A stretch of DNA of 64,000 nt from Pantoea nemavictus. GTDB lineage: Bacteria; Pseudomonadota; Gammaproteobacteria; Enterobacterales; Enterobacteriaceae. This document shows, piece after piece, positions 1 to 64,000 of this stretch (position 1 is the stretch's first letter; each line of letters begins with the position of its first letter). The notes below the pieces were generated by a model, which saw only the letters and a program-made list of their open reading frames with translations, made no database searches and was not told the DNA's origin. The translations under genes were made by a program, and so were the position numbers. The stretch covers positions 310,001-374,000 of the forward strand of contig NZ_JBBGZW010000002.1 in NCBI RefSeq assembly GCF_037479095.1, in the 5' to 3' direction.

Positions 1-910
1 TGTCGTAGTCGCGCAGCAGCGCCAGCAGCTCGGCATCCGGCACGCCGTCATGTTCAATCAACGATTGCACTAGCAGGCTATAGCCCACTTTCTCGCCGTG
101 CAGCCACGCGTGCAGTTCCGGCTGATGCGTCAGGCGATTGTGGATGGCATGGGCAAAGCCCGGCGTCGGTAACACATCGCGCACGCTGTTTGCCAGACCC
201 GCCAGCACGATATTGGCATCGATGATCTGCACCAGCTCCGGCGTTACTTGCTGCTGTTGATTGGCGGCAACCGCCGCCGCGCCCAGTTGCAGATAGCGAT
301 CGAGCGCGCGCTTAGCGGTCATCACTTTAAGGTCCAGCGCCAGATCGTGGGGATTGTGACGCTGATAAGGGTAGAACTCGTAATATTTCGCCAGCGCATC
401 CACGATGCCGGCTTTCAGATACCGCACATCGCTACGCGCAATCACTTCGCTATCCACCAATACCAGATCGGGCATTTTACCCAGCGGCTGGCTGCGAACG
501 TGTCCGCCCTGCTCGTTGTAAATGATGGCGACCGGCGACCACGCTGCGCAGGTGGCGGCCACGGTAGCAAAGTTGATCACTTTGAGATCGGGCAACTGGC
601 TGCCCACCGCTTTCGCCGCATCCAGCACGCGTCCGCCACCGATGGCAAACAGCAGTTCTGCGCCCTGCTGCTGCACATTTTGCTTGAGCGTTTCAATCGC
701 GGCATCGGTGCATTCACCCGGCAGATACTCTATTTCCCAGCGAATACCGTTGGCCTCAAGGCTCTGCGTTAATTCTGGATTGACCGCCTGCCAGGCGCGA
801 GGAGAAGTAAAGATGCGAATATGTGAGGCATAAGGTTTGATAAATTCACCGGCGCGCGCACGCAATCCGGATTCATGTGCATAAGCACGCGGAGATTTGA
901 TCGCTAACAC
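1..910 (-). CDS. Iron-containing alcohol dehydrogenase family protein (YbdH/HcxA- or GldA-like), 3' end outside window
   Basis: This is the first 303 residues of an NAD(P)-dependent, metal-containing dehydrogenase, read on the minus strand; the rest lies beyond the left edge. I chose the GTG at 910 because an AGGGTGA Shine-Dalgarno precedes it and no other start lies upstream in frame. The nucleotide-binding signature IGGGRVLDAAK is at about residues 90-100. Metal ligands of the glycerol dehydrogenase type are present: Asp171 in GIVDALAK, then His in FAHAIHN and His in WLHGEKVGY. The family includes glycerol dehydrogenase GldA and the 2-oxoacid reductase YbdH/HcxA of E. coli. The overall match feels closer to YbdH, so the substrate is probably a small hydroxy or oxo compound, but this cannot be settled here. 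It is transcribed divergently from the acetyltransferase operon. Confidence 0.85.
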   Translation of the reverse strand, partial: MLAIKSPRAYAHESGLRARAGEFIKPYASHIRIFTSPRAWQAVNPELTQSLEANGIRWEIEYLPGECTDAAIETLKQNVQQQGAELLFAIGGGRVLDAAKAVGSQLPDLKVINFATVAATCAAWSPVAIIYNEQGGHVRSQPLGKMPDLVLVDSEVIARSDVRYLKAGIVDALAKYYEFYPYQRHNPHDLALDLKVMTAKRALDRYLQLGAAAVAANQQQQVTPELVQIIDANIVLAGLANSVRDVLPTPGFAHAIHNRLTHQPELHAWLHGEKVGYSLLVQSLIEHDGVPDAELLALLRDYD

Positions 911-1250
911 GGCGTCACCCTGATTAAGAATAAGGCTATAACGGATTAAATTAAGATAATTCAGAGGGTTAATACAGAATAGTTATAGCGCTATGTATTT
1001 TCTGCATACTACGGTAAATAACGATTTAAGCAATGCAAAACCCGCGATTTCATTTTCACAAATTCGCATTAGCTTAGTTATTTTTCACATATAGCGCGGG
1101 TTAGCTTTGCTGGTAATCTGACTAGCCTTGTATGAAAGGGTGATGGCGAGCACATTCCGTAGCGGCGCAATTTATTGCGCAATAAATTGCGCCGCTACGG
1201 AATGTGCATGTTTTTTTCTCCGCCAGCTGGCGGTTTTTCCGGGGATATCT
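911..1250. other. Divergent intergenic region with a large palindrome
   Basis: This 340-bp AT-rich spacer separates the dehydrogenase (minus) from the acetyltransferase operon (plus) and must hold both promoters. Its main structure is the perfect 58-bp palindrome at 1150-1207, only 43 bp before the acetyltransferase start. An open frame continues upstream from the acetyltransferase through the palindrome, but I regard it as chance. I see no convincing operator. Confidence 0.6.
1150..1207. repeat. Perfect 58-bp palindrome, copy 1 of a dispersed family
   Basis: The two 29-bp arms, 1150-1178 and 1179-1207, are exact reverse complements with no spacer. The arm holds the core GTAGCGGCGCAATTTATTGC and ends in GCAC. 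Related copies lie at 5002-5059 (also 58 bp, imperfect) and 42745-42807 (two half-elements facing outward). All are intergenic. It behaves like a REP-like or small miniature palindromic element; no coding potential is evident. Confidence 0.9.
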
Positions 1251-1796
1251 ATGTCACTTGAATTTCGTCAGGTTAGAGAAGACGAGGTGGAAACCTATCA
1301 GGCGCTGATGCATGCCGCCTATGCACCAACGCTGGCGTTGGGCATCAAGTTTGATGCCGCCACGGCCGATCGCGCTAAAACCCTGCGTCATCTGCAAAGT
1401 CACGGTGTGTATGCGCTGTATGCCCATGACGTGATGGTCTCATCCGTCACCGTGCGCTATCCGTGGGGACCGCTGCCGGGCCCGTTTGGCCTGCCGCATA
1501 TCGGCTGGTTTGGTGCGCATCCCGATTATCCCGGACGCCAATATGGCCGTCAGGTGCAGGATCGCCTTGAGCAGGAGATCCTGCTCGGCAAGCTGCGCGC
1601 CCCCGCCGTTTCGCTCGGCACCGCCACCAGCCATCCATGGCTGATTGAGATGTATAAAAAGCGCGGTTTTCAGCTGATGCACACTACCGATCTCGGCAAA
1701 GGCCACATCACGCAATATATGAAGAAAGTACTGGATGAAGCCGCTCATGATGCGTGGTTAACGCGTCAGGCCGCTCAACAAGGAATTAAAGCATGA
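1251..1796 (+). CDS. GNAT family N-acetyltransferase (YxeL/SnaB-like)
   Basis: This is a 181-residue acetyl-CoA dependent N-acetyltransferase. The GNAT core is visible as a central strand HIGWFGAHPDYPGRQYGRQV, containing the acetyl-CoA pyrophosphate-binding R/Q-x-x-G-x pattern, and a C-terminal motif around YKKRGFQLMHTTDLG. I chose ATG 1251 (MSLEFRQVRED) because it is preceded by GGGGAT and excludes the palindrome. Its stop overlaps the start of the M20 hydrolase by 4 bp (ATGA), so the two are translationally coupled. The arrangement of acetyltransferase, deacetylase and MmgE/PrpD protein is that of B. subtilis yxeL, yxeP and yxeQ, where the acetyltransferase modifies S-(2-succino)cysteine. 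A role in N-acetylating a cysteine or amino-acid conjugate is inferred from context. Confidence 0.85.
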   Translation: MSLEFRQVREDEVETYQALMHAAYAPTLALGIKFDAATADRAKTLRHLQSHGVYALYAHDVMVSSVTVRYPWGPLPGPFGLPHIGWFGAHPDYPGRQYGRQVQDRLEQEILLGKLRAPAVSLGTATSHPWLIEMYKKRGFQLMHTTDLGKGHITQYMKKVLDEAAHDAWLTRQAAQQGIKA

Positions 1797-2944
1797 GCCA
1801 ACTCCTCGACACCCTCGGCGAACAGCTGATCGCCTTCCGCCATGAACTGCACCGTTTTCCCGAACTCTCCAACGAGGAGTTCGAAACCACCGCACGCATT
1901 CGCCAGCAGTTAGAACAACATCACATCCGCGTGCTGGATCTGCCGCTCAAAACCGGCTTAGTCGCTGAGATCGGCCCGGAGCAGGGTCCACTGATCGTGC
2001 TGCGCTCCGATATCGATGCGCTGCCGATTGAGGAGCAGTCTGATGTTACCTTCCGCTCTGAACGTCCCGGCGTGATGCACGCCTGCGGCCATGACTTCCA
2101 CAGTTCGGCGGCGCTGGGCGCGGCGATTTTGCTCAAACAGCAGGAAAGCACGCTGCCGGGCCGCGTACGTATTCTGTTCCAGGCCGCCGAAGAGACCGGC
2201 CAGGGCGCACCCGATGTGATTGCGACCGGCGCGCTGGACGATGCGGTGGCGATTTTTGGTATTCACAACGATCCGTCGCTGCCGCCGGGCGTGATTGGCT
2301 GCAAAGCCGGTCCGTTAACCGCCGCGGTCGATCGCTTTGATATCAGCATCACCGGCATCGGCAGCCACGCAGCCAAACCGCATCAGGGCAACGATCCGAT
2401 TGTTATCGCCGCGCAAATTGTCTCCGCTGCGCAGACGCTGATCAGCCGCAATGCGCCATCTGGCGATAACGCGGTGGTGTCGATTACCCAGATTCACAGC
2501 GGCAGCACCTGGAACGTGATTCCCGACAGCGCCTGGCTGGAAGGCACGGTGCGCTCCTTCTCGCAACAGACGCGCGAGCGCCTTGAGCAGCGCTTCCGAG
2601 AAATTGTGCAAGGCATCGGTGCCGCATTTGCCGCCGAAGTGAAATTTAACTGGCATGCGGGTCCGCCATCGGTAGTGAATGATGCACACTGGGCGGATTT
2701 CGCCCTGCAGCAGGCCAGTGCCAGCGGCTTTGAGGCGCGCGTAGTGGAAGCCAGCCCAATCGGCGAAGACTTCGCGTTTTATCAGCAGCAACTGCCAGGC
2801 GCATTTATGATGATTGGCACCGGTGAACCCTACGCGCTGCATCATCCGGCATTTCGCATTAACGATGAGGTGCTGCTGCCCACCGCGCGCTATCTCAGCG
2901 ATTTGGCGCTTGCGGCATTGCGCAGCCTGGAGCACACCCGCTGA
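1793..2944 (+). CDS. M20 family metallo-amidohydrolase, probable N-acetyl amino acid deacetylase (YxeP/SndB-like)
   Basis: A 383-residue dinuclear metal amidohydrolase of peptidase family M20 (HipO/IAA-amino-acid hydrolase branch). Visible motifs are RHELHRFPELS near the N-terminus, LRSDIDALPIEE, MHACGHDFHSS (metal ligands), FQAAEETGQGA (catalytic Glu), GIGSHAAKPHQGNDP in the dimerisation lid, and HHPAFRIND at the C-terminus. From memory of the family it aligns closely with B. subtilis YxeP, including the AIFGIHNDPSLPPG and VDRFDISITG stretches. It should remove an acetyl group from an N-acetylated amino acid or cysteine derivative in the cytoplasm. It overlaps the upstream GNAT gene (ATGA) and the downstream PrpD-like gene (TGATG), so the three form one operon. 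Confidence 0.92.
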   Translation: MSQLLDTLGEQLIAFRHELHRFPELSNEEFETTARIRQQLEQHHIRVLDLPLKTGLVAEIGPEQGPLIVLRSDIDALPIEEQSDVTFRSERPGVMHACGHDFHSSAALGAAILLKQQESTLPGRVRILFQAAEETGQGAPDVIATGALDDAVAIFGIHNDPSLPPGVIGCKAGPLTAAVDRFDISITGIGSHAAKPHQGNDPIVIAAQIVSAAQTLISRNAPSGDNAVVSITQIHSGSTWNVIPDSAWLEGTVRSFSQQTRERLEQRFREIVQGIGAAFAAEVKFNWHAGPPSVVNDAHWADFALQQASASGFEARVVEASPIGEDFAFYQQQLPGAFMMIGTGEPYALHHPAFRINDEVLLPTARYLSDLALAALRSLEHTR

Positions 2945-4257
2945 TGAACCTCACTGCTGCGCTGGCTGAGCGCATTGTTCACAGCCAACCGGACGCCGCC
3001 GCTCGCGAGGCGGCGCGTGAAGGCGTGCGTGATTTTCTTGCCGTCAGCTGGCCGGTGCTGCAAGGCCAGGTGCCGGACAGCGGTTTACCGGCGTTACGCA
3101 ACGTGTATGGCGGCGGCAGCACCCGCTCAACAGCCCTGCTGCTGGGTTATGCCAGCCACGCGCTGGATTACGATGATTTTCATGCCGATTTTCGCGGGCA
3201 TCCCAGCGTGGTAATCCTGCCCGCGCTGCTCGCCTGGCAGCAGCATCAGCCGACTGAATTGGACGACTTTCTGGATGCTTATGTGATTGGCGTAGAGGTG
3301 GCGGGTCGTTTGGGGCTCGCCGTCAGCCAGCAGCACTATGCGCTCGGCAATCACAATACCGCGACGCTCGGCACAGTTGCCGCTGCCGCCGCGCTGGCGC
3401 GATTAATCGGGACAGATACTTCTGCGACGGCAACGCTGATTGGCATCGCCACCACCCAGGCCAGCGGTTTACGCGCGCAATTTGGTTCGGCGGTAAAACC
3501 GCTGCACGCCGGTTTTGCCGCTGAACGTGCGGTGACCGCCGCGCAGCTGACGCTGGCAGGTTTTGACGGCAAGCAGGATGGTGTGATTGAAGCCTTTATC
3601 TCCGCCACCAGCAATGGCCAGGCACAGCCGGAAAAGCTGATTGATAACTGGGCTGAGCCGTGGCGTATGGTTTCGCCGGGCCTGGAGTTCAAACCCTTTC
3701 CCACCTGCGCCGGTACGCACAGCGCAGCCGAAGCGACGCGGATGTTGCGTCAGCAGTGGCTGGCAAACGGTCATTCACTGCAAGCGTTGCTGGACAACAT
3801 CGCTGACATTAGCGTGGCGTTTCCGCCGGGTGGCGATATTGCGGCATCGGTGCGTGTGCCAGCCAACGGCATTGAAGCGCGTTTCAGCCTGGAGTATGTG
3901 ATTGCCGCGATGTTGATGTACGACGACTTGCGGTTGCAGGATTTTGCTGAGGGCGAGCTTAACCACGCCGTCATGCCGCTGGCGGCTAAAGTACGCCGCA
4001 CGCCGGATGAGAATGCGCCACCGGATGCGATTAATCCGGCACTGCGCTTTCACCTGGTCACCCTCACCTTGCGCGATGGCTCACAGCTGCAGCAGCGCCG
4101 CACAAGACAGCAATCGCTAGCCGATGCGGTAGATGTCATGGGTAAACTGCGGGCAGCACTGCAGCAGGAGATGCCACAACGCCAGCAGCAGTTGCTGCAC
4201 AGCAGCGCGCTGCGCAACACCGCTGATCTGGCGGCGTTAATCCAATTGCTACTTTAG
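2944..4257 (+). CDS. MmgE/PrpD family protein (YxeQ-like)
   Basis: A 437-residue member of the MmgE/PrpD family, whose characterised members are 2-methylcitrate dehydratase (PrpD) and cis-aconitate decarboxylase. Family hallmarks are the HALDYDDFHADFRGHPS segment with the catalytic Asp-His region, the helical GVEVAGRLG segment, QASGLRAQFGSAVKPLHAGF with the conserved Lys and His, and KPFPTCAGTHSAAEA. The start overlaps the stop of the hydrolase gene (TGATG) and ends the three-gene operon. B. subtilis YxeQ is the same type of protein in the same kind of operon. It may act on a succinyl- or dicarboxylate-like moiety, but no substrate is proven for it. Its 3' end overlaps the convergent small gene by 4 bp. 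Confidence 0.9.
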   Translation: MNLTAALAERIVHSQPDAAAREAAREGVRDFLAVSWPVLQGQVPDSGLPALRNVYGGGSTRSTALLLGYASHALDYDDFHADFRGHPSVVILPALLAWQQHQPTELDDFLDAYVIGVEVAGRLGLAVSQQHYALGNHNTATLGTVAAAAALARLIGTDTSATATLIGIATTQASGLRAQFGSAVKPLHAGFAAERAVTAAQLTLAGFDGKQDGVIEAFISATSNGQAQPEKLIDNWAEPWRMVSPGLEFKPFPTCAGTHSAAEATRMLRQQWLANGHSLQALLDNIADISVAFPPGGDIAASVRVPANGIEARFSLEYVIAAMLMYDDLRLQDFAEGELNHAVMPLAAKVRRTPDENAPPDAINPALRFHLVTLTLRDGSQLQQRRTRQQSLADAVDVMGKLRAALQQEMPQRQQQLLHSSALRNTADLAALIQLLL

Positions 4258-4478
4258 AGCGTTTCTACCGGTTCCAGCGCGTCCTGAATGGCATCGGCCA
4301 GATTGGCAATCTCATTGGCAACCGCCTGCAAATCCCATGATGCCTTCGATCCGCTGGCGGAGGTGGAGGCGCTAACCGACTCTTTTGCCACGGCTAACGC
4401 CGCGGCCACCGCGACGGTGCGCTTGTGTTGTTCTACAGTTACGCCAATCGGTGGCTGTGTGAAATAGTCGTTGACCAT
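4254..4478 (-). CDS. Small uncharacterised protein, 74 residues
   Basis: I do not recognise this family. The protein begins MVNDYFTQPPIGV, has a central Ala/Ser-rich stretch (VAAALAVAKESVSASTSASG) and a short acidic amphipathic C-terminal helix (NEIANLADAIQDALEPVETL). There is no signal peptide or membrane segment. The reality of the gene rests on a strong AGGGAG Shine-Dalgarno about 7 bp before ATG 4478 and on its position filling the gap. It overlaps the end of the convergent PrpD-like gene by 4 bp and may be transcribed with the acidic small gene just upstream, although a hairpin lies between them. Confidence 0.65.
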   Translation of the reverse strand: MVNDYFTQPPIGVTVEQHKRTVAVAAALAVAKESVSASTSASGSKASWDLQAVANEIANLADAIQDALEPVETL

Positions 4479-4565
4479 CGTATCTCTCCCTTGGATGTTA
4501 AAAATAAAAATGAATTCCTGGAGAGCTATTATGGGGGAAATGTCACAGAGTGCTATCTAAATAGT

Positions 4566-4584
4566 GAGCCGCCAGCGGCGGCTC
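4566..4584 (-). terminator. Hairpin between two small genes
   Basis: GAGCCGCC and GGCGGCTC form a perfect 8-bp GC-rich stem with a 3-base loop, located just after the stop of the acidic small gene. On the minus strand it is followed by ACTATTTAG, which is only weakly T-rich, so termination may be partial. Confidence 0.45.
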
Positions 4585-4593
4585 TAGCCATTT

Positions 4594-4716
4594 TCAGATT
4601 TTAGGTTGCTGATCTTCGGGAAATTCAGTGTCGCGAGGTAAATCATCATCTTCGTCAGGTAAAGGTTCATCATCGCCTGGCAGGGGAATTACATCATCAT
4701 CTGGACGCTCTGACAT
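4594..4716 (-). CDS. Very small, highly acidic protein, 40 residues
   Basis: The frame runs from ATG 4716 to TGA 4594 and encodes 40 residues, about 15 of them Asp or Glu, with repeated D-D/E and Pro-Leu-Pro patterns (RPDDDVIPLPGDDEPLPDED). A clear GGAGGT Shine-Dalgarno lies 3-4 bp before the ATG, which is the main reason to accept so short a frame. There is no signal peptide. I do not recognise a family. Its composition suggests an intrinsically disordered protein, possibly one that binds cations or basic proteins, but this is speculation. A hairpin follows the stop codon. Confidence 0.55.
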   Translation of the reverse strand: MSERPDDDVIPLPGDDEPLPDEDDDLPRDTEFPEDQQPKI

Positions 4717-5175
4717 AGGTACCTCCATTAACCCGAATTGGGTTATTTAAGTGTAGTAATGCCGTTAAATAGCCCAATGGTATTCTCTTCAATATGTGAG
4801 TTAAGCGTAAGAAATATTTAAGGTGCATTTATCTAAAACTCATCTACCGCTTCACTTATAGTAAATCTAATTAGCGCTGTGCTTATTTTCTTTTACGCTC
4901 AATAATTTGCGTTAAGCTAAACCGTGGTTATAATTTAAAATAAGTTTCATAATTTAATCCCCGAACGTTTTACCAACAGACGAATGATTCAAACAATTAC
5001 CGCACTATCCGTAGCGGCGCGATTCATCGCGCAATAAATTGCGCCGCTACAAAATGTGCGCTGGTTAAAATTGGCATTTATATCTTACTGATAAGCATTG
5101 ATTCACATCACGCTGTTAATAATTAACTCATTATTATTTATCTCTATTTCCTGAATATTATTCCGGGGGAACAGC
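4717..5175. other. AT-rich intergenic region before the fusion gene
   Basis: A 459-bp spacer, strongly AT-rich, between the acidic small gene (minus) and the 1237-residue fusion gene (plus). It contains a copy of the dispersed 58-bp palindrome at 5002-5059 and presumably divergent promoters. I find no protein frame or clear operator in it. Confidence 0.6.
5002..5059. repeat. 58-bp imperfect palindrome, copy 2 of the dispersed family
   Basis: The same 58-bp length and outline as the copy at 1150-1207: GCAC at the left end, GTAGCGGCGC in the left arm, GCGCCGCTAC in the right arm and GTGC at the right end, with mismatches near the middle and tips. It lies about 120 bp before the fusion gene. 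Confidence 0.85.
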
Positions 5176-8100
5176 ATGCCGCCATTTTCTAGCTTTTGGC
5201 AGGCCGGTTACGAGGGTGCGGACCATATCAATCCCTTCGGCGAAAAACTTTCCATGAATGCAGTGAATGATCATTTAACTCAATACCATAACGATTACGC
5301 CGCGCTGCAGCAGTTCGGTATTACATCCGTTCGCGAAAGTATTGGCTGGCGACTGGCAGAAATGGCGCCAGAGGAGACTTTTTCCAACCTGAAAAAACGT
5401 ATGAATTCGGCGCGCTCGTTTGGATTACAAATCAACTGGAGCTTTTGTCATTACGGCTGGCCTGACGATCTCACCTTATTTGCGCCTGAATTCGTGCCAC
5501 GCTTTGCCGACTTTTGCCAGCGTATGGCGCTGTTTCTCGCTGAATATTATGAAGACGCACCGATTTATTCGCCGATGAATGAGATCTCATTTATGGCGTG
5601 GGGAATTTCAGTTGGACTGTTTGGCAATAATGCGCACAGCGATCCCGATGAGATTAAACGCCAGCTCATTCGCGCCACGCTGGCCGGATGTGCCGCCATT
5701 GAGAGCGTCGATCCCCGTGCGCGCTTCCTGCACTGTGACCCGATCATTCACGTGGTACCCGATGAAGATAGCGATGCGTGCCACCAGCGCAGCGCAGAGA
5801 TTATCGCCTCGCAGTACCAAGCATGGGACATGATCGCCGGTTTGCGCGAACCCGAGTTGGGCGGTAAGCCGCGTTATCTCGATCTGGTCGGTGCCAATTA
5901 CTACCACGGTAATCAGTGGTTGACCTGGTCCGGCTGCCGGCTGGAGTGGCATTTAGGGGATGCACGCCGCGTGCCGCTGCACCGGATGCTTGCGGCGTTA
6001 TCGCAGCGCTATCAGCGGCCGCTATTGCTGGCCGAAACCAGCCATGTCGGTAGCGGACGCGCCGCCTGGCTGTCTCAGGTTACCGCCGATGTCGTACAGG
6101 CACAGCTGAGTGGCTGCGATATCCGCGGTATCTGTCTCTATCCCATTATCGATCGTCCCCTTTGGGAAGATCTCGAACACTGGCCACGCAGCGGCTTGTG
6201 GGATGTCGATCCCCACAAAAAACGGGTGCTCAACCCGGTTTATGCCGCGTCATTGCAGCAGTCACAACAAATATTAGCCCGCTTTCAGGGTCATATCACC
6301 GCGGCCAGCTGGCCAGAGGAATGCGTCATGAAACAATCGGTATTAGTGGTTTTTAGTCATCTGCGTTGGGGATTCGTGTTTCAGCGTCCGCAGCATCTGT
6401 TGTCGCGCCTCGCTCAGTTTCACCGCATTGTGTTCATCGAAGAGCCGATTTATCAGCCTGGCGAAGCGGCGCTACGACAATATCAACCGGCGCCCAACGT
6501 CACGGTGATTGAACCGCATACCGATGTCGCCGCGCCGGGCTTTCATGATAGCCAAATCGCCGTGCTGCAACCGCTGCTGGCCGAGCTGCTCGACGCAGAT
6601 GAAACGCCGCTGGTATGGTTTTACACCCCGATGGCGCTGCCACTGCTGGCCTGTTTTAACCCCAGCGCGATCATCTATGACTGCATGGATGAGCTCTCGG
6701 CCTTTAACCAGGCGCCGCGCCAGTTGCAGCAGCGTGAATCGGCCCTGCTGAGCCGCGCCGATGTGGTGTTTACCGGCGGCACCAGCCTGTATGAAGCCAA
6801 AAAGCATCGCCATGCCCACGTCTATTGCTATCCAAGCAGCGTGGATGCGGCGCATTTCGAACAGGCGCTGGATCGCACCAACAGCCATCCGCTGCAGGAG
6901 AATATGCCGAAACCGCGCCTGGGTTATTACGGCGTCATTGATGAGCGTCTGGATTTGCCGCTGCTCGCCGCGCTGGCGGATGCCCATCCCGACTGGCAAA
7001 TTGTGATGGTCGGCCCGGTGGTGAAAATAGACCTCGCCAGCCTGCCGCAGCGCAGCAACCTGCACTGGTTCGGCCAGCAACCCTACGCAGCGTTGCCGCA
7101 CTTCCTTGCCGGTTGGGATGTCTGTCTGATGCCGTTTGCGCTGAACTCCTCCACCCGCTTTATTAGTCCCACCAAAGTGCTGGAGTATATGGCGGCGCAG
7201 TTGCCGATCGTCAGCACCGCGATTGCCGATGTGGTGCGCCATTATGCCGAGGTAGTCAGCATCGCCGATTCACCGCAAACCTTTATTGCCGCTTGCGAAA
7301 CGGCGCTAACCATGCCGATTGAAACGCGCTATCAGTTAGCGAAAAACATGGCAGCACGGGTGGCGGAAACATCATGGGATCGCACCGTTGAGGAGATGCA
7401 GACGCATATCGTCGCGCTAAACAAACGTGACCTTTCCCAGCCCGAGGTTATCGCTGCACGTCCACAGCCGCTGGCGCAAAACCCGATTGAGTGTCTCATT
7501 CTCGGAGCCGGGCCAACCGGGTTGAGTGCGGGTTATCACTATGGCGCAGGCGCGGTGGTGCTGGAGAAAAATAGCTCGGTGGGCGGATGGTGCCGTTCTA
7601 TCAAAGATCAGGGTTTCACCTTCGATCATGCCGGCCACATCATGTTCTCCAACGATCCCTACGTGCTGGGCTTATACGACACCTTGCTCGGCGACAATCA
7701 GCACTGGCAAGAGCGTGAAGCCTGGGTTTACAGCCATGAAGTTTACACGCGCTATCCTTTCCAGTCGGCGCTACACGGTTTGCCCGCCGAGGTGATCGGT
7801 GAATGTGTGCTGGGGGCAATCGAAGCGCGTTACGGCGCGCATCCGGCGACGCTGCAAGCGGTGACCTCTGAGACGCGTCGTGATTGCTGCGCCGATGGTG
7901 CGATACCGGATGGTGAGAGTTTTGCGGCGCAAACAGAGAGCGAAGATTTTGAGAGCTTTATCTTCCGTACCTGGGGCAAAGGCATCGCTCACCATTTCGC
8001 CCTGCCCTATAACCAAAAGCTGTGGAAAACGCCGCTGGCAAATATGGAAACCTCCTGGCTCGGCGGGCGCGTACCGCTGCCGGATCTCGAGCAAATTATT

Positions 8101-8889
8101 AGCGGCGCACTGGCCCCGCTGGAGAAGCCGGTCGGCCCCAACGCGCGTTTTGGCTATCCGCTGCGCGGTGGATTTCAGGCATTAATGGAGGGGTTCCTGC
8201 CGCACCTGAGCTGTACGCTGGAACGGGAGGCAGCGGTTACTGAGATCCAACCGCTGCAACGACGTGTGCGCTTGCAGGATGGACGACAATTCCATTATGA
8301 CCAGATGATCAGCACCTTGCCGCTGCCAGAACTGGTACGACTGATGGGCAATTTCGCCCCGGAAGCGGTGCAGAAGGCCGCAAAACAGTTGCGACATATC
8401 TCGGTGCGCTGCGTCAATCTAGGCATAGGGCGTGCGGCAATCAGCGATAAACACTGGATTTACTATCCCGGCGACACCTTATTTCACCGCATCTTTTTGC
8501 AAGGTAACGCCAGCCCGCAGTGTAATGCGCCGGGCGGTTTTGGCCTGACCTGTGAAATGACCTATCGCGACGATCAGCCGCTGCCTTGCGAAGGTGACGC
8601 CTTGATTGAGCGCTGCATTAAGGATTGCATTCGGGTCGGCATCATCAATGCCGATGATAAAATTATCACCGCCAGTGAAGTCGATATGCCGTACGCCTAT
8701 GTGGTATATGACCACCAGCGCAGCGCCAATATCGCGTTGATACGAAGCTGGCTGGCGACGCAAAGTATTCAACTGTCAGGACGCTACAGCGAGTGGGAGT
8801 ATTACAACTCCGATCACGCCTTTCTTGCCGGCAAACGCGCGGCGGAAACGGTGAAAGATTTAACGCAGAATCGTAAAACCACGGCGTAG
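5176..8889 (+). CDS. Three-domain fusion: clan-A glycoside hydrolase + glycosyltransferase + FAD/NAD-binding amine oxidase-like domain
   Basis: A 1237-residue cytoplasmic protein built of three enzymes. Residues 1-375 form a GH1/GH5-like TIM barrel; Glu136 in SPMNEISF is the likely acid/base and Glu287 in LLLAETSHVG the likely nucleophile. Residues about 385-765 form a GT-B glycosyltransferase, starting KQSVLVVFSHLRWGFVFQRP and ending with FISPTKVLEYMAAQLPIVST, the usual nucleotide-sugar binding region. Residues about 770-1230 are an amine-oxidase/UDP-galactopyranose-mutase-like flavoprotein with GAGPTG at 777-782. ATG 5176 follows a GGGGGA ribosome site. A second ATG at 6328, preceded by AGAGGA, sits exactly at the first junction and suggests two genes that fused, or internal initiation. 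The domains could assemble or remodel a surface or storage glycan; no substrate can be assigned. Confidence 0.85.
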   Translation: MPPFSSFWQAGYEGADHINPFGEKLSMNAVNDHLTQYHNDYAALQQFGITSVRESIGWRLAEMAPEETFSNLKKRMNSARSFGLQINWSFCHYGWPDDLTLFAPEFVPRFADFCQRMALFLAEYYEDAPIYSPMNEISFMAWGISVGLFGNNAHSDPDEIKRQLIRATLAGCAAIESVDPRARFLHCDPIIHVVPDEDSDACHQRSAEIIASQYQAWDMIAGLREPELGGKPRYLDLVGANYYHGNQWLTWSGCRLEWHLGDARRVPLHRMLAALSQRYQRPLLLAETSHVGSGRAAWLSQVTADVVQAQLSGCDIRGICLYPIIDRPLWEDLEHWPRSGLWDVDPHKKRVLNPVYAASLQQSQQILARFQGHITAASWPEECVMKQSVLVVFSHLRWGFVFQRPQHLLSRLAQFHRIVFIEEPIYQPGEAALRQYQPAPNVTVIEPHTDVAAPGFHDSQIAVLQPLLAELLDADETPLVWFYTPMALPLLACFNPSAIIYDCMDELSAFNQAPRQLQQRESALLSRADVVFTGGTSLYEAKKHRHAHVYCYPSSVDAAHFEQALDRTNSHPLQENMPKPRLGYYGVIDERLDLPLLAALADAHPDWQIVMVGPVVKIDLASLPQRSNLHWFGQQPYAALPHFLAGWDVCLMPFALNSSTRFISPTKVLEYMAAQLPIVSTAIADVVRHYAEVVSIADSPQTFIAACETALTMPIETRYQLAKNMAARVAETSWDRTVEEMQTHIVALNKRDLSQPEVIAARPQPLAQNPIECLILGAGPTGLSAGYHYGAGAVVLEKNSSVGGWCRSIKDQGFTFDHAGHIMFSNDPYVLGLYDTLLGDNQHWQEREAWVYSHEVYTRYPFQSALHGLPAEVIGECVLGAIEARYGAHPATLQAVTSETRRDCCADGAIPDGESFAAQTESEDFESFIFRTWGKGIAHHFALPYNQKLWKTPLANMETSWLGGRVPLPDLEQIISGALAPLEKPVGPNARFGYPLRGGFQALMEGFLPHLSCTLEREAAVTEIQPLQRRVRLQDGRQFHYDQMISTLPLPELVRLMGNFAPEAVQKAAKQLRHISVRCVNLGIGRAAISDKHWIYYPGDTLFHRIFLQGNASPQCNAPGGFGLTCEMTYRDDQPLPCEGDALIERCIKDCIRVGIINADDKIITASEVDMPYAYVVYDHQRSANIALIRSWLATQSIQLSGRYSEWEYYNSDHAFLAGKRAAETVKDLTQNRKTTA

Positions 8890-8902
8890 TTGAAGGTGCG
8901 CA

Positions 8903-8927
8903 TAAATGCGCCGTGAAGGCGCATTTA
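8903..8927. terminator. Hairpin between convergent genes
   Basis: TAAATGCGCC and GGCGCATTTA form a perfect 10-bp stem with a 5-base loop between the end of the fusion gene and the end of the convergent toxin gene. The A/T outer part of the stem could serve either strand; there is no long T-run. Confidence 0.5.
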
Positions 8928-8931
8928 GATT

Positions 8932-9297
8932 TCATCGCGGATCAATCAAATCCACCACCATCGACAATATTTCATCCATGATATGTGGTTCGACTTTAGC
9001 GGCAAAATTCGCTTTATGCGCAGTGAGATCCAGAGACCGAAGTTGATAGCACAACGCAACTCCGGTGACATTACCGGTATCAGTGCTATTACCATCCAGA
9101 TAAACCGTGACCGCCTGCGAGCGCGATGCGCCGCCTCCACTGGTTACTGGAATGCAAACCGCTGTCCCTAGCGCGGCGACGAGTTCCCGCCTTGAAATCA
9201 CCAGATAATAATGCGGCCCTTTAAACTCCCTGCCTTCAACGGGATCGCCGTTGACGTGCCAGATTTCACCCAACTGCGGAACTCTACGCGATATCAT
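8932..9297 (-). CDS. MazF/PemK family endoribonuclease toxin
   Basis: A 121-residue toxin of the MazF/ChpB/PemK type, which cleaves mRNA. The fold is recognisable from LGEIWHVNGDP at the N-terminus (MazF has GDLIWVDFDP), YYLVISRREL, CIPVTSGG, VTGVALCYQLRSLD and the final helix HIMDEILSMVVDLID. By hand alignment, the Arg of the MazF 'HRPAVVLS' motif, which is needed for catalysis, falls on His here (GPHYYLVIS). Whether another residue compensates is open. The start overlaps the stop of the antitoxin gene by one base, the usual arrangement with the antitoxin first. Confidence 0.88.
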   Translation of the reverse strand: MISRRVPQLGEIWHVNGDPVEGREFKGPHYYLVISRRELVAALGTAVCIPVTSGGGASRSQAVTVYLDGNSTDTGNVTGVALCYQLRSLDLTAHKANFAAKVEPHIMDEILSMVVDLIDPR

Positions 9298-9569
9298 CAG
9301 ATAGCCTCCTTGCCTTGCGGTTTATCCTGTAAATCATCACTTACGGCTTCGTTAAACTGGCGAATCTCGTCCTGATCAATGCCAGCTAACAGTTGCTCCA
9401 TCGTTTTCCTGCCGCGTGCTACCCGGTTAACAGGTTTTATACTGATTGACTCATCAGTCGCAGTTACGTCCAGCTCAATTCCCACATGCCAACCCGCTTT
9501 GGCGGCTATGTCGCTGGGAATCGTTAGCACGACGGCTCCGCCTTGCTGACGTAGTTTCGTTAATGCCAT
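9297..9569 (-). CDS. MazE/AbrB-type antitoxin
   Basis: A 90-residue antitoxin with an N-terminal swapped-hairpin AbrB DNA-binding domain (MALTKLRQQGGAVVLTIPSD...GIELDVTATDESISIKPV) and an acidic, presumably disordered C-terminal toxin-binding tail. I use the ATG at 9569, preceded by GGAGGA; an upstream ATG in frame at 9596 would lie inside the operator. It should neutralise the MazF-type toxin encoded immediately downstream and repress its own promoter together with the toxin. Confidence 0.88.
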   Translation of the reverse strand: MALTKLRQQGGAVVLTIPSDIAAKAGWHVGIELDVTATDESISIKPVNRVARGRKTMEQLLAGIDQDEIRQFNEAVSDDLQDKPQGKEAI

Positions 9570-9578
9570 ACATCCTCC

Positions 9579-9633
9579 AAAGTGTAACTTTGTCACACGG
9601 AGCTTATCACTCGGTGAGACAAAGTCACACTTT
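9579..9633. promoter_or_regulatory. Inverted-repeat operator upstream of the toxin-antitoxin genes
   Basis: Two 20-bp arms, 9579-9598 and 9614-9633, are inverted repeats with two mismatches around the shared core ACAAAGT-ACAC. They begin 10 bp upstream of the antitoxin ATG, where the promoter must be. This is the expected position for AbrB-type autoregulation. Confidence 0.7.
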
Positions 9634-9655
9634 GTTTATGGCGATCTGTCTGTTT

Positions 9656-11941
9656 TTATAGCGGCGGAATAAACGCCTGCACCGGCGTCAATTCGCCGCG
9701 GTATTTGCGAACCTGCACCACGGTGATTTGTCCGCTGCAGCCTTGCGCCAGTGACGAAGTGCCGATATCCAGCGTGAGCACATTGGGATTGCCGTGGCGG
9801 CACAGCGGACGCAATGCCGTAGGATCGACCGGATCGTACCAGGCGCCGGTGGGCAATTGCACCACGCCGCGCATGATGGTTTCGGTCAGGCGCGCGCTGG
9901 CCAGCACGTGGCCTCGCTCGTTGTAGAGCTCGATAATCTCGCCATCACGAATCCCCAGGGACGCCGCATCCGCCGGATGCAAACTGCACACCTCACGGCC
10001 ATCGCGTTTACCACTCTGACTGTAATCACCAAAATCCAGCTGGCTGTGCAAACGCGTCGCCGGCTGATTGGCTATCAGCCAGAATGGATGATCGGGATTC
10101 GGTTTTTGCTGCGGTTCGCGCCACACCGGATGGCCCGGACAGTTTTCATAATTGAAGCTGGCGATGGTGGCTGAGAAGATCTCAATTTTACCGCTCGGCG
10201 TTGGCAACGGCGCGGCTGCGGGGTCGGCGCGGAACGCGTTGATCATACGGCCGCCATCTTTCAGCTGCGGTAACTCCAGCACGCCTTGCTGCCAGAACTG
10301 GTCAAACGTAGGGATCTCCACCTGATGCGCCGCCAGCTTCTGCTGCAGCTGCGCGTAGTGGTGTTGCAACCAGCCACGCGTATCGCGCCCTTCGGTGAAG
10401 GCTTCTTCCCGGCCTAAACGGCGCGCCAGCTCGGTGAATATCGCGTAATCGTCTTTCGCTTCGCCAAAGGGTTCTGCCACCGGCTGCATCGCGAACAGAT
10501 GGCGATCGGTCGGGGCGCCGCCAATGTCTTCACGCTCCAGCGTCATGGTAGCGGGCAGGACGATATCGGCATGGCGCGCGCTGGCGGTCCAAGCAATTTC
10601 ATGCACGATCAGCGTATCCAGCTGACAGAATGCCTGGCGCAAGCGCGCCAGATCCTGATGATGATGAAACGGATTACCGCCGGCCCAATACGCCAGACGA
10701 ATATGCGGATAGGTTAAGCGCCGCCCGTTGTAATCAAACGGCTTGCCAGGATTGAGCAGCATATCGGCGATGCGCGCCACCGGAATCAGGCGATCGATGC
10801 CATTTTTGCCCTGCGGCAGCGCCGGGAAACTGACCAGATTGTGATGTTTGCCGTAATGGCCGAGCGCGCCGAGCGCATACGTGTAGCCGCCGCCCGGTAA
10901 ACCCGGCTGCCCGAGCGCTGCCGCCAGCACCAGTCCCAGCCACACTGGCTGCTCACCGTTTTCCGCGCGCTGTAAGGCATGCGCCACCGTTACCAGCACG
11001 CGCTTGCCGTGCAGCTGGCGCGCAAAATCGCGGATAAATTCAGCGCTTACGCCACAAATCTCTGCTGCCCACGCCGCATCGCGCGGGGTGCCATCCTCTT
11101 CCCCGCGAATATAAGCCGCCATTGCTGGCCAGCCCACGGTGTAGCGGGCGAGGAAGGCTTCATCGGTGAGCTGTTCGGCAATCAATACCGATAACACGCC
11201 AAGCATAAAGGCCGCGTCGGTGCCTGGGCGCAGCGCCAACCATTCGCCCTGCGCTTCAGCGGGTAGATCGCTTTGCAGCGGGCTGACCGAGATAAAACGC
11301 GTGCCACGCTCTGCCGCCTGCTGCATAAAGCCGCGCTCGGTGTGTTCACTTAAACCACCGCTAGCGACCTGCGAGTTTTTCAGCGCCAGACCACCAAACG
11401 CCAGCACGATTTCGCTGTGCTGGGCGATCTCCTCCCAGCTCACGCCGCGCCGCGCAATCTCATTCATGTCGCCGACGATATGCGGCAGCAACACCGAAGC
11501 GGAACCCGAGCTGTAGCTGTTGACCGAGCGCACATAGCCGCCGAGCGTGGTATTGAGGAAGCGATGTACCTGGCTCTGTGCATGGTGGAAGCGTCCCGCG
11601 CTCGACCAGCCGTAAGAGCCGCCGAAAATGCCTTCCGGACCGTAAGTGTCGCCGACGCGCTGCAGTTCACGCGCCACTAATGCGTAAGCCTCGTCCCAGC
11701 TCACCGCCACATATTCGTCGTTACCGCGCCGATCGTCCGGGCCCGGGCCACTCTCCAGCCAGCCACGACGCACCATCGGACGGGAGACGCGCGCCGGATG
11801 GTTTAAGGCGGTACGGAAATTTTGTAGCAGCGGACTGGGATCGGGATCGCCCTTAAACGGTTCGATGCTGAGCCGATCGCCCTGTTGCTGGGCATGAAAA
11901 GCGCCCCAGTGGGCGCTGTGCATTACCGATTTTTGCGTCAT
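9656..11941 (-). CDS. Molybdopterin-dependent S/N-oxide reductase (BisC-like)
   Basis: A 761-residue bis-MGD oxidoreductase of the DMSO-reductase family, BisC/TorZ branch, which reduces biotin sulfoxide, methionine sulfoxide or related S- and N-oxides. ATG 11941 (MTQKSVMHSAHWGAF) has an AGGA ribosome site; a longer frame upstream would run back through a terminator. There is no Tat signal and no N-terminal Fe-S cluster cysteines, so it is cytoplasmic like BisC. Ser in SVNSYSSGSASVLLPH is the likely Mo ligand. Other family segments include YAGGNPFHHHQDL-type cofactor binding (here WAGGNPFHHHQDLARL) and LPTGAWYDP. It lies on the same strand as the ABC importer genes but behind an intrinsic terminator. 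Linkage to a sulfur amino-acid importer suggests recovery of oxidised sulfur compounds; this is inferred. Confidence 0.9.
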   Translation of the reverse strand: MTQKSVMHSAHWGAFHAQQQGDRLSIEPFKGDPDPSPLLQNFRTALNHPARVSRPMVRRGWLESGPGPDDRRGNDEYVAVSWDEAYALVARELQRVGDTYGPEGIFGGSYGWSSAGRFHHAQSQVHRFLNTTLGGYVRSVNSYSSGSASVLLPHIVGDMNEIARRGVSWEEIAQHSEIVLAFGGLALKNSQVASGGLSEHTERGFMQQAAERGTRFISVSPLQSDLPAEAQGEWLALRPGTDAAFMLGVLSVLIAEQLTDEAFLARYTVGWPAMAAYIRGEEDGTPRDAAWAAEICGVSAEFIRDFARQLHGKRVLVTVAHALQRAENGEQPVWLGLVLAAALGQPGLPGGGYTYALGALGHYGKHHNLVSFPALPQGKNGIDRLIPVARIADMLLNPGKPFDYNGRRLTYPHIRLAYWAGGNPFHHHQDLARLRQAFCQLDTLIVHEIAWTASARHADIVLPATMTLEREDIGGAPTDRHLFAMQPVAEPFGEAKDDYAIFTELARRLGREEAFTEGRDTRGWLQHHYAQLQQKLAAHQVEIPTFDQFWQQGVLELPQLKDGGRMINAFRADPAAAPLPTPSGKIEIFSATIASFNYENCPGHPVWREPQQKPNPDHPFWLIANQPATRLHSQLDFGDYSQSGKRDGREVCSLHPADAASLGIRDGEIIELYNERGHVLASARLTETIMRGVVQLPTGAWYDPVDPTALRPLCRHGNPNVLTLDIGTSSLAQGCSGQITVVQVRKYRGELTPVQAFIPPL

Positions 11942-11956
11942 CACTTTTCCTGGCAT

Positions 11957-11988
11957 TAAAAATGAAAAACGGTGCCTGAGGCACCGTT
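11957..11988 (-). terminator. Intrinsic terminator after the ABC importer operon
   Basis: On the minus strand AACGGTGCC and GGCACCGTT form a 9-bp stem with a TCA loop, followed by TTTCATTTTT. It lies right after the ATPase gene and before the reductase start, so the reductase either has its own promoter or depends on read-through. Confidence 0.85.
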
Positions 11989-11994
11989 GCAATC

Positions 11995-12756
11995 CTAGAG
12001 GACTGTGGCAATAAAATTTCTTACGCGCCCGTTTTCCGGGTCGTCGAGGACCTGCTGGGTTGGCCCAGCCGCCACGATTTTGCCGCTCTCCATAAAGACA
12101 ATGTTGTCGGCAACCTCGCGCGCAAAACCAATCTCATGCGTCACCACCACCATGGTGATGCCGGAGTGCGCCAGCTGTTGAATCACCTGTAACACTTCGC
12201 CGACCAGTTCTGGATCGAGCGCTGAGGTAGGTTCATCAAACAGCATCACGCCAGGATCCATGGCCAGCGCACGGGCAATCGCCACGCGCTGCTGTTGCCC
12301 ACCGGAGAGATTCTGCGGCCACTCATCTTCACGACCGGATAAACCCACCTGCTTTAGCAGCGACAACGCTTTGCTGGTTGCCTGCTGGCGGCTCTGCTTC
12401 TTCACCCGCATCGGCGCATCAACGATGTTTTGCAACACGGTACGATGCGGAAACAGGTTGAACTGCTGGAACACCATGCCGATTTCGGCACGCTGGCGCG
12501 CCACTTCGCTGCTGCTCAACTCGTGCAGTGCCTGGCCTTTCTGCTTATAGCCAATGATTTCGCCGCCGATGCGAATGGTGCCACCGTCGAGTTTTTCCAG
12601 ATGGTTGATGCAGCGCAGCAGCGTCGATTTTCCTGAGCCCGATGGCCCCAGGATCACCGTCACCGAACCGGCCGGAATATCCAGATTCACTTCATCAAGA
12701 ATGGTGACGCCTGAGAAGCGCTTGGTGACTTTACGTAAGGCGATGGCTTCACCCAT
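11995..12756 (-). CDS. Amino-acid ABC transporter, ATP-binding protein
   Basis: A 253-residue ATPase of the polar amino-acid uptake family (GlnQ/HisP/YecC type). Walker A is GPSGSGKST, the Q-loop lies in VFQQFNLFPH, the signature is LSGGQQQR, Walker B is VMLFDEPTSALD, and the switch His is in VVTHE. It energises the permease encoded upstream, with which it overlaps by 8 bp. Together with the binding protein it makes a complete importer. A strong terminator follows its stop codon. The substrate cannot be read from this subunit. Confidence 0.95.
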   Translation of the reverse strand: MGEAIALRKVTKRFSGVTILDEVNLDIPAGSVTVILGPSGSGKSTLLRCINHLEKLDGGTIRIGGEIIGYKQKGQALHELSSSEVARQRAEIGMVFQQFNLFPHRTVLQNIVDAPMRVKKQSRQQATSKALSLLKQVGLSGREDEWPQNLSGGQQQRVAIARALAMDPGVMLFDEPTSALDPELVGEVLQVIQQLAHSGITMVVVTHEIGFAREVADNIVFMESGKIVAAGPTQQVLDDPENGRVRNFIATVL

Positions 12757-13672
12757 TGCTGACGCTCCTTTCTGCTTTGGCCGCTGAGAAGCCCGGCAGC
12801 GATTTCAACAAGCTGCGTTTTTCCCGGCGCGTCACACCACGTCCAAAATAGCGCTCCACATAGAACTGCCCCACCGACAACACCGAGGTCATCAGCAGAT
12901 ACCACAGCGTGGCAACCAGCAGCAGCGGAATCACTTCATAGGTACGCTGATAGATAATCTGCGCCGAAAACAGCACGTCCTGCAGTGAGATCACCGAGAC
13001 CACCGCAGTGGTTTTCAGCTGACCAATAATTTCGTTACCGGCGGGCGGCATGATGGCGCGCATCGCCTGCGGTAATACGGTATGGCGGAAAATCTGTGAC
13101 GGGCGATAGCCCAGCGCACGCGCCGCTTCCAGCTGGCCGTTGCCGACACTCTGGATACCGGCACGCACAATCTCAGCGGCGTACGCGGATTGGTGCATCA
13201 CCAGCGCGATCACCGCAGCACTGAAGGGGCTCACCAGCGCGTTCGATTGAGTGCTCCAGATTTCACCAAGGCCGGGAATGGAGAGTGCGATAGTCGGATA
13301 AAGCGCCGCAATGTTGTACCACAGGAACAGCTGCACCAGCATCGGCACACCGCGGAAGAACCAGGTATAAAACCAGCTCACGCCCACCAGCACCGGATTG
13401 GAGGAGAGGCGCATCAGCGCCAGCACCGTACCAAAAGCAAACCCCAGCACCACAGAGATGGCGGTGAGCTGCAGCGTCATCAACACGCCTTGCAGGATCG
13501 ACTCGCCGGTGAAGTTTTCCGCAATCACGCTCCATTCGAAGCGTGGATTGTTAATCATCGAGTGCGCCATCGCCACCACGCACAACAGCACCACCAGCGC
13601 ACTCAGCCAGCGTCCGTAGTAACGTTTGCCGACGATTTTCAGGTCGTCGGTATGGTGGTGAATGTCACTCAT
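12749..13672 (-). CDS. Amino-acid ABC transporter, permease
   Basis: A 307-residue inner-membrane permease of the HisMQ/GlnP family. It has an N-terminal extra helix (ALVVLLCVVAMAHSMI) before the usual core that begins SILQGVLMTLQLTAISVVLG, so it is longer than the typical 220-240 residues. The EAA-loop that docks the ATPase is AARALGYRPSQIFRHTVLPQA. It overlaps the upstream binding-protein gene by 4 bp and the downstream ATPase gene by 8 bp. As no second permease gene is present, the importer probably uses a homodimer. Confidence 0.93.
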   Translation of the reverse strand: MSDIHHHTDDLKIVGKRYYGRWLSALVVLLCVVAMAHSMINNPRFEWSVIAENFTGESILQGVLMTLQLTAISVVLGFAFGTVLALMRLSSNPVLVGVSWFYTWFFRGVPMLVQLFLWYNIAALYPTIALSIPGLGEIWSTQSNALVSPFSAAVIALVMHQSAYAAEIVRAGIQSVGNGQLEAARALGYRPSQIFRHTVLPQAMRAIMPPAGNEIIGQLKTTAVVSVISLQDVLFSAQIIYQRTYEVIPLLLVATLWYLLMTSVLSVGQFYVERYFGRGVTRREKRSLLKSLPGFSAAKAERSVSNG

Positions 13673-14565
13673 TGAAAGATTTCCTGATTGCGTTTGGCTT
13701 GTTTAACAGCACCAAAACCGATGCCCCAGTTGTCGAGGATCTTGTTGTAGCTGCCATCTTTGATCAGCGAGTTCAGTGCCGCCTGTACCGCTGGCTCCAG
13801 CGCTGAATCTTTCGGGAAGGCGACAGAAACTGGCGCATCGTGCACGGTGATTTCGCCGCTCATGGTCAACGGTTTGATCACTTTCACCTGCCACAGCAAA
13901 CCTTCGTACGGGCCGAGGAACATCGGCACGCGACCACTTACCACTGCCTGCACGCCCGCTGGACGATCCGGGAATACCGACACCTTGATAGGTTTGTTAC
14001 CGGCGGCTTCACAGGCTTTGCTGGCTTCTTCGAGACGCGTGACCTGCGTGGTACCGGAACCGGCACCGACTTCTTTACCGCAGACATCTGACAGGTTTTT
14101 GAACGGGGCAATATTGGCATCTTTACGCGAGATAATGCCCAGGCGGCTAGCATCGTAATAACCGACAAAGTCGATGATTTTGGCGCGCGCCGGGGTGGCG
14201 TTGATGTTTGAGAGCGCCACATCGTAACGACCGGTTTTCAGGCCCGGAATAATGTTGTCGAAACCGCCGGTATCGCGCCACTGAACCTGGATTCCCAGGC
14301 GCTCACCCACGGCATTCATGATATCGATTTCACGACCGGCCAGGGTTTTGTTGTCTTCTTTATAGAAGGTGGTTGGCGGCGTGTTGGGGTTGGTTCCGGC
14401 CACAATGTAGCCACGTTTAACCACATCTGCAGGCAGCAGGCTTTTCAATGCAGGATCGGCCTGCACATGAATTGAGCTGTCAGTTGGGACATTTTCATCG
14501 GCGGCGAACGCGGTGTGTGCACTCAGAGCGAGCGCAAAAAGAGTTAAACCTTTTGCGAATTTCAC
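13669..14565 (-). CDS. Amino-acid ABC transporter, periplasmic substrate-binding protein
   Basis: A 298-residue family 3 solute-binding protein with a clear signal peptide, MKFAKGLTLFALALSAHTAFA, cleaved before ADEN. The ligand domain starts at RGYIVAGTNPNTPPTTFYKEDNKTL and includes GREIDIMNAVGERLG, the usual amino-acid clamp region, and DVALSNINATPAR. Two cysteines (VCGKE and KACEAAGN) could form a disulfide. It is first in the importer operon. The B. subtilis yxe operon also contains an importer of this type (YxeMNO), and the GNAT/M20/PrpD operon is 10 kb away, so a cysteine-conjugate ligand is possible but not shown. Confidence 0.93.
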   Translation of the reverse strand: MKFAKGLTLFALALSAHTAFAADENVPTDSSIHVQADPALKSLLPADVVKRGYIVAGTNPNTPPTTFYKEDNKTLAGREIDIMNAVGERLGIQVQWRDTGGFDNIIPGLKTGRYDVALSNINATPARAKIIDFVGYYDASRLGIISRKDANIAPFKNLSDVCGKEVGAGSGTTQVTRLEEASKACEAAGNKPIKVSVFPDRPAGVQAVVSGRVPMFLGPYEGLLWQVKVIKPLTMSGEITVHDAPVSVAFPKDSALEPAVQAALNSLIKDGSYNKILDNWGIGFGAVKQAKRNQEIFQ

Positions 14566-15053
14566 TGGAACCTTTCTCCTGATTTATAAAATGTTTCCCC
14601 ACAGGGAAAAGGCGTTGAGGTAGCGATGGTTTTTTCTCCAGACTCACCCGCGCGAAGGCGCGTGGTGGAAGGAATTGTCATCCTCATTACGTCCCGATTA
14701 GCATTCTCTGGAACTTAGATAACAATCACAAATGCAAAAAATACATATCTATTGCCGAAAAATGGGAATAGAGATGCAAATCCATTAAAACTGGCTTTTC
14801 GGCTATGGCGGACGCGTAGAAATGCGCCCACATTTCAGATTTTGCTAGCGAATCAACTACCTGCTTTTGCTGACTGAACTGACAAAACTCTTCTTAGTCA
14901 TAACAGATTCGTCTAATCACCAGGAATTCTCTCACCTATCTCCATGATGCCACTGATGTGTAAAGGTTTGTCATGCCAGATATACAATGAGAAGCATTAT
15001 CATTATCATGCGCATTTACTTACAATTGTTAACGTAACAGGGAGAAAACTTAA
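14566..15053. other. Divergent intergenic region between the importer operon and the FepA-type receptor
   Basis: A 488-bp AT-rich spacer with promoters in both directions. The only site I can name is the Fur box at 14989-15007 near the receptor gene. No open frame with a ribosome site is apparent. Confidence 0.6.
14989..15007 (+). promoter_or_regulatory. Fur box
   Basis: GAGAAGCATTATCATTATC matches 15 of 19 positions of the Fur consensus and lies 47 bp before the receptor start. It indicates iron-dependent repression of the FepA-type receptor. Confidence 0.85.
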
Positions 15054-17237
15054 GTGAATGTAACCATGCGTGGCAAAAAGCGTCCGATTGCGCTTTTTTT
15101 AGCGGGAATGCTAACCTCGCCGGCTTTTGCAGCTGAAACCGTAGAAAAGCTGGCTGACGATGAATCAATGATTGTCACCGCCGAGCAGGAGCTCAAACAG
15201 CAACCGGGTGTGTCCACCATCACCGCTGAAGACATCAAGAAAAATCCCCCTGTTAACGATCTCTCAGACATCATCCGCAAAATGCCGGGCGTGAACCTGA
15301 CCGGAAACGGTGCCAGCGGCAGCCGCGGCAACAACCGACAAATTGATATCCGTGGCATGGGCCCGGAGAACACCCTGGTGATGATTGACGGCGTGCCTGT
15401 CTCCTCTCGTAACTCGGTGCGCTATAGCTGGCGCGGCGAACGCGATTCTCGTGGCGACACCAACTGGGTGCCCGCAGAGATGGTCGAGCGCATTGAAGTG
15501 ATTCGTGGTCCAGCCGCTGCGCGCTACGGTTCCGGGGCGGCAGGTGGCGTGGTGAATATCATCACTAAGCGCCCTACCAACGACTGGCACGGTTCGCTGT
15601 CGCTCTATACCAGCCAGCCAGAAAATGACAAAGAGGGTGATACGCGCCGCGCCAACTTCAACCTCAGCGGTCCACTGGCCGGTGATGCGCTAACCATGCG
15701 GCTGTACGGCAACATCAACCGTACCGATGCCGATGCGTTCGATATCAACACCGCTGAAAATGGCTCCTACGCGGCAGGTCGCGAGGGCGTGCGTAACAAA
15801 GACATCAACACGGTGCTGTCGTGGAAAATCACCCCGCTGCAAATCGTTGACTTCTCTTACGGCTACAGCCGTCAGGGCAATATCTACGCCGGTGATACGC
15901 AAAACAGTAATAGCAACGCCAGCACCGGCGGCTTAGTGGAATCGCTGTATGGCGATGAGACCAACCGCATGTATCGCCAAAGCTATGGTATTGCGCATAA
16001 CGGGATTTGGGATTGGGGCACCTCGAAGCTCAACTTCAACTACGAGAAAACCAATAACACCCGCTTGCAGGAAGGTACCGCAGGCCGTACCGAAGGGATG
16101 ATCAACAGCGACACCTATGCCACCAGCCGATTAGAAAGCTATCGTGCAGGCGGTGAAATCAACTTCCCGCTGCAGCTGCTGGTTGATCAAACCGTTACTC
16201 TCGGTGCCGAGTGGAACCGCGATGAGTTGAACGATCCGGCTTCAATGCTGGCAGCTAGCGCGCCCGGTGTGAATCTGCCCGACAGCTCTGGCGATCCCTC
16301 GCAGCGCAGCAGTAAAAATAGCGCCACCCTCAGTTCACTCTTTTTTGAAGACAACATCGCCGCGACCGATAGCACCGAAGTGATTCCCGGCCTGCGATTT
16401 GATTATCACGATCAATTTGGCGCGAACTGGAGCCCGAGCCTCAACGTCTCGCAAGGCCTGGGGGAATACTTCACCTTAAAAGCCGGTATTGCACGGGTGT
16501 TTAAAGCACCCAATCTGTATCAGTCAACGCCGGGTTATCTGCTTTCAACGCGCGGCAACGGTTGCCCAATTGGCCTTAGCCGATGCTATTTATTAGGCAA
16601 TAAAGACCTTGATGCGGAAACCAGCGTCAATAAAGAGATTGGGCTGGAGTTCAGTAATGAGGGTTATGTGGCGGGCATCACCTGGTTCCGCAACGATTAT
16701 AAGAACAAGATCGTTTCTGGTACCGAACCGGTCTATTCCAGCACTAATCCAACTTACAACGTGCTGCGCTGGGAAAACGGCGGAAAGGCGATTGTTGAAG
16801 GGCTGGAAGGTAACCTAACCATCCCTTTGATTGCCGATACGCTGGAATGGCGTACCAACGCCACCTACATGTTCCGCTCTGAGAGCAAGAAAACCGGCAA
16901 TCCGCTGTCAGTGATCCCGGAATTTACCATCAACTCTCAGTTGGAGTGGCAGGCGACACAAGATCTTAGCGCCAATATCAACTGGACGCAGTATGGCCGC
17001 CAGAAACCGCGTCAGAATGTTGAGACCGTTATCGATGCCAGCAACATGACCTCGAGAGAGATCAGCCCGTATTCGGTGTTTGGTCTGAACGTCAATTACG
17101 ACATCACCAAAAATCTGCGCGCCAATGCAGGTATCAACAACCTGTTTGATAAACGCATTTACCGCGAGAATTCGGGTGCTTCAACCTACAATGAACCGGG
17201 CCGCGCTTATTATGCCGGGGTAACGATGTCGTTCTGA
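15054..17237 (+). CDS. FepA-type TonB-dependent catecholate siderophore receptor
   Basis: A 727-residue outer-membrane receptor of the FepA/PfeA/IroN type, which takes up ferric enterobactin-like catecholates. GTG 15054 is the likely start: AGGGAG lies about 9 bp before it, and it gives a signal peptide ending SPAFA. A TonB-box-like SMIVTAEQ precedes the plug domain. The plug carries the FepA hallmarks IDIRGMGPENTLVMIDG, SVRYSWRGERDSRGDTNWVP and RGPAAARYGSGAAGGVVNI. The barrel ends in Phe (VTMSF), as expected for assembly. Two cysteines (GNGCPIGLSRCYL) match the FepA loop disulfide. A Fur box lies in the promoter. No fep or ent genes adjoin it. Confidence 0.92.
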   Translation: MNVTMRGKKRPIALFLAGMLTSPAFAAETVEKLADDESMIVTAEQELKQQPGVSTITAEDIKKNPPVNDLSDIIRKMPGVNLTGNGASGSRGNNRQIDIRGMGPENTLVMIDGVPVSSRNSVRYSWRGERDSRGDTNWVPAEMVERIEVIRGPAAARYGSGAAGGVVNIITKRPTNDWHGSLSLYTSQPENDKEGDTRRANFNLSGPLAGDALTMRLYGNINRTDADAFDINTAENGSYAAGREGVRNKDINTVLSWKITPLQIVDFSYGYSRQGNIYAGDTQNSNSNASTGGLVESLYGDETNRMYRQSYGIAHNGIWDWGTSKLNFNYEKTNNTRLQEGTAGRTEGMINSDTYATSRLESYRAGGEINFPLQLLVDQTVTLGAEWNRDELNDPASMLAASAPGVNLPDSSGDPSQRSSKNSATLSSLFFEDNIAATDSTEVIPGLRFDYHDQFGANWSPSLNVSQGLGEYFTLKAGIARVFKAPNLYQSTPGYLLSTRGNGCPIGLSRCYLLGNKDLDAETSVNKEIGLEFSNEGYVAGITWFRNDYKNKIVSGTEPVYSSTNPTYNVLRWENGGKAIVEGLEGNLTIPLIADTLEWRTNATYMFRSESKKTGNPLSVIPEFTINSQLEWQATQDLSANINWTQYGRQKPRQNVETVIDASNMTSREISPYSVFGLNVNYDITKNLRANAGINNLFDKRIYRENSGASTYNEPGRAYYAGVTMSF

Positions 17238-17254
17238 TTAAGTGACAGCGTCAC

Positions 17255-18169
17255 CTAAATAAAGAACTCGCTTAACGCTTCGGCTAGCGCCTGCGGTTGC
17301 TCATCTGGGATGAAGTGACCGCAGTGCGCGATCTTAATTCCCGTGACATTTGCCGCAAACTCTCCAAGCGGCAACGCCATATCGGCAATCGAACCTTGAT
17401 CGGCGCTGATAGCCAGCAGCGGCAGCGTTAATTTGCCCCGCTCTCGCAGTAAATCCCGATTTTGTGCCGCCGACACCGTCACTTCGCGGTAAGCCGCCAT
17501 CCCCGCGCGTATGGCGCCCTTCTGCTGTAATAAACGGGTGTATTCCGCCATATCCTCATCGGTGAATACCATCGGGCTAGCCGCTTTGCGTTTCAGGAAC
17601 CATTCAAGATAAACCGTTTCGCGACCCTCAATTAAGACTTCCGGTAGATCCGGCAACAGGTGGAAGGCAAAGTGCCAGGTTTTCCACGCTTTATCCGGCG
17701 TAGCGGGCAATGCTTCCGGTAAGGTCACGCCAGGAATACCGGCATCGAGCAGCGCCAGCTTTTTCACTTGATCGCCATACAGCGTGGCATAAGGCCAGGC
17801 AACCCAGGCGCCCACATCATGCGCGGCAAGGTAGTAGCGCGAGTGGTTCAGCTGCTGCATCAAGCCCTGCACTTTCTGCGCCAGCGAGGTAGTGTCGTAG
17901 CCGCTGAGCGGTTTGTCGGAATCGCCCTGCCCGGGCAGATCCGGCGCAACAATAAAGTAGCGATCGCCCAACAGCGCCATCACCTGACGCCAGGCAAACC
18001 AGCTTTGCGGAAAACCGGCCAGCAGTAGCAGGGTTTCACCGTTTACGTTACCGCCGCTGACATAGTGCAAGCGCACGCCATCAACGGTGGCGTAATGGTG
18101 AGAAAAACCGTCGAGTGGCGCAAAGGGCTGCGTCCAACCGGGCGCGTCTTTTAATACTGAAGCTGACAT
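17255..18169 (-). CDS. Alpha/beta hydrolase, epoxide hydrolase or dehalogenase-like
   Basis: A 304-residue alpha/beta-fold hydrolase. The oxyanion segment is AGFPQSWFAWR, the nucleophile elbow LAAHDVGAWVAW has Asp118 rather than Ser, and the catalytic His is His285 in AHCGHFIPDEQP. An Asp nucleophile is typical of epoxide hydrolases and haloalkane or fluoroacetate dehalogenases, so ordinary esterase activity is unlikely. ATG 18169 is chosen because GGAGAG precedes it; the frame stays open further upstream without a ribosome site. It is convergent with the FepA-type receptor and divergent from the EamA gene. No signal peptide is seen, so it should be cytoplasmic. Confidence 0.85.
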   Translation of the reverse strand: MSASVLKDAPGWTQPFAPLDGFSHHYATVDGVRLHYVSGGNVNGETLLLLAGFPQSWFAWRQVMALLGDRYFIVAPDLPGQGDSDKPLSGYDTTSLAQKVQGLMQQLNHSRYYLAAHDVGAWVAWPYATLYGDQVKKLALLDAGIPGVTLPEALPATPDKAWKTWHFAFHLLPDLPEVLIEGRETVYLEWFLKRKAASPMVFTDEDMAEYTRLLQQKGAIRAGMAAYREVTVSAAQNRDLLRERGKLTLPLLAISADQGSIADMALPLGEFAANVTGIKIAHCGHFIPDEQPQALAEALSEFFI

Positions 18170-18259
18170 AGTGACTCTCCGCACATTTAGGAAATGATCA
18201 ATTCCTAAATAGTACATGATGATTGCGCCGCCAGGGAATCTTTCTTCAACGCGGGAGGC

Positions 18260-18279
18260 GGTCGCCATAAATGGCGACC
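18260..18279. repeat. 20-bp palindrome, copy 1 of a second small family
   Basis: GGTCGCCAT-AA-ATGGCGACC is an inverted repeat in the divergent region between the hydrolase and EamA genes. A near-identical one is at 27026-27045. Confidence 0.7.
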
Positions 18280-18339
18280 ACTACGCAGTGGGTTGTTTGC
18301 TATTCTGTGCGCGAATCTTTCTTAACAATTGTGAAACCT

Positions 18340-19257
18340 ATGCGAACATCGGATTTGTTGCGACTGCTGCTGCTGGCGGCGATTTGGGGTGCCAGTTTTT
18401 TGTTTATGCGCATTGCCGTACCGGCGTTGGGCGCGGTAAACACCGCATTTTTACGTGTGTTATGCGGCATGTTGGGTTTGTTGATTATCATGGCGGTGAT
18501 GCGTATTCCGCGTCGCTTTGTCGGCAAACTGGGCTGGGCGATGCTGTTGGGCGTGATCAACTCCGCCATTCCGTTCCTGATGTATTGTCTGGCGGCGCGC
18601 GTGCTGCCTGCCGGCTACTCCGCGATTCTCAATGCCACCACGCCGCTCATGGGCGTGCTTATCGGTGCAGCATTCTTCGACGATAAGCTGACGCTCAATA
18701 AAGTGCTGAGCATGACTGCAGGATTTGCCGGCATTATTGTCATCAGCACCACCGGCGAAGCCCACTTAAGCAGTGCGTTAATCTTCGGGATTTTGGCCTG
18801 TTTAGTGGCGACCGCCTGTTACGGCGTGGCGGGTTTTCTGGCGAAACGCTGGATCGGCGCGCGTGGCGGATTAGACGCCACCAAGGTAGCGTTTGGTAGC
18901 CAACTCGGCGCATCGCTATTTTTACTGCCGTTCTTCGCCTTCAGCGCACCGCAAACGCCTGCCGCCAGCTGGCAAATCCCGCAAGTATGGGCCTGCATTT
19001 TGGCGATTGGTTTTATCTGTACCGCCCTCGCCTACATCCTCTACTTCCGTTTGCTGGCTGATATTGGTCCGCTACGCACCTTAACCGTCACCTTTATGAT
19101 CCCGCCCTTCGGTATTTTGTGGGGCTGGTTAGTATTGGGTGAGCAGATAAATCAGGGCTTTATTGGCGGCTCGCTGCTGATTGTTTGTGCAGTGTGGCTG
19201 GTGACCAGTAATGGATTGGGCAAGCGCGCCACGCTAAAGAGCGGCGCGAATAAATAG
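18340..19257 (+). CDS. EamA/DMT family transporter
   Basis: A 305-residue inner-membrane protein with ten predicted helices in two EamA repeats, of the drug/metabolite transporter superfamily (RhaT/YdcZ-like exporters of metabolites). The first repeat starts LLRLLLLAAIWGASFLFMRIA and the second ends with GWLVLGEQINQGFIGGSLLIV, the typical EamA closing motif. I use ATG 18340; it lacks a strong ribosome site, but the 23 codons upstream are hydrophilic and include the palindrome region. The substrate is unknown. It runs convergently into the RpiR-type regulator with only 2 bp between stop codons. Confidence 0.88.
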   Translation: MRTSDLLRLLLLAAIWGASFLFMRIAVPALGAVNTAFLRVLCGMLGLLIIMAVMRIPRRFVGKLGWAMLLGVINSAIPFLMYCLAARVLPAGYSAILNATTPLMGVLIGAAFFDDKLTLNKVLSMTAGFAGIIVISTTGEAHLSSALIFGILACLVATACYGVAGFLAKRWIGARGGLDATKVAFGSQLGASLFLLPFFAFSAPQTPAASWQIPQVWACILAIGFICTALAYILYFRLLADIGPLRTLTVTFMIPPFGILWGWLVLGEQINQGFIGGSLLIVCAVWLVTSNGLGKRATLKSGANK

Positions 19258-19259
19258 GC

Positions 19260-20147
19260 TTACTTTTTCCCGCCGGGCTTCAGCGATCGATTGAGATCCT
19301 GAATGCGCTTCATGGTTTTTACCGTACGCGTTGAGGTCGCTGAAGCCACCGACAGAATCAGCATTTCCAGACACACCAGCACCGTGCCGTGCAGCGGCAT
19401 ACGTCCATTCTCGCCGCCGCGCGGCACGTTAATGATCACATCCGCCTGCTGAGCGAAAGCCGAATCAATGGCGTTCGTCAGCAAAATCACCGGCATGCCC
19501 AGCCGTTTCGCCTCTTTTAGTGCCGTGATGCCTTCACGATGCGCCGATTTCTGCGCCATCATAATTAGTACATCGCCGCGTTGTAGCGTGATCAGCTGTT
19601 CCGCCAGCGCAATACCGGAGCGATTCAGCGTCACTGCGGGAATACCAATACGGGTAAACAGCCGCGCGCTGTAATCCGCCAGAATCCCAGAGGCGTTGAT
19701 GCCAAACAGGGCAACCTGACGCGCATCAATCAGATGCGTGACCGCTTGCGCCACGGCCTGTCGATTGTGCGGCTCTGCTAACGCATCGCAGGCGCGCTTA
19801 TGGCCGCTTAATACGAAATCGATGCCCGAATTGATATCGCAAGAGAGTTCTTCCACGGTGGCGCTCATCTTCTCTTCCGAATTCATCGCCGGACCAAACC
19901 AGGCGACAAGCGTGGTTTTTAAATCACGCAAACCGGCAAATCCTAGCGCCTGAACCGCACGCACCACTGTGGCATCGGAGGTATGAGTTGCATCGGCTAT
20001 TTCCATCGCGGTGGCATCCAATATTGCCTCACGATTATCGTGGATATATCGCGCCACCGTTTGCAGACGCGTAGATAATGTCGGTGCGCGTAGCCGATAA
20101 CGTTCACCCAATATATCCACACGGCTTTTAATCCTATTTCTACTCAT
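19260..20147 (-). CDS. RpiR/MurR family transcriptional regulator with SIS domain
   Basis: A 295-residue regulator. Residues 1-85 hold the RpiR-type helix-turn-helix (ATAMEIADATHTSDATVVRAVQALGFAGLRDLK), and residues about 125-270 hold a SIS sugar-phosphate isomerase domain (RQVALFGINASGILADYSARLFTRIG, then GDVLIMMAQKSAHREG and VILLTNAIDSAFAQQADVIINVP). Such proteins sense phosphosugars. It is divergent from the siderophore receptor at 20446, but a role in iron regulation would be unusual, so its target may be distant. The basic C-terminus (RSLKPGGKK) is not typical of the domain. Confidence 0.88.
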   Translation of the reverse strand: MSRNRIKSRVDILGERYRLRAPTLSTRLQTVARYIHDNREAILDATAMEIADATHTSDATVVRAVQALGFAGLRDLKTTLVAWFGPAMNSEEKMSATVEELSCDINSGIDFVLSGHKRACDALAEPHNRQAVAQAVTHLIDARQVALFGINASGILADYSARLFTRIGIPAVTLNRSGIALAEQLITLQRGDVLIMMAQKSAHREGITALKEAKRLGMPVILLTNAIDSAFAQQADVIINVPRGGENGRMPLHGTVLVCLEMLILSVASATSTRTVKTMKRIQDLNRSLKPGGKK

Positions 20148-20407
20148 TTGTTAGCTGCACTCTGTAAAAATGAAAATAGCCGATCGGCGCGCCATCAGTT
20201 TGTAGTAAAATTGCCGTTTTAAGGGCCTTCATACTGCATAATAAGCCCACTACACCCGGACGAAAACAGATAAGCAAACATCAGTTAATTAGCTGTTATT
20301 TAACTATTTAAATCGAACTACTCCGATCGCACAAGCGCGATTACCTGCCCTAAACATGCTGTAGTATCTGCACAATCATTTCCATTTACTACTACATTCT
20401 TTCATGT

Positions 20408-20426
20408 TTGAATGATTCTCAATTGC
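20408..20426 (+). promoter_or_regulatory. Possible Fur box
   Basis: The segment around AATGATTCTCAATT, 20 bp before the receptor start, keeps much of the Fur consensus core (AATGAT-N2-TCA). The match is partial, but its place before a siderophore receptor supports it. Confidence 0.5.
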
Positions 20427-20445
20427 ATCGCACCAGGTTCCAGTA

Positions 20446-22575
20446 ATGAATAACAATAAGACGTTCGCCGTTAAATCCCAGCGTCATCCAGCCATTCTGG
20501 CGGCTATTTATGGCGTAAGCATGTGGACTTCCGCAAATAGCATGGCGGCAGAAGAAGCTAATACGTTGACCGTTTTGGCGCAGGAGAGTAATGCGCAAGG
20601 TTATAACGCCACCAGCAGCTCCGTCGGCAGCAAAACGCCCACGCCGCGTCTGAATGAGGCGCAATCCGTCAGCGTGGTGACCCAGCAGCAGCTGGAGGAT
20701 TATCAGGTATCAAACCTTGCCGAAGCGATGCGTTTTGTCAGCGGCGTCAGCGAAGGCAACACATTGGCTGGCACCGAAGATGGCTTTGTGCGGCGCGGTT
20801 TTGGCAGCAATTCAGATGGTTCGATCTACCGTGACGGCGTGCGCAGCAGCCAGGGACTGAATTTTGATGCCACCACCGAGCGGGTTGAAGTGTTGAAAGG
20901 CTCCGCATCACTGCTGTACGGGATCCAGAATCCCGGCGGCGTCATCAATGTCATCAGCAAGAAGCCGCAGTATGAGTGGCACACCAAAGTCAGCGGCAAA
21001 ACCTCAAGTGAAGGCGGCGGCGCGGGTACCGTGGATGTCACCGGTCCGCTCGGCAACGGCTTTGCCTTTCGAATGATTGCCGAAAAACAGAACCAGGATT
21101 ACTGGCGCAATTTTGGTAGCGAAAAGCACCAGCTGATCGCGCCTTCATTACAGTGGTTTGGCGAGCAAGCTAGCTTCCTGATCAGCTATGCCGATTATCA
21201 GTACGATATTCCCTACGATCGCGGCACCGCATTTATCAACGGCAAACCCATTGATATTGGCTACAAAGATCGCCTTGATGACAAAGCCAACCACGCGTGG
21301 GGCCACAACAAAACCCTCAACGCGCACTACGACTGGCAATTTAACGAGGCGTGGAGCACCCGCGTGACGCTGGGCTGGAACCAGCGCCAATACGACAACA
21401 ACGAAGTGCGCGTCACCGCGGTGAATCCCACCACGGGCGCAGTGACACGTCGTGCCGACGCCAATCGCGGCTTCAATCATAAAACCAAGTACGTTTCATG
21501 GGATTTGATCGGTTCACAGCAAGTGTTCGGCATGACGCACGATATCGTGCTGGGCACCGATTACGAAATGATCCAAACCTACCGCGCGCATCAGTACCAG
21601 GGCAAAGCCAACAACGGATTTAATTTCTACGATCCGCAATATGACATCCTCGCGCCTGTAACGAATAGCAGCACGGAAAATAGCGCTAACGCCAACAACC
21701 TTAACCGCACCCACAGCCGTTCGCTCTATGCCAAAGACAGCATCAGCCTGACCGAAAACTGGATTGCGGTGCTCGGTGGGCGTTATCAGCATTATGAACA
21801 GCGTGCTTCGAAAGGTTTCGATCCGGAGGTGCAAACCCTGGACAGCGAAGGCAACAAATTCCTGCCGCAGGCCGGTTTAATCTACAAAATCACACCTGAC
21901 GTTTCGCTCTACACCAGCGTGAGTAAATCCTTCACCCCTTCCACCGATGTGGATGACGATGGCAACGTCGGCAAACCGGAACAGGGCACCACCTGGGAAG
22001 TGGGCAGCAAATGGCAGATTTCACCCAAGCTGTTTGCTAGCGTAGCGTTGTATCGCATCAATGAGCGTGACATGTCGCTCAGCATTAACGGCACCACGCG
22101 CGCCATTAATAAAGCCCGCTCCAGCGGCGCAGAATTTGAGTTAAATGGCGAAGTGATGCCGGGCTGGGATCTCAGCGCTAACTATAGCTATGACAAGGCA
22201 AAGATTGTTGATGATGGCGTTAACTCCGACAATAACGGCAATCGCCTGCAGAACGCGCCCCGCCATTCCGGTGCGCTCTATCTGAGCCATAACCTGGCAA
22301 TCTCCGGCATTCCGGGTGATTTCCGCGTGGGCGGCGGCGCACGCTATATCGGCACGCGCGCCGGCGATCCGGAAAACAGTTTCAGCATGCCCGATTACGT
22401 GGTGGCAGATAGCTTTATTGCCTGGAACAATCAGCTGTTTGGCGAGAAAACGCAGCTCAAACTGAATCTGAATAACCTGTTTAACAAACACTATTACACC
22501 TCCAGCGGCGGCAATTTACGCGTGCGTGAAGGCGAAACCCGTAATCTGATGCTCGAGGCCAGCGTTGAATTCTGA
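20446..22575 (+). CDS. TonB-dependent siderophore receptor (FhuA/FoxA/FcuA-like)
   Basis: A 709-residue outer-membrane receptor of the hydroxamate/mixed siderophore group. The signal peptide ends around NSMAA, followed by a TonB box (NTLTVLAQ). The plug includes TPRLNEAQSVSVVTQQQLEDY, FVRRGFGSNSDGSIYRDGVRS and LKGSASLLYGIQNPGGVINVISKKP. The barrel ends LMLEASVEF with terminal Phe. The next gene, a periplasmic siderophore-binding protein, starts at or just after the stop codon, so the two form an operon. The ligand cannot be told by eye; ferrichrome- or ferrioxamine-type ligands are likeliest. A partial Fur box precedes it. Confidence 0.9.
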   Translation: MNNNKTFAVKSQRHPAILAAIYGVSMWTSANSMAAEEANTLTVLAQESNAQGYNATSSSVGSKTPTPRLNEAQSVSVVTQQQLEDYQVSNLAEAMRFVSGVSEGNTLAGTEDGFVRRGFGSNSDGSIYRDGVRSSQGLNFDATTERVEVLKGSASLLYGIQNPGGVINVISKKPQYEWHTKVSGKTSSEGGGAGTVDVTGPLGNGFAFRMIAEKQNQDYWRNFGSEKHQLIAPSLQWFGEQASFLISYADYQYDIPYDRGTAFINGKPIDIGYKDRLDDKANHAWGHNKTLNAHYDWQFNEAWSTRVTLGWNQRQYDNNEVRVTAVNPTTGAVTRRADANRGFNHKTKYVSWDLIGSQQVFGMTHDIVLGTDYEMIQTYRAHQYQGKANNGFNFYDPQYDILAPVTNSSTENSANANNLNRTHSRSLYAKDSISLTENWIAVLGGRYQHYEQRASKGFDPEVQTLDSEGNKFLPQAGLIYKITPDVSLYTSVSKSFTPSTDVDDDGNVGKPEQGTTWEVGSKWQISPKLFASVALYRINERDMSLSINGTTRAINKARSSGAEFELNGEVMPGWDLSANYSYDKAKIVDDGVNSDNNGNRLQNAPRHSGALYLSHNLAISGIPGDFRVGGGARYIGTRAGDPENSFSMPDYVVADSFIAWNNQLFGEKTQLKLNLNNLFNKHYYTSSGGNLRVREGETRNLMLEASVEF

Positions 22576-22624
22576 TGCGATTTTTTCACCAGGCGCACGA
22601 CGTGCGCCTTCCCTACTCGGCCCG

Positions 22625-23734
22625 ATGCTGCGGGTGCTGGCCTGTTTCCTGCTGCTCTTAAGCAGCGCGGCGTGGGCGAAAACTATCATCGATATCGACG
22701 GAAACCATGTGGTGATTCCCGACCATCCGCAGCGCATCGTGCTGGGTGAAAGCCGCATGTTGTATACGCTGGCGTTACTCGAACCGGGCGATCCGTTTCA
22801 ACACATTGTGGCGTGGCCGCAGGACCTGAAAAAATACGATAGCCAAACCTGGAATAGCTTTGCGCGCCAGTTCCCCCAGATGCTGAAAATTCCTTCGCTG
22901 GGTTCCGGCGGACCTAACGCCATCAATCCCGAGCAAATTCTGGCCATGAAACCGGACGTGGTGATTTTACCGAGCCTGGCGCGCTACGATGATGCCGATT
23001 TGCGCCTGGTGACCATGCTGAAAGCGGCGCATATCCCGGTGGTGAAGATCGATTTACGCGTACATTTGCTGAAAAACACCCGACGCAGCGTGGAAATTTT
23101 TGGTGAAGTATTGAATCAGCAAGCGCGGGCTCAGGCATTTAATCGCTTTTACGATCGGCATATGCAGGTGATTCGTGAACGCCTCGACCGCTATCACGGC
23201 CCGAAACCTTCGGTGCTGCTGCAGCTGCATCTTGGCCGGCGAAATGAGTGCTGCGTGACGGCGATTAACGGTAGCCTCGGTGAATTATTGAATGCAGCAG
23301 GCGGCGAAAACATTGCCAATAAAACGCAGCATGGCGTGTTTGGTCGTCTCAGCGAAGAGAGCGTTATCGCCGCGCAACCGGATTACTACATCGCGACCGG
23401 CTTTGGCGATAACGCTTCTCAGGGATTGCTCAAGTTGGGTCCTGAGGTGGCGCCCGAAACGGTGCTCAGCAGTTTCAGGCAGCTCACCGCGCAGCAAAAT
23501 GGTTTGCGCGAACTGAACGCAGTGCACAATGGTCACTCTGCAGTCATCTGGATGAACTTTTATCTCAGCCCGTGGCATATTGCCGCGACAGAGTTTATGG
23601 CGAAAACCCTCTATCCCCAGCTGTTTGCCGACGTGGAACCTGAGCAGACGCTGCAGCAGATTTTTCACGATTTTTTACCGATTCCCTTTAGCGGTACCTA
23701 TTTTACGTTAATCAGTGCCACGGATGATAAATAA
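22625..23734 (+). CDS. Periplasmic iron-siderophore (BtuF/FepB-fold) binding protein
   Basis: This exported binding protein of the ABC iron-siderophore type delivers ligand to an inner-membrane importer. ATG 22625 gives a compact signal peptide, MLRVLACFLLLLSSAAWA, and a 369-residue product. An alternative TTG at 22565, overlapping the receptor gene and preceded by GAGG, would add 20 residues; translational coupling favours it, signal-peptide form favours the ATG. The mature protein begins KTIIDIDGNHVVIPDHPQRIVLGE, typical of this fold, and continues through NPEQILAMKPDVVILPS and GSLGELLNAAGGENIA. No permease or ATPase gene follows, so it must use an importer encoded elsewhere. Confidence 0.88.
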   Translation: MLRVLACFLLLLSSAAWAKTIIDIDGNHVVIPDHPQRIVLGESRMLYTLALLEPGDPFQHIVAWPQDLKKYDSQTWNSFARQFPQMLKIPSLGSGGPNAINPEQILAMKPDVVILPSLARYDDADLRLVTMLKAAHIPVVKIDLRVHLLKNTRRSVEIFGEVLNQQARAQAFNRFYDRHMQVIRERLDRYHGPKPSVLLQLHLGRRNECCVTAINGSLGELLNAAGGENIANKTQHGVFGRLSEESVIAAQPDYYIATGFGDNASQGLLKLGPEVAPETVLSSFRQLTAQQNGLRELNAVHNGHSAVIWMNFYLSPWHIAATEFMAKTLYPQLFADVEPEQTLQQIFHDFLPIPFSGTYFTLISATDDK

Positions 23735-23851
23735 TCGCTCGCGCTGCGCTTGTGATTAACCGGAACCTCGCTAATCTTAAATTTGCAGCACGGGCATGGC
23801 GTCGAAGAGGTTATTTCCGCCATGCAACAACAACTCATGAGAGGATGTTTT

Positions 23852-24004
23852 ATGGCTGAGCATAGAGGCGGTTCCGGTAATTTCGCTGACGACAAAAAGA
23901 AAGCGTCTGATGCCGGTAAGAAAGGCGGAGAAAAAGGCGGCGGTAGTTTTAAAGACAACCCCGAGAAAGCTTCAGAAGCAGGTAAGAAAGGCGGTAAGAA
24001 GTAG
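23852..24004 (+). CDS. YciG-like KGG-repeat stress protein
   Basis: A 50-residue hydrophilic protein with repeats of the KGG/Con-10 type: KKASDAGKKGGEKGG, then PEKASEAGKKGGKK. E. coli YciG and Bacillus GsiB belong here; they are general stress, usually stationary-phase or desiccation-related, proteins. ATG 23852 follows a GAGAGGA ribosome site. It stands alone, 117 bp after the siderophore operon, and precedes a stress-type dehydrogenase in the same direction. It is too short to show any fold and is probably disordered. Confidence 0.88.
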   Translation: MAEHRGGSGNFADDKKKASDAGKKGGEKGGGSFKDNPEKASEAGKKGGKK

Positions 24005-24190
24005 ATATCGCCGCGTTAAAGAGTAAGCAACACCCTGGAAGCCCGCCTGGGCATGGATGCCCTCAGAAATATCCCATCACACATTATCCCTCTGAAAAAA
24101 TGACTGTTAATTACCTTGCGTAACTGATGCTGATTTTTAGCTTTTCGATTGACCATTTAGGGTTAATAAATCTGATTGCTCACTTTCTGA

Positions 24191-24206
24191 CGTGACAAAT
24201 ATCACA
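24191..24206 (+). promoter_or_regulatory. Probable CRP binding site
   Basis: CGTGA-CAAATA-TCACA differs from the CRP core TGTGA-N6-TCACA at one base and lies about 48 bp before the dehydrogenase start, suitable for activation by cAMP-CRP. Confidence 0.6.
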
Positions 24207-24253
24207 TTTATGCCAGGCTTTAATTATTCACTTCATGCGACAAGGAGATATAT

Positions 24254-25150
24254 ATGACGACGCAAACCACTAATAAAACCTTAATTACTGAAGAGTATCC
24301 GGTTCCGCCTTTTAAAAAGCAGACGCAACCGATGCCAGGTTTAGCGAGCAAAATGGATCCCCGTCCCGATCATGGTGAAACCAGCTATCGTGGCAGCGGC
24401 AAACTCACCGGACGCAAAGCGCTGATCACCGGCGGCGACTCAGGTATTGGCCGCGCCGTTGCTATTGCTTATGCACGTGAAGGTGCTGATGTAGCGATCA
24501 ACTATCTGCCGGAAGAGGAATCTGATGCGGCGGAAGTGGTGCAACTGATTGAAGCAGAAGGCCGTAAAGCGGTGGCGATTCCGGGCGATATTCGTTCTGA
24601 AGAGTTTTGTAATAAGCTGGTACATCAGGCGGCTGAACAACTCGGCGGGCTGGATATTCTGGTGAACAATGCCGGACGTCAGCAGTTTAACGAGTCGATT
24701 CGTACGCTTTCTACTGAAGACTTCGATGCGACCTTCAAAACCAACGTTTATGCGATGTTCTGGATCACTAAAGCGGCACTGGAGTACCTGCCCGCAGGCT
24801 CCTCAATCATCAATACGTCATCGGTTCAGGCTTATCAGCCTAGCGCCATTCTGCTGGATTATGCTCAGACTAAAGCCTCGATTGTCGCGTTCACCAAAGC
24901 GCTGGCGAAACAGTTGGGTAAAGATAAAATCCGCGTGAATGCGGTCGCGCCCGGCCCTTACTGGACGGCGTTGCAGGTCAGTGGCGGACAGCCGCAAGAG
25001 AAAGTGGAACAGTTTGGTGCCTCGGCTCCGCTAGAGCGTCCGGGCCAACCGGCAGAAATTGCCCCGTTGTACGTCACCTTTGCTCAGGTGAATAACAGCT
25101 TTACCTCTGGTCAGGTTTGGTGTTCTGACGGCGGTACCGGTACGCTGTAA
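24254..25150 (+). CDS. SDR family oxidoreductase (YghA-like)
   Basis: A 298-residue short-chain dehydrogenase with the long N-terminal extension typical of the YghA/YhdF group (about 48 residues, including YPVPPFKKQTQPMPGLASKM). The cofactor motif TGGDSGIG is at about 59-66, NNAG follows at the end of strand 4, and the catalytic set includes Ser in NTSSVQAY and the YAQTK Tyr-Lys pair. E. coli YghA is an NADP-dependent aldehyde reductase; Bacillus relatives are stress-induced. A strong AAGGAG ribosome site precedes ATG 24254, a CRP-like site lies in the promoter, and an intrinsic terminator follows. Confidence 0.92.
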   Translation: MTTQTTNKTLITEEYPVPPFKKQTQPMPGLASKMDPRPDHGETSYRGSGKLTGRKALITGGDSGIGRAVAIAYAREGADVAINYLPEEESDAAEVVQLIEAEGRKAVAIPGDIRSEEFCNKLVHQAAEQLGGLDILVNNAGRQQFNESIRTLSTEDFDATFKTNVYAMFWITKAALEYLPAGSSIINTSSVQAYQPSAILLDYAQTKASIVAFTKALAKQLGKDKIRVNAVAPGPYWTALQVSGGQPQEKVEQFGASAPLERPGQPAEIAPLYVTFAQVNNSFTSGQVWCSDGGTGTL

Positions 25151-25190
25151 TCGATTCCGTCCCCGGTGCGCAGCAATGCGTGCCCTGCGA

Positions 25191-25219
25191 AATCCCTGCC
25201 AAATGGCGGGGATTTTTTT
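25191..25219 (+). terminator. Intrinsic terminator after the YghA-like gene
   Basis: AATCCCTGCC and GGCGGGGATT form a 10-base-pair stem (one G-T pair) around an AAAT loop, followed by a run of seven T. It also touches the end of the convergent LysR gene. Confidence 0.92.
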
Positions 25220-26123
25220 ATCCGTTCAGACGCGTGGGAAAGACTTCCTTAAGCCACTCAATCAACACTTTAAGGCGCTGGGTTAAATGGCGATTTTGCG
25301 GATAAACCACATGGAACGGATAGTTTGCCGGACGCCACGCAGCAAGGATTTCCACCAATCTGCCCGCCTGCAGATCGGCTGCCGCCGCATAACGGAACGT
25401 CTGAATAATCCCCAATCCCGCCACCGCCGTGGCCAGATGCGCGTTACTCTCATTGACGCCGATGCGATGCTCGGTTTTGATCTCGATCTTTTCTGCGTTC
25501 TGCACAAATCGAAACGGAAACGCCCTGCCGCTTTGTGGTGACAAATAGCTCACCAGTCGATGACCGTTTTTTAGCTCCTGCGGATAAGCGGGTACGCCAT
25601 AGGTTTTGAGATAGCCTGGTGCAGCGCAGGTAATCATCTCGGCATCGCCTAAATGACGCGCCACCAGCGAGGAATCGCTCAGTGGGCCACCACGAATCAC
25701 GCAATCGACATTGCCACTGATCAAATCCACGGCGCGATCCGCCACGCCCAGATCGAGACGGATTTCCGGATAACGCGCGATGAAATCAGGCAGCGCGGGA
25801 ATCAAGACGTCACGCGCGGTTGAGCCGCCAATGTCGATGCGCAGGTAGCCACTGGGCCGGGCGCTTTCCGCGTTAAACGAGTGATCGATATCTTCCAAAT
25901 CGCGCACGATACGCAGCGCTTTTTCGTAATAGTCGCGCCCTTCCGGCGTCACCGTCACACGGCGCGTGGTGCGTTGCAGCAAGCGAATGCCGAGATGGGC
26001 TTCCAGCTCCTGCACCAGTTTACTTAGCGTCGCGTTGGGTAGGTCGAGCGAATCTGCGGCGCGAGTAAAATTGCCGGCTTCTACTACGCGGGCAAATGCC
26101 CGTATCGCCATTAACTGGTCCAT
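25218..26123 (-). CDS. LysR family transcriptional regulator
   Basis: A 301-residue LysR-type regulator. The winged HTH occupies residues 1-60 (MDQLMAIRAFARVVEAGNFTRAADSL, then NATLSKLVQELEAHLGIRLLQRTTRRV), and the rest is the effector-binding domain (RLDLGVADRAVDLISGNVDCVIRGG). ATG 26123 follows GGAG and gives the canonical family start; an upstream in-frame start would add 10 residues. It is divergent from the SDR gene at 26270, the standard LysR arrangement, so it probably controls that gene in response to the dehydrogenase substrate. It resembles the YafC/DsdC-like group that often sits beside SDR genes. Confidence 0.9.
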   Translation of the reverse strand: MDQLMAIRAFARVVEAGNFTRAADSLDLPNATLSKLVQELEAHLGIRLLQRTTRRVTVTPEGRDYYEKALRIVRDLEDIDHSFNAESARPSGYLRIDIGGSTARDVLIPALPDFIARYPEIRLDLGVADRAVDLISGNVDCVIRGGPLSDSSLVARHLGDAEMITCAAPGYLKTYGVPAYPQELKNGHRLVSYLSPQSGRAFPFRFVQNAEKIEIKTEHRIGVNESNAHLATAVAGLGIIQTFRYAAAADLQAGRLVEILAAWRPANYPFHVVYPQNRHLTQRLKVLIEWLKEVFPTRLNG

Positions 26124-26269
26124 CCCGTTCTCCGCCCAATTGATTATCCACACACAGGAATAGTCCTTTCTATTTTACACCATTTATCAACAAACAGCTG
26201 AGCGTTACATTGGCTGTCATGCACTGCATCGCAGTCATCACAACTCAACTTAAATGGGAGAACGTCAAC

Positions 26270-27016
26270 ATGAACGCATTGAACGGTAAAATAGCGCTGG
26301 TAACTGGCGGCACGACCGGCATTGGCCTGGCATCGGCGCAGGAGTTAGCGGCACAAGGCGCGCGTGTGTTTATCACCGGTCGTCGTCAGGCCGAACTTGA
26401 CGCGGCAGTGGCCAGCATCGGCAGCAGCGCGAGTGGCATTCGCGCTGACGCCTCCGTGCTGAGCGATCTCGACCACGTTTACGCCGAAATCGCTCAGCAG
26501 GCAGGCCGATTGGATATTCTGTTTGCCAACGCCGGTGGCGGCGATATGTTGCCGCTGGGCGCCATCACCGAGGAACATTTTGACCGTATTTTCGGCACCA
26601 ACGTGCGCGGCGTGCTGTTTACCGTGCAAAAAGCGCTGCCGCTATTGAGTGACAAAGCCTCGGTCATTCTTACCTCTTCCACCACTTCGGTTCAGGGCAC
26701 CGCCGGCTTTAGCGTCTACAGCGCCAGCAAAGCGGCAGTGCGCAACTTTGCGCGTTCATGGGCACTGGATGTGAAGGATCGCGGTATTCGCGTCAATGTC
26801 GTCAGCCCAGGTCCCGTGCATACGCCAGGTTTGGGCGGGTTGGTGAGTGAAGATCAGCGGCAGGGATTGTTCGATGCGTTAGCGGCGCAGGTGCCATTAG
26901 GCCGACTTGGCGAACCCGCTGAGATTGGCAAAGTGGTGGCTTTTCTGGCATCCGATGCCGCCAGCTTTATCAATGCCGCTGAATTGTTTGTCGATGGCGG
27001 TATGGCGCAGGTGTAA
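26270..27016 (+). CDS. SDR family oxidoreductase, probable LysR target
   Basis: A 248-residue classical short-chain dehydrogenase. Motifs are TGGTTGIG (cofactor, residues about 12-19), [13 protein letters not shown] with the catalytic Ser, and YSASK with the Tyr-Lys pair; the C-terminus ends [13 protein letters not shown] chose ATG 26270, preceded by GGGAG; the frame is open further upstream but has no better start. It is divergent from the LysR regulator and followed by a 20-bp palindrome. The substrate is unknown; similar LysR-SDR pairs are often induced by electrophiles or quinones. Confidence 0.9.
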
Positions 27017-27025
27017 TGCGCATCG

Positions 27026-27045
27026 GGTCGCCATTAATGGCGACC
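27026..27045. repeat. 20-bp palindrome, copy 2 of the second small family
   Basis: GGTCGCCATTAATGGCGACC is a perfect palindrome between the convergent SDR and ROK genes. It differs from the copy at 18260-18279 only in the central bases. Confidence 0.7.
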
Positions 27046-27051
27046 GCTCTC

Positions 27052-28224
27052 TCAAGCCGCACTAAGATCCGCATCCACATACAAATAACCAATTCCCAAC
27101 ACCTGCCGCGCCCGATTCAACTGACCAAAATGCACATTAGTACCTTTGCTTTTCAACGCATCACGCGGATCGAACGGATTGAAATCGATCTGCCGAACAA
27201 TGGTTTGCAACCAACTTTCACCAAAGGTACAGCTACGACCATACAACCAAATCTGATTAATATTTAGCGTGTTAAGAAAGTTATATAAGCTCATGCCAAT
27301 CGCTTCGGCGGCGCGCTGTGACCACGCCACAATCCAGGGCTCGCCCGCTTGCCACGCCCGCAGTAACTGCTTGCTGCTGGGCTGCGGCGCATCTGGTTGG
27401 CGCTGATGAGCCACCTGTTTCAAGGTGCTGAGTGAGGCCACCGTTTCCAGACAACCCTGGCGCCCGCAGCTGCAGCGCTGGCCGTTAGGCTCAATGATGG
27501 TGTGACCGATTTGGCCGCTGCCGTAAAGATTGCCGCGAAAAATCTCACCGTTTATCACGAATGATGAGCCGATACCGTAATCCACATTGATCACGCAGAA
27601 TTCGCTGAGAGCATTTTGATTCAACCATTTCTCGGCCAAAGCCAACATCACGCAGTCATTATCCACGCGCACTTCCACACCAAGCTTCTCCTCAAGCAAA
27701 AATTTCATCTGCAGCGGCGTTCTCCACGCGGCCTGCGGCATATGCTGTGACACACCAGTCACTGGATCGACCTGTCCGTGCACCGCTAACGCTAAATTAA
27801 TGCGCCGCTTAGGCCACTGTTTGCAGATTTTCCGCCAGGCCGCTTCAATCTCACTCAGCAACGCCTCGGGCGTGTCGGCTTTGATGGTGTTTTGCTGAAA
27901 TTCGCCCTGCGCCACTAGCTGCGCATCGGCCAGCTGCAATTCAATGCTGGTTGGTTTGACACATAAACACAGCGTCCAGGCTCCGTTGGATGGCAGCTGA
28001 AAACTGCCGTTGCTGTTACCGCGCGCGCTCATCAATGCATCAGAGTGCTGCAGTTTTCCTTCCTCCAGCAGTGCTTGCACAATTTTGCTGGCGGCGGGAA
28101 TCGTCAAACCACTCAGGTGAGCCAGCTGCGATTTGCTTAGCTGTTTATGACGCCACATCAGCTCAATAAACAGCGCCTTATTATGCTTTCGCACCTGGAA
28201 ATTGTTCAGTCCAACCTGCTTCAT
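27052..28224 (-). CDS. ROK family transcriptional repressor
   Basis: A 390-residue NagC/Mlc-type regulator. The N-terminal HTH is at residues about 10-65 (NKALFIELMWRHKQLSKSQL, then ASKIVQALLEEGKL). The ROK domain follows, with RVDNDCVMLALAE, NVDYGIGSSFVINGEIFRG and the zinc-binding signature GHTIIEPNGQRCSCGRQGC. ATG 28224 (MKQVGLNN) is preceded by GGAGAGG; two more codons for Met lie upstream without a better site. It is divergent from the permease/GMC/M24/SDR cassette and almost certainly controls it in answer to a sugar or polyol derivative. Confidence 0.9.
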   Translation of the reverse strand: MKQVGLNNFQVRKHNKALFIELMWRHKQLSKSQLAHLSGLTIPAASKIVQALLEEGKLQHSDALMSARGNSNGSFQLPSNGAWTLCLCVKPTSIELQLADAQLVAQGEFQQNTIKADTPEALLSEIEAAWRKICKQWPKRRINLALAVHGQVDPVTGVSQHMPQAAWRTPLQMKFLLEEKLGVEVRVDNDCVMLALAEKWLNQNALSEFCVINVDYGIGSSFVINGEIFRGNLYGSGQIGHTIIEPNGQRCSCGRQGCLETVASLSTLKQVAHQRQPDAPQPSSKQLLRAWQAGEPWIVAWSQRAAEAIGMSLYNFLNTLNINQIWLYGRSCTFGESWLQTIVRQIDFNPFDPRDALKSKGTNVHFGQLNRARQVLGIGYLYVDADLSAA

Positions 28225-28251
28225 CCTCTCTCCACCGCCGTGCATCAACCC

Positions 28252-28272
28252 GTTTACTAAACAGAGTTTACT
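28252..28272. promoter_or_regulatory. Direct repeat, candidate ROK operator
   Basis: GTTTACT occurs at 28252-28258 and again at 28266-28272, a spacing of 14 bp, in the divergent promoter region between the ROK gene and the permease gene. It could be the operator, but a two-copy short repeat is weak evidence. Confidence 0.35.
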
Positions 28273-28376
28273 GTCTTTTGTGATGGTTTCGCCATCCTGC
28301 CCACAACCATTGCTCTAGAGTTCGTCCTCATGCCAATAACAAAAAAACCTGATCACCTCTCAAGAGAAATTTAAAA

Positions 28377-29696
28377 ATGACAACATCACCTGCAAAACAC
28401 TCGTGGCTGGTCCGCCTTGGCATCCCACCCGCGCTGGCCTGGGGCTACATCGCTGTATTGCTGTTTATGATTGGCGATGGCGTGGAATCGAACTATCTCG
28501 CGCCTTACCTGCATGAAAATGGCTTTACCCTCAATATCGCGGCGGCGGTCATCGCCTTCTACGGCGTCACCGTTACGCTCGGTTCGTGGCTGGCCGGTTC
28601 ACTCTCCACATTGATTGGCCCGCGTAAAGTGATGCTGGCAGGCGGTGTGATTTGGATTGTGTTTGAAGTGTTGTTCCTCGCCATCGCCTTACCTTCCCAC
28701 AGCGTGGCCCTGCTCGCGTTAACCTATGGTTTACGTGGCGTCGCCTATCCGATGTTTGCCTATGCATTCCTGGTATGGATTCAGGCCGCAGCGCCCAGCG
28801 ATATGCGCGGTTCAGCAACCGGCTGGTTCTGGCTGGCCTTTACCGGCGGCTTGCCAACGCTGGGCTCGCTGGTGGCGATCTTCTCAATAAAGTTAATCGG
28901 AGAATACGCCACGTTCTGGCTGTCGCTTGGGCTGGTCGCGTTAGGGTTGCTGGTCATGGTGGTCGCACTGAAAGAGCGCAGCGGCTATCAATCGTTACTT
29001 GATGAGCAACAGCGTCAGCAGAGCGTCGCTCGCACGTTGATGGGCGGTATCGATATTTTGTGGCGTGAACCACGGATTGCCGCCGCTGCCGTGGTACGCA
29101 TCATCAATACCACGCCGTACTTCGGCTTCTTTATCTTTCTTCCCGGCTTTTTCACCGATCAGATCGGATTTACGCAAACCGAATATCTCAGCCTAATCAC
29201 CATCATGGGATTAGTCGGCATGAGTTTTAACCCGATTGTCGGCAAGCTCAGCGATCGCATCGGCTGGCGCAAAGTGCTGACGGTATTTGGTGGACTTGGC
29301 TCCGGCGTTTCAATGCTGCTGATGTACTTCGTACCACAGTGGAGCCACGGTAGCTTTGTACTCAGCGTCATCTGCGCCTGTTTATATGGCATCACCTTAT
29401 GCGGCTATGTTCCCGCTGCCGCGCTGTTCTCATCCCTGTGCCAACCCAAAGATAAAGGCAACGCAATGGCGATTTACTGCTTTGCCGCCGGACTCTCCAC
29501 CTTTTTTGGCCCCGCGCTTTATGGCACCTTCAACGCGCTATTTGGCACCTCGGGCGTGGTGTGGGGTTACGCCGCCTTATACCTGATCAGCGCCATCGTT
29601 TCCTGGTGCTTCCTGCTCAGCCCGCTTGATCCCGGCGAGCAGCATAATCCCGAGGCGCAGCGCCTGCGCCGTTTAGATTCTGTCGCTTCAGAGTAA
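28377..29696 (+). CDS. MFS transporter, polyol permease family (RbtT/DalT/CsbX-like)
   Basis: A 439-residue, 12-helix major facilitator. It resembles the ribitol and D-arabinitol permeases in several places: GLRGVAYPMFAYAFLVWI (RbtT has a GIRGLAYPLFLYSF stretch), SATGWFW, VVRIINTTPYFGFFIF and KGNAMAIYCFAAGLSTFFGPA. The loop KLSDRIGWRK carries the MFS signature. It is first in a cassette with a GMC oxidoreductase, an M24-like protein and an SDR, divergent from a ROK repressor. The cargo is therefore probably a polyol, sugar or sugar acid to be oxidised in the cytoplasm. The exact cargo is unknown. Confidence 0.9.
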   Translation: MTTSPAKHSWLVRLGIPPALAWGYIAVLLFMIGDGVESNYLAPYLHENGFTLNIAAAVIAFYGVTVTLGSWLAGSLSTLIGPRKVMLAGGVIWIVFEVLFLAIALPSHSVALLALTYGLRGVAYPMFAYAFLVWIQAAAPSDMRGSATGWFWLAFTGGLPTLGSLVAIFSIKLIGEYATFWLSLGLVALGLLVMVVALKERSGYQSLLDEQQRQQSVARTLMGGIDILWREPRIAAAAVVRIINTTPYFGFFIFLPGFFTDQIGFTQTEYLSLITIMGLVGMSFNPIVGKLSDRIGWRKVLTVFGGLGSGVSMLLMYFVPQWSHGSFVLSVICACLYGITLCGYVPAAALFSSLCQPKDKGNAMAIYCFAAGLSTFFGPALYGTFNALFGTSGVVWGYAALYLISAIVSWCFLLSPLDPGEQHNPEAQRLRRLDSVASE

Positions 29697-29706
29697 AGAG
29701 AGAGCC

Positions 29707-31350
29707 ATGAAAGAGTTTGATTACATTGTGGTGGGCGGCGGCAGCGCCGGTTGTATCGTCGCCGCCAGGTTAGTCACGAAAGGCAACGCGCGCGTACTAC
29801 TGCTGGAAGCCGGGCGCGATGAGTATCATCCAGTGCTAAAAATGCCGGCGGGTTACATGAAGTTTCTCGCCAGCGACAAATTCCTCACCATGCACCAGAC
29901 CGAGCCGCAGCCGCAGCTTAACGGACGCGGCGTGATTGTGCCGCAGGCGAAAGTGCTGGGCGGTGGTTCGACGGTAAATGCGATGGTATATATGCGCGGC
30001 CATCGTCAGGATTACGCCGACTGGAACAGCGCGCTGGGCAATCAGGGCATTGACTGGTCGTGGAATGCGCTGCTGCCGCACTTTACCGCCATCGAAGATA
30101 ATGATCATCTCGGTGCACCCTATCACGGCGTCGGCGGGCCAATGAAAGTGTCGCATCTCGGCCACTTCAGTCCACTCAGCCGCGCCTACGTGAAGACGAT
30201 GCAAGGTTTAGGCATTCCTTACACGCCAGATTTCAATACCGGCAATCCGTTTGGCGTGGGATTTATGCAGCACACCATTAACGGAGAGACGCGCCAGCGC
30301 TGTAGCGTGGTCGATGCCTTTATCACGCCGCTGCGCGAGGACGCGCGCTTGACCATCGCCAGCGGTGCGCAAGTTGAAGAGATTATCTTTGAGGGCCAAA
30401 CCGCCATCGGCGTGCGCTACGCACAAGATGGCCATCCACAACTTGCCAGCGCACGCAAAGAGGTGATTCTTGCTGCCGGTGCCTATCAAACACCCAAGCT
30501 GCTAATGCTCTCCGGCATTGGTCCGCAGGCGCAGCTTAAACAGCATGGCATTACGCTGCGTCAGCATTTGCCGGGCGTCGGCAAAAATTTGCAGGATCAC
30601 TATGAAGTGCCGGTCGTAGCCAGCACCAACGGTGCGTTTGGCTACTATGGTCAGGATCGTGGCTGGCCGATGGTTAAAGCCGGCCTGCAATATATGTTGT
30701 TTAAAAGCGGCCCAGTCACCACCACTGGCGTGGAAACCTGCGCCTTTTTTGATCCTCTCGATTTTAGTGCAATGCCAACCATTCAGATGTTCTGTGTGCC
30801 TACCGTGTATCTCGACCGCGACATCATGGGTGCCGATCCCGGTCACGGCGTCACCGTCAATTCGTTGTTGCTTCGGCCCAAAGCTACCGGCGAGGTAACC
30901 CTGCGCGATAGCCGCGCCAGCAGCTTGCCGATAATCGATACACGCATCTTTGGTCATCCCGACGATTTAGCACGCACCATCGCCGGCTTCCGTTTTGCGC
31001 GTAAGGTGATTGCCGCTACGCCCATCGGCGCGATGGTGCAGCAAGAGATCTTCCCCGGCGCAGAGATCAATGCTGATGAAGCCATCGCCGAACACTGCAA
31101 ACGCATGGTGAAAACCGGCTATCACCCGGTTGGCACTTGCCGCATGGGCCACGATAACGATCCGCTGGCGGTGTTACACGATGATCTGCGCGTGCGTGGC
31201 GTTAACCGCCTGCGCGTGGTCGATGCTTCAATGATGCCCAACATTATTAGCGGCAATACCAATGCCATTGTGATGGCGGTGGCCCATCGTGCTGCTGAAT
31301 TGTTGTTGCAGACACACCTCAGCGAGAACAAGGAGCCCGCTTATGAGTGA
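29707..31350 (+). CDS. GMC family FAD-dependent oxidoreductase
   Basis: A 547-residue flavoprotein of the glucose-methanol-choline family, near choline dehydrogenase BetA in layout. The FAD site is VVGGGSAG at the N-terminus, with GGGSTVNAMVYMRG for the second FAD contact, LAAGAYQTPKLLMLSGIG as GMC signature 2, and the catalytic His in TGYHPVGTCRMG. NTNAIVMAVAHRAAELLL completes the C-terminus. It starts 10 bp after the permease stop, preceded by AGAGAG, and overlaps the next gene by 8 bp. It should oxidise a primary or secondary alcohol group of the imported substrate; no signal peptide is present. Confidence 0.93.
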   Translation: MKEFDYIVVGGGSAGCIVAARLVTKGNARVLLLEAGRDEYHPVLKMPAGYMKFLASDKFLTMHQTEPQPQLNGRGVIVPQAKVLGGGSTVNAMVYMRGHRQDYADWNSALGNQGIDWSWNALLPHFTAIEDNDHLGAPYHGVGGPMKVSHLGHFSPLSRAYVKTMQGLGIPYTPDFNTGNPFGVGFMQHTINGETRQRCSVVDAFITPLREDARLTIASGAQVEEIIFEGQTAIGVRYAQDGHPQLASARKEVILAAGAYQTPKLLMLSGIGPQAQLKQHGITLRQHLPGVGKNLQDHYEVPVVASTNGAFGYYGQDRGWPMVKAGLQYMLFKSGPVTTTGVETCAFFDPLDFSAMPTIQMFCVPTVYLDRDIMGADPGHGVTVNSLLLRPKATGEVTLRDSRASSLPIIDTRIFGHPDDLARTIAGFRFARKVIAATPIGAMVQQEIFPGAEINADEAIAEHCKRMVKTGYHPVGTCRMGHDNDPLAVLHDDLRVRGVNRLRVVDASMMPNIISGNTNAIVMAVAHRAAELLLQTHLSENKEPAYE

Positions 31351-32422
31351 AAAATTAATTCGCCTGCAGCGTGCGCTCGCCGACTGGCAGCTCGACGGCG
31401 TGCTACTTACCCGGCGCGATAACATTGCATGGCTAACAGAAGGTGCCAGTTTTTACGTAGTGGAGCGCGCCGAAACCGGCGTAGCCAGCCTGTTCATTAC
31501 GCAGGATAAGGTTTTGCTGCTCGCCCCCGAAAATGAAATGCCGCGCATCGTCGCTGAAGAAGCACTGCCGTTTGCCTACCAAGCGCTGAGCTATCCGTGG
31601 TTTCAGTCGCTAAATGGCATGTTGCCGTTGGGTCATTTTGGCAGCGATACGCCGCAAAGCGGCATGACTGATATTCTGCAATCGATGATCGTGCTGCGTC
31701 AGGGGCTGAACGCCAACGAGCAACAGCGATACAGAGTGCTGGGGCGCGAAGCCGCGCAAATTGTCGAGGGCGTGGCGCGCCAATTACAGTCGGGCGTGAC
31801 GGAATGGCAGGTTGAAGCCAGAATTGCTGCAGCCTGTCTGGCACGCGGAATTCGTCCAATGTGCATCTTAATCGCGGCCGATGAGCGCATTGCCGCGTTT
31901 AAACATCCGGTGCCGACACAGAAAAAGCTGCAACAGCAAATGTTGATTACGCTCGGTGCCGAGCGCCATGGGCTGCACGTGAGTCTGACGCGGTTGGTGC
32001 ATATCGGCGAACCTGAACCCGTATTACGCCAGCGGTTCAACGCGTTGTGCCAGATCCACGCCGATATTCTCTGTGCGATGCAGCCGGGACACAGCTGGTC
32101 AGCGCTATTTAAAGCGATTGAAGCTGCCTACCAGCAGCATGGACATGTTGATGCATGGCGTGACCATCATCAGGGCGGCCCCGCCGGTTATGGTTGCCGC
32201 GACATGATCGTGACGCCAGAAACACCGGGCAACGTAAGCAACGATAGTGCCGTGGCGTGGAATCCCACGCTAAAGGGCGTAAAAAGTGAAGATACTTTTT
32301 TGCTCACCGTTGAAGGTTGCGAAGCGTTAACGCGCAGTGGCGAATGGCCCATGATTAAGGTGCAGCGTAGTGAGCGTACGCTGCACTTCCCTGACTGGCT
32401 GGTGTTGCCATCATCGGCATAA
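31343..32422 (+). CDS. M24 family (creatinase/aminopeptidase P fold) protein with degenerate metal site
   Basis: A 359-residue protein with an N-terminal creatinase-type domain and a C-terminal pita-bread fold. The segment MLITLGAERHGLHVSLTRLV aligns with the M24 metal site, but the two ligand Asp residues are Thr203 and Ser214. The later Glu of the 'FTIEPG' motif is Asn307 (VAWNPTLKG). His275/276 (DHHQGGPAGY) and Glu316 remain. Three of five metal ligands are therefore missing, as in creatinase, which is a metal-free hydrolase of this fold. Peptidase activity is unlikely. ATG 31343 has GGAG upstream and overlaps the GMC gene. Relatives with the LTRLVH and HHQGG motifs are, as I recall, often found in carbohydrate operons. 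Confidence 0.85.
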   Translation: MSEKLIRLQRALADWQLDGVLLTRRDNIAWLTEGASFYVVERAETGVASLFITQDKVLLLAPENEMPRIVAEEALPFAYQALSYPWFQSLNGMLPLGHFGSDTPQSGMTDILQSMIVLRQGLNANEQQRYRVLGREAAQIVEGVARQLQSGVTEWQVEARIAAACLARGIRPMCILIAADERIAAFKHPVPTQKKLQQQMLITLGAERHGLHVSLTRLVHIGEPEPVLRQRFNALCQIHADILCAMQPGHSWSALFKAIEAAYQQHGHVDAWRDHHQGGPAGYGCRDMIVTPETPGNVSNDSAVAWNPTLKGVKSEDTFLLTVEGCEALTRSGEWPMIKVQRSERTLHFPDWLVLPSSA

Positions 32423-32432
32423 GGAAGCGTTT

Positions 32433-33212
32433 ATGTCACCTCGATTACACAATAAAACCGCGATTGTTACTGGTGCTGGCAGCGGCATTGGCAGCGCGAT
32501 CGCTACACTGTTTGCGCAACAAGGTGCCCGCGTGGCGCTGTTTGATTTCAATAGTGAAATCAGTGAAACGCTGGCTGCGAAATTGCAGCAACAAAGCGGT
32601 CAGCGTTGTCTGGCCTGGTGCGCTGACGTCACGCAGCCCGATCAGGTGCAAGGTGCGGTGACGGCGGCGCAACAAACCCTTGGCCCTATTGATATTCTGA
32701 TCAACTGTGCGGGCGTGAATGTGTTTCGCGATCCGCTGACATTGGAAGATGACGACTGGCAGCGCTGTATGGAGGTCAATCTTAAAGGACCCTACAACCT
32801 GATTCGCAGCGTGCTGCCGGGTATGCTGGCGCGCCAGTATGGCAACATCGTCAACGTTGCGTCGGTACACGGTCATAAAATCATTCCCGGCGCGTTTCCC
32901 TATCCGGTTGCTAAACACGGTTTGATTGGCATGACGCGCTCGCTAGGCGTGGAGTATGCCAGCCAGGGGATTCGGGTTAACAGCATTTCACCGGGTTTGA
33001 TCCTGACACCGGCGGCTGAAGCCTGGCTAGCAAGCTGTAATGATCCACAAGCAGAGCGTGCGCGGCAGGCGGCATTGCTACCTTGCAAACGTATTGGTGA
33101 ACCGCAAGAAGTGGCGTATACCGCGCTGTTTCTGGCATCCGATGAAGCGCGTTTTATCAACGCCACTGATATTCTGGTCGATGGCGGGCGTAGCCAGGTG
33201 TATCACGAGTAA
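32433..33212 (+). CDS. SDR family oxidoreductase of the polyol cassette
   Basis: A 259-residue classical short-chain dehydrogenase. It has TGAGSGIG for NAD(P), NCAGVN, the catalytic Ser in VASVHGHK and YPVAKHG with Tyr and Lys, and a C-terminal ATDILVDGGRSQVYHE. ATG 32433 follows AAGGAAG, 10 bp after the M24-like gene; the longer upstream frame overlaps that gene and lacks support. It is the last gene of the ROK-linked cassette. It may carry out a second oxidation after the GMC enzyme, for example of a secondary hydroxyl in a sugar acid. Confidence 0.92.
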   Translation: MSPRLHNKTAIVTGAGSGIGSAIATLFAQQGARVALFDFNSEISETLAAKLQQQSGQRCLAWCADVTQPDQVQGAVTAAQQTLGPIDILINCAGVNVFRDPLTLEDDDWQRCMEVNLKGPYNLIRSVLPGMLARQYGNIVNVASVHGHKIIPGAFPYPVAKHGLIGMTRSLGVEYASQGIRVNSISPGLILTPAAEAWLASCNDPQAERARQAALLPCKRIGEPQEVAYTALFLASDEARFINATDILVDGGRSQVYHE

Positions 33213-33427
33213 TCAGTGATCGATTGGGTTGCCGCCTCAGCCTTCGCGATTGGCGATTGGCGATTTAACACTCGCCAGCACGTTGATTGTTGATGCGCCA
33301 CCCGATGACGAAATGTGCCAGTTGTTGCGGAAAAAGAACATTACTCTGCTGTAACCCGCTATGCTTCGGTGCTGAACCGAAAACGCGTCCGCTCTGTGGC
33401 GGCACTTGATAATCAGGAGCATAAAAG

Positions 33428-34318
33428 ATGTCTGAGAATCCCTCCATCGCCCTTATTGGACCGGGCGCGATTGGCACCACCATTGCGGCGGCCCTGCATG
33501 AAGTTGGGCGCACACCTACCCTTTGTGGTCGAACTGCGCACCCCCAACTGGAGCTGCGTCACGACAGCGGTAAGATTATCGTTCCTGGTCCGGTGCTCAC
33601 CAATCCGGCTGAAATTGCGCAGCCATTTGATCTGGTGTTCGTGGCGGTGAAAACCACGCAGGTGGCCGATAGCGCCGCGTGGTTGTCAGCGTTGTGTGGC
33701 GAACACAGCGTGGTGTGTGCGTTGCAGAATGGCGTGGAGCAGAAAACCCAACTTGCGCCGTATGTTAACGGCGCCAGCGTGCTGCCCTCGGTGGTGTGGT
33801 TCCCAGCCCAGCGCGAACCGGATGCCTCAGTGTGGTTGCGGGAGAAGCCGCGCTTAACGCTGCCTGATACGCCGCAGGCGCAGCGGGTGGTTGCCGCCCT
33901 GCGTGACACGCGCTGTGCGGTTGAGCTGTCTGATGATTTCCTTACTATTGCCTGGCGCAAGCTGCTGCAAAACGCGGTTGCTGGCTTGATGGTGCTGTCG
34001 AACCGTCGCGCTGGCATGTTTCAGCGTGAAGATATCAGCGCGCTGGCGCTCGCCTATCTGCGCGAATGTTTGGCAGTGGCGCGTGCAGAAGGCGCTGCGC
34101 TAAGCGATGACGTGCCACAGGAGATCGTGGAGCGCTTCCATCGGGCACCGGCCGATTTAGGCACCTCTATTCTGGCCGATCGCCAGGCCGATCGCCCGCT
34201 GGAGTGGGATATCCGCAACGGCGTGGTGCAGCGTTACGGTCGTGCCCGTGGCATTGCGACACCGATCAGCGATGTGATCGTCCCGCTGCTGGCGGCCGGC
34301 AGCGAAGGCCCGGGTTGA
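33428..34318 (+). CDS. 2-dehydropantoate 2-reductase family protein (PanE/ApbA-like)
   Basis: A 296-residue NADP-dependent reductase of the ketopantoate reductase family. GPGAIG at residues 11-16 is the dinucleotide motif, FVAVKTTQ and LQNGVEQ follow as in PanE, the catalytic Lys is in IAWRKLLQNAVAGLM, and the substrate-binding helix ends GIATPISDVIVPLL. ATG 33428 has AGGAG about 9 bp upstream. It is monocistronic and 215 bp from the cassette before it. True panE of enterobacteria usually lies next to yajL/thiI, so this may be a paralogue acting on another 2-oxo acid rather than the pantothenate enzyme. Confidence 0.85.
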   Translation: MSENPSIALIGPGAIGTTIAAALHEVGRTPTLCGRTAHPQLELRHDSGKIIVPGPVLTNPAEIAQPFDLVFVAVKTTQVADSAAWLSALCGEHSVVCALQNGVEQKTQLAPYVNGASVLPSVVWFPAQREPDASVWLREKPRLTLPDTPQAQRVVAALRDTRCAVELSDDFLTIAWRKLLQNAVAGLMVLSNRRAGMFQREDISALALAYLRECLAVARAEGAALSDDVPQEIVERFHRAPADLGTSILADRQADRPLEWDIRNGVVQRYGRARGIATPISDVIVPLLAAGSEGPG

Positions 34319-34651
34319 ATTAAAAGCGCCACGCCGCAAACGGTACGCCGCTTTCCTGGCCTGATTGCTCGGTAATGGGGCTATTAGCGGCGTGATTTTC
34401 CATCCGGTTAAGTGGCAGCCCCCTTCATACGTGCATTAATCTCCGCAATTGATTCCTTTCCCATTCCCCACATCTCCAGCGCAACGTTTCTTTATTTCCA
34501 CGCTTTGCAGTGATAAATGTCACAAACTTGCGCATTGTTAAAATCTTTACTAGGGTTTGCGCTTCTTTAGACTCTTATAGCTTTCTTTTCCTTTCGTGAA
34601 AACATGGCTGCGAAAGCTATAAGATCGCGCCACTTTTTCTCATGGAGGTTT
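34319..34651. other. Intergenic region with a CRP site before the ProP-like gene
   Basis: A 333-bp AT-rich spacer after the PanE-like gene. It holds the CRP-like site at 34509-34524 and the leader of the transporter gene. An open frame from 34604 reaches the transporter but the better start is downstream. I see no other gene. Confidence 0.6.
34509..34524 (+). promoter_or_regulatory. Probable CRP binding site
   Basis: AGTGA-TAAATG-TCACA matches the CRP core with one change. It lies 128 bp before the transporter ATG. The E. coli proP P1 promoter is known to be CRP-controlled, which agrees with this site. Confidence 0.6.
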
Positions 34652-36091
34652 ATGAGCACAGAAGCGAATTCCCATCAGTCGGCCACATCCAGCGGATTGA
34701 CCGTGGACGATATCACCGTCATCGACAACAAATTACTCAAACGCGCCGTCGGTGCTGCCGCGTTGGGTAATGCCATGGAGTGGTTTGATTTCGGTGTATA
34801 TAGCTATCTCGCCGTGATTATCGGCCAGGTGTTTTTCGCTGATGCCAGCGCGGCTGCCCAGCTGATTGCCTCGTTCGGGACTTTTGCGGCGGCATTCTTA
34901 GTACGCCCCATCGGTGGCCTGGTCTTCGGCCCGCTCGGCGATCGCATTGGTCGTCAGAAGGTGCTAGCGATAACCATGATCATGATGTCGATTGGTACCT
35001 TCTGCATCGGACTGATCCCGAGCTATGCCAGCATTGGCATCGCCGCACCGATTCTGCTGTTCGCCGCGCGCTTGCTGCAGGGCTTCTCCACCGGCGGCGA
35101 ATATGGCGGTGCCGCCACCTTTATCGCGGAGTATTCCACCGATAAGCGTCGCGGTTTTATGGGCAGTTTCCTTGAGTTCGGTACGCTCGGCGGTTATCTG
35201 CTGGGGGCCAGCCTGGTTACCGCCATGATCGCCTTCTTACCGCATCAAACCATGATGGATTGGGGCTGGCGTGTGCCGTTCTTCCTCGCCGCACCTTTGG
35301 GTCTGTTTGGCCTGTATATCCGTTTGAAGCTGGAAGAAACGCCGGCGTTTAAAGATCACATGGACAAGCGTGAAGAGATGGAGCACAACAAGCCGCGCTT
35401 GAGCGTGTGGCAGATGCTGCGCGATCAGCGCAAACCGCTGCTGAAATGTATTGGTCTGGTGCTGCTGTTTAACGTCTCCAACTACATGCTCACCGCCTAT
35501 ATGCCAAGCTATCTCACCGGCGTGCTCGGCATGAGTGAACTGTCCGGCCTGATGTTGGTGATGGTGATTATGTTTATCATGATGCCGCTGACGTTAATGT
35601 GGGGACATTTGACAGACCGCATTGGTCGCCGTCCGGTAATTGGTTTAGGTGCGCTGGGATTAATTTTGCTGGCAATCCCGAGCTTTATGCTGATCGGCAC
35701 CGGCAATATGCTGCTGGTATTTGCCGGACTGGCGGTGCTGGGGTTATTACATACCTGCTTCAGCGGCACCATGCCCGCGACGTTACCGGCGCTGTTTGTC
35801 ACGGACATTCGTTACAGTGCGTTGGCGATTGGTTTTAACCTGTCGGTTTCGCTGTTTGGTGGCACCACGCCATTGATCACTGCCTGGCTGGTGGACACTA
35901 CGCACAACAATATGATGCCGGCGTACTACATGATGGGTGCCGGGATTATTGGTTTGCTGACCGTATTAACGCTGAGTGAAACGGCGCGTAAACCGCTGAA
36001 AGGTTCATCACCGGCGGTGGCGACGGAAGCGGAAGCGCATCGCTTGATTGATAAGCTGCGTAAACGCAAAACGAAGCATAAACCGGCTTAA
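34652..36091 (+). CDS. ProP-like osmoprotectant:H+ symporter (MFS metabolite:H+ family)
   Basis: A 479-residue, 12-helix transporter clearly related to E. coli ProP: LGNAMEWFDFGVYSYLA, FLVRPIGGLVFGPLGDRIGRQK, CIGLIPSYASIGI, GFSTGGEYGGA, MGSFLEFG and DIRYSALAIGFNLSV all have close ProP counterparts. ATG 34652 follows TGGAGG. E. coli ProP ends in a long antiparallel coiled coil that tunes osmotic activation; here the tail after TARKPLKGSSPA is only about 25 residues, basic, and shows no heptads. Uptake of proline, betaine or a similar solute is likely, but osmosensing may be set differently. A CRP site lies upstream and the trehalose operon follows. Confidence 0.85.
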   Translation: MSTEANSHQSATSSGLTVDDITVIDNKLLKRAVGAAALGNAMEWFDFGVYSYLAVIIGQVFFADASAAAQLIASFGTFAAAFLVRPIGGLVFGPLGDRIGRQKVLAITMIMMSIGTFCIGLIPSYASIGIAAPILLFAARLLQGFSTGGEYGGAATFIAEYSTDKRRGFMGSFLEFGTLGGYLLGASLVTAMIAFLPHQTMMDWGWRVPFFLAAPLGLFGLYIRLKLEETPAFKDHMDKREEMEHNKPRLSVWQMLRDQRKPLLKCIGLVLLFNVSNYMLTAYMPSYLTGVLGMSELSGLMLVMVIMFIMMPLTLMWGHLTDRIGRRPVIGLGALGLILLAIPSFMLIGTGNMLLVFAGLAVLGLLHTCFSGTMPATLPALFVTDIRYSALAIGFNLSVSLFGGTTPLITAWLVDTTHNNMMPAYYMMGAGIIGLLTVLTLSETARKPLKGSSPAVATEAEAHRLIDKLRKRKTKHKPA

Positions 36092-36110
36092 CTTACAGCC
36101 TGCGAAATCA

Positions 36111-36138
36111 ATGAGGTTGCTGCTGCTGGCAACCTCAT
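36111..36138 (+). terminator. Hairpin after the ProP-like gene
   Basis: ATGAGGTTGC and GCAACCTCAT form a perfect 10-bp stem with an 8-base loop, 20 bp after the stop codon. The following CTGTTACT is only weakly T-rich. Confidence 0.6.
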
Positions 36139-36350
36139 CTGTTACTAAGCGAAGCGTTAAAATCCCCCTCTTATTCGATAATTTCCGAAACCCGCCTGAA
36201 ATCCGTTGGTAAGCGCCAGAAAAGGCCAAAATATCGACTATGATTTGATGTCCGACCCAACTTTTATCCCGATTTTTATATCGTTTTCAGCCAGTAGCGA
36301 ATCGCTTGATGTCGTCCATTGCCCCTGCGTGGGCTAAACGAGGCAATTGA

Positions 36351-38135
36351 ATGGAATTCAGATCATTTGAAAAATCCTGGGGCGCTGAGATTCTTGCGGA
36401 TAGCAGCGTCCGTTTTCGTGTTTGGGCACCTGGGCAGCGGCAGATTACGTTGAGACTTGCCGACAAGGATACGGCCATGGCGCAGGTGGGCGACGGCTGG
36501 TTTGAGCTGCAGCTCAGCGGCGTGGTAGCCGGTGCAGAGTATAACTTTGTGCTGGCTGACGGCACGGTGGTGCCGGATCCCGCCGCACGCGCGCAGCAGG
36601 GCGACGTCAATGGCCCTTCCCTGGTGATCGATGCGCACAACTATCGCTGGCAGCACACCGCCTGGCAAGGTCGGCCTTGGCAGGAGAGCGTGGTGTATGA
36701 GTTGCATATCGGCACCTTCACACCTGAAGGCACCTTTCGGGCAGCGATTGAGAAGTTGCCGTGGCTGGCGGAGTTAGGGATCACTCAGCTGGAAGTGCTA
36801 CCGGTTTCGCAGTTTGGTGGCAATCGCGGTTGGGGCTACGACGGTGTGTTGCTCTACGCACCTCACTCCGCTTACGGTTCGCCGGATGATTTCAAAGCCT
36901 TTATCGACGCCGCGCATGCGCACGGTTTATCGGTGGTGCTGGATATCGTACTCAACCATTTTGGTCCGGAAGGCAACTATCTGCCGCTGCTGGCACCTGA
37001 ATTCTTCCATCAGGAGCGTATGACGCCGTGGGGCGCGGGCATTGCTTATGATGTCGATGCCGTACGCCGCTATATCGTTGAAGCGCCACTTTACTGGCTG
37101 CAGGAATATAACCTCGATGGCCTGCGTTTTGATGCCATCGATCAAATTGAAGATAGCTCCAGCAAGCATGCTCTGATTGAGATCGCCGAGCGTATTCGCC
37201 GGGAGATTCCCGACCGCCCTATTCATCTCACCACCGAAGATTGTCGTAACGTCATCTTCCTGCATCCGCGCGACAAACAGGGTAACGCGCCGCTGTTTAG
37301 CGGCGAATGGAACGATGATTTCCACAATGCGGTGCATGTGTTCGCCACCGGTGAAACCCACGCCTATTACCAGGATTTCGCCGACGTGCCAGAGAAGTTG
37401 GTGGCGCGCGTGCTGACCGAAGGTTTTGCCTACCAGGGCGAACTGTCGCCGCAAAGCGGTCAACGTCGTGGCGTGCCCAGCGCCGGACAGCCACCGGTGG
37501 CGTTCGTCGATTTCATTCAGAACCACGATCAGGTCGGCAACCGTGCGCAGGGTGATCGATTAATCACCCTCGCCGGCAGCGATCGCACTAAGGTGCTGCT
37601 GGCGACGCTGCTGCTGTCACCGCATATTCCGCTGCTGTTTATGGGCGAAGAGTACGGCGAAACTAATCCGTTCCTGTTCTTCACCGATTTCCACGGTGAT
37701 TTAGCCAAAGCGGTACGTGAAGGCCGGGCCAAAGAGTTTACCGGCCACGCCGGTCATGACGAAGAGGTGCCCGATCCCAATGACCCGCAAACCTTCACGC
37801 GTTCGAAACTCGACTGGAACAAACTGCAAACGCCCGCAGGCCAAAGCTGGCTGGCATTGACGCGCGAGCTGCTGGCGCTGCGCCAGCAATATATTGTGCC
37901 GCTGCTGGCAGATGCCGGCGGCAACAGCGGCAAGGTGCTCGCCACGGCTGAAGGCTTTGTTGCCGTTAGCTGGCGTTTCCCGCAGGGCGAGCTGTCGCTG
38001 GCGTTGAATATCGGTACACCAAACCAACCGTTGCCGGATATGCCGGGCAGGACGATTTTCGCCTGGCCGCAAGAGGCTGAAGCATTGCCACAACACGCCA
38101 TCGTGGTGCGTTTGGCACAGGGAGCAACAACATGA
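36351..38135 (+). CDS. treZ: Malto-oligosyltrehalose trehalohydrolase
   Basis: A 594-residue GH13 enzyme that releases trehalose from maltooligosyl trehalose. It has an N-terminal CBM48-like domain (SVRFRVWAPGQRQITLRL) and the barrel motifs LDIVLNHFGPEGNY, GLRFDAIDQI (nucleophile Asp), LTTEDCRNV (acid/base Glu) and FIQNHDQVGNRAQGDR. QFGGNRGWGYDGVLLYAPH is typical of TreZ. ATG 36351 follows GAGG. The gene overlaps treY by 4 bp (ATGA). With treY and treX it converts glycogen or maltodextrin to trehalose, a stress protectant. It follows a ProP-like transporter, which suggests an osmotic-stress neighbourhood. Confidence 0.95.
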   Translation: MEFRSFEKSWGAEILADSSVRFRVWAPGQRQITLRLADKDTAMAQVGDGWFELQLSGVVAGAEYNFVLADGTVVPDPAARAQQGDVNGPSLVIDAHNYRWQHTAWQGRPWQESVVYELHIGTFTPEGTFRAAIEKLPWLAELGITQLEVLPVSQFGGNRGWGYDGVLLYAPHSAYGSPDDFKAFIDAAHAHGLSVVLDIVLNHFGPEGNYLPLLAPEFFHQERMTPWGAGIAYDVDAVRRYIVEAPLYWLQEYNLDGLRFDAIDQIEDSSSKHALIEIAERIRREIPDRPIHLTTEDCRNVIFLHPRDKQGNAPLFSGEWNDDFHNAVHVFATGETHAYYQDFADVPEKLVARVLTEGFAYQGELSPQSGQRRGVPSAGQPPVAFVDFIQNHDQVGNRAQGDRLITLAGSDRTKVLLATLLLSPHIPLLFMGEEYGETNPFLFFTDFHGDLAKAVREGRAKEFTGHAGHDEEVPDPNDPQTFTRSKLDWNKLQTPAGQSWLALTRELLALRQQYIVPLLADAGGNSGKVLATAEGFVAVSWRFPQGELSLALNIGTPNQPLPDMPGRTIFAWPQEAEALPQHAIVVRLAQGATT

Positions 38136-40618
38136 GTATTCCAACCGCGACGTACCGTATTCAGTTCCGTAACGGCATGACCTTTGATCGCGCTGCTGCG
38201 CTGGTGCCTTATCTCAAACGCCTCGGCATCAGCCATCTGTATGCCTCGCCGATTTTCAGCGCCACCGCCGAATCGACGCACGGCTACGACGTGATCGATG
38301 CCAATGAGATCGAACCGGCCATTGGCGGTCGTGCCGGTTTTGATCGTTTGGTTGCGGCGCTGCAGCAGGCGGACATCGGTTTGATCCTCGATATCGTGCC
38401 GAACCATATGGCGGCCTCGCTGGAGAATCGCTGGTGGCGTGATGTGATTGAGTATGGCGAAAGCAGCCGCTATGCCAATCACTTTGATATCGACTGGACG
38501 CGCCGCCTGACGCTACCGTTTCTTGGCGACAGCTTTGACAACGTGCTGGAAAACGGTGAGCTGAGCATTCAGGCAGATCCGCAAACGGGCCATCCGGCGC
38601 TGGCCTATTTCGACAGCTTCTATCCGCTCACGCCGGCGAGCTGGCAGGATCGCGCTGATGAAGTGCTTGCCATTACCGATGCCAAAGCGATTGCTGAACT
38701 GCATGATCAACAGCCGTGGCGCCTTATCAGCTGGCGCGACGCACGCAGCGAACTTTCCTATCGCCGCTTCTTTGAGATTACCGGTTTGGTGGGCGTGCGC
38801 GTGGAGGATCCGGCCGTATTTGCCGATTCTCACCGCTTGATTCTGGAGCTGGTGCATTCCGGCGCAGTCAGCGGTTTGCGTGTCGATCACGTTGATGGCC
38901 TGGCCGATCCGCAAGGCTATCTGCAGCAGCTACGCCGCGCCACCGGTGAGGATTGCTATATCACGGTGGAAAAAATCCTCGCCGAAGGTGAGCACATTCC
39001 CGCCGACTGGCCAATTTCAGGCACCACCGGTTACGAGTTTATTGCTGCGCTCTCACATGCGCTGATCGACGATGCGCAGATTGATACGCTGCATCTGGCG
39101 TATGAGTCCACCACCGGCGAACGCAACAACGTTGAAGCCGGATTACGCGTGGCGCGTGAACTGATGGTCGATCGCAATTTCGCCGGTGAATTTTCCCGCC
39201 TGCTGCAGCTGGCGACGCAGATTGCCGGCTCGGAACACCGCAACCTTGGCGAAGCGGAACTGCACGTTGCGTTGCGTGAGATCCTCATCGCCTTCCCGGT
39301 ATATCGCACTTACGGTCAGTTGAAGGGCATGCCGCTGGAGGGCGAGGAACTGCTGCAACAGGTGCTGGAGATCGTGAAAAACAGCGCCTCGCCGACGGTG
39401 CTGAGTTTGCTGCAGGCGATTTTACTGGGCGCGGTATCTGAAGAGAGCGAACACCATGCCCATGAATTCCGCATACGCTTCCAGCAGTTAACCGGACCGC
39501 TGATGGCGAAGTCGGTGGAAGATACCCTGTTCTTCCGCAATCACGTGGCGTTAGCCATCAATGAAGTAGGCGCTGAACCGTTGCCGCACGCCTTTTCGCT
39601 GGCGCACTTCCACAGCGAAATGCAGACGCGGCTGCAACAGCAGCCTGACGGCATCTCATCCACGTCAACCCACGATACTAAACGCGGTGAAGATGCGCGC
39701 GCGCGTCTATATACGCTAAGCGAAGCCCCTTCGCTGTGGGCCGAAAATGTCACGCGCTGGCGCCAGATTAATCAAGCGCAGGTAGTTGAACTGGAGGACG
39801 GTGCCGCACCGGAACCCGCGGTGGAGTGGATGCTGTATCAGGCATTAGCTGGCGTGTGGCCAACGACTCTGCAACCGCAGGACGCCAGCGAGCTGGAGTC
39901 GCGCTTTATCCCGTTTGTCGAAAAAGCGTTACGCGAAGCCAAGCTGCGCACTGACTGGGCTGAGAACAACGAAGCCTATGAAAAAGCGGTGCTGGATTAC
40001 GCGCGCCACCTGCTGTCGCCTGCCAATCAGCTGTTCCTCAGTGATTTCAGCCACGCCCTGCAGCCGTTTATTCAGGCTGGGCTGATCAACAGCCTGACGC
40101 AAACGGTGATCAAACTGACCGCGCCGGGCGTACCGGATATCTATCAGGGCAGCGAAGCGCTGGATTTCAGCCTGGTCGATCCCGATAACCGCCGCACACC
40201 CGACTTTGAGCAGCTGGAACAGCAGCTGGATGAATCGGCGTCTCCCGACTTTAACGATGCGCAACACTGGCTAAGCGGCAAGCTTAAACAGCAGGTGATT
40301 GCGCGCTTACTGCAGCTGCGTCGTGATTATCCGCAGCTGTTTCGCATGGGTGATTATCAGCCATTAAACGTTAGTGGCGAACATCAGGAGAAAGTGATTG
40401 CCTTTGCGCGCCAGGACAGCGACCACGCGCTGCTGGTGATCCTGCCGCGCCTGAGTTTCGACAACGCCCAATGGACGCAAACTGAAGTGGTATTGACCGA
40501 ATCACTTGCCCATCGCCACTACCGCAATCTCTGGACCGGCGCAACCGTGACGATTGGCGATTATATCGCGCTGGATGAGGCGGCCTCGAGTGCGCCATTA
40601 GTGCTGCTTAGCAACTAA
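38132..40618 (+). CDS. treY: Maltooligosyl trehalose synthase
   Basis: An 828-residue GH13 transglycosylase that turns the reducing-end alpha-1,4 bond of a maltodextrin into the alpha,alpha-1,1 bond of trehalose. Family features are the start IPTATYRIQFRNGMTFDRAA, LGISHLYASPIF, STHGYDVID, LDIVPNHMA, GLRVDHVDGLADPQGYL with the nucleophile Asp, ITVEKIL with the Glu, and STHDTKRGEDARAR late in the barrel. The length is within the usual range for TreY. The start overlaps treZ by 4 bp, so they are co-translated, and the debranching-enzyme gene follows after 34 bp. Confidence 0.95.
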   Translation: MSIPTATYRIQFRNGMTFDRAAALVPYLKRLGISHLYASPIFSATAESTHGYDVIDANEIEPAIGGRAGFDRLVAALQQADIGLILDIVPNHMAASLENRWWRDVIEYGESSRYANHFDIDWTRRLTLPFLGDSFDNVLENGELSIQADPQTGHPALAYFDSFYPLTPASWQDRADEVLAITDAKAIAELHDQQPWRLISWRDARSELSYRRFFEITGLVGVRVEDPAVFADSHRLILELVHSGAVSGLRVDHVDGLADPQGYLQQLRRATGEDCYITVEKILAEGEHIPADWPISGTTGYEFIAALSHALIDDAQIDTLHLAYESTTGERNNVEAGLRVARELMVDRNFAGEFSRLLQLATQIAGSEHRNLGEAELHVALREILIAFPVYRTYGQLKGMPLEGEELLQQVLEIVKNSASPTVLSLLQAILLGAVSEESEHHAHEFRIRFQQLTGPLMAKSVEDTLFFRNHVALAINEVGAEPLPHAFSLAHFHSEMQTRLQQQPDGISSTSTHDTKRGEDARARLYTLSEAPSLWAENVTRWRQINQAQVVELEDGAAPEPAVEWMLYQALAGVWPTTLQPQDASELESRFIPFVEKALREAKLRTDWAENNEAYEKAVLDYARHLLSPANQLFLSDFSHALQPFIQAGLINSLTQTVIKLTAPGVPDIYQGSEALDFSLVDPDNRRTPDFEQLEQQLDESASPDFNDAQHWLSGKLKQQVIARLLQLRRDYPQLFRMGDYQPLNVSGEHQEKVIAFARQDSDHALLVILPRLSFDNAQWTQTEVVLTESLAHRHYRNLWTGATVTIGDYIALDEAASSAPLVLLSN

Positions 40619-40652
40619 CACATTGTCTGTTAACGCTGTTTGAGGAAATAAC

Positions 40653-42728
40653 ATGGAAAACGGTAAGCCTACAGAAATTACAGCAGGTTCGGGACAAGTG
40701 CTTGGCGCTAACTTTGATGGCGAGGGCGTGAATTTTGCCCTGTTCTCGGCCTGTGCCGAGCGGGTTGAGCTGTGTTTATATGACGAGAGCGGTGAAAATG
40801 AGATTGCGCGTTTCGATTTGCCAGAATATACCCACGAAGTGTGGCACGGCTATATTCCCGGCTTACAGCCTGGCGCGCTGTATGGTTATCGCGTGCACGG
40901 CCCGTATGAGCCGGAAAACGGTCACCGCTTTAATCCCAACAAACTGTTGCTTGATCCTTACGCGCGCGAGCTGGCGGGCGAACTGCATTGGGATGAATCG
41001 CACTTTGCCTACGATTTGCTGCACGAAGATAAAGATTTAAGCTTCGATACTCGCGACAGCGCGCCGTTCACGCCGAAATGTCGCGTCATCGATCCTAACG
41101 AGTTTGACTGGCAGGATGCCAATCGCCCGAATATTCCGTGGTCGAAAACGGTGATTTATGAGGCGCACGTGAAAGGCTTCAGCCAGCTCAATCCGGCGGT
41201 GCCCGCTGAAATGCGCGGCACTTATGATGGTTTGAGCAATCAGGCTTCGATCGACTACATCAAAAGCCTCGGCGTCACCACCGTTGAGCTGCTGCCGGTG
41301 CACGGTTTTCCAGACGATCAGCATCTACTGGATCGCGGCCTGAAAAACTTCTGGGGCTATAACACGCTGGCCTTCTTCGCGCCGGCAACGCGCTACTTTG
41401 GTCCGCGCGGCATTCAGGGTTTCCGCGATATGGTGCGCGCTTTCCACGATGCCGGGATCGAGGTGATTTTGGATGTGGTGTACAACCACACGGCCGAAGG
41501 CAATGAGCTGGGCCCAACCTTGTCGTTTAAAGGCATCGACAACTACTCCTATTACCGCACGCTGCCAGATCAGCATCGCTACTACATCAATGACACCGGC
41601 ACCGGCAACACGGTAAATACCTCACATCCTCGCGTACTGCAGATGATCCTCGATTCGCTGCGCTACTGGGCTGAATCCATGCACGTGGACGGTTTCCGTT
41701 TCGATCTCGGTACCGTGCTGGGACGTGAACCGGAAGGCTTTGATCAGCGTGGCGGCTTCTTCGATGCCATCATGCAGGATCCGGTGCTCTCCAAACTGAA
41801 GCTGATTGGCGAGCCGTGGGATATCGGCCCGGGCGGCTATCAGGTGGGCGGCTTCCCGCCAGGTTGGGCGGAATGGAACGACAAGTATCGTGATACGGTG
41901 CGTGAATACTGGAAAGGTGACATGGTCACCAATGATTTTGCAGCACGCCTGCTCGGTTCCGGCGATCTCTACGATCAGCGCGGCCGTCGGCCCTGGGCCA
42001 GCATCAACTTCCTCACCGCCCATGATGGCTTCACCCTGAATGATTTGGTTTCGTACAACGAGAAGCACAACGAAGCCAATGGTGAAGATAATAATGATGG
42101 CCACAACGAGAACCGTTCGTATAACTACGGCGCTGAAGGCCCAACCGACGATGAAGGTATCAACGCGGTGCGCGAGCGGCAGAAGCGCAACTTCCTCGCC
42201 ACCCTGCTGTTCTCGCACGGTACGCCAATGCTATTGGCGGGAGATGAATTTGGCCGTAGCCAACTCGGCAACAACAATGGCTATTGTCAGGACAGTGAAA
42301 TCTCCTGGCTGCATTGGGAGAATTTGCCGCCCTCAGCCGATGCACTGCGCGATTTTACCCGCCAGGTACTGGCGTTGAGAGCCGCGCAGCCGCTGCTGCG
42401 CCGTGAAAGCTGGCGCGATGGCATGGATATCAAATGGTTCAACGCCGGTGGCGGATTCCAGCAGGCCGACCAATGGGATGATGGCACCACGCTCGGCGTG
42501 TATCTAGGCCGCCCTGACCTGCAGCCGGAAGATGGCATCTGGCATGACGTGCTGATGCTGTTTAATCCGTATGAAGGCAACGTACCGTTCCGCATCCCGC
42601 AGTTCGGTGAAGGTGGTTGGGTGCTGGAGCTTTCTACCTCCGACGGCGTGGAAAAGGGGTTGGTGATTACCAAAGAGAAGGATTTCGAGCTGGAAGGCCG
42701 AAGTATGGCGCTATTCCGCAGGCCTTGA
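40653..42728 (+). CDS. treX: Glycogen debranching enzyme (TreX/GlgX type isoamylase)
   Basis: A 691-residue GH13 debranching enzyme, close to GlgX/TreX. It opens with a CBM48 module (GANFDGEGVNFALFSACAER), then YEAHVKGFSQL, WGYNTLAFFAPATRYF, VILDVVYNHTAEGNELGP, GFRFDLGTVLGREP (nucleophile Asp), LIGEPWDIGPGGYQVGGFP (acid/base Glu) and LTAHDGFTLNDLVSYNEKHN. It removes alpha-1,6 branches and supplies linear maltodextrin to TreY and TreZ. Its GAGGAAAT ribosome site and the 34-bp gap place it in the same operon. The symbol treX rests on the context; by sequence alone it could be called glgX. Confidence 0.93.
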   Translation: MENGKPTEITAGSGQVLGANFDGEGVNFALFSACAERVELCLYDESGENEIARFDLPEYTHEVWHGYIPGLQPGALYGYRVHGPYEPENGHRFNPNKLLLDPYARELAGELHWDESHFAYDLLHEDKDLSFDTRDSAPFTPKCRVIDPNEFDWQDANRPNIPWSKTVIYEAHVKGFSQLNPAVPAEMRGTYDGLSNQASIDYIKSLGVTTVELLPVHGFPDDQHLLDRGLKNFWGYNTLAFFAPATRYFGPRGIQGFRDMVRAFHDAGIEVILDVVYNHTAEGNELGPTLSFKGIDNYSYYRTLPDQHRYYINDTGTGNTVNTSHPRVLQMILDSLRYWAESMHVDGFRFDLGTVLGREPEGFDQRGGFFDAIMQDPVLSKLKLIGEPWDIGPGGYQVGGFPPGWAEWNDKYRDTVREYWKGDMVTNDFAARLLGSGDLYDQRGRRPWASINFLTAHDGFTLNDLVSYNEKHNEANGEDNNDGHNENRSYNYGAEGPTDDEGINAVRERQKRNFLATLLFSHGTPMLLAGDEFGRSQLGNNNGYCQDSEISWLHWENLPPSADALRDFTRQVLALRAAQPLLRRESWRDGMDIKWFNAGGGFQQADQWDDGTTLGVYLGRPDLQPEDGIWHDVLMLFNPYEGNVPFRIPQFGEGGWVLELSTSDGVEKGLVITKEKDFELEGRSMALFRRP

Positions 42729-42744
42729 TCATCCCTTGCTGAAT

Positions 42745-42807
42745 GCGCAATAAATTGCGCCGCTACAGAATGAGCACACGTATCCGTAGCGGCGCGATTT
42801 ATCGCGC
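42745..42807. repeat. Two outward-facing half-elements of the dispersed palindrome
   Basis: GCGCAATAAATTGCGCCGCTAC at 42745-42766 corresponds to the right arm and GTAGCGGCGCGATTTATCGC at 42786-42805 to the left arm of the 58-bp palindrome, here in reversed order with a 19-bp spacer. The pair can itself form one large stem-loop between treX and the chemotaxis gene. Confidence 0.8.
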
Positions 42808-42873
42808 TCTGTTGTTATTCTCGCCAACGCTCGCTTTCCGCAACGATTTTTGCGCCCGCTGATAAAAATAAAT

Positions 42874-42900
42874 TAACTAAATTCCCTCATCTGCCGATGG
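42874..42900 (+). promoter_or_regulatory. Possible sigma-28 (FliA) promoter
   Basis: TAAC at 42874-42877, then 15 bp, then GCCGATGG at 42893-42900 fits the flagellar consensus TAAA-N15-GCCGATAA at 9 of 12 positions. It lies 65 bp before a chemotaxis receptor gene, the expected target class. Confidence 0.5.
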
Positions 42901-42964
42901 TTATTAATCTGCCCTGTTCTCTGCGCGCCGTTCGCAGGGAGGCTTTTAGATTAAGGATAATAAG

Positions 42965-44608
42965 ATGAACATCTCCCAACGCCTGTTCCTGACCTTTTCC
43001 ATGCTGTTCGCCGCCATCATTCTGCAAGCCGTGCTCGCCATTAGTTTGCTTTCCGGCTTTCAGGATCGTTTTGAATATGTGCAAGCCAATGCGATTCCCT
43101 CGATCAAAGATCTCGGTAAGCTGATCGACGGAAGTAATCGTCTGGCGCTGACGCTGTATAAACATAAAAGCCAAACCGATGACAACAAAATTCCGGCGGT
43201 TGAAGAGGAGATCGCTAAGCAGCTGGCTGAGTTGAAATCGCTTACCGATTACTACATGGCACACGATATCTCCAGCGATGAAGATAAGCGTTTAACCGAA
43301 CTCGCTTACGACAATATTCAGCGGGTGAGCGCCGCGCTCCCGGCCTTTCTGACGGCTTCCCGCGCCCATCAAAATGACCTTAGCCTGGCGTTGATTGAAG
43401 AGCAAAACGGCATCGGCGGCGCGATTCGTCAATTGATTGCGGATTACCAAAAGCAGCTGGCGCTGAATATTGCCATCGGCGATGAACTGCGCGCCACCAA
43501 CCGTAGCACCTTCCATTCGGTACTCTGGACCACCATCACCGGCGTCACCGCCACCGTGGTGATTTTTGGCTTGCTGTCGCTGTTCACCGTGTTGCGTATC
43601 CGTCGTAGCTTGTCCGCCGCCGGCAAGGTGATGATGGCCGCCAGCGAAAACCTCGATCTGACCCTAAAAGCAGACGAAAGCCGTCGCGATGAAGTCGGGA
43701 ATATGGCGCATTCGTTCAATATCCTGATGGAGCGTGTGTCAGGCGCCCTGTCGTCTGTGCGTCAGGCTTCGCAATCGGTCAGCAGCGCCTCCGTGCAGAT
43801 CTCCGCTGGCAACGAAGATCTCTCATCACGTACCGAGCAGCAAGCCGCCTCGCTGGAGCAAACCGCCGCGAGCATGACCGAGCTAAGTGAAACCGTGCGT
43901 CAAACGGCGGATAACACCCATCAAGCCAGCCAGCTTGCCGCTAACGCCAGCGGACTGTCGGAAAAAAGCAGCGCATCGCTTACCACCATGCTTTCGACCA
44001 TGGACAACATTCGCGGCAGCTCGCGCAAGGTAACGGAAATCGTCTCGATCATTGAAGGCATTGCCTTCCAGACCAATATTCTGGCGCTGAACGCCGCAGT
44101 AGAAGCCGCGCGTGCCGGTGAGCATGGGAAAGGGTTTGCGGTGGTGGCAGGCGAAGTGCGCAGTTTATCGCAACGTTCAACCACCGCCGCGCGTGAGATT
44201 AAGACGCTAATCGAAGAGTCGCACCGTCTGACCGAAGCGGGTGCTGAGCAGGCGAGCGATGTCGGCCGCAACATGAGCGTGATGAACGATGCCATCCATC
44301 AGGTGAGTCAGCTGGTGGAAGAGATCGCCGCGGCCGCCGTCGAGCAGAGTCAGGGCATTGTGCAGGTGCAGCAAGCGGTAAATCAGATGGATGACGTCAC
44401 GCAGCAGAACGCCGCGCTGGTGGAGGAGGCCTCTGCCGCTTCGCAGTCACTGCAGGAGCAAGCCGGGAATCTTAATCAGCTGGTGGGTAAATTTCACGTT
44501 GCAGAGACTGCAGAGGCTCATCGCCCCGCAGCGGTGGCGCGCACGCCGTCACCGGTGAAATCCTCGCGCGTTGCGCTGGTGAATGACGCGGATTGGCAGA
44601 GTTTTTAA
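42965..44608 (+). CDS. Methyl-accepting chemotaxis protein (Tsr/Tar class)
   Basis: A 547-residue transmembrane chemoreceptor. The first helix is at about 7-29, a helical periplasmic sensor (4HB-like) spans 30-188, the second helix is at about 190-211, then HAMP, then the signalling domain. The hairpin tip IEGIAFQTNILALNAAVEAARAG is intact for CheA/CheW binding. Methylation-helix motifs (EQQAASLEQTAASM) are present. The C-terminus DWQSF matches the xWxxF pentapeptide that tethers CheR and CheB. AAGGATAATAAG precedes the ATG and a probable FliA promoter lies upstream. The ligand is unknown. Confidence 0.95.
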   Translation: MNISQRLFLTFSMLFAAIILQAVLAISLLSGFQDRFEYVQANAIPSIKDLGKLIDGSNRLALTLYKHKSQTDDNKIPAVEEEIAKQLAELKSLTDYYMAHDISSDEDKRLTELAYDNIQRVSAALPAFLTASRAHQNDLSLALIEEQNGIGGAIRQLIADYQKQLALNIAIGDELRATNRSTFHSVLWTTITGVTATVVIFGLLSLFTVLRIRRSLSAAGKVMMAASENLDLTLKADESRRDEVGNMAHSFNILMERVSGALSSVRQASQSVSSASVQISAGNEDLSSRTEQQAASLEQTAASMTELSETVRQTADNTHQASQLAANASGLSEKSSASLTTMLSTMDNIRGSSRKVTEIVSIIEGIAFQTNILALNAAVEAARAGEHGKGFAVVAGEVRSLSQRSTTAAREIKTLIEESHRLTEAGAEQASDVGRNMSVMNDAIHQVSQLVEEIAAAAVEQSQGIVQVQQAVNQMDDVTQQNAALVEEASAASQSLQEQAGNLNQLVGKFHVAETAEAHRPAAVARTPSPVKSSRVALVNDADWQSF

Positions 44609-44614
44609 TGCGCT

Positions 44615-44641
44615 GCCCTCCACAATGCTCTTGTGGAGGGC
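44615..44641. terminator. Terminator hairpin between convergent genes
   Basis: GCCCTCCACAA and TTGTGGAGGGC form a perfect 11-bp stem with a 5-base loop, followed by ATTTATG. It separates the chemotaxis gene from the convergent kinase gene. Confidence 0.8.
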
Positions 44642-44659
44642 ATTTATGCTGTTAGCGCT

Positions 44660-47600
44660 TTACGCTTGATCAAGTAAGACAGCTAACTGCTGTAAAGCGC
44701 TTTGCAATTGATATCCCGCCTGAATCCGCTCCACTTCATTGGCTTGCTCAACGCTGTCACAGGCACGCAGGATAAAATCTGCGTGAATACGCTGTGCCGA
44801 AGCACGAATTTGCGCATTGAGCTCAAGTAACGATTTGCCATCTCTTTTTGCCAGCAGTTGGTTCAGCTCTTCCTGATAATCGGCATTACTGCGTTTGAGT
44901 TGCCCGATGATCTGCGCGTTAAGTTGACTATCGTTGCCGGTTATTTCAGCCAGATGGAAGGTCGGCACGGCTTCGGAGGGTTGAGCGAACACCTCAAGTA
45001 GCGCGCGCCGCACGTCGTCCAGCGTACAGGGTTTGAATAAGCAGCCATTCATCCCGGCCTGTAAACAGCGATCGCGTGCTTCATTCATGGCATCAGCCGT
45101 AAAACCGATAATCGGTAGCGCGGGCAGTTGCTGAGCTTGCTCCAAATCACGAATGGCGCGGGTCAGTTGATAACCATCCATGCCCGGCATATTGCAGTCG
45201 GTAATGACCAGATCCCAGCGTTGGTGATTAATCAACGCCAGCGCCGCCAGCCCGTCTGCCGCTTCTGTCACCTGATGCCCTAAATGGCTTAACTGTTTAT
45301 TCATCAGCAGGCGGTTGGCAACGTTGTCATCCACCATCAGAATGCGCATTTCACTGAGGTTTTTGCTGATCGGCATAGCAACCTCAGCGGCGGGTAATTG
45401 ACTGGCCACCGGCAGTAAAATCGTTGCGGTTACGCGCGTGCCCTGCGACGGCTGGCTCTCAAGCGTAATGTCACCATTCATCATGCGGCAGAATGACTGG
45501 CTAATATAGAGTCCCAGCCCGGTGCCTGTTCGACGGTTATCCGCCTGTTCAAAAGGCTGAAACAGCTGGGATTGCTGCTCCAGAGGGATACCAATACCAC
45601 TGTCACTGACGCGCAGCGTAATTTCAGCCTGTTGCGTCATCTGGTTTAACTGCTGCTCAACTTCCAGTAGCACGCCGCCGCTGTCGGTAAATTTAATCGC
45701 ATTACTTAATAGATTGGCCATCACCTGCTTAATACGCAGCGCATCGATCTCCACATTCTCAACCGTATGAGACGGAACTTGCAGGGACAAAGATATCTGT
45801 TTTTGTAACGCCAACCCTTTAAAGGTATTCACCACACTCTGCGCGATATCCACAATATTGCCGGGTTTAGGCATTAACTCCACTCGCCCATTTTCGATGC
45901 GCGAGATGTCGAGAATATCGCCGATCAACTCGACCAATCCCTCTGCGGAATCTGACGCCACTTCCAGTGCCTGCATATCCAGCTCGCCAGTTTTGCCTTT
46001 ACGAATCGCAATATCGAGCATGCCAATAATCGCATTCATCGGGGTGCGAATTTCGTGGCTCATGGTGGATAAGAAGGTAGATTTAGCCCGGCTGGCCTCT
46101 TCGGCCTGCTCTTTAGCAATGCGCAGCGCTTCCGTCATCTGCATGCGTTCAGTGATATCCATCCACCCGCCTAATACGCCGGCTATGTGCCCGGAGGCAT
46201 CCTGATAAGGTAAAAACCAGGAGTAAAAAGCCATGAACTTCTTTTTCCCGGTGTTGGGATTTACATCAAAGGTTTCATCGACAAAATAGGGTTGGTTATT
46301 TTTCATCACATCCATAAAAATCTGGTGGATGCGAACTGCATGCTCCTGCCGATGAAAAGGCGCTTCTTCCAGAATGGTTTTGCCCAGCGCCTGCGATCTT
46401 TCCAGACCCACGATATCAAGATAATGACGGTTACAGTCGATCAGGCGTCCCTGCACATCGCGGGTAAACATCGGGAACGGCATGCCATCCAGCAGATGAC
46501 GCATTTTTTGGTTTTGATCATCCAGAGCCTGTTGCGCTTGCTCTTTCAGTATCGTCTGGCGACGCAGATAAAAGGCCCAAACGGCGGAGATGAGTACTAA
46601 CGCTAACGCAGCACTTAATGAGCCGATAATGACGGTGCTATAGCGATACCAGAAGCTGTCCTCCACCACCATGTTATGAGGTCGCCAGCGGTTACCAATA
46701 AGATCTAATTCATCCGGGGGATAAGAGAGTAAAACTTTATCAATAATATTTTGTAGCATCGGTTCATTTGCAGAGACCGCAAAAGCAATAAAAGCAGGAT
46801 TATTGCCGACCGTATTAACGATTTTAAATGCGTCGTTGTAGATGCTGACTAATTGATATTCGGTGTTAACCATCGTATTGACTACCGCATCCACCTTGCC
46901 CTTATCCAGCAGCTTCATCACGTGATTAGCATCAGTGGCATGAACTATTTTGATGGTGGGATATTGCTGCGCGATCATCGGTTCTACTGCGGTGCCGGCA
47001 ATAATGCCCAATCGCTTACCTTGTAAATCCGCTACTGACAGAGTCTGTCGATCTTTTTTAGGCACCACTAATACAAAGGCATTACGTAAATATCCGCGGG
47101 TAAAACGCAGTTTTTCCAGCCGACTGGCGCTCGGCGTTAAAGCCACCAGCATGTCTGCTTTATTTTCAGTGACCTGTTCAATCATCGATTCGACATTATC
47201 GCCACGAATAAAACGAAAATTCAAGCCCGTGGTGAGCGCCACCATTGACAGCACATCCGGCCCCACGCCTCTTACATTACCGTTATTATCAATAAACGAG
47301 ACGGGTGCATAATTTTTAAGCGTTAATACATCTAATTGCGGGTGATTTTTAATCCACAATAGCTCTTCGCTATTGAGTGGAATGGGCTGACCTTCCTGCA
47401 ATAGTCCCGATCGCCCAGGCAACCAGAATTGTAAAATCTTGCGAGAGAATTCCGCTGGCAGTGCATTTAGCGCCTGATTCAAAATAGTCAGCAAGGTTGC
47501 GTTGTTGGTATTTACCGCAAAGCTGATTTTCGTTTCAGGTGTGCTGGCGTATTGAGCAATGCGCAAATTATTTAGAAAATTACGACTGACTGGATAGGCA

Positions 47601-48247
47601 TCGCCGAAATAGACCTCTGCGCGACCAAAAGTCACCGCACTGATTGCATCCTGGTAATTATCATAGATTTGCAGTTTCGCCAGTGGATAATAACGCTTAA
47701 ATGTTGCTTCAGGCATAAAACCGCGCGCCATTGCCACGGTACGATCGGTAAGATAATACCCCGGCTGCTGATTTTGTCTGGAGGGTACGGCAATAATTGA
47801 TTGTACGCCGGTATAAGGCTGAGTCAGTTGACTTCCCTGCGGCGCTCCCCACGACGTTACGGTAGGAATGAGATCAATTTTGTCATCTTTTAACGCTTGC
47901 CACAGTGCCTGCTCACTCTCAAAGCGGGTAACCTCAACCGAAACGCCCAACATAGCGGTAATTTGATTAAGATATTCAGCAGAAATTCCCTGCAATTCGT
48001 TACGACTGCTGCGAAAGGTGAATGGCGGCCAGTCACGTGAAAAAACGCCAACTTTTAATACCGGATGGTGCTTAACCCACTGTTCACCTTCAGGAGATAA
48101 CGTTAGCGGAATAGTGGCATCGACTGCATCGTTGACACGACTGAGCAGGGTCATTTGTTCGGTTGCAGCCATAACCTGAGTCAATCCACAACTTAGGATA
48201 AATACGCTGAGAGATAACTGTAATCTGACCCGACGCCAAAATCTCAT
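44660..48247 (-). CDS. BvgS/EvgS-type hybrid sensor kinase, HPt histidine apparently lost (kinase 1)
   Basis: A 1195-residue inner-membrane hybrid kinase. After the signal sequence come two periplasmic solute-binding (Venus flytrap) domains at about 55-275 and 300-525. Then follow a TM helix near 537-561, a PAS domain near 575-700, HisKA with His731 (MSHEIRTPMNAIIG), HATPase (NLLSNAIKFTD, GTGLGLYIS), a receiver with Asp1017 and an HPt domain at 1100-1195. Aligned with kinase 2, which has AHRLLGGAR, the HPt site here reads NAQIRASAQ, so Ala1145 replaces the phosphorylated His. AAGGAG precedes the start. Two regulator genes lie upstream on the same strand, 80 bp away, and the secretion genes before them. 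Without the HPt His the phosphorelay should stop at the receiver or act through another HPt. Confidence 0.93.
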   Translation of the reverse strand: MRFWRRVRLQLSLSVFILSCGLTQVMAATEQMTLLSRVNDAVDATIPLTLSPEGEQWVKHHPVLKVGVFSRDWPPFTFRSSRNELQGISAEYLNQITAMLGVSVEVTRFESEQALWQALKDDKIDLIPTVTSWGAPQGSQLTQPYTGVQSIIAVPSRQNQQPGYYLTDRTVAMARGFMPEATFKRYYPLAKLQIYDNYQDAISAVTFGRAEVYFGDAYPVSRNFLNNLRIAQYASTPETKISFAVNTNNATLLTILNQALNALPAEFSRKILQFWLPGRSGLLQEGQPIPLNSEELLWIKNHPQLDVLTLKNYAPVSFIDNNGNVRGVGPDVLSMVALTTGLNFRFIRGDNVESMIEQVTENKADMLVALTPSASRLEKLRFTRGYLRNAFVLVVPKKDRQTLSVADLQGKRLGIIAGTAVEPMIAQQYPTIKIVHATDANHVMKLLDKGKVDAVVNTMVNTEYQLVSIYNDAFKIVNTVGNNPAFIAFAVSANEPMLQNIIDKVLLSYPPDELDLIGNRWRPHNMVVEDSFWYRYSTVIIGSLSAALALVLISAVWAFYLRRQTILKEQAQQALDDQNQKMRHLLDGMPFPMFTRDVQGRLIDCNRHYLDIVGLERSQALGKTILEEAPFHRQEHAVRIHQIFMDVMKNNQPYFVDETFDVNPNTGKKKFMAFYSWFLPYQDASGHIAGVLGGWMDITERMQMTEALRIAKEQAEEASRAKSTFLSTMSHEIRTPMNAIIGMLDIAIRKGKTGELDMQALEVASDSAEGLVELIGDILDISRIENGRVELMPKPGNIVDIAQSVVNTFKGLALQKQISLSLQVPSHTVENVEIDALRIKQVMANLLSNAIKFTDSGGVLLEVEQQLNQMTQQAEITLRVSDSGIGIPLEQQSQLFQPFEQADNRRTGTGLGLYISQSFCRMMNGDITLESQPSQGTRVTATILLPVASQLPAAEVAMPISKNLSEMRILMVDDNVANRLLMNKQLSHLGHQVTEAADGLAALALINHQRWDLVITDCNMPGMDGYQLTRAIRDLEQAQQLPALPIIGFTADAMNEARDRCLQAGMNGCLFKPCTLDDVRRALLEVFAQPSEAVPTFHLAEITGNDSQLNAQIIGQLKRSNADYQEELNQLLAKRDGKSLLELNAQIRASAQRIHADFILRACDSVEQANEVERIQAGYQLQSALQQLAVLLDQA

Positions 48248-48327
48248 AATGCTCCTTTCACGTTAAAACCCTCATTTGTAGCAGGTCAACTCGATAACCC
48301 TCAGCGGCTTCTCTTCTTAATAGCGTG

Positions 48328-48957
48328 TCAAAACAGCTTTGTCGCGGGAGATAACTTCCCGACCAGCTCAACCAAATTTCTTGCCTGGGTCTTTTGTAAC
48401 ACACGCGCTTTATAGGTGCTGACCGTTTTACAGCTCAGCCCCATCATTTGCGCGATTTCACTGTTACTTAATCCACGCAGCAGGAATTGCAATACTTTAT
48501 GCTCTTGCGCCGAGAGTTTATCTTCCAACGAGTGCGGTGAATTGCTGGCACTTAATTCCACCACATCACTGCAGGTTTGCAATGGAAAAAAAGCATAGCC
48601 GTCCTGAACGGCATCAATGGCGCGCGGCAGATCCTGGGGAAGATTATCTTCGCCAATCAGTGCTGCCGCGCCACAGCGACGAAAAGCCTCCGTTGATTGT
48701 TGCTCGGGCTGCGCGGCAATCAGGATAGTTTTTCCCGTATATTGACGTTTATTGAGCAGTTCCAGCACCTCAATAGCCGAAATAGCGGGTAATTCCGTGC
48801 TCATTATTACTGTATCCGCCGCAACGGTTTCTACCAGTTGCAGGGCTTCATAACCATTAGTTGCACTCCCTAATACCCGCATATTTTGCGTGAGTAATAC
48901 AGACTGAATGACTCTTCGTCTTTGCTCGAGCGTTTCGACAATGATTACGTTATTCAT
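48328..48957 (-). CDS. EvgA-like LuxR-type regulator with a degenerate receiver
   Basis: A 209-residue protein of EvgA layout. The receiver has lost its chemistry. The N-terminal acidic pair is Glu8-Thr9 (EvgA Asp7-Asp8), the phosphoacceptor Asp52 of EvgA corresponds to Ser53 (TVIMSTELP), and the conserved Lys loop reads ALIGEDN. The C-terminal NarL-type HTH is intact: LSAQEHKVLQFLLRGLSNSE, then MMGLSCKTVSTYKARVLQK. EvgA-like landmarks such as LNKRQYTG confirm the relationship. It probably binds DNA without phosphorylation, or is controlled by partner binding. It begins 5 bp after the RcsB-like regulator and precedes the kinase whose HPt His is missing. Confidence 0.9.
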   Translation of the reverse strand: MNNVIIVETLEQRRRVIQSVLLTQNMRVLGSATNGYEALQLVETVAADTVIMSTELPAISAIEVLELLNKRQYTGKTILIAAQPEQQSTEAFRRCGAAALIGEDNLPQDLPRAIDAVQDGYAFFPLQTCSDVVELSASNSPHSLEDKLSAQEHKVLQFLLRGLSNSEIAQMMGLSCKTVSTYKARVLQKTQARNLVELVGKLSPATKLF

Positions 48958-48962
48958 AATGA

Positions 48963-49682
48963 TCAGTTGAATAAATCATCGCGATATTTGAACAGCTCAA
49001 TATCGCTTTTGATACCCAGCTTACGCATGCCGGATTGTTTATGGCCGCTGATGGTCTTGCGACTGCGCTTTATTTTGGCGGAGATTTGCAAAATCGTCAT
49101 GCCATCGAGGAAGCAACGCAAAATTTCAGATTCACGCGGAGTAAGCAATTGCACATTACGGAAAACATCTTCACGACTTTCCGCCGCTTCACCTTCTACG
49201 CCCTCTTCGCCCTTATTTATGGGGGCAGATGGCGCTTTTACCGGCATGGCCAGCAGCTCATGTTTAATATTTTCCGGGCGGTAAATCTGACCACTCGCGA
49301 CCTGACGAATAGCATGAAAATACTCTTCCATCGTCGCGCGTTTACTCACGTAGCCACGAATACCAATGTTATAAGCCGTGCGGATCACCGCCAGGCTCTC
49401 AACTGAAGAAGAGAGCAAGATTTTCATCGCCGGATAGTGATTTAAAATCTGACGAATCAGCGATAATCCATCTAACTCTTCATCGCCTAAAATATAATCG
49501 AGGATCAACACATCAGGCCGATCGGTACGTAAGTAACGCATTAACTCGTTGCTCAGGCCAAAACAGCCGCTGAGCACAAAGTCTTTTTCATCCGTAATCA
49601 CCATCTGCAGCGAACTGCGGATAATGGGGTGATCATCCAGTAGAACGATAGATATTTTTTTGTTATCAGATAACCAACTCAT
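48963..49682 (-). CDS. RcsB-like NarL/LuxR response regulator with intact receiver
   Basis: A 239-residue response regulator. The receiver is complete: acidic pair in IVLLDDHP, phosphoacceptor Asp in DVLILDYIL, Ser in ILLSSS, and Lys in GYVSKRA. An unusually long acidic linker (NKGEEGVEGEAAESRED) joins it to the HTH (LTPRESEILRCFLDGMTILQ, then RSRKTISGHKQSGMRKLG), which resembles RcsB. GAGGT precedes the ATG. It is the only regulator in this cluster able by sequence to be phosphorylated, so it is the natural partner for a phosphorelay from kinase 2 or another HPt. It is 51 bp after the tolC-like gene on the same strand. Confidence 0.92.
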   Translation of the reverse strand: MSWLSDNKKISIVLLDDHPIIRSSLQMVITDEKDFVLSGCFGLSNELMRYLRTDRPDVLILDYILGDEELDGLSLIRQILNHYPAMKILLSSSVESLAVIRTAYNIGIRGYVSKRATMEEYFHAIRQVASGQIYRPENIKHELLAMPVKAPSAPINKGEEGVEGEAAESREDVFRNVQLLTPRESEILRCFLDGMTILQISAKIKRSRKTISGHKQSGMRKLGIKSDIELFKYRDDLFN

Positions 49683-49733
49683 CTTTAATGACCTCAGTAA
49701 ATAATCTCTTTGTTTGACTGATATCCAGTGAAA

Positions 49734-51677
49734 TCAGCGTAAGTTGCCACTCAGCCATGGAATGAGCTGGCCTGCGCTGGCGTAGCCGCGGAAGGTGGCA
49801 CTGTAACTGTCGAAGCGATTGGTCACTTCGGCCACGCGGTTGTTGTAGTAATCAGATTCTGCAGATAACACGTCAAGCAAAGTCCTTTTCCCAAGGTGGT
49901 ACCACTGGTCAAAGAACGCCAAGCGAATACGATCGGACTCAACCGTCAAATTACGGTAAAGATCAGCACGCTGCAGCATGGAGCGCGCGTCCTGGTCGGC
50001 GTTACGTATACGATAGTCAAGATCGCGCTTTTGTTCTGCAATTTGTTCGCGCTGCGCTTCAGCACGTTGCAGTGCAGCCTGTTCTGCAGCGGTACCTGAA
50101 CCGCCACGGAAAACACCCCAGGTAACATTGACACCGGTCTGCCAGGCTTGCTGACGACCAAATTGATCCTCAGCGGTATTTTTACTCACTACCCAGTTAA
50201 TCTTAGGCAAATTTGATGATCGCACCGCTTTCGCTTCAGCGACAGCGGCTTCAGTTTGCGCGCGCGCCTGACGAATCACCGGATGGTTATCCACTGTGCC
50301 CAGCAAACGCTCAATCGACGCCAGGCTGACATTCCACTGCGCGGTGCGCGGTAACGGAATATCGGTCTGCCCGATTAACTTATGCAAAGTAATTTCGGTT
50401 TCGCGCGCTTTGGCCAGTGCATTATCCAGCGAGGATTGCGCCTGCAGCTCACGTCCTCTGGCCTGGGTTAATTCACTGCGGCGGCCTGGGTCCGAACCGA
50501 CAATGCCACTCAGCATTCGCACCAGCTCTTTCATCCGCGCCACATACTGCTGGCTGAGCTCGATAATCAGGCGCTGTTTACTCAGTTCAACCAACGCAGA
50601 GCTCACCTGCCATGCCAAATCTTCTGCCGATGCATTAACCGCAATACCGGCCGCCTGCGCGGTTTTCTGGCGGCTCTCAATGGTGTTGCTGGTTTGACCG
50701 AAGTCATACAGCGTAGTCGCCATGTTGAGATTCACTGCCGGCGTATTGCTCTGCTTACTCTTCTCGCCACCGCCAAACTGATACGAACGCGAACTGGTGC
50801 CCACATCAACCTGCGGCCAGCGTTGGCCTTTCGCTTCGTCGACGCTGGCATCGGCGGCCTGAGCACTGAACTGCGCGCTACGCAGCTGTGGGCTGGTCTG
50901 CAACGCAATTTGGGTGGCGCGATAGAAAATGGCTCTGAGCGCATTTTCATCCGGACCACCAACATGATGGCTGCGATTCAACGCGCTAGCAGGCGGTAAC
51001 GCATTAATCCGGTTAAGTTGGTTCGCTTCCTTAGTAGAAGCCGCAACCGGCTCTTCCGGTACGGCGGTGAACGGATCGAAATCCAGCTTTTGTTGCTGAT
51101 ACAGCTCCTGCGCCGCCTTTTGCTGCGCTTGCGTGGTTACCGCAGGGCCTTGACCTTTATTCACCTCCACCGGTGTGGCGACTTTCTCCGCCACTAACGT
51201 GGGTTGTGGCAGCACAGAGCTGGCCGAAGCTTGCGGCGCACGTTGTCCGGCTGGCTTGGATGGCGCCGTTTCCCACACCAGCATGCCGCCGGTTCGATCC
51301 GTCGCGCGCGGAGCCGTCACAGGCACCGGCGGTTTGGCGGGTACCGGCGTGGGCACTGCCGCTCGAATCGGTGCCGGTGTCTGGGTTGCTACAGGGCGCG
51401 GCGGTACTGCGGTCAGCGGCGCGGATCGTGCCACCGGCGCAAGCACAGGTGCTGGAGCCGGTGCGGATGGGATGATGACCGCAGGTGCAGGCATTCTTAC
51501 CGGCGCCGGCGCAGGTGCCGGCACAGGTTTAGCTGCGCCCTGCTGCGCCACCGTAACGAACGCTAACAGCTCGTCATCTTCTGTGCTGGCATCTGCCGGA
51601 ACCATCCAAAATTGCGCAGCAATTAACAGCGCCAGCAAGCCAACCTGCGTTTTCATCTGTGAAGTAGAGTTATTCAT
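49734..51677 (-). CDS. TolC-family outer-membrane channel of the type I secretion system, with Pro/Ala-rich extension
   Basis: A 647-residue outer-membrane efflux protein, about 200 longer than ordinary TolC/LapE. A signal peptide ends near VPADAS. Residues about 48-175 are rich in Pro and Ala (PAPAPAPVRMPAPAVI and similar runs), like the periplasm-spanning part of TonB. The TolC coiled-coil barrel follows from about residue 245 (NALRAIFYRATQIALQTSPQ), with TTLYDFGQTSNTIESRQK and, near the end, WYHLGKRTLLDVLSAESDYY, the typical T1SS-TolC motif. The extension may cross peptidoglycan or reach the inner-membrane partners. The gene follows the HlyD-type gene by 2 bp and precedes the regulators. 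Confidence 0.92.
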   Translation of the reverse strand: MNNSTSQMKTQVGLLALLIAAQFWMVPADASTEDDELLAFVTVAQQGAAKPVPAPAPAPVRMPAPAVIIPSAPAPAPVLAPVARSAPLTAVPPRPVATQTPAPIRAAVPTPVPAKPPVPVTAPRATDRTGGMLVWETAPSKPAGQRAPQASASSVLPQPTLVAEKVATPVEVNKGQGPAVTTQAQQKAAQELYQQQKLDFDPFTAVPEEPVAASTKEANQLNRINALPPASALNRSHHVGGPDENALRAIFYRATQIALQTSPQLRSAQFSAQAADASVDEAKGQRWPQVDVGTSSRSYQFGGGEKSKQSNTPAVNLNMATTLYDFGQTSNTIESRQKTAQAAGIAVNASAEDLAWQVSSALVELSKQRLIIELSQQYVARMKELVRMLSGIVGSDPGRRSELTQARGRELQAQSSLDNALAKARETEITLHKLIGQTDIPLPRTAQWNVSLASIERLLGTVDNHPVIRQARAQTEAAVAEAKAVRSSNLPKINWVVSKNTAEDQFGRQQAWQTGVNVTWGVFRGGSGTAAEQAALQRAEAQREQIAEQKRDLDYRIRNADQDARSMLQRADLYRNLTVESDRIRLAFFDQWYHLGKRTLLDVLSAESDYYNNRVAEVTNRFDSYSATFRGYASAGQLIPWLSGNLR

Positions 51678-51679
51678 TA

Positions 51680-52924
51680 TTAACGCTCACGGAATGCTTC
51701 ACGGGCTTTCATCACCGGTTTCAGCAAGTAGTCAAGGATGGTTTTCTCACCGGTACGAATTTCAACCGTGGCGATCATTCCAGGGATAATCGGCAGTTCC
51801 TTGCCACCTGCGTGCAACGAACTGTTATCCGTCAGGACCATCACGCGGTAATAGGTGTCATCCGGGCGACCCGCAGCGGATTTCTGGTCATCTTTTAAGG
51901 TGTCGGGACTGATAAACTCCACTTTCCCGGTCAGACCGCCATAAATCGCATAGTCGTAGGCAGTGATCTTCACCATCGCCGGTAAGCCAGGACGCAGGAA
52001 GGCGACATCAGAAGGACGGATTTTTCCCTCCACCAGCAGCTGATCTTCCAGTGGAACGATCTCCATGATGTGTTCGCCCGGCTGAATAACGCCGCCGATG
52101 GTATTGACGCGCACATTCTTCACCGTGCCGCGCACCGGAGCACTAATGCTGGTACGGTCGAGCACGTCAGAGCGACCAATCAGGTTTTCCGAGGTTTGCG
52201 ACAGCTCCAGCTCCAGTTTGATTAACTCGGAGTTGGCATCGGCCTGGAAGCGGTTCTTACGCTCCACGATTTGCGACAGCAGATCGTTGGCTGAACGGCG
52301 CATACGCAGCAGCTCGACTTCTGACAGCAATCCGCGTTTCGCTAGCGGTTCGGCCAGCGAGACTTCGCGCATCGAGAGCGCATAGCTACGCTGTAAGGCT
52401 TCAACGCTCTCATCCAGCGCTTTCATACGCGAGTTGTAGGCACGCGTCTCCTGCTGAACCACCGCCGGGTCGGACATCACCTGCTCATCAAACTTCAGCG
52501 GCATTTGGTAAGCTTCAGCACGCAAACGCGTAATGGTGGCTTTCAGGCCAATGACTTTATTCAGCACTTCGCGATAGCTCGATTGCGCACGCGTTGGGTC
52601 AATTTTCAGCAGGATTTGCCCCTGCTCGACGATGCCGCCTTCGCGCACGTTCATCTCCGCCAGGATACCGCCTTCAAGACTCTGAATAACCTGCTCGCGG
52701 CTCTTAGAAATAATGGTGGCGTCGCCGCGCGTGATCTCTTCCACCCTTGCCAGACTGGCCCAGATAATGGCGGAGCTAAAAATAAGCAGAATCATCCACA
52801 GCACCAGGCGCGAGCCCGGCGTGCTCTGTGACATCAGTGATTCCTGGATGTCACTCATAAATTGGGCATCGGCGGCAGAGACCGTTTTCTTCTTTTTGCC
52901 GAAACCGAAACGGAGCCATTTCAT
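51680..52924 (-). CDS. HlyD/LapC-family membrane fusion protein of the type I secretion system
   Basis: A 414-residue periplasmic adaptor. A short cytoplasmic N-terminus (basic GFGKKKKTV) precedes one TM helix (LVLWMILLIFSSAIIWASLA), then lipoyl half-motifs (GGILAEMNVREGGIVEQGQIL and, later, APVRGTVKNVRVNT), a long coiled-coil hairpin, and the MFP domain with the HlyD-type C-terminal signature GMIATVEIRTGEKTILDYLLKP. It links the ABC exporter to the TolC-like channel. It overlaps the ABC gene by 4 bp and the TolC gene follows within 2 bp, so all three make one stoichiometric machine. Confidence 0.95.
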   Translation of the reverse strand: MKWLRFGFGKKKKTVSAADAQFMSDIQESLMSQSTPGSRLVLWMILLIFSSAIIWASLARVEEITRGDATIISKSREQVIQSLEGGILAEMNVREGGIVEQGQILLKIDPTRAQSSYREVLNKVIGLKATITRLRAEAYQMPLKFDEQVMSDPAVVQQETRAYNSRMKALDESVEALQRSYALSMREVSLAEPLAKRGLLSEVELLRMRRSANDLLSQIVERKNRFQADANSELIKLELELSQTSENLIGRSDVLDRTSISAPVRGTVKNVRVNTIGGVIQPGEHIMEIVPLEDQLLVEGKIRPSDVAFLRPGLPAMVKITAYDYAIYGGLTGKVEFISPDTLKDDQKSAAGRPDDTYYRVMVLTDNSSLHAGGKELPIIPGMIATVEIRTGEKTILDYLLKPVMKAREAFRER

Positions 52925-55212
52925 ACTGTCTTCTCCTCAGCTTGCGCCTCTGGGTTCACGGGCTCGTTCGCTGAGGCCTGCGGGGTGGCAACGGCTTTCT
53001 GTTGCGCCCGCGGCTGAGCGTTATCGCCACGCAGGCTCGCCAGAATTTTGTCTTTAGGACCGTCAGCGGCCACCTTGCCGTTTTCGACGATGATGATGCG
53101 ATCAACCAGTGCCAGCAGTGAGGGACGATGTGTCACCACCACCAGCGTCTGTTCCGCCGTGGCACGCTTCAGGTGCTCAAGGAAAATGGCCTCGGTTTGG
53201 TTGTCCATCGCGCTGGTGGGTTCATCAAGCAGCAATACTTTAGGGCGCAATAACAGGGTGCGCGCCAGGGAGACCAGCTGACGCTGCCCACCCGACAAGG
53301 CGTTGCCGTGCTCGCCGACCGGCAGGTTGATCCCGCTTGGATGACGCGCAGCAATTTGATCCAGTCCGGTAAGACGCAGCACACGCAGCAGTTCATTGGA
53401 GGTGGCGTCTGGCTGGCCAATCATCACGTTTTCACGCAGGGTGCCGTAAAACAGACGTGCATCCTGGCCGACGTAGCCCACCGAACGACGCCAGTCCGCA
53501 GGGTCGATCTGGTTAATGTCCAGCCCACCGGCAAATACCTGCCCTTTCACGGGTTGATACAGGCGCGCCATAATGCGCAGCAAGGTCGATTTACCGCTGC
53601 CGATGCGTCCCAGAATCGCCACACGCTCACCCGCTTTAATGTTGAAACCGATACCGGTGAGGATTTCCGGATTAGGGCGCATAGGCGGTGCTGGATAAGA
53701 GAACGCAATCTCTTTCAGCTCAATGTCGCCATTGAGTTCTGGCTCCGGCAGATAGTTCTGCTGTGGGTCACGATCGGTCGGCATATCCATCAGCTTGTTA
53801 AGCGAATCGAGAGCCGCTTTCGCCTGCTGGAAACGCACCGCTAACCCCATTACCTGGCCTAGCGGCGCCGTGGCGCGGCCCGACAACATCACGGTCGCGA
53901 TCAGCGCACCCATGGTCAGCGTGCCATCGGAGATCAGATACACACCAATCACAATCAACAACACGGTCTGGAACTGCTGCAGGAACGTCACGGCACCCAT
54001 CGCGGCGGTAGAAATACGCTTTGATTGCATGCCGCTGGTGGCCTGCATGGCGCTGAAGTTCTGCCAGCGGCGCTGCATGTGGGCTTCACCCGCTACGGCT
54101 TTGAGGGTTTCCATGCCTTCAATCGATTCAATCAACACGCCTTGCTTCAGTGAGGCTTCCTGCAAGTTACTGCGCATGATTTTCTTCAGCGGCCACTGAA
54201 TAATCAGGCTGACCAGGATAATGGTTGGAATCATCATCAACGGCACCCATCCCAGCGGGCCACCGATGGTGAAGATGACGGCAACAAACAGCAGGACAAA
54301 CGGCAAGTCAGAAATTGCTGCCAGAGTTGCAGATGAAACAAAGTCACGTACCGATTCAAACTCACGCAGCTGGTTAGCAAACAGGCCAGATGAGGACGGC
54401 TTATTCTCCATGCGCACCGCCAGAGCCTGGCGGAACAGCACGCTGCCCAAAATCAAATCTGCTTTTTTCCCCGCCACATCAAGCAGGTGCGCACGCACGT
54501 AACGTGTGACAGCTTCAAATACCATCGCTACCACCACGCCAATCGCTAATGACCACAGCGTGACAAACGCCTGGTTTGGAATTACTCGGTCGTAAACGTT
54601 CATGGTGAAGAAGATGCTCGCCAGCGCCAGCACGTTGACGATCACTGCCGCCAATGCAGCGCTGCGATAATAGCGGCGATACACCCACAAGGTGCTGAAC
54701 AACCAATGCTTCTGGTTTTGTGGCAGGTCTTCTGCCACTTGCGGATCCACTTTCGCGGTGGGTTTCACCAGAATGGCGAAACCGGCGTACCACTCCATCA
54801 GCTCTTCATGTGTGATCTCTACCGGTGACATGCTGACTTCCGGCATGATCAACTGGTAGTAAACCGTCATCTTATCTTCTTCGTTTTTGCGACGTTCACG
54901 GCCTAACAACAGCGTCCCGCCCGCGCCTTTGCGAATCAGAATAATCGGCATAACCTGCTCAGGCAGCTCCCACGCCTGACGCTCTACCAGACCGCCGGTC
55001 ATGCCGGCATTTTCCAGCGCCTTGAGTGCCAGCGATGGCGTCAGCAGCGTGCCTTTTGGCAAGCCGGCCATTAAGGCGTCATCACTTTTACCTAAACCGT
55101 AGTAGTGGCAAACCCAGGAGAGGCTTTGCAGTAGTGTGTCGTCAATACGTGTTTGCACGCGCGCAGTGGCTTGCAATTCAGATTGTTGCTCTGTCAGCGA
55201 ATTCGCATCCAT
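52921..55212 (-). CDS. Type I secretion ABC exporter, LapB-like with C39-like domain
   Basis: A 763-residue exporter ATPase. The N-terminal 150 residues form a C39-like domain that lacks the peptidase Cys (TLLQSLSWVCHYYGLGKSDD), as in LapB and RTX-type exporters, where it holds unfolded substrate. Six TM helices span about 170-440. The nucleotide-binding domain has Walker A GRIGSGKST, signature LSGGQRQ, Walker B VLLLDEPTSAMD and switch His in VVTHRP. The tail after LRGDNAQ is Gln/Ala-rich. It begins the secretion operon; the palindrome at 55311-55324 lies about 100 bp upstream. LapB-type exporters move large repetitive adhesins, but no such adhesin gene is in the window. Confidence 0.95.
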   Translation of the reverse strand: MDANSLTEQQSELQATARVQTRIDDTLLQSLSWVCHYYGLGKSDDALMAGLPKGTLLTPSLALKALENAGMTGGLVERQAWELPEQVMPIILIRKGAGGTLLLGRERRKNEEDKMTVYYQLIMPEVSMSPVEITHEELMEWYAGFAILVKPTAKVDPQVAEDLPQNQKHWLFSTLWVYRRYYRSAALAAVIVNVLALASIFFTMNVYDRVIPNQAFVTLWSLAIGVVVAMVFEAVTRYVRAHLLDVAGKKADLILGSVLFRQALAVRMENKPSSSGLFANQLREFESVRDFVSSATLAAISDLPFVLLFVAVIFTIGGPLGWVPLMMIPTIILVSLIIQWPLKKIMRSNLQEASLKQGVLIESIEGMETLKAVAGEAHMQRRWQNFSAMQATSGMQSKRISTAAMGAVTFLQQFQTVLLIVIGVYLISDGTLTMGALIATVMLSGRATAPLGQVMGLAVRFQQAKAALDSLNKLMDMPTDRDPQQNYLPEPELNGDIELKEIAFSYPAPPMRPNPEILTGIGFNIKAGERVAILGRIGSGKSTLLRIMARLYQPVKGQVFAGGLDINQIDPADWRRSVGYVGQDARLFYGTLRENVMIGQPDATSNELLRVLRLTGLDQIAARHPSGINLPVGEHGNALSGGQRQLVSLARTLLLRPKVLLLDEPTSAMDNQTEAIFLEHLKRATAEQTLVVVTHRPSLLALVDRIIIVENGKVAADGPKDKILASLRGDNAQPRAQQKAVATPQASANEPVNPEAQAEEKTV

Positions 55213-55310
55213 TTCAGCATCTCAGTCGGTGTGTCGTTGGTGGCAATTCTTCGTGCAGGAATATTCCTGCGATTTGAGAAAATTCTGACAGACGGGAGGG
55301 AGGGGAGATA

Positions 55311-55324
55311 CAAGCCGGGTCTTG
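55311..55324. promoter_or_regulatory. Cluster palindrome, site A (upstream of the secretion operon)
   Basis: CAAGCCGGGTCTTG, a copy of CAAGAC-N2-GTCTTG with one mismatch, 99 bp upstream of the ABC exporter start. It differs from site B by a single base. Confidence 0.7.
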
Positions 55325-55411
55325 GTTGCTTTAAGGTTTCAGGCACAGAAATAAGAAATTTCTTTTTCTTTTAGGATTAAGATGATTGGAAAAAAGATCG
55401 ATATGGCAAAA

Positions 55412-55450
55412 AACCCAATAAACCTTAATCTAATTAGGGTTTATTGGGTT
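55412..55450 (-). terminator. Intrinsic terminator of the small exported protein gene
   Basis: AACCCAATAAACC and GGTTTATTGGGTT form a perfect 13-bp stem with a 13-base loop. On the minus strand it ends in GGGTTTTTTG. It separates the secretion operon from the genes upstream on the same strand. Confidence 0.9.
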
Positions 55451-55465
55451 GATATGAAGTAACAA

Positions 55466-55972
55466 TTAAGGCGCGACAACGCCCTTGTGACAAACCTGAA
55501 TGGTAGATGCGCGCGAAAGTAAATGGATACTTTTATCCAGTCCACTTAATTCATTAAGCGCCATTGACGCGGGTTTAATAACCGAGCGACCGTTAATTTC
55601 ACTGTCTACGCGCAGATATACCGTTTCACCTTGCGCCAGTTGATATTCGCCAGTCAACGCTTCCTTGCCTAAATAGTGCGGCGCTTCCTTTGTCCAGGCA
55701 CTGATAAAGTGTTCCCCTGGCGTCAGGCAAAATACCACATAGCTGTTTGGCTGCAGCGAGGCGTGATATTCACCGTTCACATATAAATTAGCCGTTCCCT
55801 CAGTAAAACGATCGTCTTTACGATAATAAACGATGCGCGCCTGATCCTGACCAAGCTCACTTTGTACGAAGGCTGATTCAATGGTTGAGGCATTTTCTGG
55901 GGTGGGGTGAATTGCAAAACCATTTTTCATCCACAGCATGAAAAGGGTCAGAAGAAAAATTCTTTTTGTCAT
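55466..55972 (-). CDS. Exported DUF2846-like small protein, paralogue of the 270-residue neighbour
   Basis: A 168-residue protein with a signal peptide (MTKRIFLLTLFMLWMKNGFA). The core matches the neighbour at 57478-58290: both have an N-terminal YYR/FYR strand, then ANLYVNGEYHASLQPNSYVVFCLTPGEHFISA here against ANIYINGKMHTSLLPGG and FCVQPGTHH there, then a YLRVD strand and IHLLSRAST with a Cys near the end. This layout, small Tyr/Gly-rich strands around 'V-N-G' and 'P-G-x-H', is that of the DUF2846 type, though I name it with reserve. Two conserved Cys may form a disulfide. It has no OmpA part. It lies 41 bp after the Ig-module gene and ends at a strong terminator. Confidence 0.8.
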   Translation of the reverse strand: MTKRIFLLTLFMLWMKNGFAIHPTPENASTIESAFVQSELGQDQARIVYYRKDDRFTEGTANLYVNGEYHASLQPNSYVVFCLTPGEHFISAWTKEAPHYLGKEALTGEYQLAQGETVYLRVDSEINGRSVIKPASMALNELSGLDKSIHLLSRASTIQVCHKGVVAP

Positions 55973-55981
55973 CGGAGTTTT

Positions 55982-56005
55982 GCGGGTATTGATTAAAATA
56001 CCCGC
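55982..56005 (-). terminator. Hairpin between two genes of the cluster
   Basis: GCGGGTAT and ATACCCGC form an 8-bp stem with an 8-base loop just after the Ig-module gene and before the small exported gene. It has no T-run, so it could act as an RNA-processing or attenuation point. Confidence 0.4.
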
Positions 56006-56013
56006 CTTCCATC

Positions 56014-57300
56014 TTAATAGGTATTATCTGAGAGTCGGTTATCCTGCAGCGGCTCGAGCGGATTAGCCACAAAGCTGGCGACATCACCCAACTGCGTCAG
56101 CATCAATGTCTCTTCCTCTTCCCACAGCGTGATGCCGCCTTGTGGATGAATCAACATTTGCAGGCTTATTTCATCCAGTGGTGGCGACAGCTCCAGCGGC
56201 ATTTCGTCTAAGAACAGATCTGATTCACCCACTGGCAGCAATTCACTGAGACCAAAAGCAAAGTCAACTTTAGCTGGCTGAATAACCGGTTCAACCGGCG
56301 TCAGATTAATCGGTGAAGCGGTGTCAATTAACGGCACGGTGGTGATGAGCGGAACCGCGCTGACCAAGTCCGACAGACTTACATCATCGCTCTCCACGGG
56401 TTTGGCCTGAACCACGACCAGTCGAATCGGTTCTGCCGCGATTTCACGTACACCTTGGGTGTCAGTGGTAAACAGCCGGAACTCATAATCCCCTTCCGCC
56501 AGTGGTTTTTGTAGTTGAATAAACCAGTTACCGCTGGCATCTACCACGCTGCTGCCCATCACTTCACCATGCTGGTTAAGGACTTCAACCAGCGTTGCAG
56601 GTGCGGCTTTCCCGGCGAACGTCAAACGATCTTCATCAGATAGCGTGGCATCCAGCAGAGATTCCTGACGCTGATTGAGCACTTCAAAGCTGAAGTTGCT
56701 GGCGTCATTCAGCGATGAATCAATCACCGCTTCGTCTAACAGTTCAAGTTCACTGGCAGCCAGTTCGAGCTGGGTGAAACCGGCATCTGCTCTCTGTGAC
56801 TCGGCCTGCATATTTAACGGGATATTTTCAATCTCAGATACGATCTCGTGCAGAGTTTCCGTTGCGAGAAAAACGTCGCTCTCTTCAGATTCAGCTTTAG
56901 ACGTCTGCGGCTCTTTTGGCTGCGCAACTTCTGTATCAGCAGCGATGGCCGCCCACTGGTCTACCAGCTCGACTTTAGTGACTGCCGCGGCGGCTTTCGC
57001 ACTCGCCATCACCATTTCATAACTACTTTCACGGTCCATTGCCGCCATGCCGCCAAGCGCCAATAACGAAGCGGCGGAGCCGTGCACCAACATGCCATGC
57101 AACGTCATTACGCCGTTAGCCTGGTTTAAGGACTGCATCAATTGCCCGCCTTCGGACCATGCATGGCTGCGCACATCAACATTCTGCCAATCATGGGCTT
57201 TGAACTTATCAGTGCGATCTGTAGACAAGTTTTGCTGTATCAGGTTGGACAACCACGCAGTCGGGGCGGTGCCAGCCAGGGTAGGAGTAAATAATTTCAT
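56014..57300 (-). CDS. Uncharacterised acidic protein with one bacterial Ig-like (Bap-type) module
   Basis: A 428-residue protein that I cannot assign to a family. ATG 57300 (MKLFTPTLAG) follows GAGG. There is no classical signal peptide. The middle is very acidic; a segment around residues 230-300 (LVEVLNQHGEVMGSSVVDAS, then GNWFIQLQKPLAEGDYEFRL) matches the Ig-like repeats of Bap/BapA adhesins. The C-terminus is acidic with scattered aromatic residues (ITLWEEEETLMLTQ, then DNRLSDNTY) but no RTX nonapeptides. It lies between exported genes and next to a LapB-type secretion operon, so it may be the cargo, an accessory of the cargo, or the remnant of a larger adhesin. A cluster palindrome lies 124 bp upstream. 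Confidence 0.75.
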   Translation of the reverse strand: MKLFTPTLAGTAPTAWLSNLIQQNLSTDRTDKFKAHDWQNVDVRSHAWSEGGQLMQSLNQANGVMTLHGMLVHGSAASLLALGGMAAMDRESSYEMVMASAKAAAAVTKVELVDQWAAIAADTEVAQPKEPQTSKAESEESDVFLATETLHEIVSEIENIPLNMQAESQRADAGFTQLELAASELELLDEAVIDSSLNDASNFSFEVLNQRQESLLDATLSDEDRLTFAGKAAPATLVEVLNQHGEVMGSSVVDASGNWFIQLQKPLAEGDYEFRLFTTDTQGVREIAAEPIRLVVVQAKPVESDDVSLSDLVSAVPLITTVPLIDTASPINLTPVEPVIQPAKVDFAFGLSELLPVGESDLFLDEMPLELSPPLDEISLQMLIHPQGGITLWEEEETLMLTQLGDVASFVANPLEPLQDNRLSDNTY

Positions 57301-57423
57301 TGTGAATATCCTCATTCGCCGCAGAAGTTGCAGTTTTCTTCACATCAGAATTGCTGAAAGACGGGCTGCACTCGCTGTCCCGCCATATCAGACAATTCTG
57401 GTGTTCTGGCGATAACTTCACCA

Positions 57424-57437
57424 CAAGCCAGGTCTTG
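57424..57437. promoter_or_regulatory. Cluster palindrome, site B (upstream of the Ig-module gene)
   Basis: CAAGCCAGGTCTTG, one mismatch to CAAGAC-N2-GTCTTG, 124 bp upstream of the ATG at 57300 and within the 177-bp gap after the OmpA-like gene. Confidence 0.7.
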
Positions 57438-57477
57438 ATTGTGCCGATTGTGTTATCGCGGATATTGCCAACTGAAA

Positions 57478-58290
57478 TTAATTGACCTGCAGAACAAAGA
57501 CGTTTTGCTGCGGCAGCGCATTGCGCACGAAGGTGATGCTGTCGGGAGAGATAGCGGCATCGATAAGCGCCTGACGGAACTGCGCTTCACGCTGCTGTTG
57601 CGCGGGCCGGGTGCTACCTGGATCGACCATATTGACTTGCAGCTGATTGATCCACGCGTGGTCCTGGCGGATTTGCACCACTAAATCGGCGATGGCTTCG
57701 CGTCCCTGCTGCGACAAAGTGGTGTCAGATAAGAACAGCGATTGGCTGGGTAACAGATAATCTACCCTGGGCTGCGTCAAGGCATAATCAAAGGCACAGG
57801 GCAGCGCGGACGTGGCGCGGGACAGCAAATGCGCCTGGCGACGCGTCTGTTTTAACTCATCTTCCCCTAACGCAGATTTGACCGATTTAGGCGGTTCATG
57901 CATCAAGGTATGCTCATCTACCCGCAAGAAATAGGTGCGTCCGGGCTTCATGGTGGTCACAAACTGGCTTTTATCCTCTCCCGTGGCAGGTAAAAACCGC
58001 CCTAACCTTACGCCAAGATGGTGAGTGCCGGGTTGTACACAGAAAGAGGTGTAACCGCCGGGCAATAAGCTGGTGTGCATTTTTCCATTGATATAGATAT
58101 TTGCTCCACCACTGGCGGTGACAAGAGCATTCTGCCGGTAAAATACCACCTGGCTCAGGGCTTGCGTCACCGGTTGATGTTTCCGATAAGCCTCACCAAA
58201 AGGATTGGTTGAAACAGTCGAGGCAATAACCGAAGGTACAACGGCAGCAAACAGCAGCGAGCCAATCACCAGACGCTTAGCAGCAGGCAT
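57478..58290 (-). CDS. Exported DUF2846-like protein with OmpA-like C-terminal domain
   Basis: A 270-residue periplasmic protein with a signal peptide (MPAAKRLVIGSLLFAAVVPSVIAS). Residues about 45-160 are the same domain as the 168-residue neighbour. Residues about 165-270 form an OmpA-like domain: LPSQSLFLSDTTLSQQGREA, then the strand-helix pattern ending QREAQFRQALIDAAISPDSI. This domain normally holds peptidoglycan, but the strict ligand pair is not obvious here. OmpA-like proteins accompany many adhesin-exporting type I systems. It is transcribed on the minus strand between the lipoprotein gene and the Ig-module gene. Confidence 0.82.
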   Translation of the reverse strand: MPAAKRLVIGSLLFAAVVPSVIASTVSTNPFGEAYRKHQPVTQALSQVVFYRQNALVTASGGANIYINGKMHTSLLPGGYTSFCVQPGTHHLGVRLGRFLPATGEDKSQFVTTMKPGRTYFLRVDEHTLMHEPPKSVKSALGEDELKQTRRQAHLLSRATSALPCAFDYALTQPRVDYLLPSQSLFLSDTTLSQQGREAIADLVVQIRQDHAWINQLQVNMVDPGSTRPAQQQREAQFRQALIDAAISPDSITFVRNALPQQNVFVLQVN

Positions 58291-58429
58291 TTTAGATTTC
58301 CCTGGAAATGTCTAAATAGAGCGGCAGCATACCGCCACCTTCTACAACGTTTTAATTGCCGCCAGCCTAGGTAAATTGAGTTTTTATTGGAACAAGATGT
58401 ATCCCGGTTTTAAAACCCGATAAAACCAT

Positions 58430-58458
58430 AAACCCCGTTCTTTTGCTGAACAGGGTTT
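58430..58458 (-). terminator. Terminator of the lipoprotein gene
   Basis: AAACCCTGTTC and GAACGGGGTTT (minus strand) form an 11-bp stem with one G-T pair and a 7-base loop, followed by ATGGTTTTATCGGGTTTT. It lies 15 bp after the lipoprotein stop. Confidence 0.75.
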
Positions 58459-58473
58459 AAATGATGATGTTCT

Positions 58474-58875
58474 TTAAGCTGCCTTAATAATGCTGGTCGC
58501 CAGCTCGCTTTTTACCCGGAAGCACACATCGCGAATAGCAAATTGATATTTAGGCATCGCCAAATCATTTACATCACTGCTGATACCATTTTTAACTTCG
58601 AGGTACTTTTTCAATTGGCCAGCGGTTCTATCAAACTCATTTTTAAATTGCTGATGTTTAGCCACGTTATAGGTCTGCAGTGCATCCAGTTCTTTACGGC
58701 ACTGCATAATACGCGAGGCGTAATCCTGGGTCTGAGATTCGGCAGCAGAAACACGTAAAGGTTGTGCCGGGGCCGTTACCACGGATTTTACTTCAGGTGC
58801 AGGAGTCGATTTATTGGCTGCCACGCAACCGGACAGTAATAAAGCGGCGCTAATGGCAGTGACGATACTTTTCAT
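58474..58875 (-). CDS. Small outer-membrane lipoprotein, unknown function
   Basis: A 133-residue lipoprotein. The signal is MKSIVTAISAALLLSGCVAA with lipobox LLSGC; Cys17 is the lipid-anchored residue and +2 is Val, so outer-membrane sorting is expected. The mature protein has a flexible Pro/Ser-rich part and then a helical region (YASRIMQCRKELDALQTYNV) with two further Cys. I use ATG 58875 with AGGG upstream; an in-frame ATG 14 codons earlier would mask the signal. It is divergent from kinase 2 and carries a cluster palindrome 100 bp upstream. I do not recognise the family. Confidence 0.82.
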   Translation of the reverse strand: MKSIVTAISAALLLSGCVAANKSTPAPEVKSVVTAPAQPLRVSAAESQTQDYASRIMQCRKELDALQTYNVAKHQQFKNEFDRTAGQLKKYLEVKNGISSDVNDLAMPKYQFAIRDVCFRVKSELATSIIKAA

Positions 58876-58974
58876 TTTAAACCCTATGTTGAGATAGAAA
58901 TATCGCAACTGACTCATTGGTTAGACGCGATATCGGATGCGGCAGATAGTAGGAATTTTCTTACATATCGGATA

Positions 58975-58988
58975 CAAGACTCATCTTG
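58975..58988. promoter_or_regulatory. Cluster palindrome, site C (upstream of the lipoprotein gene)
   Basis: CAAGACTCATCTTG, one mismatch to CAAGAC-N2-GTCTTG, 100 bp upstream of the lipoprotein ATG at 58875. Confidence 0.7.
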
Positions 58989-59131
58989 GTTTATTTCGGG
59001 CGCGGTGTTTTGCCGCTTTTAGCAAGCAAAATGTCACCTGAACACGCTGTCAGTGACGCTTATCTGCCAATAAGGAAATTAGCGCTAAATGAATATTGCT
59101 GCGTGATTTGATGGCACGCGCTGATTATCGG

Positions 59132-59145
59132 CAAGACGTGTCTTG
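59132..59145. promoter_or_regulatory. Cluster palindrome, site D (upstream of kinase 2), perfect copy
   Basis: CAAGACGTGTCTTG matches the consensus fully, and the symmetry extends to G...C on both sides (59131-59146). It lies 146 bp upstream of the kinase ATG at 59291. Confidence 0.75.
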
Positions 59146-59290
59146 CATTGATTCATAACCATGATATTTCTTCGTCGGGCATCCAGGAAAAAGCTACACT
59201 TCCCGCCTATCTTTACGCTTAACAGCAACCTGATCCCTCCGTTAACCTGCGGTGATCTACGCAAATTTTCCTACAGGACCACACGTTTTT

Positions 59291-62200
59291 ATGCTGCGAA
59301 AACTTCTTAACTCAGGAATTGCCTTGGTGCTATTAAGCCTGCTGGCCACTGCGGTATCAGCGGCTTCCACACCTCTGACGTTAGTTCCACGCAGCGAGGT
59401 CATCACTACGCAGGTTAAATTTGATGCGCCCATCACCCGTTGGCTGGCTCAGCATCCAACCTTAAAAGTGGGCGTTTGGGGCCCCGATCAGCCGCCGATT
59501 TATTTGAGCGTGGATCCCACAACCTATGAAGGCTTAGCGGCAGATTACATCCATGTGCTGGAACGCGCGCTAGATGTCAAAGTTGAAGTGCATCGCTTTG
59601 CCAGCCCTGCAGACGCGCAGGCCGCATTAGCGGCGGGCAGCATCGATTTACTCAGCGCCTACAATGCCGATTTGTACCCAAGCGACAACATCGTTCCCAG
59701 CCTGCCCTGGTTGCTGGATCACTCGGTATTGTTGTTACGCGATAAAGAGCCAGCGAACTCGCCGCTGAACTTAACGGGACGTACGCTGAACTATATTGCC
59801 GATTACAGTCGCGCTTCGGAGCTGGCGCAGGCTTATCCGGATGCCAGTATCAAACCCGAATTAAGCTACATCAATGCCGTTTCTGCCGTGGCGTGGGGGC
59901 AAAGCGACGCGACCTGGATTAATCGCTCAACCGCCGATTTCATTATCCGGAATGGTTTCGCGACTAAGTTCCGAATTATTCAAAGCCCGGTACTCAGTAA
60001 TCTCAATCTCTCGTTTGGCGTGAGTAAAAGTAATCCACTGCTGCTGCGGGCGATCAATGAATCCTTAAACCGCATCCCGCTCGCCAGCCGTATTGGCATT
60101 GCCAATCGCTGGGGATTAACCAGCGACAATGTGATTAAAGCCAATCCGCTCGCACTCACGGCGGAAGAGCAGAACTGGCTGCGCACCCATCCGGAAATCA
60201 CCGTGCTGTTCAACGCCACCACGGCGCCCAACGCTTTTATCAATAAAGAGGGCAAGCTCAACGGTGTGGTGGTGGACTTGATGAATACGCTGGCGTCCCG
60301 CTATGGCATGAAGTTTAACTTCATCGCGGCACACGGGCGCGCCGAAATGATCCGCTTGGGTCAGCAACATCCGGATGCGCTCTACGCGGTGGTGCCGATG
60401 ACGGCAGATTACCAAACCACCTGGAATGTACTGACCACTCGTCCCTATCTGATGACGCCGGTGGTGCTGATGGTTAATGCCACCTCGCCCACCCTCAGCA
60501 GCTTGACGGCGATGCGCGGGCGCAAAATTGCGGTAACGCAGTTCAATCCGATAACGCCGTGGCTGCAGCAGCACTATCCCGATATCGCCATCGTGACCAA
60601 TCCTTCGGTGGAGATGGGTTACGCGATGATGAAAAAAGGGGAAGTCGACGGCGTGGTGACCACCCAGTTTGACGCGAATTATCTGCTCGCCTCTGATCCC
60701 GAGCGCGGCTTCAAAATTGGTATTCGTTTAGGCGATGACATCGCCCGAATTGCCATGGCCGCTAACCCTGATAATCCGCTGCTGGTCAGTATCATGAACA
60801 AAGCGCTGCTGGATCTACCGCCTGAATCATTGCAGCGCATTAATGCGCACTGGCAACCGAAAAACAACGTGCTGCGCCAGCCATCGTGGCGCGACTGGCA
60901 GGGTGTGATTGTGAAAGTGGCGGCGTGCATTGTGCTGGTGGTTGCGCTGCTGCTGCTGTGGACCCGTCACATTCACCGCATCAGCCGGCAGCGTGAAAGC
61001 GCGCGGCGTGCCCTTGCCGATCAGCTCGCGTTTGTGCGCACGCTCATCGATGCCTCACCGATTGCGCTGTACGTGATGGATCGTGAAAAGCGCCTGGTGC
61101 ACTCCAACCCGGCATTACGTCAGGCATTGAACGCGGGAGAGGATAAGACGCTCGCGGAGTATTTACTGGAAAGTGACCATCTGGATGAACAGGTTAAGGA
61201 TCGTCTGCGAACCATCATTAAACGGGTAATGACCGATGGCGTGCCGGAAGTTTACGAAGGCCCGCTGAAGTTAAATAACGCCATCTGCTTTGTTCACCAC
61301 TGGATTGTGCCGTGGCGTGACACCAACAACGAGGTGGTGGGCGTGATTGGCGGCTGGCTCGACATCAGCGAAAAAGAGAAGCTGGTGAATGACCTGCGCA
61401 GCGCCAAAGACGAAGCCGATTTGGCTAACCAGTCGAAGAGTGTGTTCCTCTCCAGTATGAGCCATGAAATTCGCACGCCGATGAATGCGATTATTGGGCT
61501 GCTTGAGCTGGAGGTGAATGAGCATCAGCAGCAGGGCATCAACAACGAGAACGTGCGCGTGGCCTGGGAATCGGCCAAGTCACTGCTGCTGTTGATTGGC
61601 GATATTCTTGATCTGTCGAAGATTGAGTCGGGCACCTATGAGCTGCGTCCGAGCTGTATTGATGTGCCGCAGCTGGTCAGCAGCGTGGTCAATCTGTTTG
61701 AGAATCGCGCGCGCGAAAAAGACCTGGAACTGACGCTGGAAGTCGAACTGGAACATACAACCTATCTGCTTGATCCGCTGATGATTAATCAGCTGGTTTC
61801 CAATCTGGTCAGTAACGCTATCAAATTCACCGACAGCGGCAGCGTGACGGTAAGCGTTTATCAATCTCAGGAGGTTAATGACGGGCGCAGCGATCTGGTG
61901 ATCGATGTGACCGACACCGGACCAGGATTGACCAGCGAACAGCAGGAACGCATTTTTGCTCCGTTTGTTCAGGTTGAAGGACGCAAAGCGCGGCTCGGCA
62001 CCGGACTGGGCTTGAGTATCTGTCGACGCTTAGCGGAGTTAATGGGCGGTGAACTGCAGGTTGAAAGCGAACCCGGCGAGGGCGCGAGTTTCCTGTTTTA
62101 CTTCTCCGCTGAGGCCTGCGCCGCAGAAACCATCGCGCTAAGCGCCGACGATGACGAGCGCTCGATGCATGTGCTGATTGTTGACGATCATAGCCCCAAT

Positions 62201-62878
62201 CGCCTGCTGCTAACCCAGCAGCTGGAGATGATGGGCCACCAGGTAATAGCCGCCGAGAGTGGCGAGCAGGCGCTTGAAATCCTGCATTCTGGCGTGGCGG
62301 TCGATCTCATCACCACCGATGTCACAATGCCTGGCATGGATGGTTTTGAACTGACGCGCCATATTCGCCAGTTGGAGCTGCAGCACAATAAAGCGCCCAA
62401 GCCAATTCTGGGACTGACTGCGCATGCGCAATCCAGCGTGGTGGATAAATGCCGCGAAGCCGGCATGAACGAATGTCTCTTTAAGCCCGTGCGCAGCGCA
62501 CAATTACATGACGCGGTGAATCGATTAATGGGTCGCAGCGCATTCACCCCGGTCAAAGATATTATCTCCGACGATCAGAAACGTCTGCAGGCATTAAAGT
62601 TTTTACACGAAGAAGTTATTCGCACCAATCGCAGCGATCTGCACAAATTGACAAAAATGGTGGAGAGCGGTGATCGTTTGCAAATAGCCAAAATGGCGCA
62701 CCGATTACTCGGAGGTGCACGAATTATGCAGAGAAATGAACTGGAAGAAGCCTGTGCCCTGCTGGAAAATATCAGTCAGGACGAAAGTTGCACTATTAGT
62801 GATTTTCGTGAAGCATTAATAGCGATCACAGAGAGAGTGGATGAACTTGAACGTCAGTTAACCGCTGACGGAGAGTAA
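59291..62878 (+). CDS. BvgS/EvgS-type hybrid sensor kinase with complete phosphorelay (kinase 2)
   Basis: A 1195-residue hybrid kinase with the same layout as kinase 1. It has a signal sequence (MLRKLLNSGIALVLLSLLA), two periplasmic solute-binding domains (from LKVGVWGPDQPPIYLSVD and from ITVLFNATTAPNAFINKEGK), a TM helix (VIVKVAACIVLVVALLLLW), PAS, HisKA with His725 (MSHEIRTPMNAIIG), HATPase (SNLVSNAIKFTD, GTGLGLSIC), a receiver with Asp1010 (LITTDVTMPGMDG) and an HPt domain with His1137 (AHRLLGGAR). All four phosphorelay sites are thus present. ATG 59291 is preferred over a GTG 39 bp upstream because it gives a normal signal sequence. A perfect cluster palindrome lies upstream, and its partner regulator follows after 98 bp. 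Confidence 0.93.
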   Translation: MLRKLLNSGIALVLLSLLATAVSAASTPLTLVPRSEVITTQVKFDAPITRWLAQHPTLKVGVWGPDQPPIYLSVDPTTYEGLAADYIHVLERALDVKVEVHRFASPADAQAALAAGSIDLLSAYNADLYPSDNIVPSLPWLLDHSVLLLRDKEPANSPLNLTGRTLNYIADYSRASELAQAYPDASIKPELSYINAVSAVAWGQSDATWINRSTADFIIRNGFATKFRIIQSPVLSNLNLSFGVSKSNPLLLRAINESLNRIPLASRIGIANRWGLTSDNVIKANPLALTAEEQNWLRTHPEITVLFNATTAPNAFINKEGKLNGVVVDLMNTLASRYGMKFNFIAAHGRAEMIRLGQQHPDALYAVVPMTADYQTTWNVLTTRPYLMTPVVLMVNATSPTLSSLTAMRGRKIAVTQFNPITPWLQQHYPDIAIVTNPSVEMGYAMMKKGEVDGVVTTQFDANYLLASDPERGFKIGIRLGDDIARIAMAANPDNPLLVSIMNKALLDLPPESLQRINAHWQPKNNVLRQPSWRDWQGVIVKVAACIVLVVALLLLWTRHIHRISRQRESARRALADQLAFVRTLIDASPIALYVMDREKRLVHSNPALRQALNAGEDKTLAEYLLESDHLDEQVKDRLRTIIKRVMTDGVPEVYEGPLKLNNAICFVHHWIVPWRDTNNEVVGVIGGWLDISEKEKLVNDLRSAKDEADLANQSKSVFLSSMSHEIRTPMNAIIGLLELEVNEHQQQGINNENVRVAWESAKSLLLLIGDILDLSKIESGTYELRPSCIDVPQLVSSVVNLFENRAREKDLELTLEVELEHTTYLLDPLMINQLVSNLVSNAIKFTDSGSVTVSVYQSQEVNDGRSDLVIDVTDTGPGLTSEQQERIFAPFVQVEGRKARLGTGLGLSICRRLAELMGGELQVESEPGEGASFLFYFSAEACAAETIALSADDDERSMHVLIVDDHSPNRLLLTQQLEMMGHQVIAAESGEQALEILHSGVAVDLITTDVTMPGMDGFELTRHIRQLELQHNKAPKPILGLTAHAQSSVVDKCREAGMNECLFKPVRSAQLHDAVNRLMGRSAFTPVKDIISDDQKRLQALKFLHEEVIRTNRSDLHKLTKMVESGDRLQIAKMAHRLLGGARIMQRNELEEACALLENISQDESCTISDFREALIAITERVDELERQLTADGE

Positions 62879-62898
62879 TTCTCCTGTGATATTTTTTA

Positions 62899-62912
62899 AA
62901 AGACACGTCTTG
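62899..62912. promoter_or_regulatory. Cluster palindrome, site E (upstream of the second EvgA-like gene)
   Basis: AAAGACACGTCTTG, one mismatch to CAAGAC-N2-GTCTTG, in the 98-bp gap between kinase 2 and the regulator gene, 65 bp before its ATG. Confidence 0.65.
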
Positions 62913-62976
62913 GTCATTATCCGCTAAATGCTGTGTTACAGTATTTTACGGTTGTTTAAAGGAGGATTATTTCAGG

Positions 62977-63594
62977 ATGACCACTATTTCTGTAGTTGAA
63001 ACGAACCCGCTTATACGTCGCGGATTAAAACGTATTTTAACCGAACGCGGTTATAACATTGCTGTTATCGCCGAAACGTTAGATGAGATGCTGTTTAGCA
63101 ACATTAATCACAAACCGCAGATCCTTATCCTGGAGCCGTTATTTCAGGATCAGTTAGCCTATGAAAAACTGGAGCTGCTGCGCAGTTACAACCCAAAACT
63201 TAAAACATTAATTCTATCTATTTCAGAGAGTTACTATCATATTCAGCAAAGCCTGCAGATGGGCATTGAAGGCTATGTGTGTAAATCCTGGCCGTTAGAG
63301 ACGTTATTTGAGTCCATTGAGGAGATTGAAGAGGGTAAACACGCTTACTCTAAAGAGCAGTTCCAGCACAAAGATAAATATCCGAATGATGCCCGTATTT
63401 TATCCTCGCTTACCCGCCGCGAGTTTCAGGTGTTACGGATGTTTGGCGCTGGAAAGTCGATTAAGACTATCTCTCAGGAAATGAACCTGAGTAATAAAAC
63501 CATCAGTACCTATAAAGTGAAAATGATGCAAAAAATGGCGACCAATAACGTCATTGATATTGTTGACCTGGCACGTAGAAATTTTCTTTTTTAG
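62977..63594 (+). CDS. EvgA-like LuxR-type regulator, acceptor Asp replaced by Glu
   Basis: A 205-residue regulator of EvgA layout. In the receiver the acidic pair is Glu8-Thr9 (VVETNP), and the phosphoacceptor position is Glu53 (QILILEPLF), a natural mimic of a phosphorylated Asp. The Lys (Lys103 in GYVCKSW) is kept. The NarL-type HTH is intact: LTRREFQVLRMFGAGKSIKT, then LSNKTISTYKVKMMQKM. It could bind DNA in a constitutively active-like state. A GGAGG site lies about 12 bp before ATG 62977. It follows kinase 2 and has its own cluster palindrome, which may indicate self-control. Confidence 0.92.
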   Translation: MTTISVVETNPLIRRGLKRILTERGYNIAVIAETLDEMLFSNINHKPQILILEPLFQDQLAYEKLELLRSYNPKLKTLILSISESYYHIQQSLQMGIEGYVCKSWPLETLFESIEEIEEGKHAYSKEQFQHKDKYPNDARILSSLTRREFQVLRMFGAGKSIKTISQEMNLSNKTISTYKVKMMQKMATNNVIDIVDLARRNFLF

Positions 63595-64000
63595 CTTCAA
63601 TTGGCAGTCTTCGGAAGCATTTGATATCTTGCTGTCGCTACGGTGACAATAAAATAGATACAAATTTGAATTATATTGATAGGCACACATCAACAAGATT
63701 CACGCTGTTTACTGAAACATCTCCTCTTCATTAAGTGAAGCTGGTGACGTTTATAAATACGCCAGGGAAACCTAACGGCAATGAGCCATAATAATTGCAA
63801 CCGATAATTATGGCTGCCCTTCCTGCAAACGCGGATGGGCGTAGTCTATTTCCCATTAAGGCTATTCAGTAACGCTTAAACCAGATGCATGCTTTAATCT
63901 GCGTAGTTGCACTGCCCACAGCAATACTCTTCAAACATCCCAAAGAGATGATGACGCTTTCTGCTATTCTACGGGTTTCAGACCTGATGATATTTAAGTG
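63595..64000. other. Terminal region without a supported gene
   Basis: A 406-bp AT-rich stretch to the window edge. It holds a 9-bp inverted repeat, AGCCATAAT / ATTATGGCT, at 63784-63815. A minus-strand frame is open from the edge to 63866, and a plus-strand ATG at 63947 is open to the edge; neither has enough length or support to call a gene. Confidence 0.5.

Follow-up and report, generated by a model that had tools for sequence, protein, structure and literature searches.

A shared palindrome as candidate operator of an RcsB-like regulator in a secretion and sensor-kinase cluster of Pantoea nemavictus

Relation to the Rcs, Evg and SiiE/BapA systems

In two earlier reports, the RcsAB consensus is given as TAAGAAT-ATTCTTA, a 7-7 repeat (PMC4381331, PMC7298118). 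Two further reports describe base reading by RcsB through K180 and S184 (PMC5829831) and the control of a fimbrial operon by MatA-RcsB (PMC5651002). We analysed a 64-kb stretch of Pantoea nemavictus DNA (the window), which sits on the 887-kb second contig of the genome, and characterized the palindrome CAAGAC-N2-GTCTTG in a cluster encoding hybrid kinases, a type I secretion system and three NarL-type regulators, termed RR1, RR2 and RR3. The comparison of sequences suggests that a relative of RcsB reads this palindrome and switches on surface-adhesion genes together.

The palindrome shares with the RcsAB box a 7+7 inverted repeat, an AAGA-N4-TCTT core, one half that is more constant than the other and a predicted position adjoining the -35 region, but its half-site is CAAGAC and not TAAGAA. 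RR1 resembles RcsB in its HTH, in which the base-reading lysine is kept, and in the hybrid-kinase phosphorelay that would serve it, whereas it carries G at the S184 position and scores far below the equivalog cut-off. In contrast to Rcs, the signal would enter via EvgS-type kinases with substrate-binding domains, and the targets would be type I secreted Ig-repeat adhesins. The EvgS-EvgA system of Escherichia coli has the same EvgS-like kinase architecture, and RR2 and RR3 are nearest to EvgA; it differs in that the intact receiver belongs here to an RcsB-like regulator, that the EvgA-like receivers are degenerate and that the targets are others. Similar to the RcsB partners RcsA, BglJ, GadE and MatA, RR2 and RR3 are NarL-type HTH proteins that may pair with an RcsB-type regulator, but the pairing is here a proposal and their sequences lie closest to EvgA.

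With the SiiE and BapA systems the locus shares an LssB-type exporter, an HlyD protein, a TolC-like protein and thousands of Ig-like repeat residues; the regulation presumably differs, as several adhesins here share one operator with adjacent regulators. In a literature search that lay mostly outside subscription journals, no title or abstract start among the matches listed describes the present palindrome as an operator or places Pantoea giant adhesins under an RcsB-like regulator, and the half-site letters retrieved, among the matches listed, unrelated papers only. New here is a rule for the distance of 23-24 nt between the site and a -10-like hexamer.

Palindromes in the window, the genome and relatives

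The operator CAAGACCCGGCTTG (55311..55324, minus strand, read toward the gene; one mismatch) heads the gene run exporter-HlyD-TolC-like-RR1-RR2-kinase 1. It lies 99 bp before the start of the type I secretion ABC exporter (52921..55212, minus; TIGR03375), and the run continues with the HlyD-type adaptor (51680..52924, minus), the TolC-type outer membrane protein (49734..51677, minus), RR1 (48963..49682, minus), RR2 (48328..48957, minus) and the EvgS-type hybrid kinase 1 (44660..48247, minus), which has no Hpt match at E 0.001. The Ig-module protein gene (56014..57315, minus), with a DUF2846-like protein downstream that scores below the Pfam gathering score (55466..55972, minus), is preceded at 109 bp by CAAGACCTGGCTTG (57424..57437, minus; one mismatch). 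A further operator, CAAGATGAGTCTTG (58975..58988, minus; one mismatch), lies 58 bp from the listed start, or about 100 bp from an inner ATG, of a putative lipoprotein gene (58474..58917, minus) that was recognized by eye and matches none of the Pfam or NCBIfam families. The perfect palindrome (59132..59145, plus; no mismatch) is 107 bp (GTG) or 146 bp (ATG) from the start of kinase 2 (59252..62878, plus), an EvgS-type hybrid kinase with HisKA, HATPase, receiver and Hpt domains, and AAAGACACGTCTTG (62899..62912, plus; one mismatch) is 65 bp from the start of RR3 (62977..63594, plus).

The window contains these five matches at up to one mismatch and no others; all lie outside the cluster ORFs, as the initial annotation had stated. 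Throughout the 64 kb no other place has two or fewer mismatches, and allowing three mismatches gives a total of 17, which does not exceed the 22 expected. The enrichment over chance that had been claimed was borne out: 100 dinucleotide shuffles yielded a mean of 0.07 matches at one mismatch or fewer and never five, and each of 48 permuted control palindromes had 0 intergenic sites at this level in the 20-kb cluster, compared with 5 for the real pattern.

A sixth, decayed site had also been proposed. The candidate CGGGATACATCTTG (58393..58406, minus), which precedes the DUF2846 gene (57478..58290, minus), keeps one half-site (TCTTG) and has the -10-like TAGGCT (58364..58369, minus) exactly 23 nt downstream; with four mismatches it is plausible but would not stand alone. 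The product of this gene, previously labelled OmpA-like, has a Pfam DUF2846 match and no OmpA match at E 0.001, and the DUF2846 protein as query found no related locus in the genomes of named species; the named relatives used were taken from a collection of plasmids.

At up to one mismatch the whole genome has 20 sites and only 5 copies of the reversed pattern; for perfect matches the numbers are 5 and 0. Outside the window, the operator precedes a gene for a 3226-aa Ig-repeat adhesin and a fimbrial operon, and a weaker one precedes the chromosomal paralogue of the secretion and sensor locus. Retention was examined in G069, a relative that keeps the cluster, in which at least 13 of 14 bases are conserved at five of the six promoters compared, two of these being trivial in that the region is conserved throughout. 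Around the exporter operator the site is identical (14/14) and the flank is not (12/40); the corresponding values are 13/14 and 7/40 for the Ig-module gene and 12/14 and 14/40 for the lipoprotein gene, and at RR3 a 14/14 site lies in a flank that is likewise conserved (35/40). Together, the genome scan and this retention support the earlier suggestion that the palindrome is an operator defining a regulon.

Across 24 stretches from other genomes, the intergenic sites at two mismatches or fewer numbered 22 (control mean 1.85, maximum 7), many of the counted sites being orthologous and hence not independent; gene calls in the controls were mechanical (ORFs of at least 110 codons). The N2 spacer, and thus the 7+7 repeat, is strict: at one mismatch or fewer it occurs in 18 sites between genes, compared with 0 for each of N0, N1 and N3-N8, and at two mismatches the numbers are 41 and at most 9. 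Perfect sites in the genus number 42. In 60 relatives the counts at one mismatch or fewer are mostly below the reversed-pattern control, and few genomes are clearly above it, e.g. G000 (20 vs 5), G004 (14 vs 6), G031 (14 vs 8) and G003 (9 vs 5).

That the palindrome arose by chance or as a repeated element with no regulatory meaning is scarcely credible. Short palindromes can arise as terminators, and 3 of the 20 genomic sites are clearly within ORFs and 2 more doubtfully so, but the shuffles and permuted controls, the divergence of the flanks around retained sites, the strict N2 spacer and the fixed -10 distance described below argue against it.

Position of the sites relative to -10-like hexamers

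A NANNNT hexamer is found 23 or 24 nt from the site in 22 of 25 chosen rows and in 36 of all 46, with a background of 0.147 per site. The rows left out of the 25 are seven from G069 that are near copies of G000 (hexamer present in 6/7), nine from G000 outside the adhesin set (6/9; fadH, RamA-like, hydrolase, aquaporin, SleB-like, L014, L010 twice and a small ORF), and the second directions of three divergent sites together with G031b and the G075 RR1 row (2/5). L203:9277 was counted in both directions, and the gene direction of each row was chosen by hand. The names fadH, RamA-like, EvgS-type, dacA, putA, SleB-like and SDR are provisional and were given by inspection of the sequence; the products with Pfam support are an FMN oxidoreductase, an AraC-family HTH, an aquaporin (MIP), an usher, a chaperone and fimbrial proteins. 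Perfect sites stand 24 nt from a hexamer with 4/6 matches in 12/12 cases for fadH and 5/5 for the small ORF.

Within the window, four of the five sites have such a hexamer: CAGAAT at 55282..55287 (minus) and at 57395..57400 (minus), 23 nt after the exporter and Ig-module operators, TACTAT at 58946..58951 (minus), 23 nt after the lipoprotein operator, and TACAGT at 62937..62942 (plus), 24 nt after the RR3 operator. At the perfect site 59132, neither direction shows a -10-like hexamer 23-24 nt away. From these distances the site would be centred at about -42.5 or -43.5, and a position near -43 would be an activator's place; at class II activator promoters the centre of the site falls around -41.5 relative to the start, and the site abuts or overlaps the -35 element. 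A sigma-70 scan of 55150-63000 returned four promoter-like places, none of them at a site, as is expected where an activator replaces the -35 element.

Some observations would suit an unrelated regulator, or repressor sites, with RR1 as a bystander. A perfect site upstream of the RamA-like gene is conserved in 13 genomes with the hexamer at 23-24 nt in only 3 of them, and it is present without RR1 in G074 and G018; these sites may belong to another regulator. The perfect site at 59132 is without a -10 at the usual place, and among 21 stretches surrounding RR1-like genes, 11 lack an intergenic site with two or fewer mismatches, the other 10 having one. We nevertheless consider this explanation very unlikely, because the position is activator-like, the geometry is RcsB-like, and a site lies between RR1 and the divergently oriented kinase in 8 of 21 stretches and in all 11 chromosomal gaps that were aligned, two sets that overlap.

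The candidate regulator and its proposed circuit

The initial annotation had assigned the sites to the NarL-type proteins of the cluster. The support for this assignment is indirect: sequence comparison favours RR1, which is RcsB-like and not EvgA-like as previously labelled, and the three proteins are not equally supported. The RR1 receiver is intact, with D16, D17, D62 and K114 invariant across 26 aligned sequences. Among the NarL/FixJ features (DD pair, phospho-Asp, Lys and LuxR-type HTH), RR1 has all, and RR2 and RR3 are without the DD pair and the Asp, having S and E, respectively, at the phospho-Asp position; their receivers are probably not phosphorylatable. Identity to the RcsB HTH is 27/54 for RR1, 19/54 for RR3 and 17/54 for RR2, and the solved structures that match RR1 best are those of RcsB, including DNA complexes. 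By E-value, RcsB is the top family for RR1 and for its chromosomal paralogue, with 91.3 and 111.9 bits, both below the cut-off of NF008098 (235 bits), and EvgA is the top family for RR2 and RR3, with 136.1 and 76.1 bits, both below that of NF007419 (251 bits). At the base-reading positions of RcsB, RR1 has K and, in place of S184, G.

Perfect sites occur in 17 of 23 genomes with an RR1-like gene and in 2 of 38 without one. The p-values for co-occurrence, which ignore kinship, are 2.4e-8 for RR1-like genes, 0.0017 for an EvgA-like orthologue and 0.11 for the control pattern. Among the 23 RR1-positive genomes, six are without a perfect site; the single-contig assemblies G074 and G018 have perfect sites and no RR1-like gene. 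The chromosomal gap between RR1 and the kinase contains TAAGAATTGTCTTG, which combines one half of the CAAGAC kind with one of the TAAGAA kind, and variants of it are present in all 11 aligned gaps. At RR1-like loci of Janthinobacterium and Burkholderia plasmids there was no convincing site (one with three mismatches far from a gene at L225, none at L226).

EvgA-like proteins could instead be the binders, with RR2, RR3 or a chromosomal EvgA-like protein occupying the palindrome as homodimers and RR1 targets lying elsewhere. The RR3 promoter itself has a site, further EvgA-like genes have one (L205 and L216; weaker at L202 and L220), and six genomes (G000, G069, G023, G067, G004 and G083) have a perfect palindrome immediately 3' of their chromosomal EvgA-like gene. 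This palindrome, however, also precedes fadH, with its -10-like hexamer toward fadH, and the fadH site is kept without a close EvgA-like orthologue in G021, G034, G063, G066, G074 and G079. RR1-positive genomes with perfect sites and no EvgA-like match at E 1e-20, weaker matches existing, are G010, G017, G021, G034 and G066. In addition, the HTHs of RR2 and RR3 are less RcsB-like, and the acidic pair is lost in both receivers. An EvgA-like main binder was demoted on co-occurrence, and we judge this reading unlikely. A terminator role for the palindrome 3' of the chromosomal EvgA-like gene was also considered and dropped, since genomes that lack this gene still have the site before fadH and the -10-like hexamer keeps a fixed place.

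Ordinary RcsB, with or without RcsA, might also bind the sites, the cluster then being part of the Rcs regulon. The AAGA-N4-TCTT core is common to the site and the RcsAB box, the lipoprotein promoter has an RcsAB-like box, TAGGAATTTTCTTA, at 58950 and CAAGAATATTCTTA at the corresponding place in G069, and outside the window cluster the intergenic palindromes at two mismatches are about equally frequent for TAAGAA and CAAGAC (35 and 34, respectively). At one mismatch, by contrast, CAAGAC is the best half-site and the RcsAB consensus does not describe the sites: CAAGAC exceeds TAAGAA by 6 vs 2 within the window cluster together with its continuation, and by 12 vs 4 elsewhere. Perfect sites are, moreover, rare in RR1-negative genomes, which presumably carry rcsB. 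We therefore regard this possibility as decidedly improbable.

On balance, we think it fairly probable that the palindromes are operators of the RcsB-type regulator RR1, acting as an activator with an EvgS-type phosphorelay. The sites, their conservation and spacer, the -10-like distance, the co-occurrence with RR1 and its RcsB-like HTH were read from the DNA and protein sequences; RR1 binding, activation, the phosphorelay wiring and heterodimers are what we infer from them. The EvgS-type hybrid kinases of the cluster would phosphorylate RR1, with the only recognisable Hpt domain being that of kinase 2, and RR1 would bind the inverted repeat CAAGACN-NGTCTTG (7+7) near position -43 and substitute for a poor -35 element. 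It would thereby switch on the exporter operon, which includes its own gene, together with the genes for adhesins and proteins accessory to them, for the lipoprotein and for RR3, a partner regulator. RR2 and RR3 may act as partners on the more variable promoter-proximal half-site.

More tentatively, Pantoea may have a second, Rcs-like surface-adhesion circuit with EvgS-type sensors, an RcsB paralogue with its own operator, and heterodimers with EvgA-like proteins past phosphorylation, one of them in the regulon. A single operator would then couple the giant adhesins of the chromosome and of the second replicon with a fimbrial operon, with a hydrophobic protein of 43 residues and with either a structured leader or a small RNA upstream of fadH, and would link two replicons in one regulon. 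Such a leader or small RNA might be comparable to RprA in the Rcs system; an Rfam scan of 12 site-bearing stretches found no family covering the fadH leader. The locus would offer a testable case of a regulator paralogue and its operator diverging together from the RcsB box with the geometry retained, and the operator, position rule and gene list could serve to predict giant type I adhesin production in Pantoea and relatives. A promoter-like match from 55409 to 55382 on the minus strand, upstream of the exporter site, could drive the exporter operon independently.

Palindromic sites in the secretion cluster, the genome and its relatives

The five sites with the palindrome CAAGAC-N2-GTCTTG that the initial annotation had placed at 55311, 57424, 58975, 59132 (perfect) and 62899 were confirmed, and the 64 kb contain no further match with up to two mismatches; in shuffled sequence, 0.07 matches arise at a limit of one mismatch, compared with the five sites seen. 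All five are located in intergenic gaps of a cluster encoding a type I secretion exporter, HlyD-type and TolC-type proteins, three NarL-type regulators (RcsB-like RR1, 48963..49682, minus strand; EvgA-like RR2, 48328..48957, minus strand, and RR3, 62977..63594, plus strand), two EvgS-type hybrid kinases (kinase 1, 44660..48247, minus strand; kinase 2, 59252..62878, plus strand), an Ig-module protein, two DUF2846-type proteins and a putative lipoprotein. Because the genes for the exporter, HlyD, the TolC-like protein, RR1, RR2 and kinase 1 are co-oriented and no more than 80 bases apart, site 55311 is probably the common operator for all six, RR1 included.

As a control, intergenic sites with up to two mismatches were counted for 48 permuted half-sites of equal composition. 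The window cluster holds 5 sites versus 0.06 for the controls, the cluster of G069, a genome labelled as the same species, 5 versus 0.19, and that of G004 (Pantoea sp. SOD02) 4 versus 0.06; the single site in the cluster of a further genome, G067, was matched or exceeded by 2 of the 48 controls. In 24 stretches of other genomes we counted 22 sites versus a control mean of 1.85 and maximum of 7, although these counts include orthologous loci and are not independent. No clear excess over the same 48 half-sites was found within ORFs. Such an intergenic site is present in 10 of 21 stretches with an RR1-like gene and absent from 11. Among spacers of 0 to 8, N2 accounts for all 18 intergenic sites that have at most one mismatch; allowing two mismatches yields 41 sites for N2 and 0 to 9 for each of the others.

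The window lies within the 887-kb second contig of a 5.19-Mb genome (two contigs). The genome-wide scan suggested by the initial annotation revealed an excess over the reversed pattern: 20 places versus 5 with at most one mismatch and 5 versus 0 perfect matches, three of the 20 being clearly in genes (stretches L007, L015, L016) and two doubtful (L012, L013). A site just beyond the window is located 134 bp before the gene of an Ig-repeat adhesin of 3226 aa, and weaker sites (two or three mismatches) lie ahead of three more ORFs on the second contig, both tested ones encoding Ig-repeat proteins. The chromosome has a site 120 bp before a fimbrial operon that encodes a fimbrial protein, a chaperone and an usher, as well as two-mismatch sites at a locus with paralogous exporter and RR1/kinase genes.

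In G069 the cluster has been rearranged and has diverged in part. Because the regulator operon is near-identical (RR1, 99%) whereas the DUF2846 protein is 63% identical and gene order differs (L080-L082), the surface part of the cluster seems to diversify fast. We compared six orthologous promoters. Site and upstream flank match at 14/14 and 12/40 positions for the exporter, 13/14 and 7/40 for the Ig-module gene, 14/14 and 11/40 for the adhesin (spacer 4/22) and 12/14 and 14/40 for the lipoprotein, so the sites are conserved while flanks diverge at four informative promoters. Little information comes from the promoters of RR3 and the smaller adhesin, which are kept throughout (flanks 35/40 and 39/40). 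Kinase 2 of G069 has no separate site and shares a divergent region with the adhesin. Among 11 aligned genomes, ACCACA[TC]AAGA, followed seven bases on by TCTT, is among the most conserved blocks of the region separating chromosomal RR1 from its divergent kinase; a second conserved block around AGAAYGGTCGCAAAA (L021:14263-14748) occurs in the same region in 10 of the 11 (not G024). In G004, an autotransporter gene adjoining an RR1-like gene has a one-mismatch site (L088:13309) 86 bp ahead of it, which suggests that the regulon takes in other adhesin types too.

The proposal that the palindrome is an operator defining a regulon is supported by controls, relatives and genome scan. Judged from sequence comparison, the operator and regulon are real; the most fitting reading is a circuit of the RcsB type serving giant adhesins through a shifted operator of its own.

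Position relative to putative promoters

A -10-like hexamer, NANNNT (A at 2, T at 6), starts 23 or 24 nt past the site, toward the gene, in 22 of 25 chosen site rows and 36 of all 46 (background 0.147; rows not independent). Four of the five window sites obey this rule, 59132 being the exception. The place at 58393, proposed as a decayed sixth site, is a weak match, yet it keeps the spacing. The 42 perfect sites across the genus were scored for a hexamer with at least four of six matches, which was found at 24 nt in 12/12 before fadH and 5/5 before a 43-residue small ORF, and in 3/13 beside a RamA-like gene, at 23 nt, toward the divergent hydrolase; the remaining 12 comprise four with the hexamer and eight without, among them the kinase 2 site. 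As a rough negative control in the source genome, NANNNT at 23-24 nt occurs in one of five clearly or possibly coding sites; it is present in at least one direction in five of the six other non-cluster intergenic sites examined.

If the -10 elements are real, the sites would be centred at about -42.5 or -43.5, which fits an activator replacing a poor -35; activation is preferred over repression because of site position alone. A sigma-70 scan of 55150-63000 returned four promoter-like matches, none of which coincides with a site. The match at 55409 to 55382 on the minus strand is situated upstream of the operator of the exporter operon and might serve that operon.

RR1 as the candidate binder

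The nearest solved relatives of RR1 are RcsB, and its predicted structure matches RcsB too, including RcsB-DNA complexes, with whole-chain TM-scores of only about 0.5. Identity to RcsB in the HTH (54 residues) is 27 for RR1, 19 for RR3 and 17 for RR2. The RcsAB box, as described in PMC4381331 and PMC7298118, is a 7-7 inverted repeat, TAAGAAT-ATTCTTA; the present site is likewise 7-7 and has the same AAGA-N4-TCTT core. In RcsB, G and A bases of the half-site are recognised by K180 and S184 (PMC5829831). The lysine is conserved in RR1 and the serine replaced by glycine, a plausible reason for the altered flanking bases. With one mismatch, the CAAGAC half-site outnumbers TAAGAA by 6 to 2 within the window cluster plus its continuation, and by 12 to 4 outside; with two mismatches, the two tie outside the cluster (34 versus 35). 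A review (PMC5651002) states that binding sites of RcsB homodimers are usually found upstream of -35 and that the motifs of the various RcsB dimers have one common and one variable half. Here, the promoter-distal half is somewhat more constant (137 versus 124 of 150 consensus letters, 25 chosen rows).

RR1-like genes (at least 39% identity) occur in 23 of 61 genus genomes surveyed. Perfect sites were found in 17 of these 23 and 2 of the 38 others (p = 2.4 × 10−8), compared with p = 0.0017 for co-occurrence with a chromosomal EvgA-like orthologue and 0.11 for the reversed pattern, all ignoring phylogeny. G074 and G018, the two genomes with perfect sites but no RR1-like gene, carry the RamA-like site, plus the fadH one in G074; because both are single-contig 4.3-Mb assemblies, a second replicon is possibly absent from them.

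Only RR1 among the cluster regulators has kept its receiver intact: the acidic pair and phospho-Asp are gone from RR2, and RR3 carries E at the phospho-Asp position. The simplest wiring, which we consider reasonably likely, would run from kinase to RR1 to operator. That RR2 and RR3 would act as partners at the variable half-site is a tentative proposal, with the odds against it. As kinase 1 (44660-48247) lacks an Hpt match and, on visual inspection, a histidine at the position corresponding to MAHRLLGG of kinase 2, it may rely on kinase 2 or some other Hpt.

Further elements beside the sites

A conserved stretch of 155-173 nt separates site and fadH at L017:3213-3383 and in orthologues from nine other genomes. 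It folds into a long stem ending in at least seven consecutive T; 3 of the 29 pairs have both partners substituted in one or more sequences, and Rfam gave no match for the L017 stretch, a candidate small RNA or leader. The conserved 43-residue ORF (L006:2765-2896, minus strand; counterparts in L152, L154, L162 and L164) has one hydrophobic stretch, lies between convergent SDR and AraC-type genes and starts about 100 nt past a perfect site with CAGAAT at 24 nt.

At the lipoprotein promoter, an RcsAB-like box, TAGGAATTTTCTTA (58950-58963; CAAGAATATTCTTA in G069), overlaps the spacer and first -10 bases, and input from the ordinary Rcs system is possible there. Between the RamA-like AraC-family regulator and the divergent hydrolase, a perfect palindrome is kept at L018:3008 and in 12 other genomes; it also occurs in two genomes without RR1, mostly lacks the -10 distance and may be used by a different regulator.
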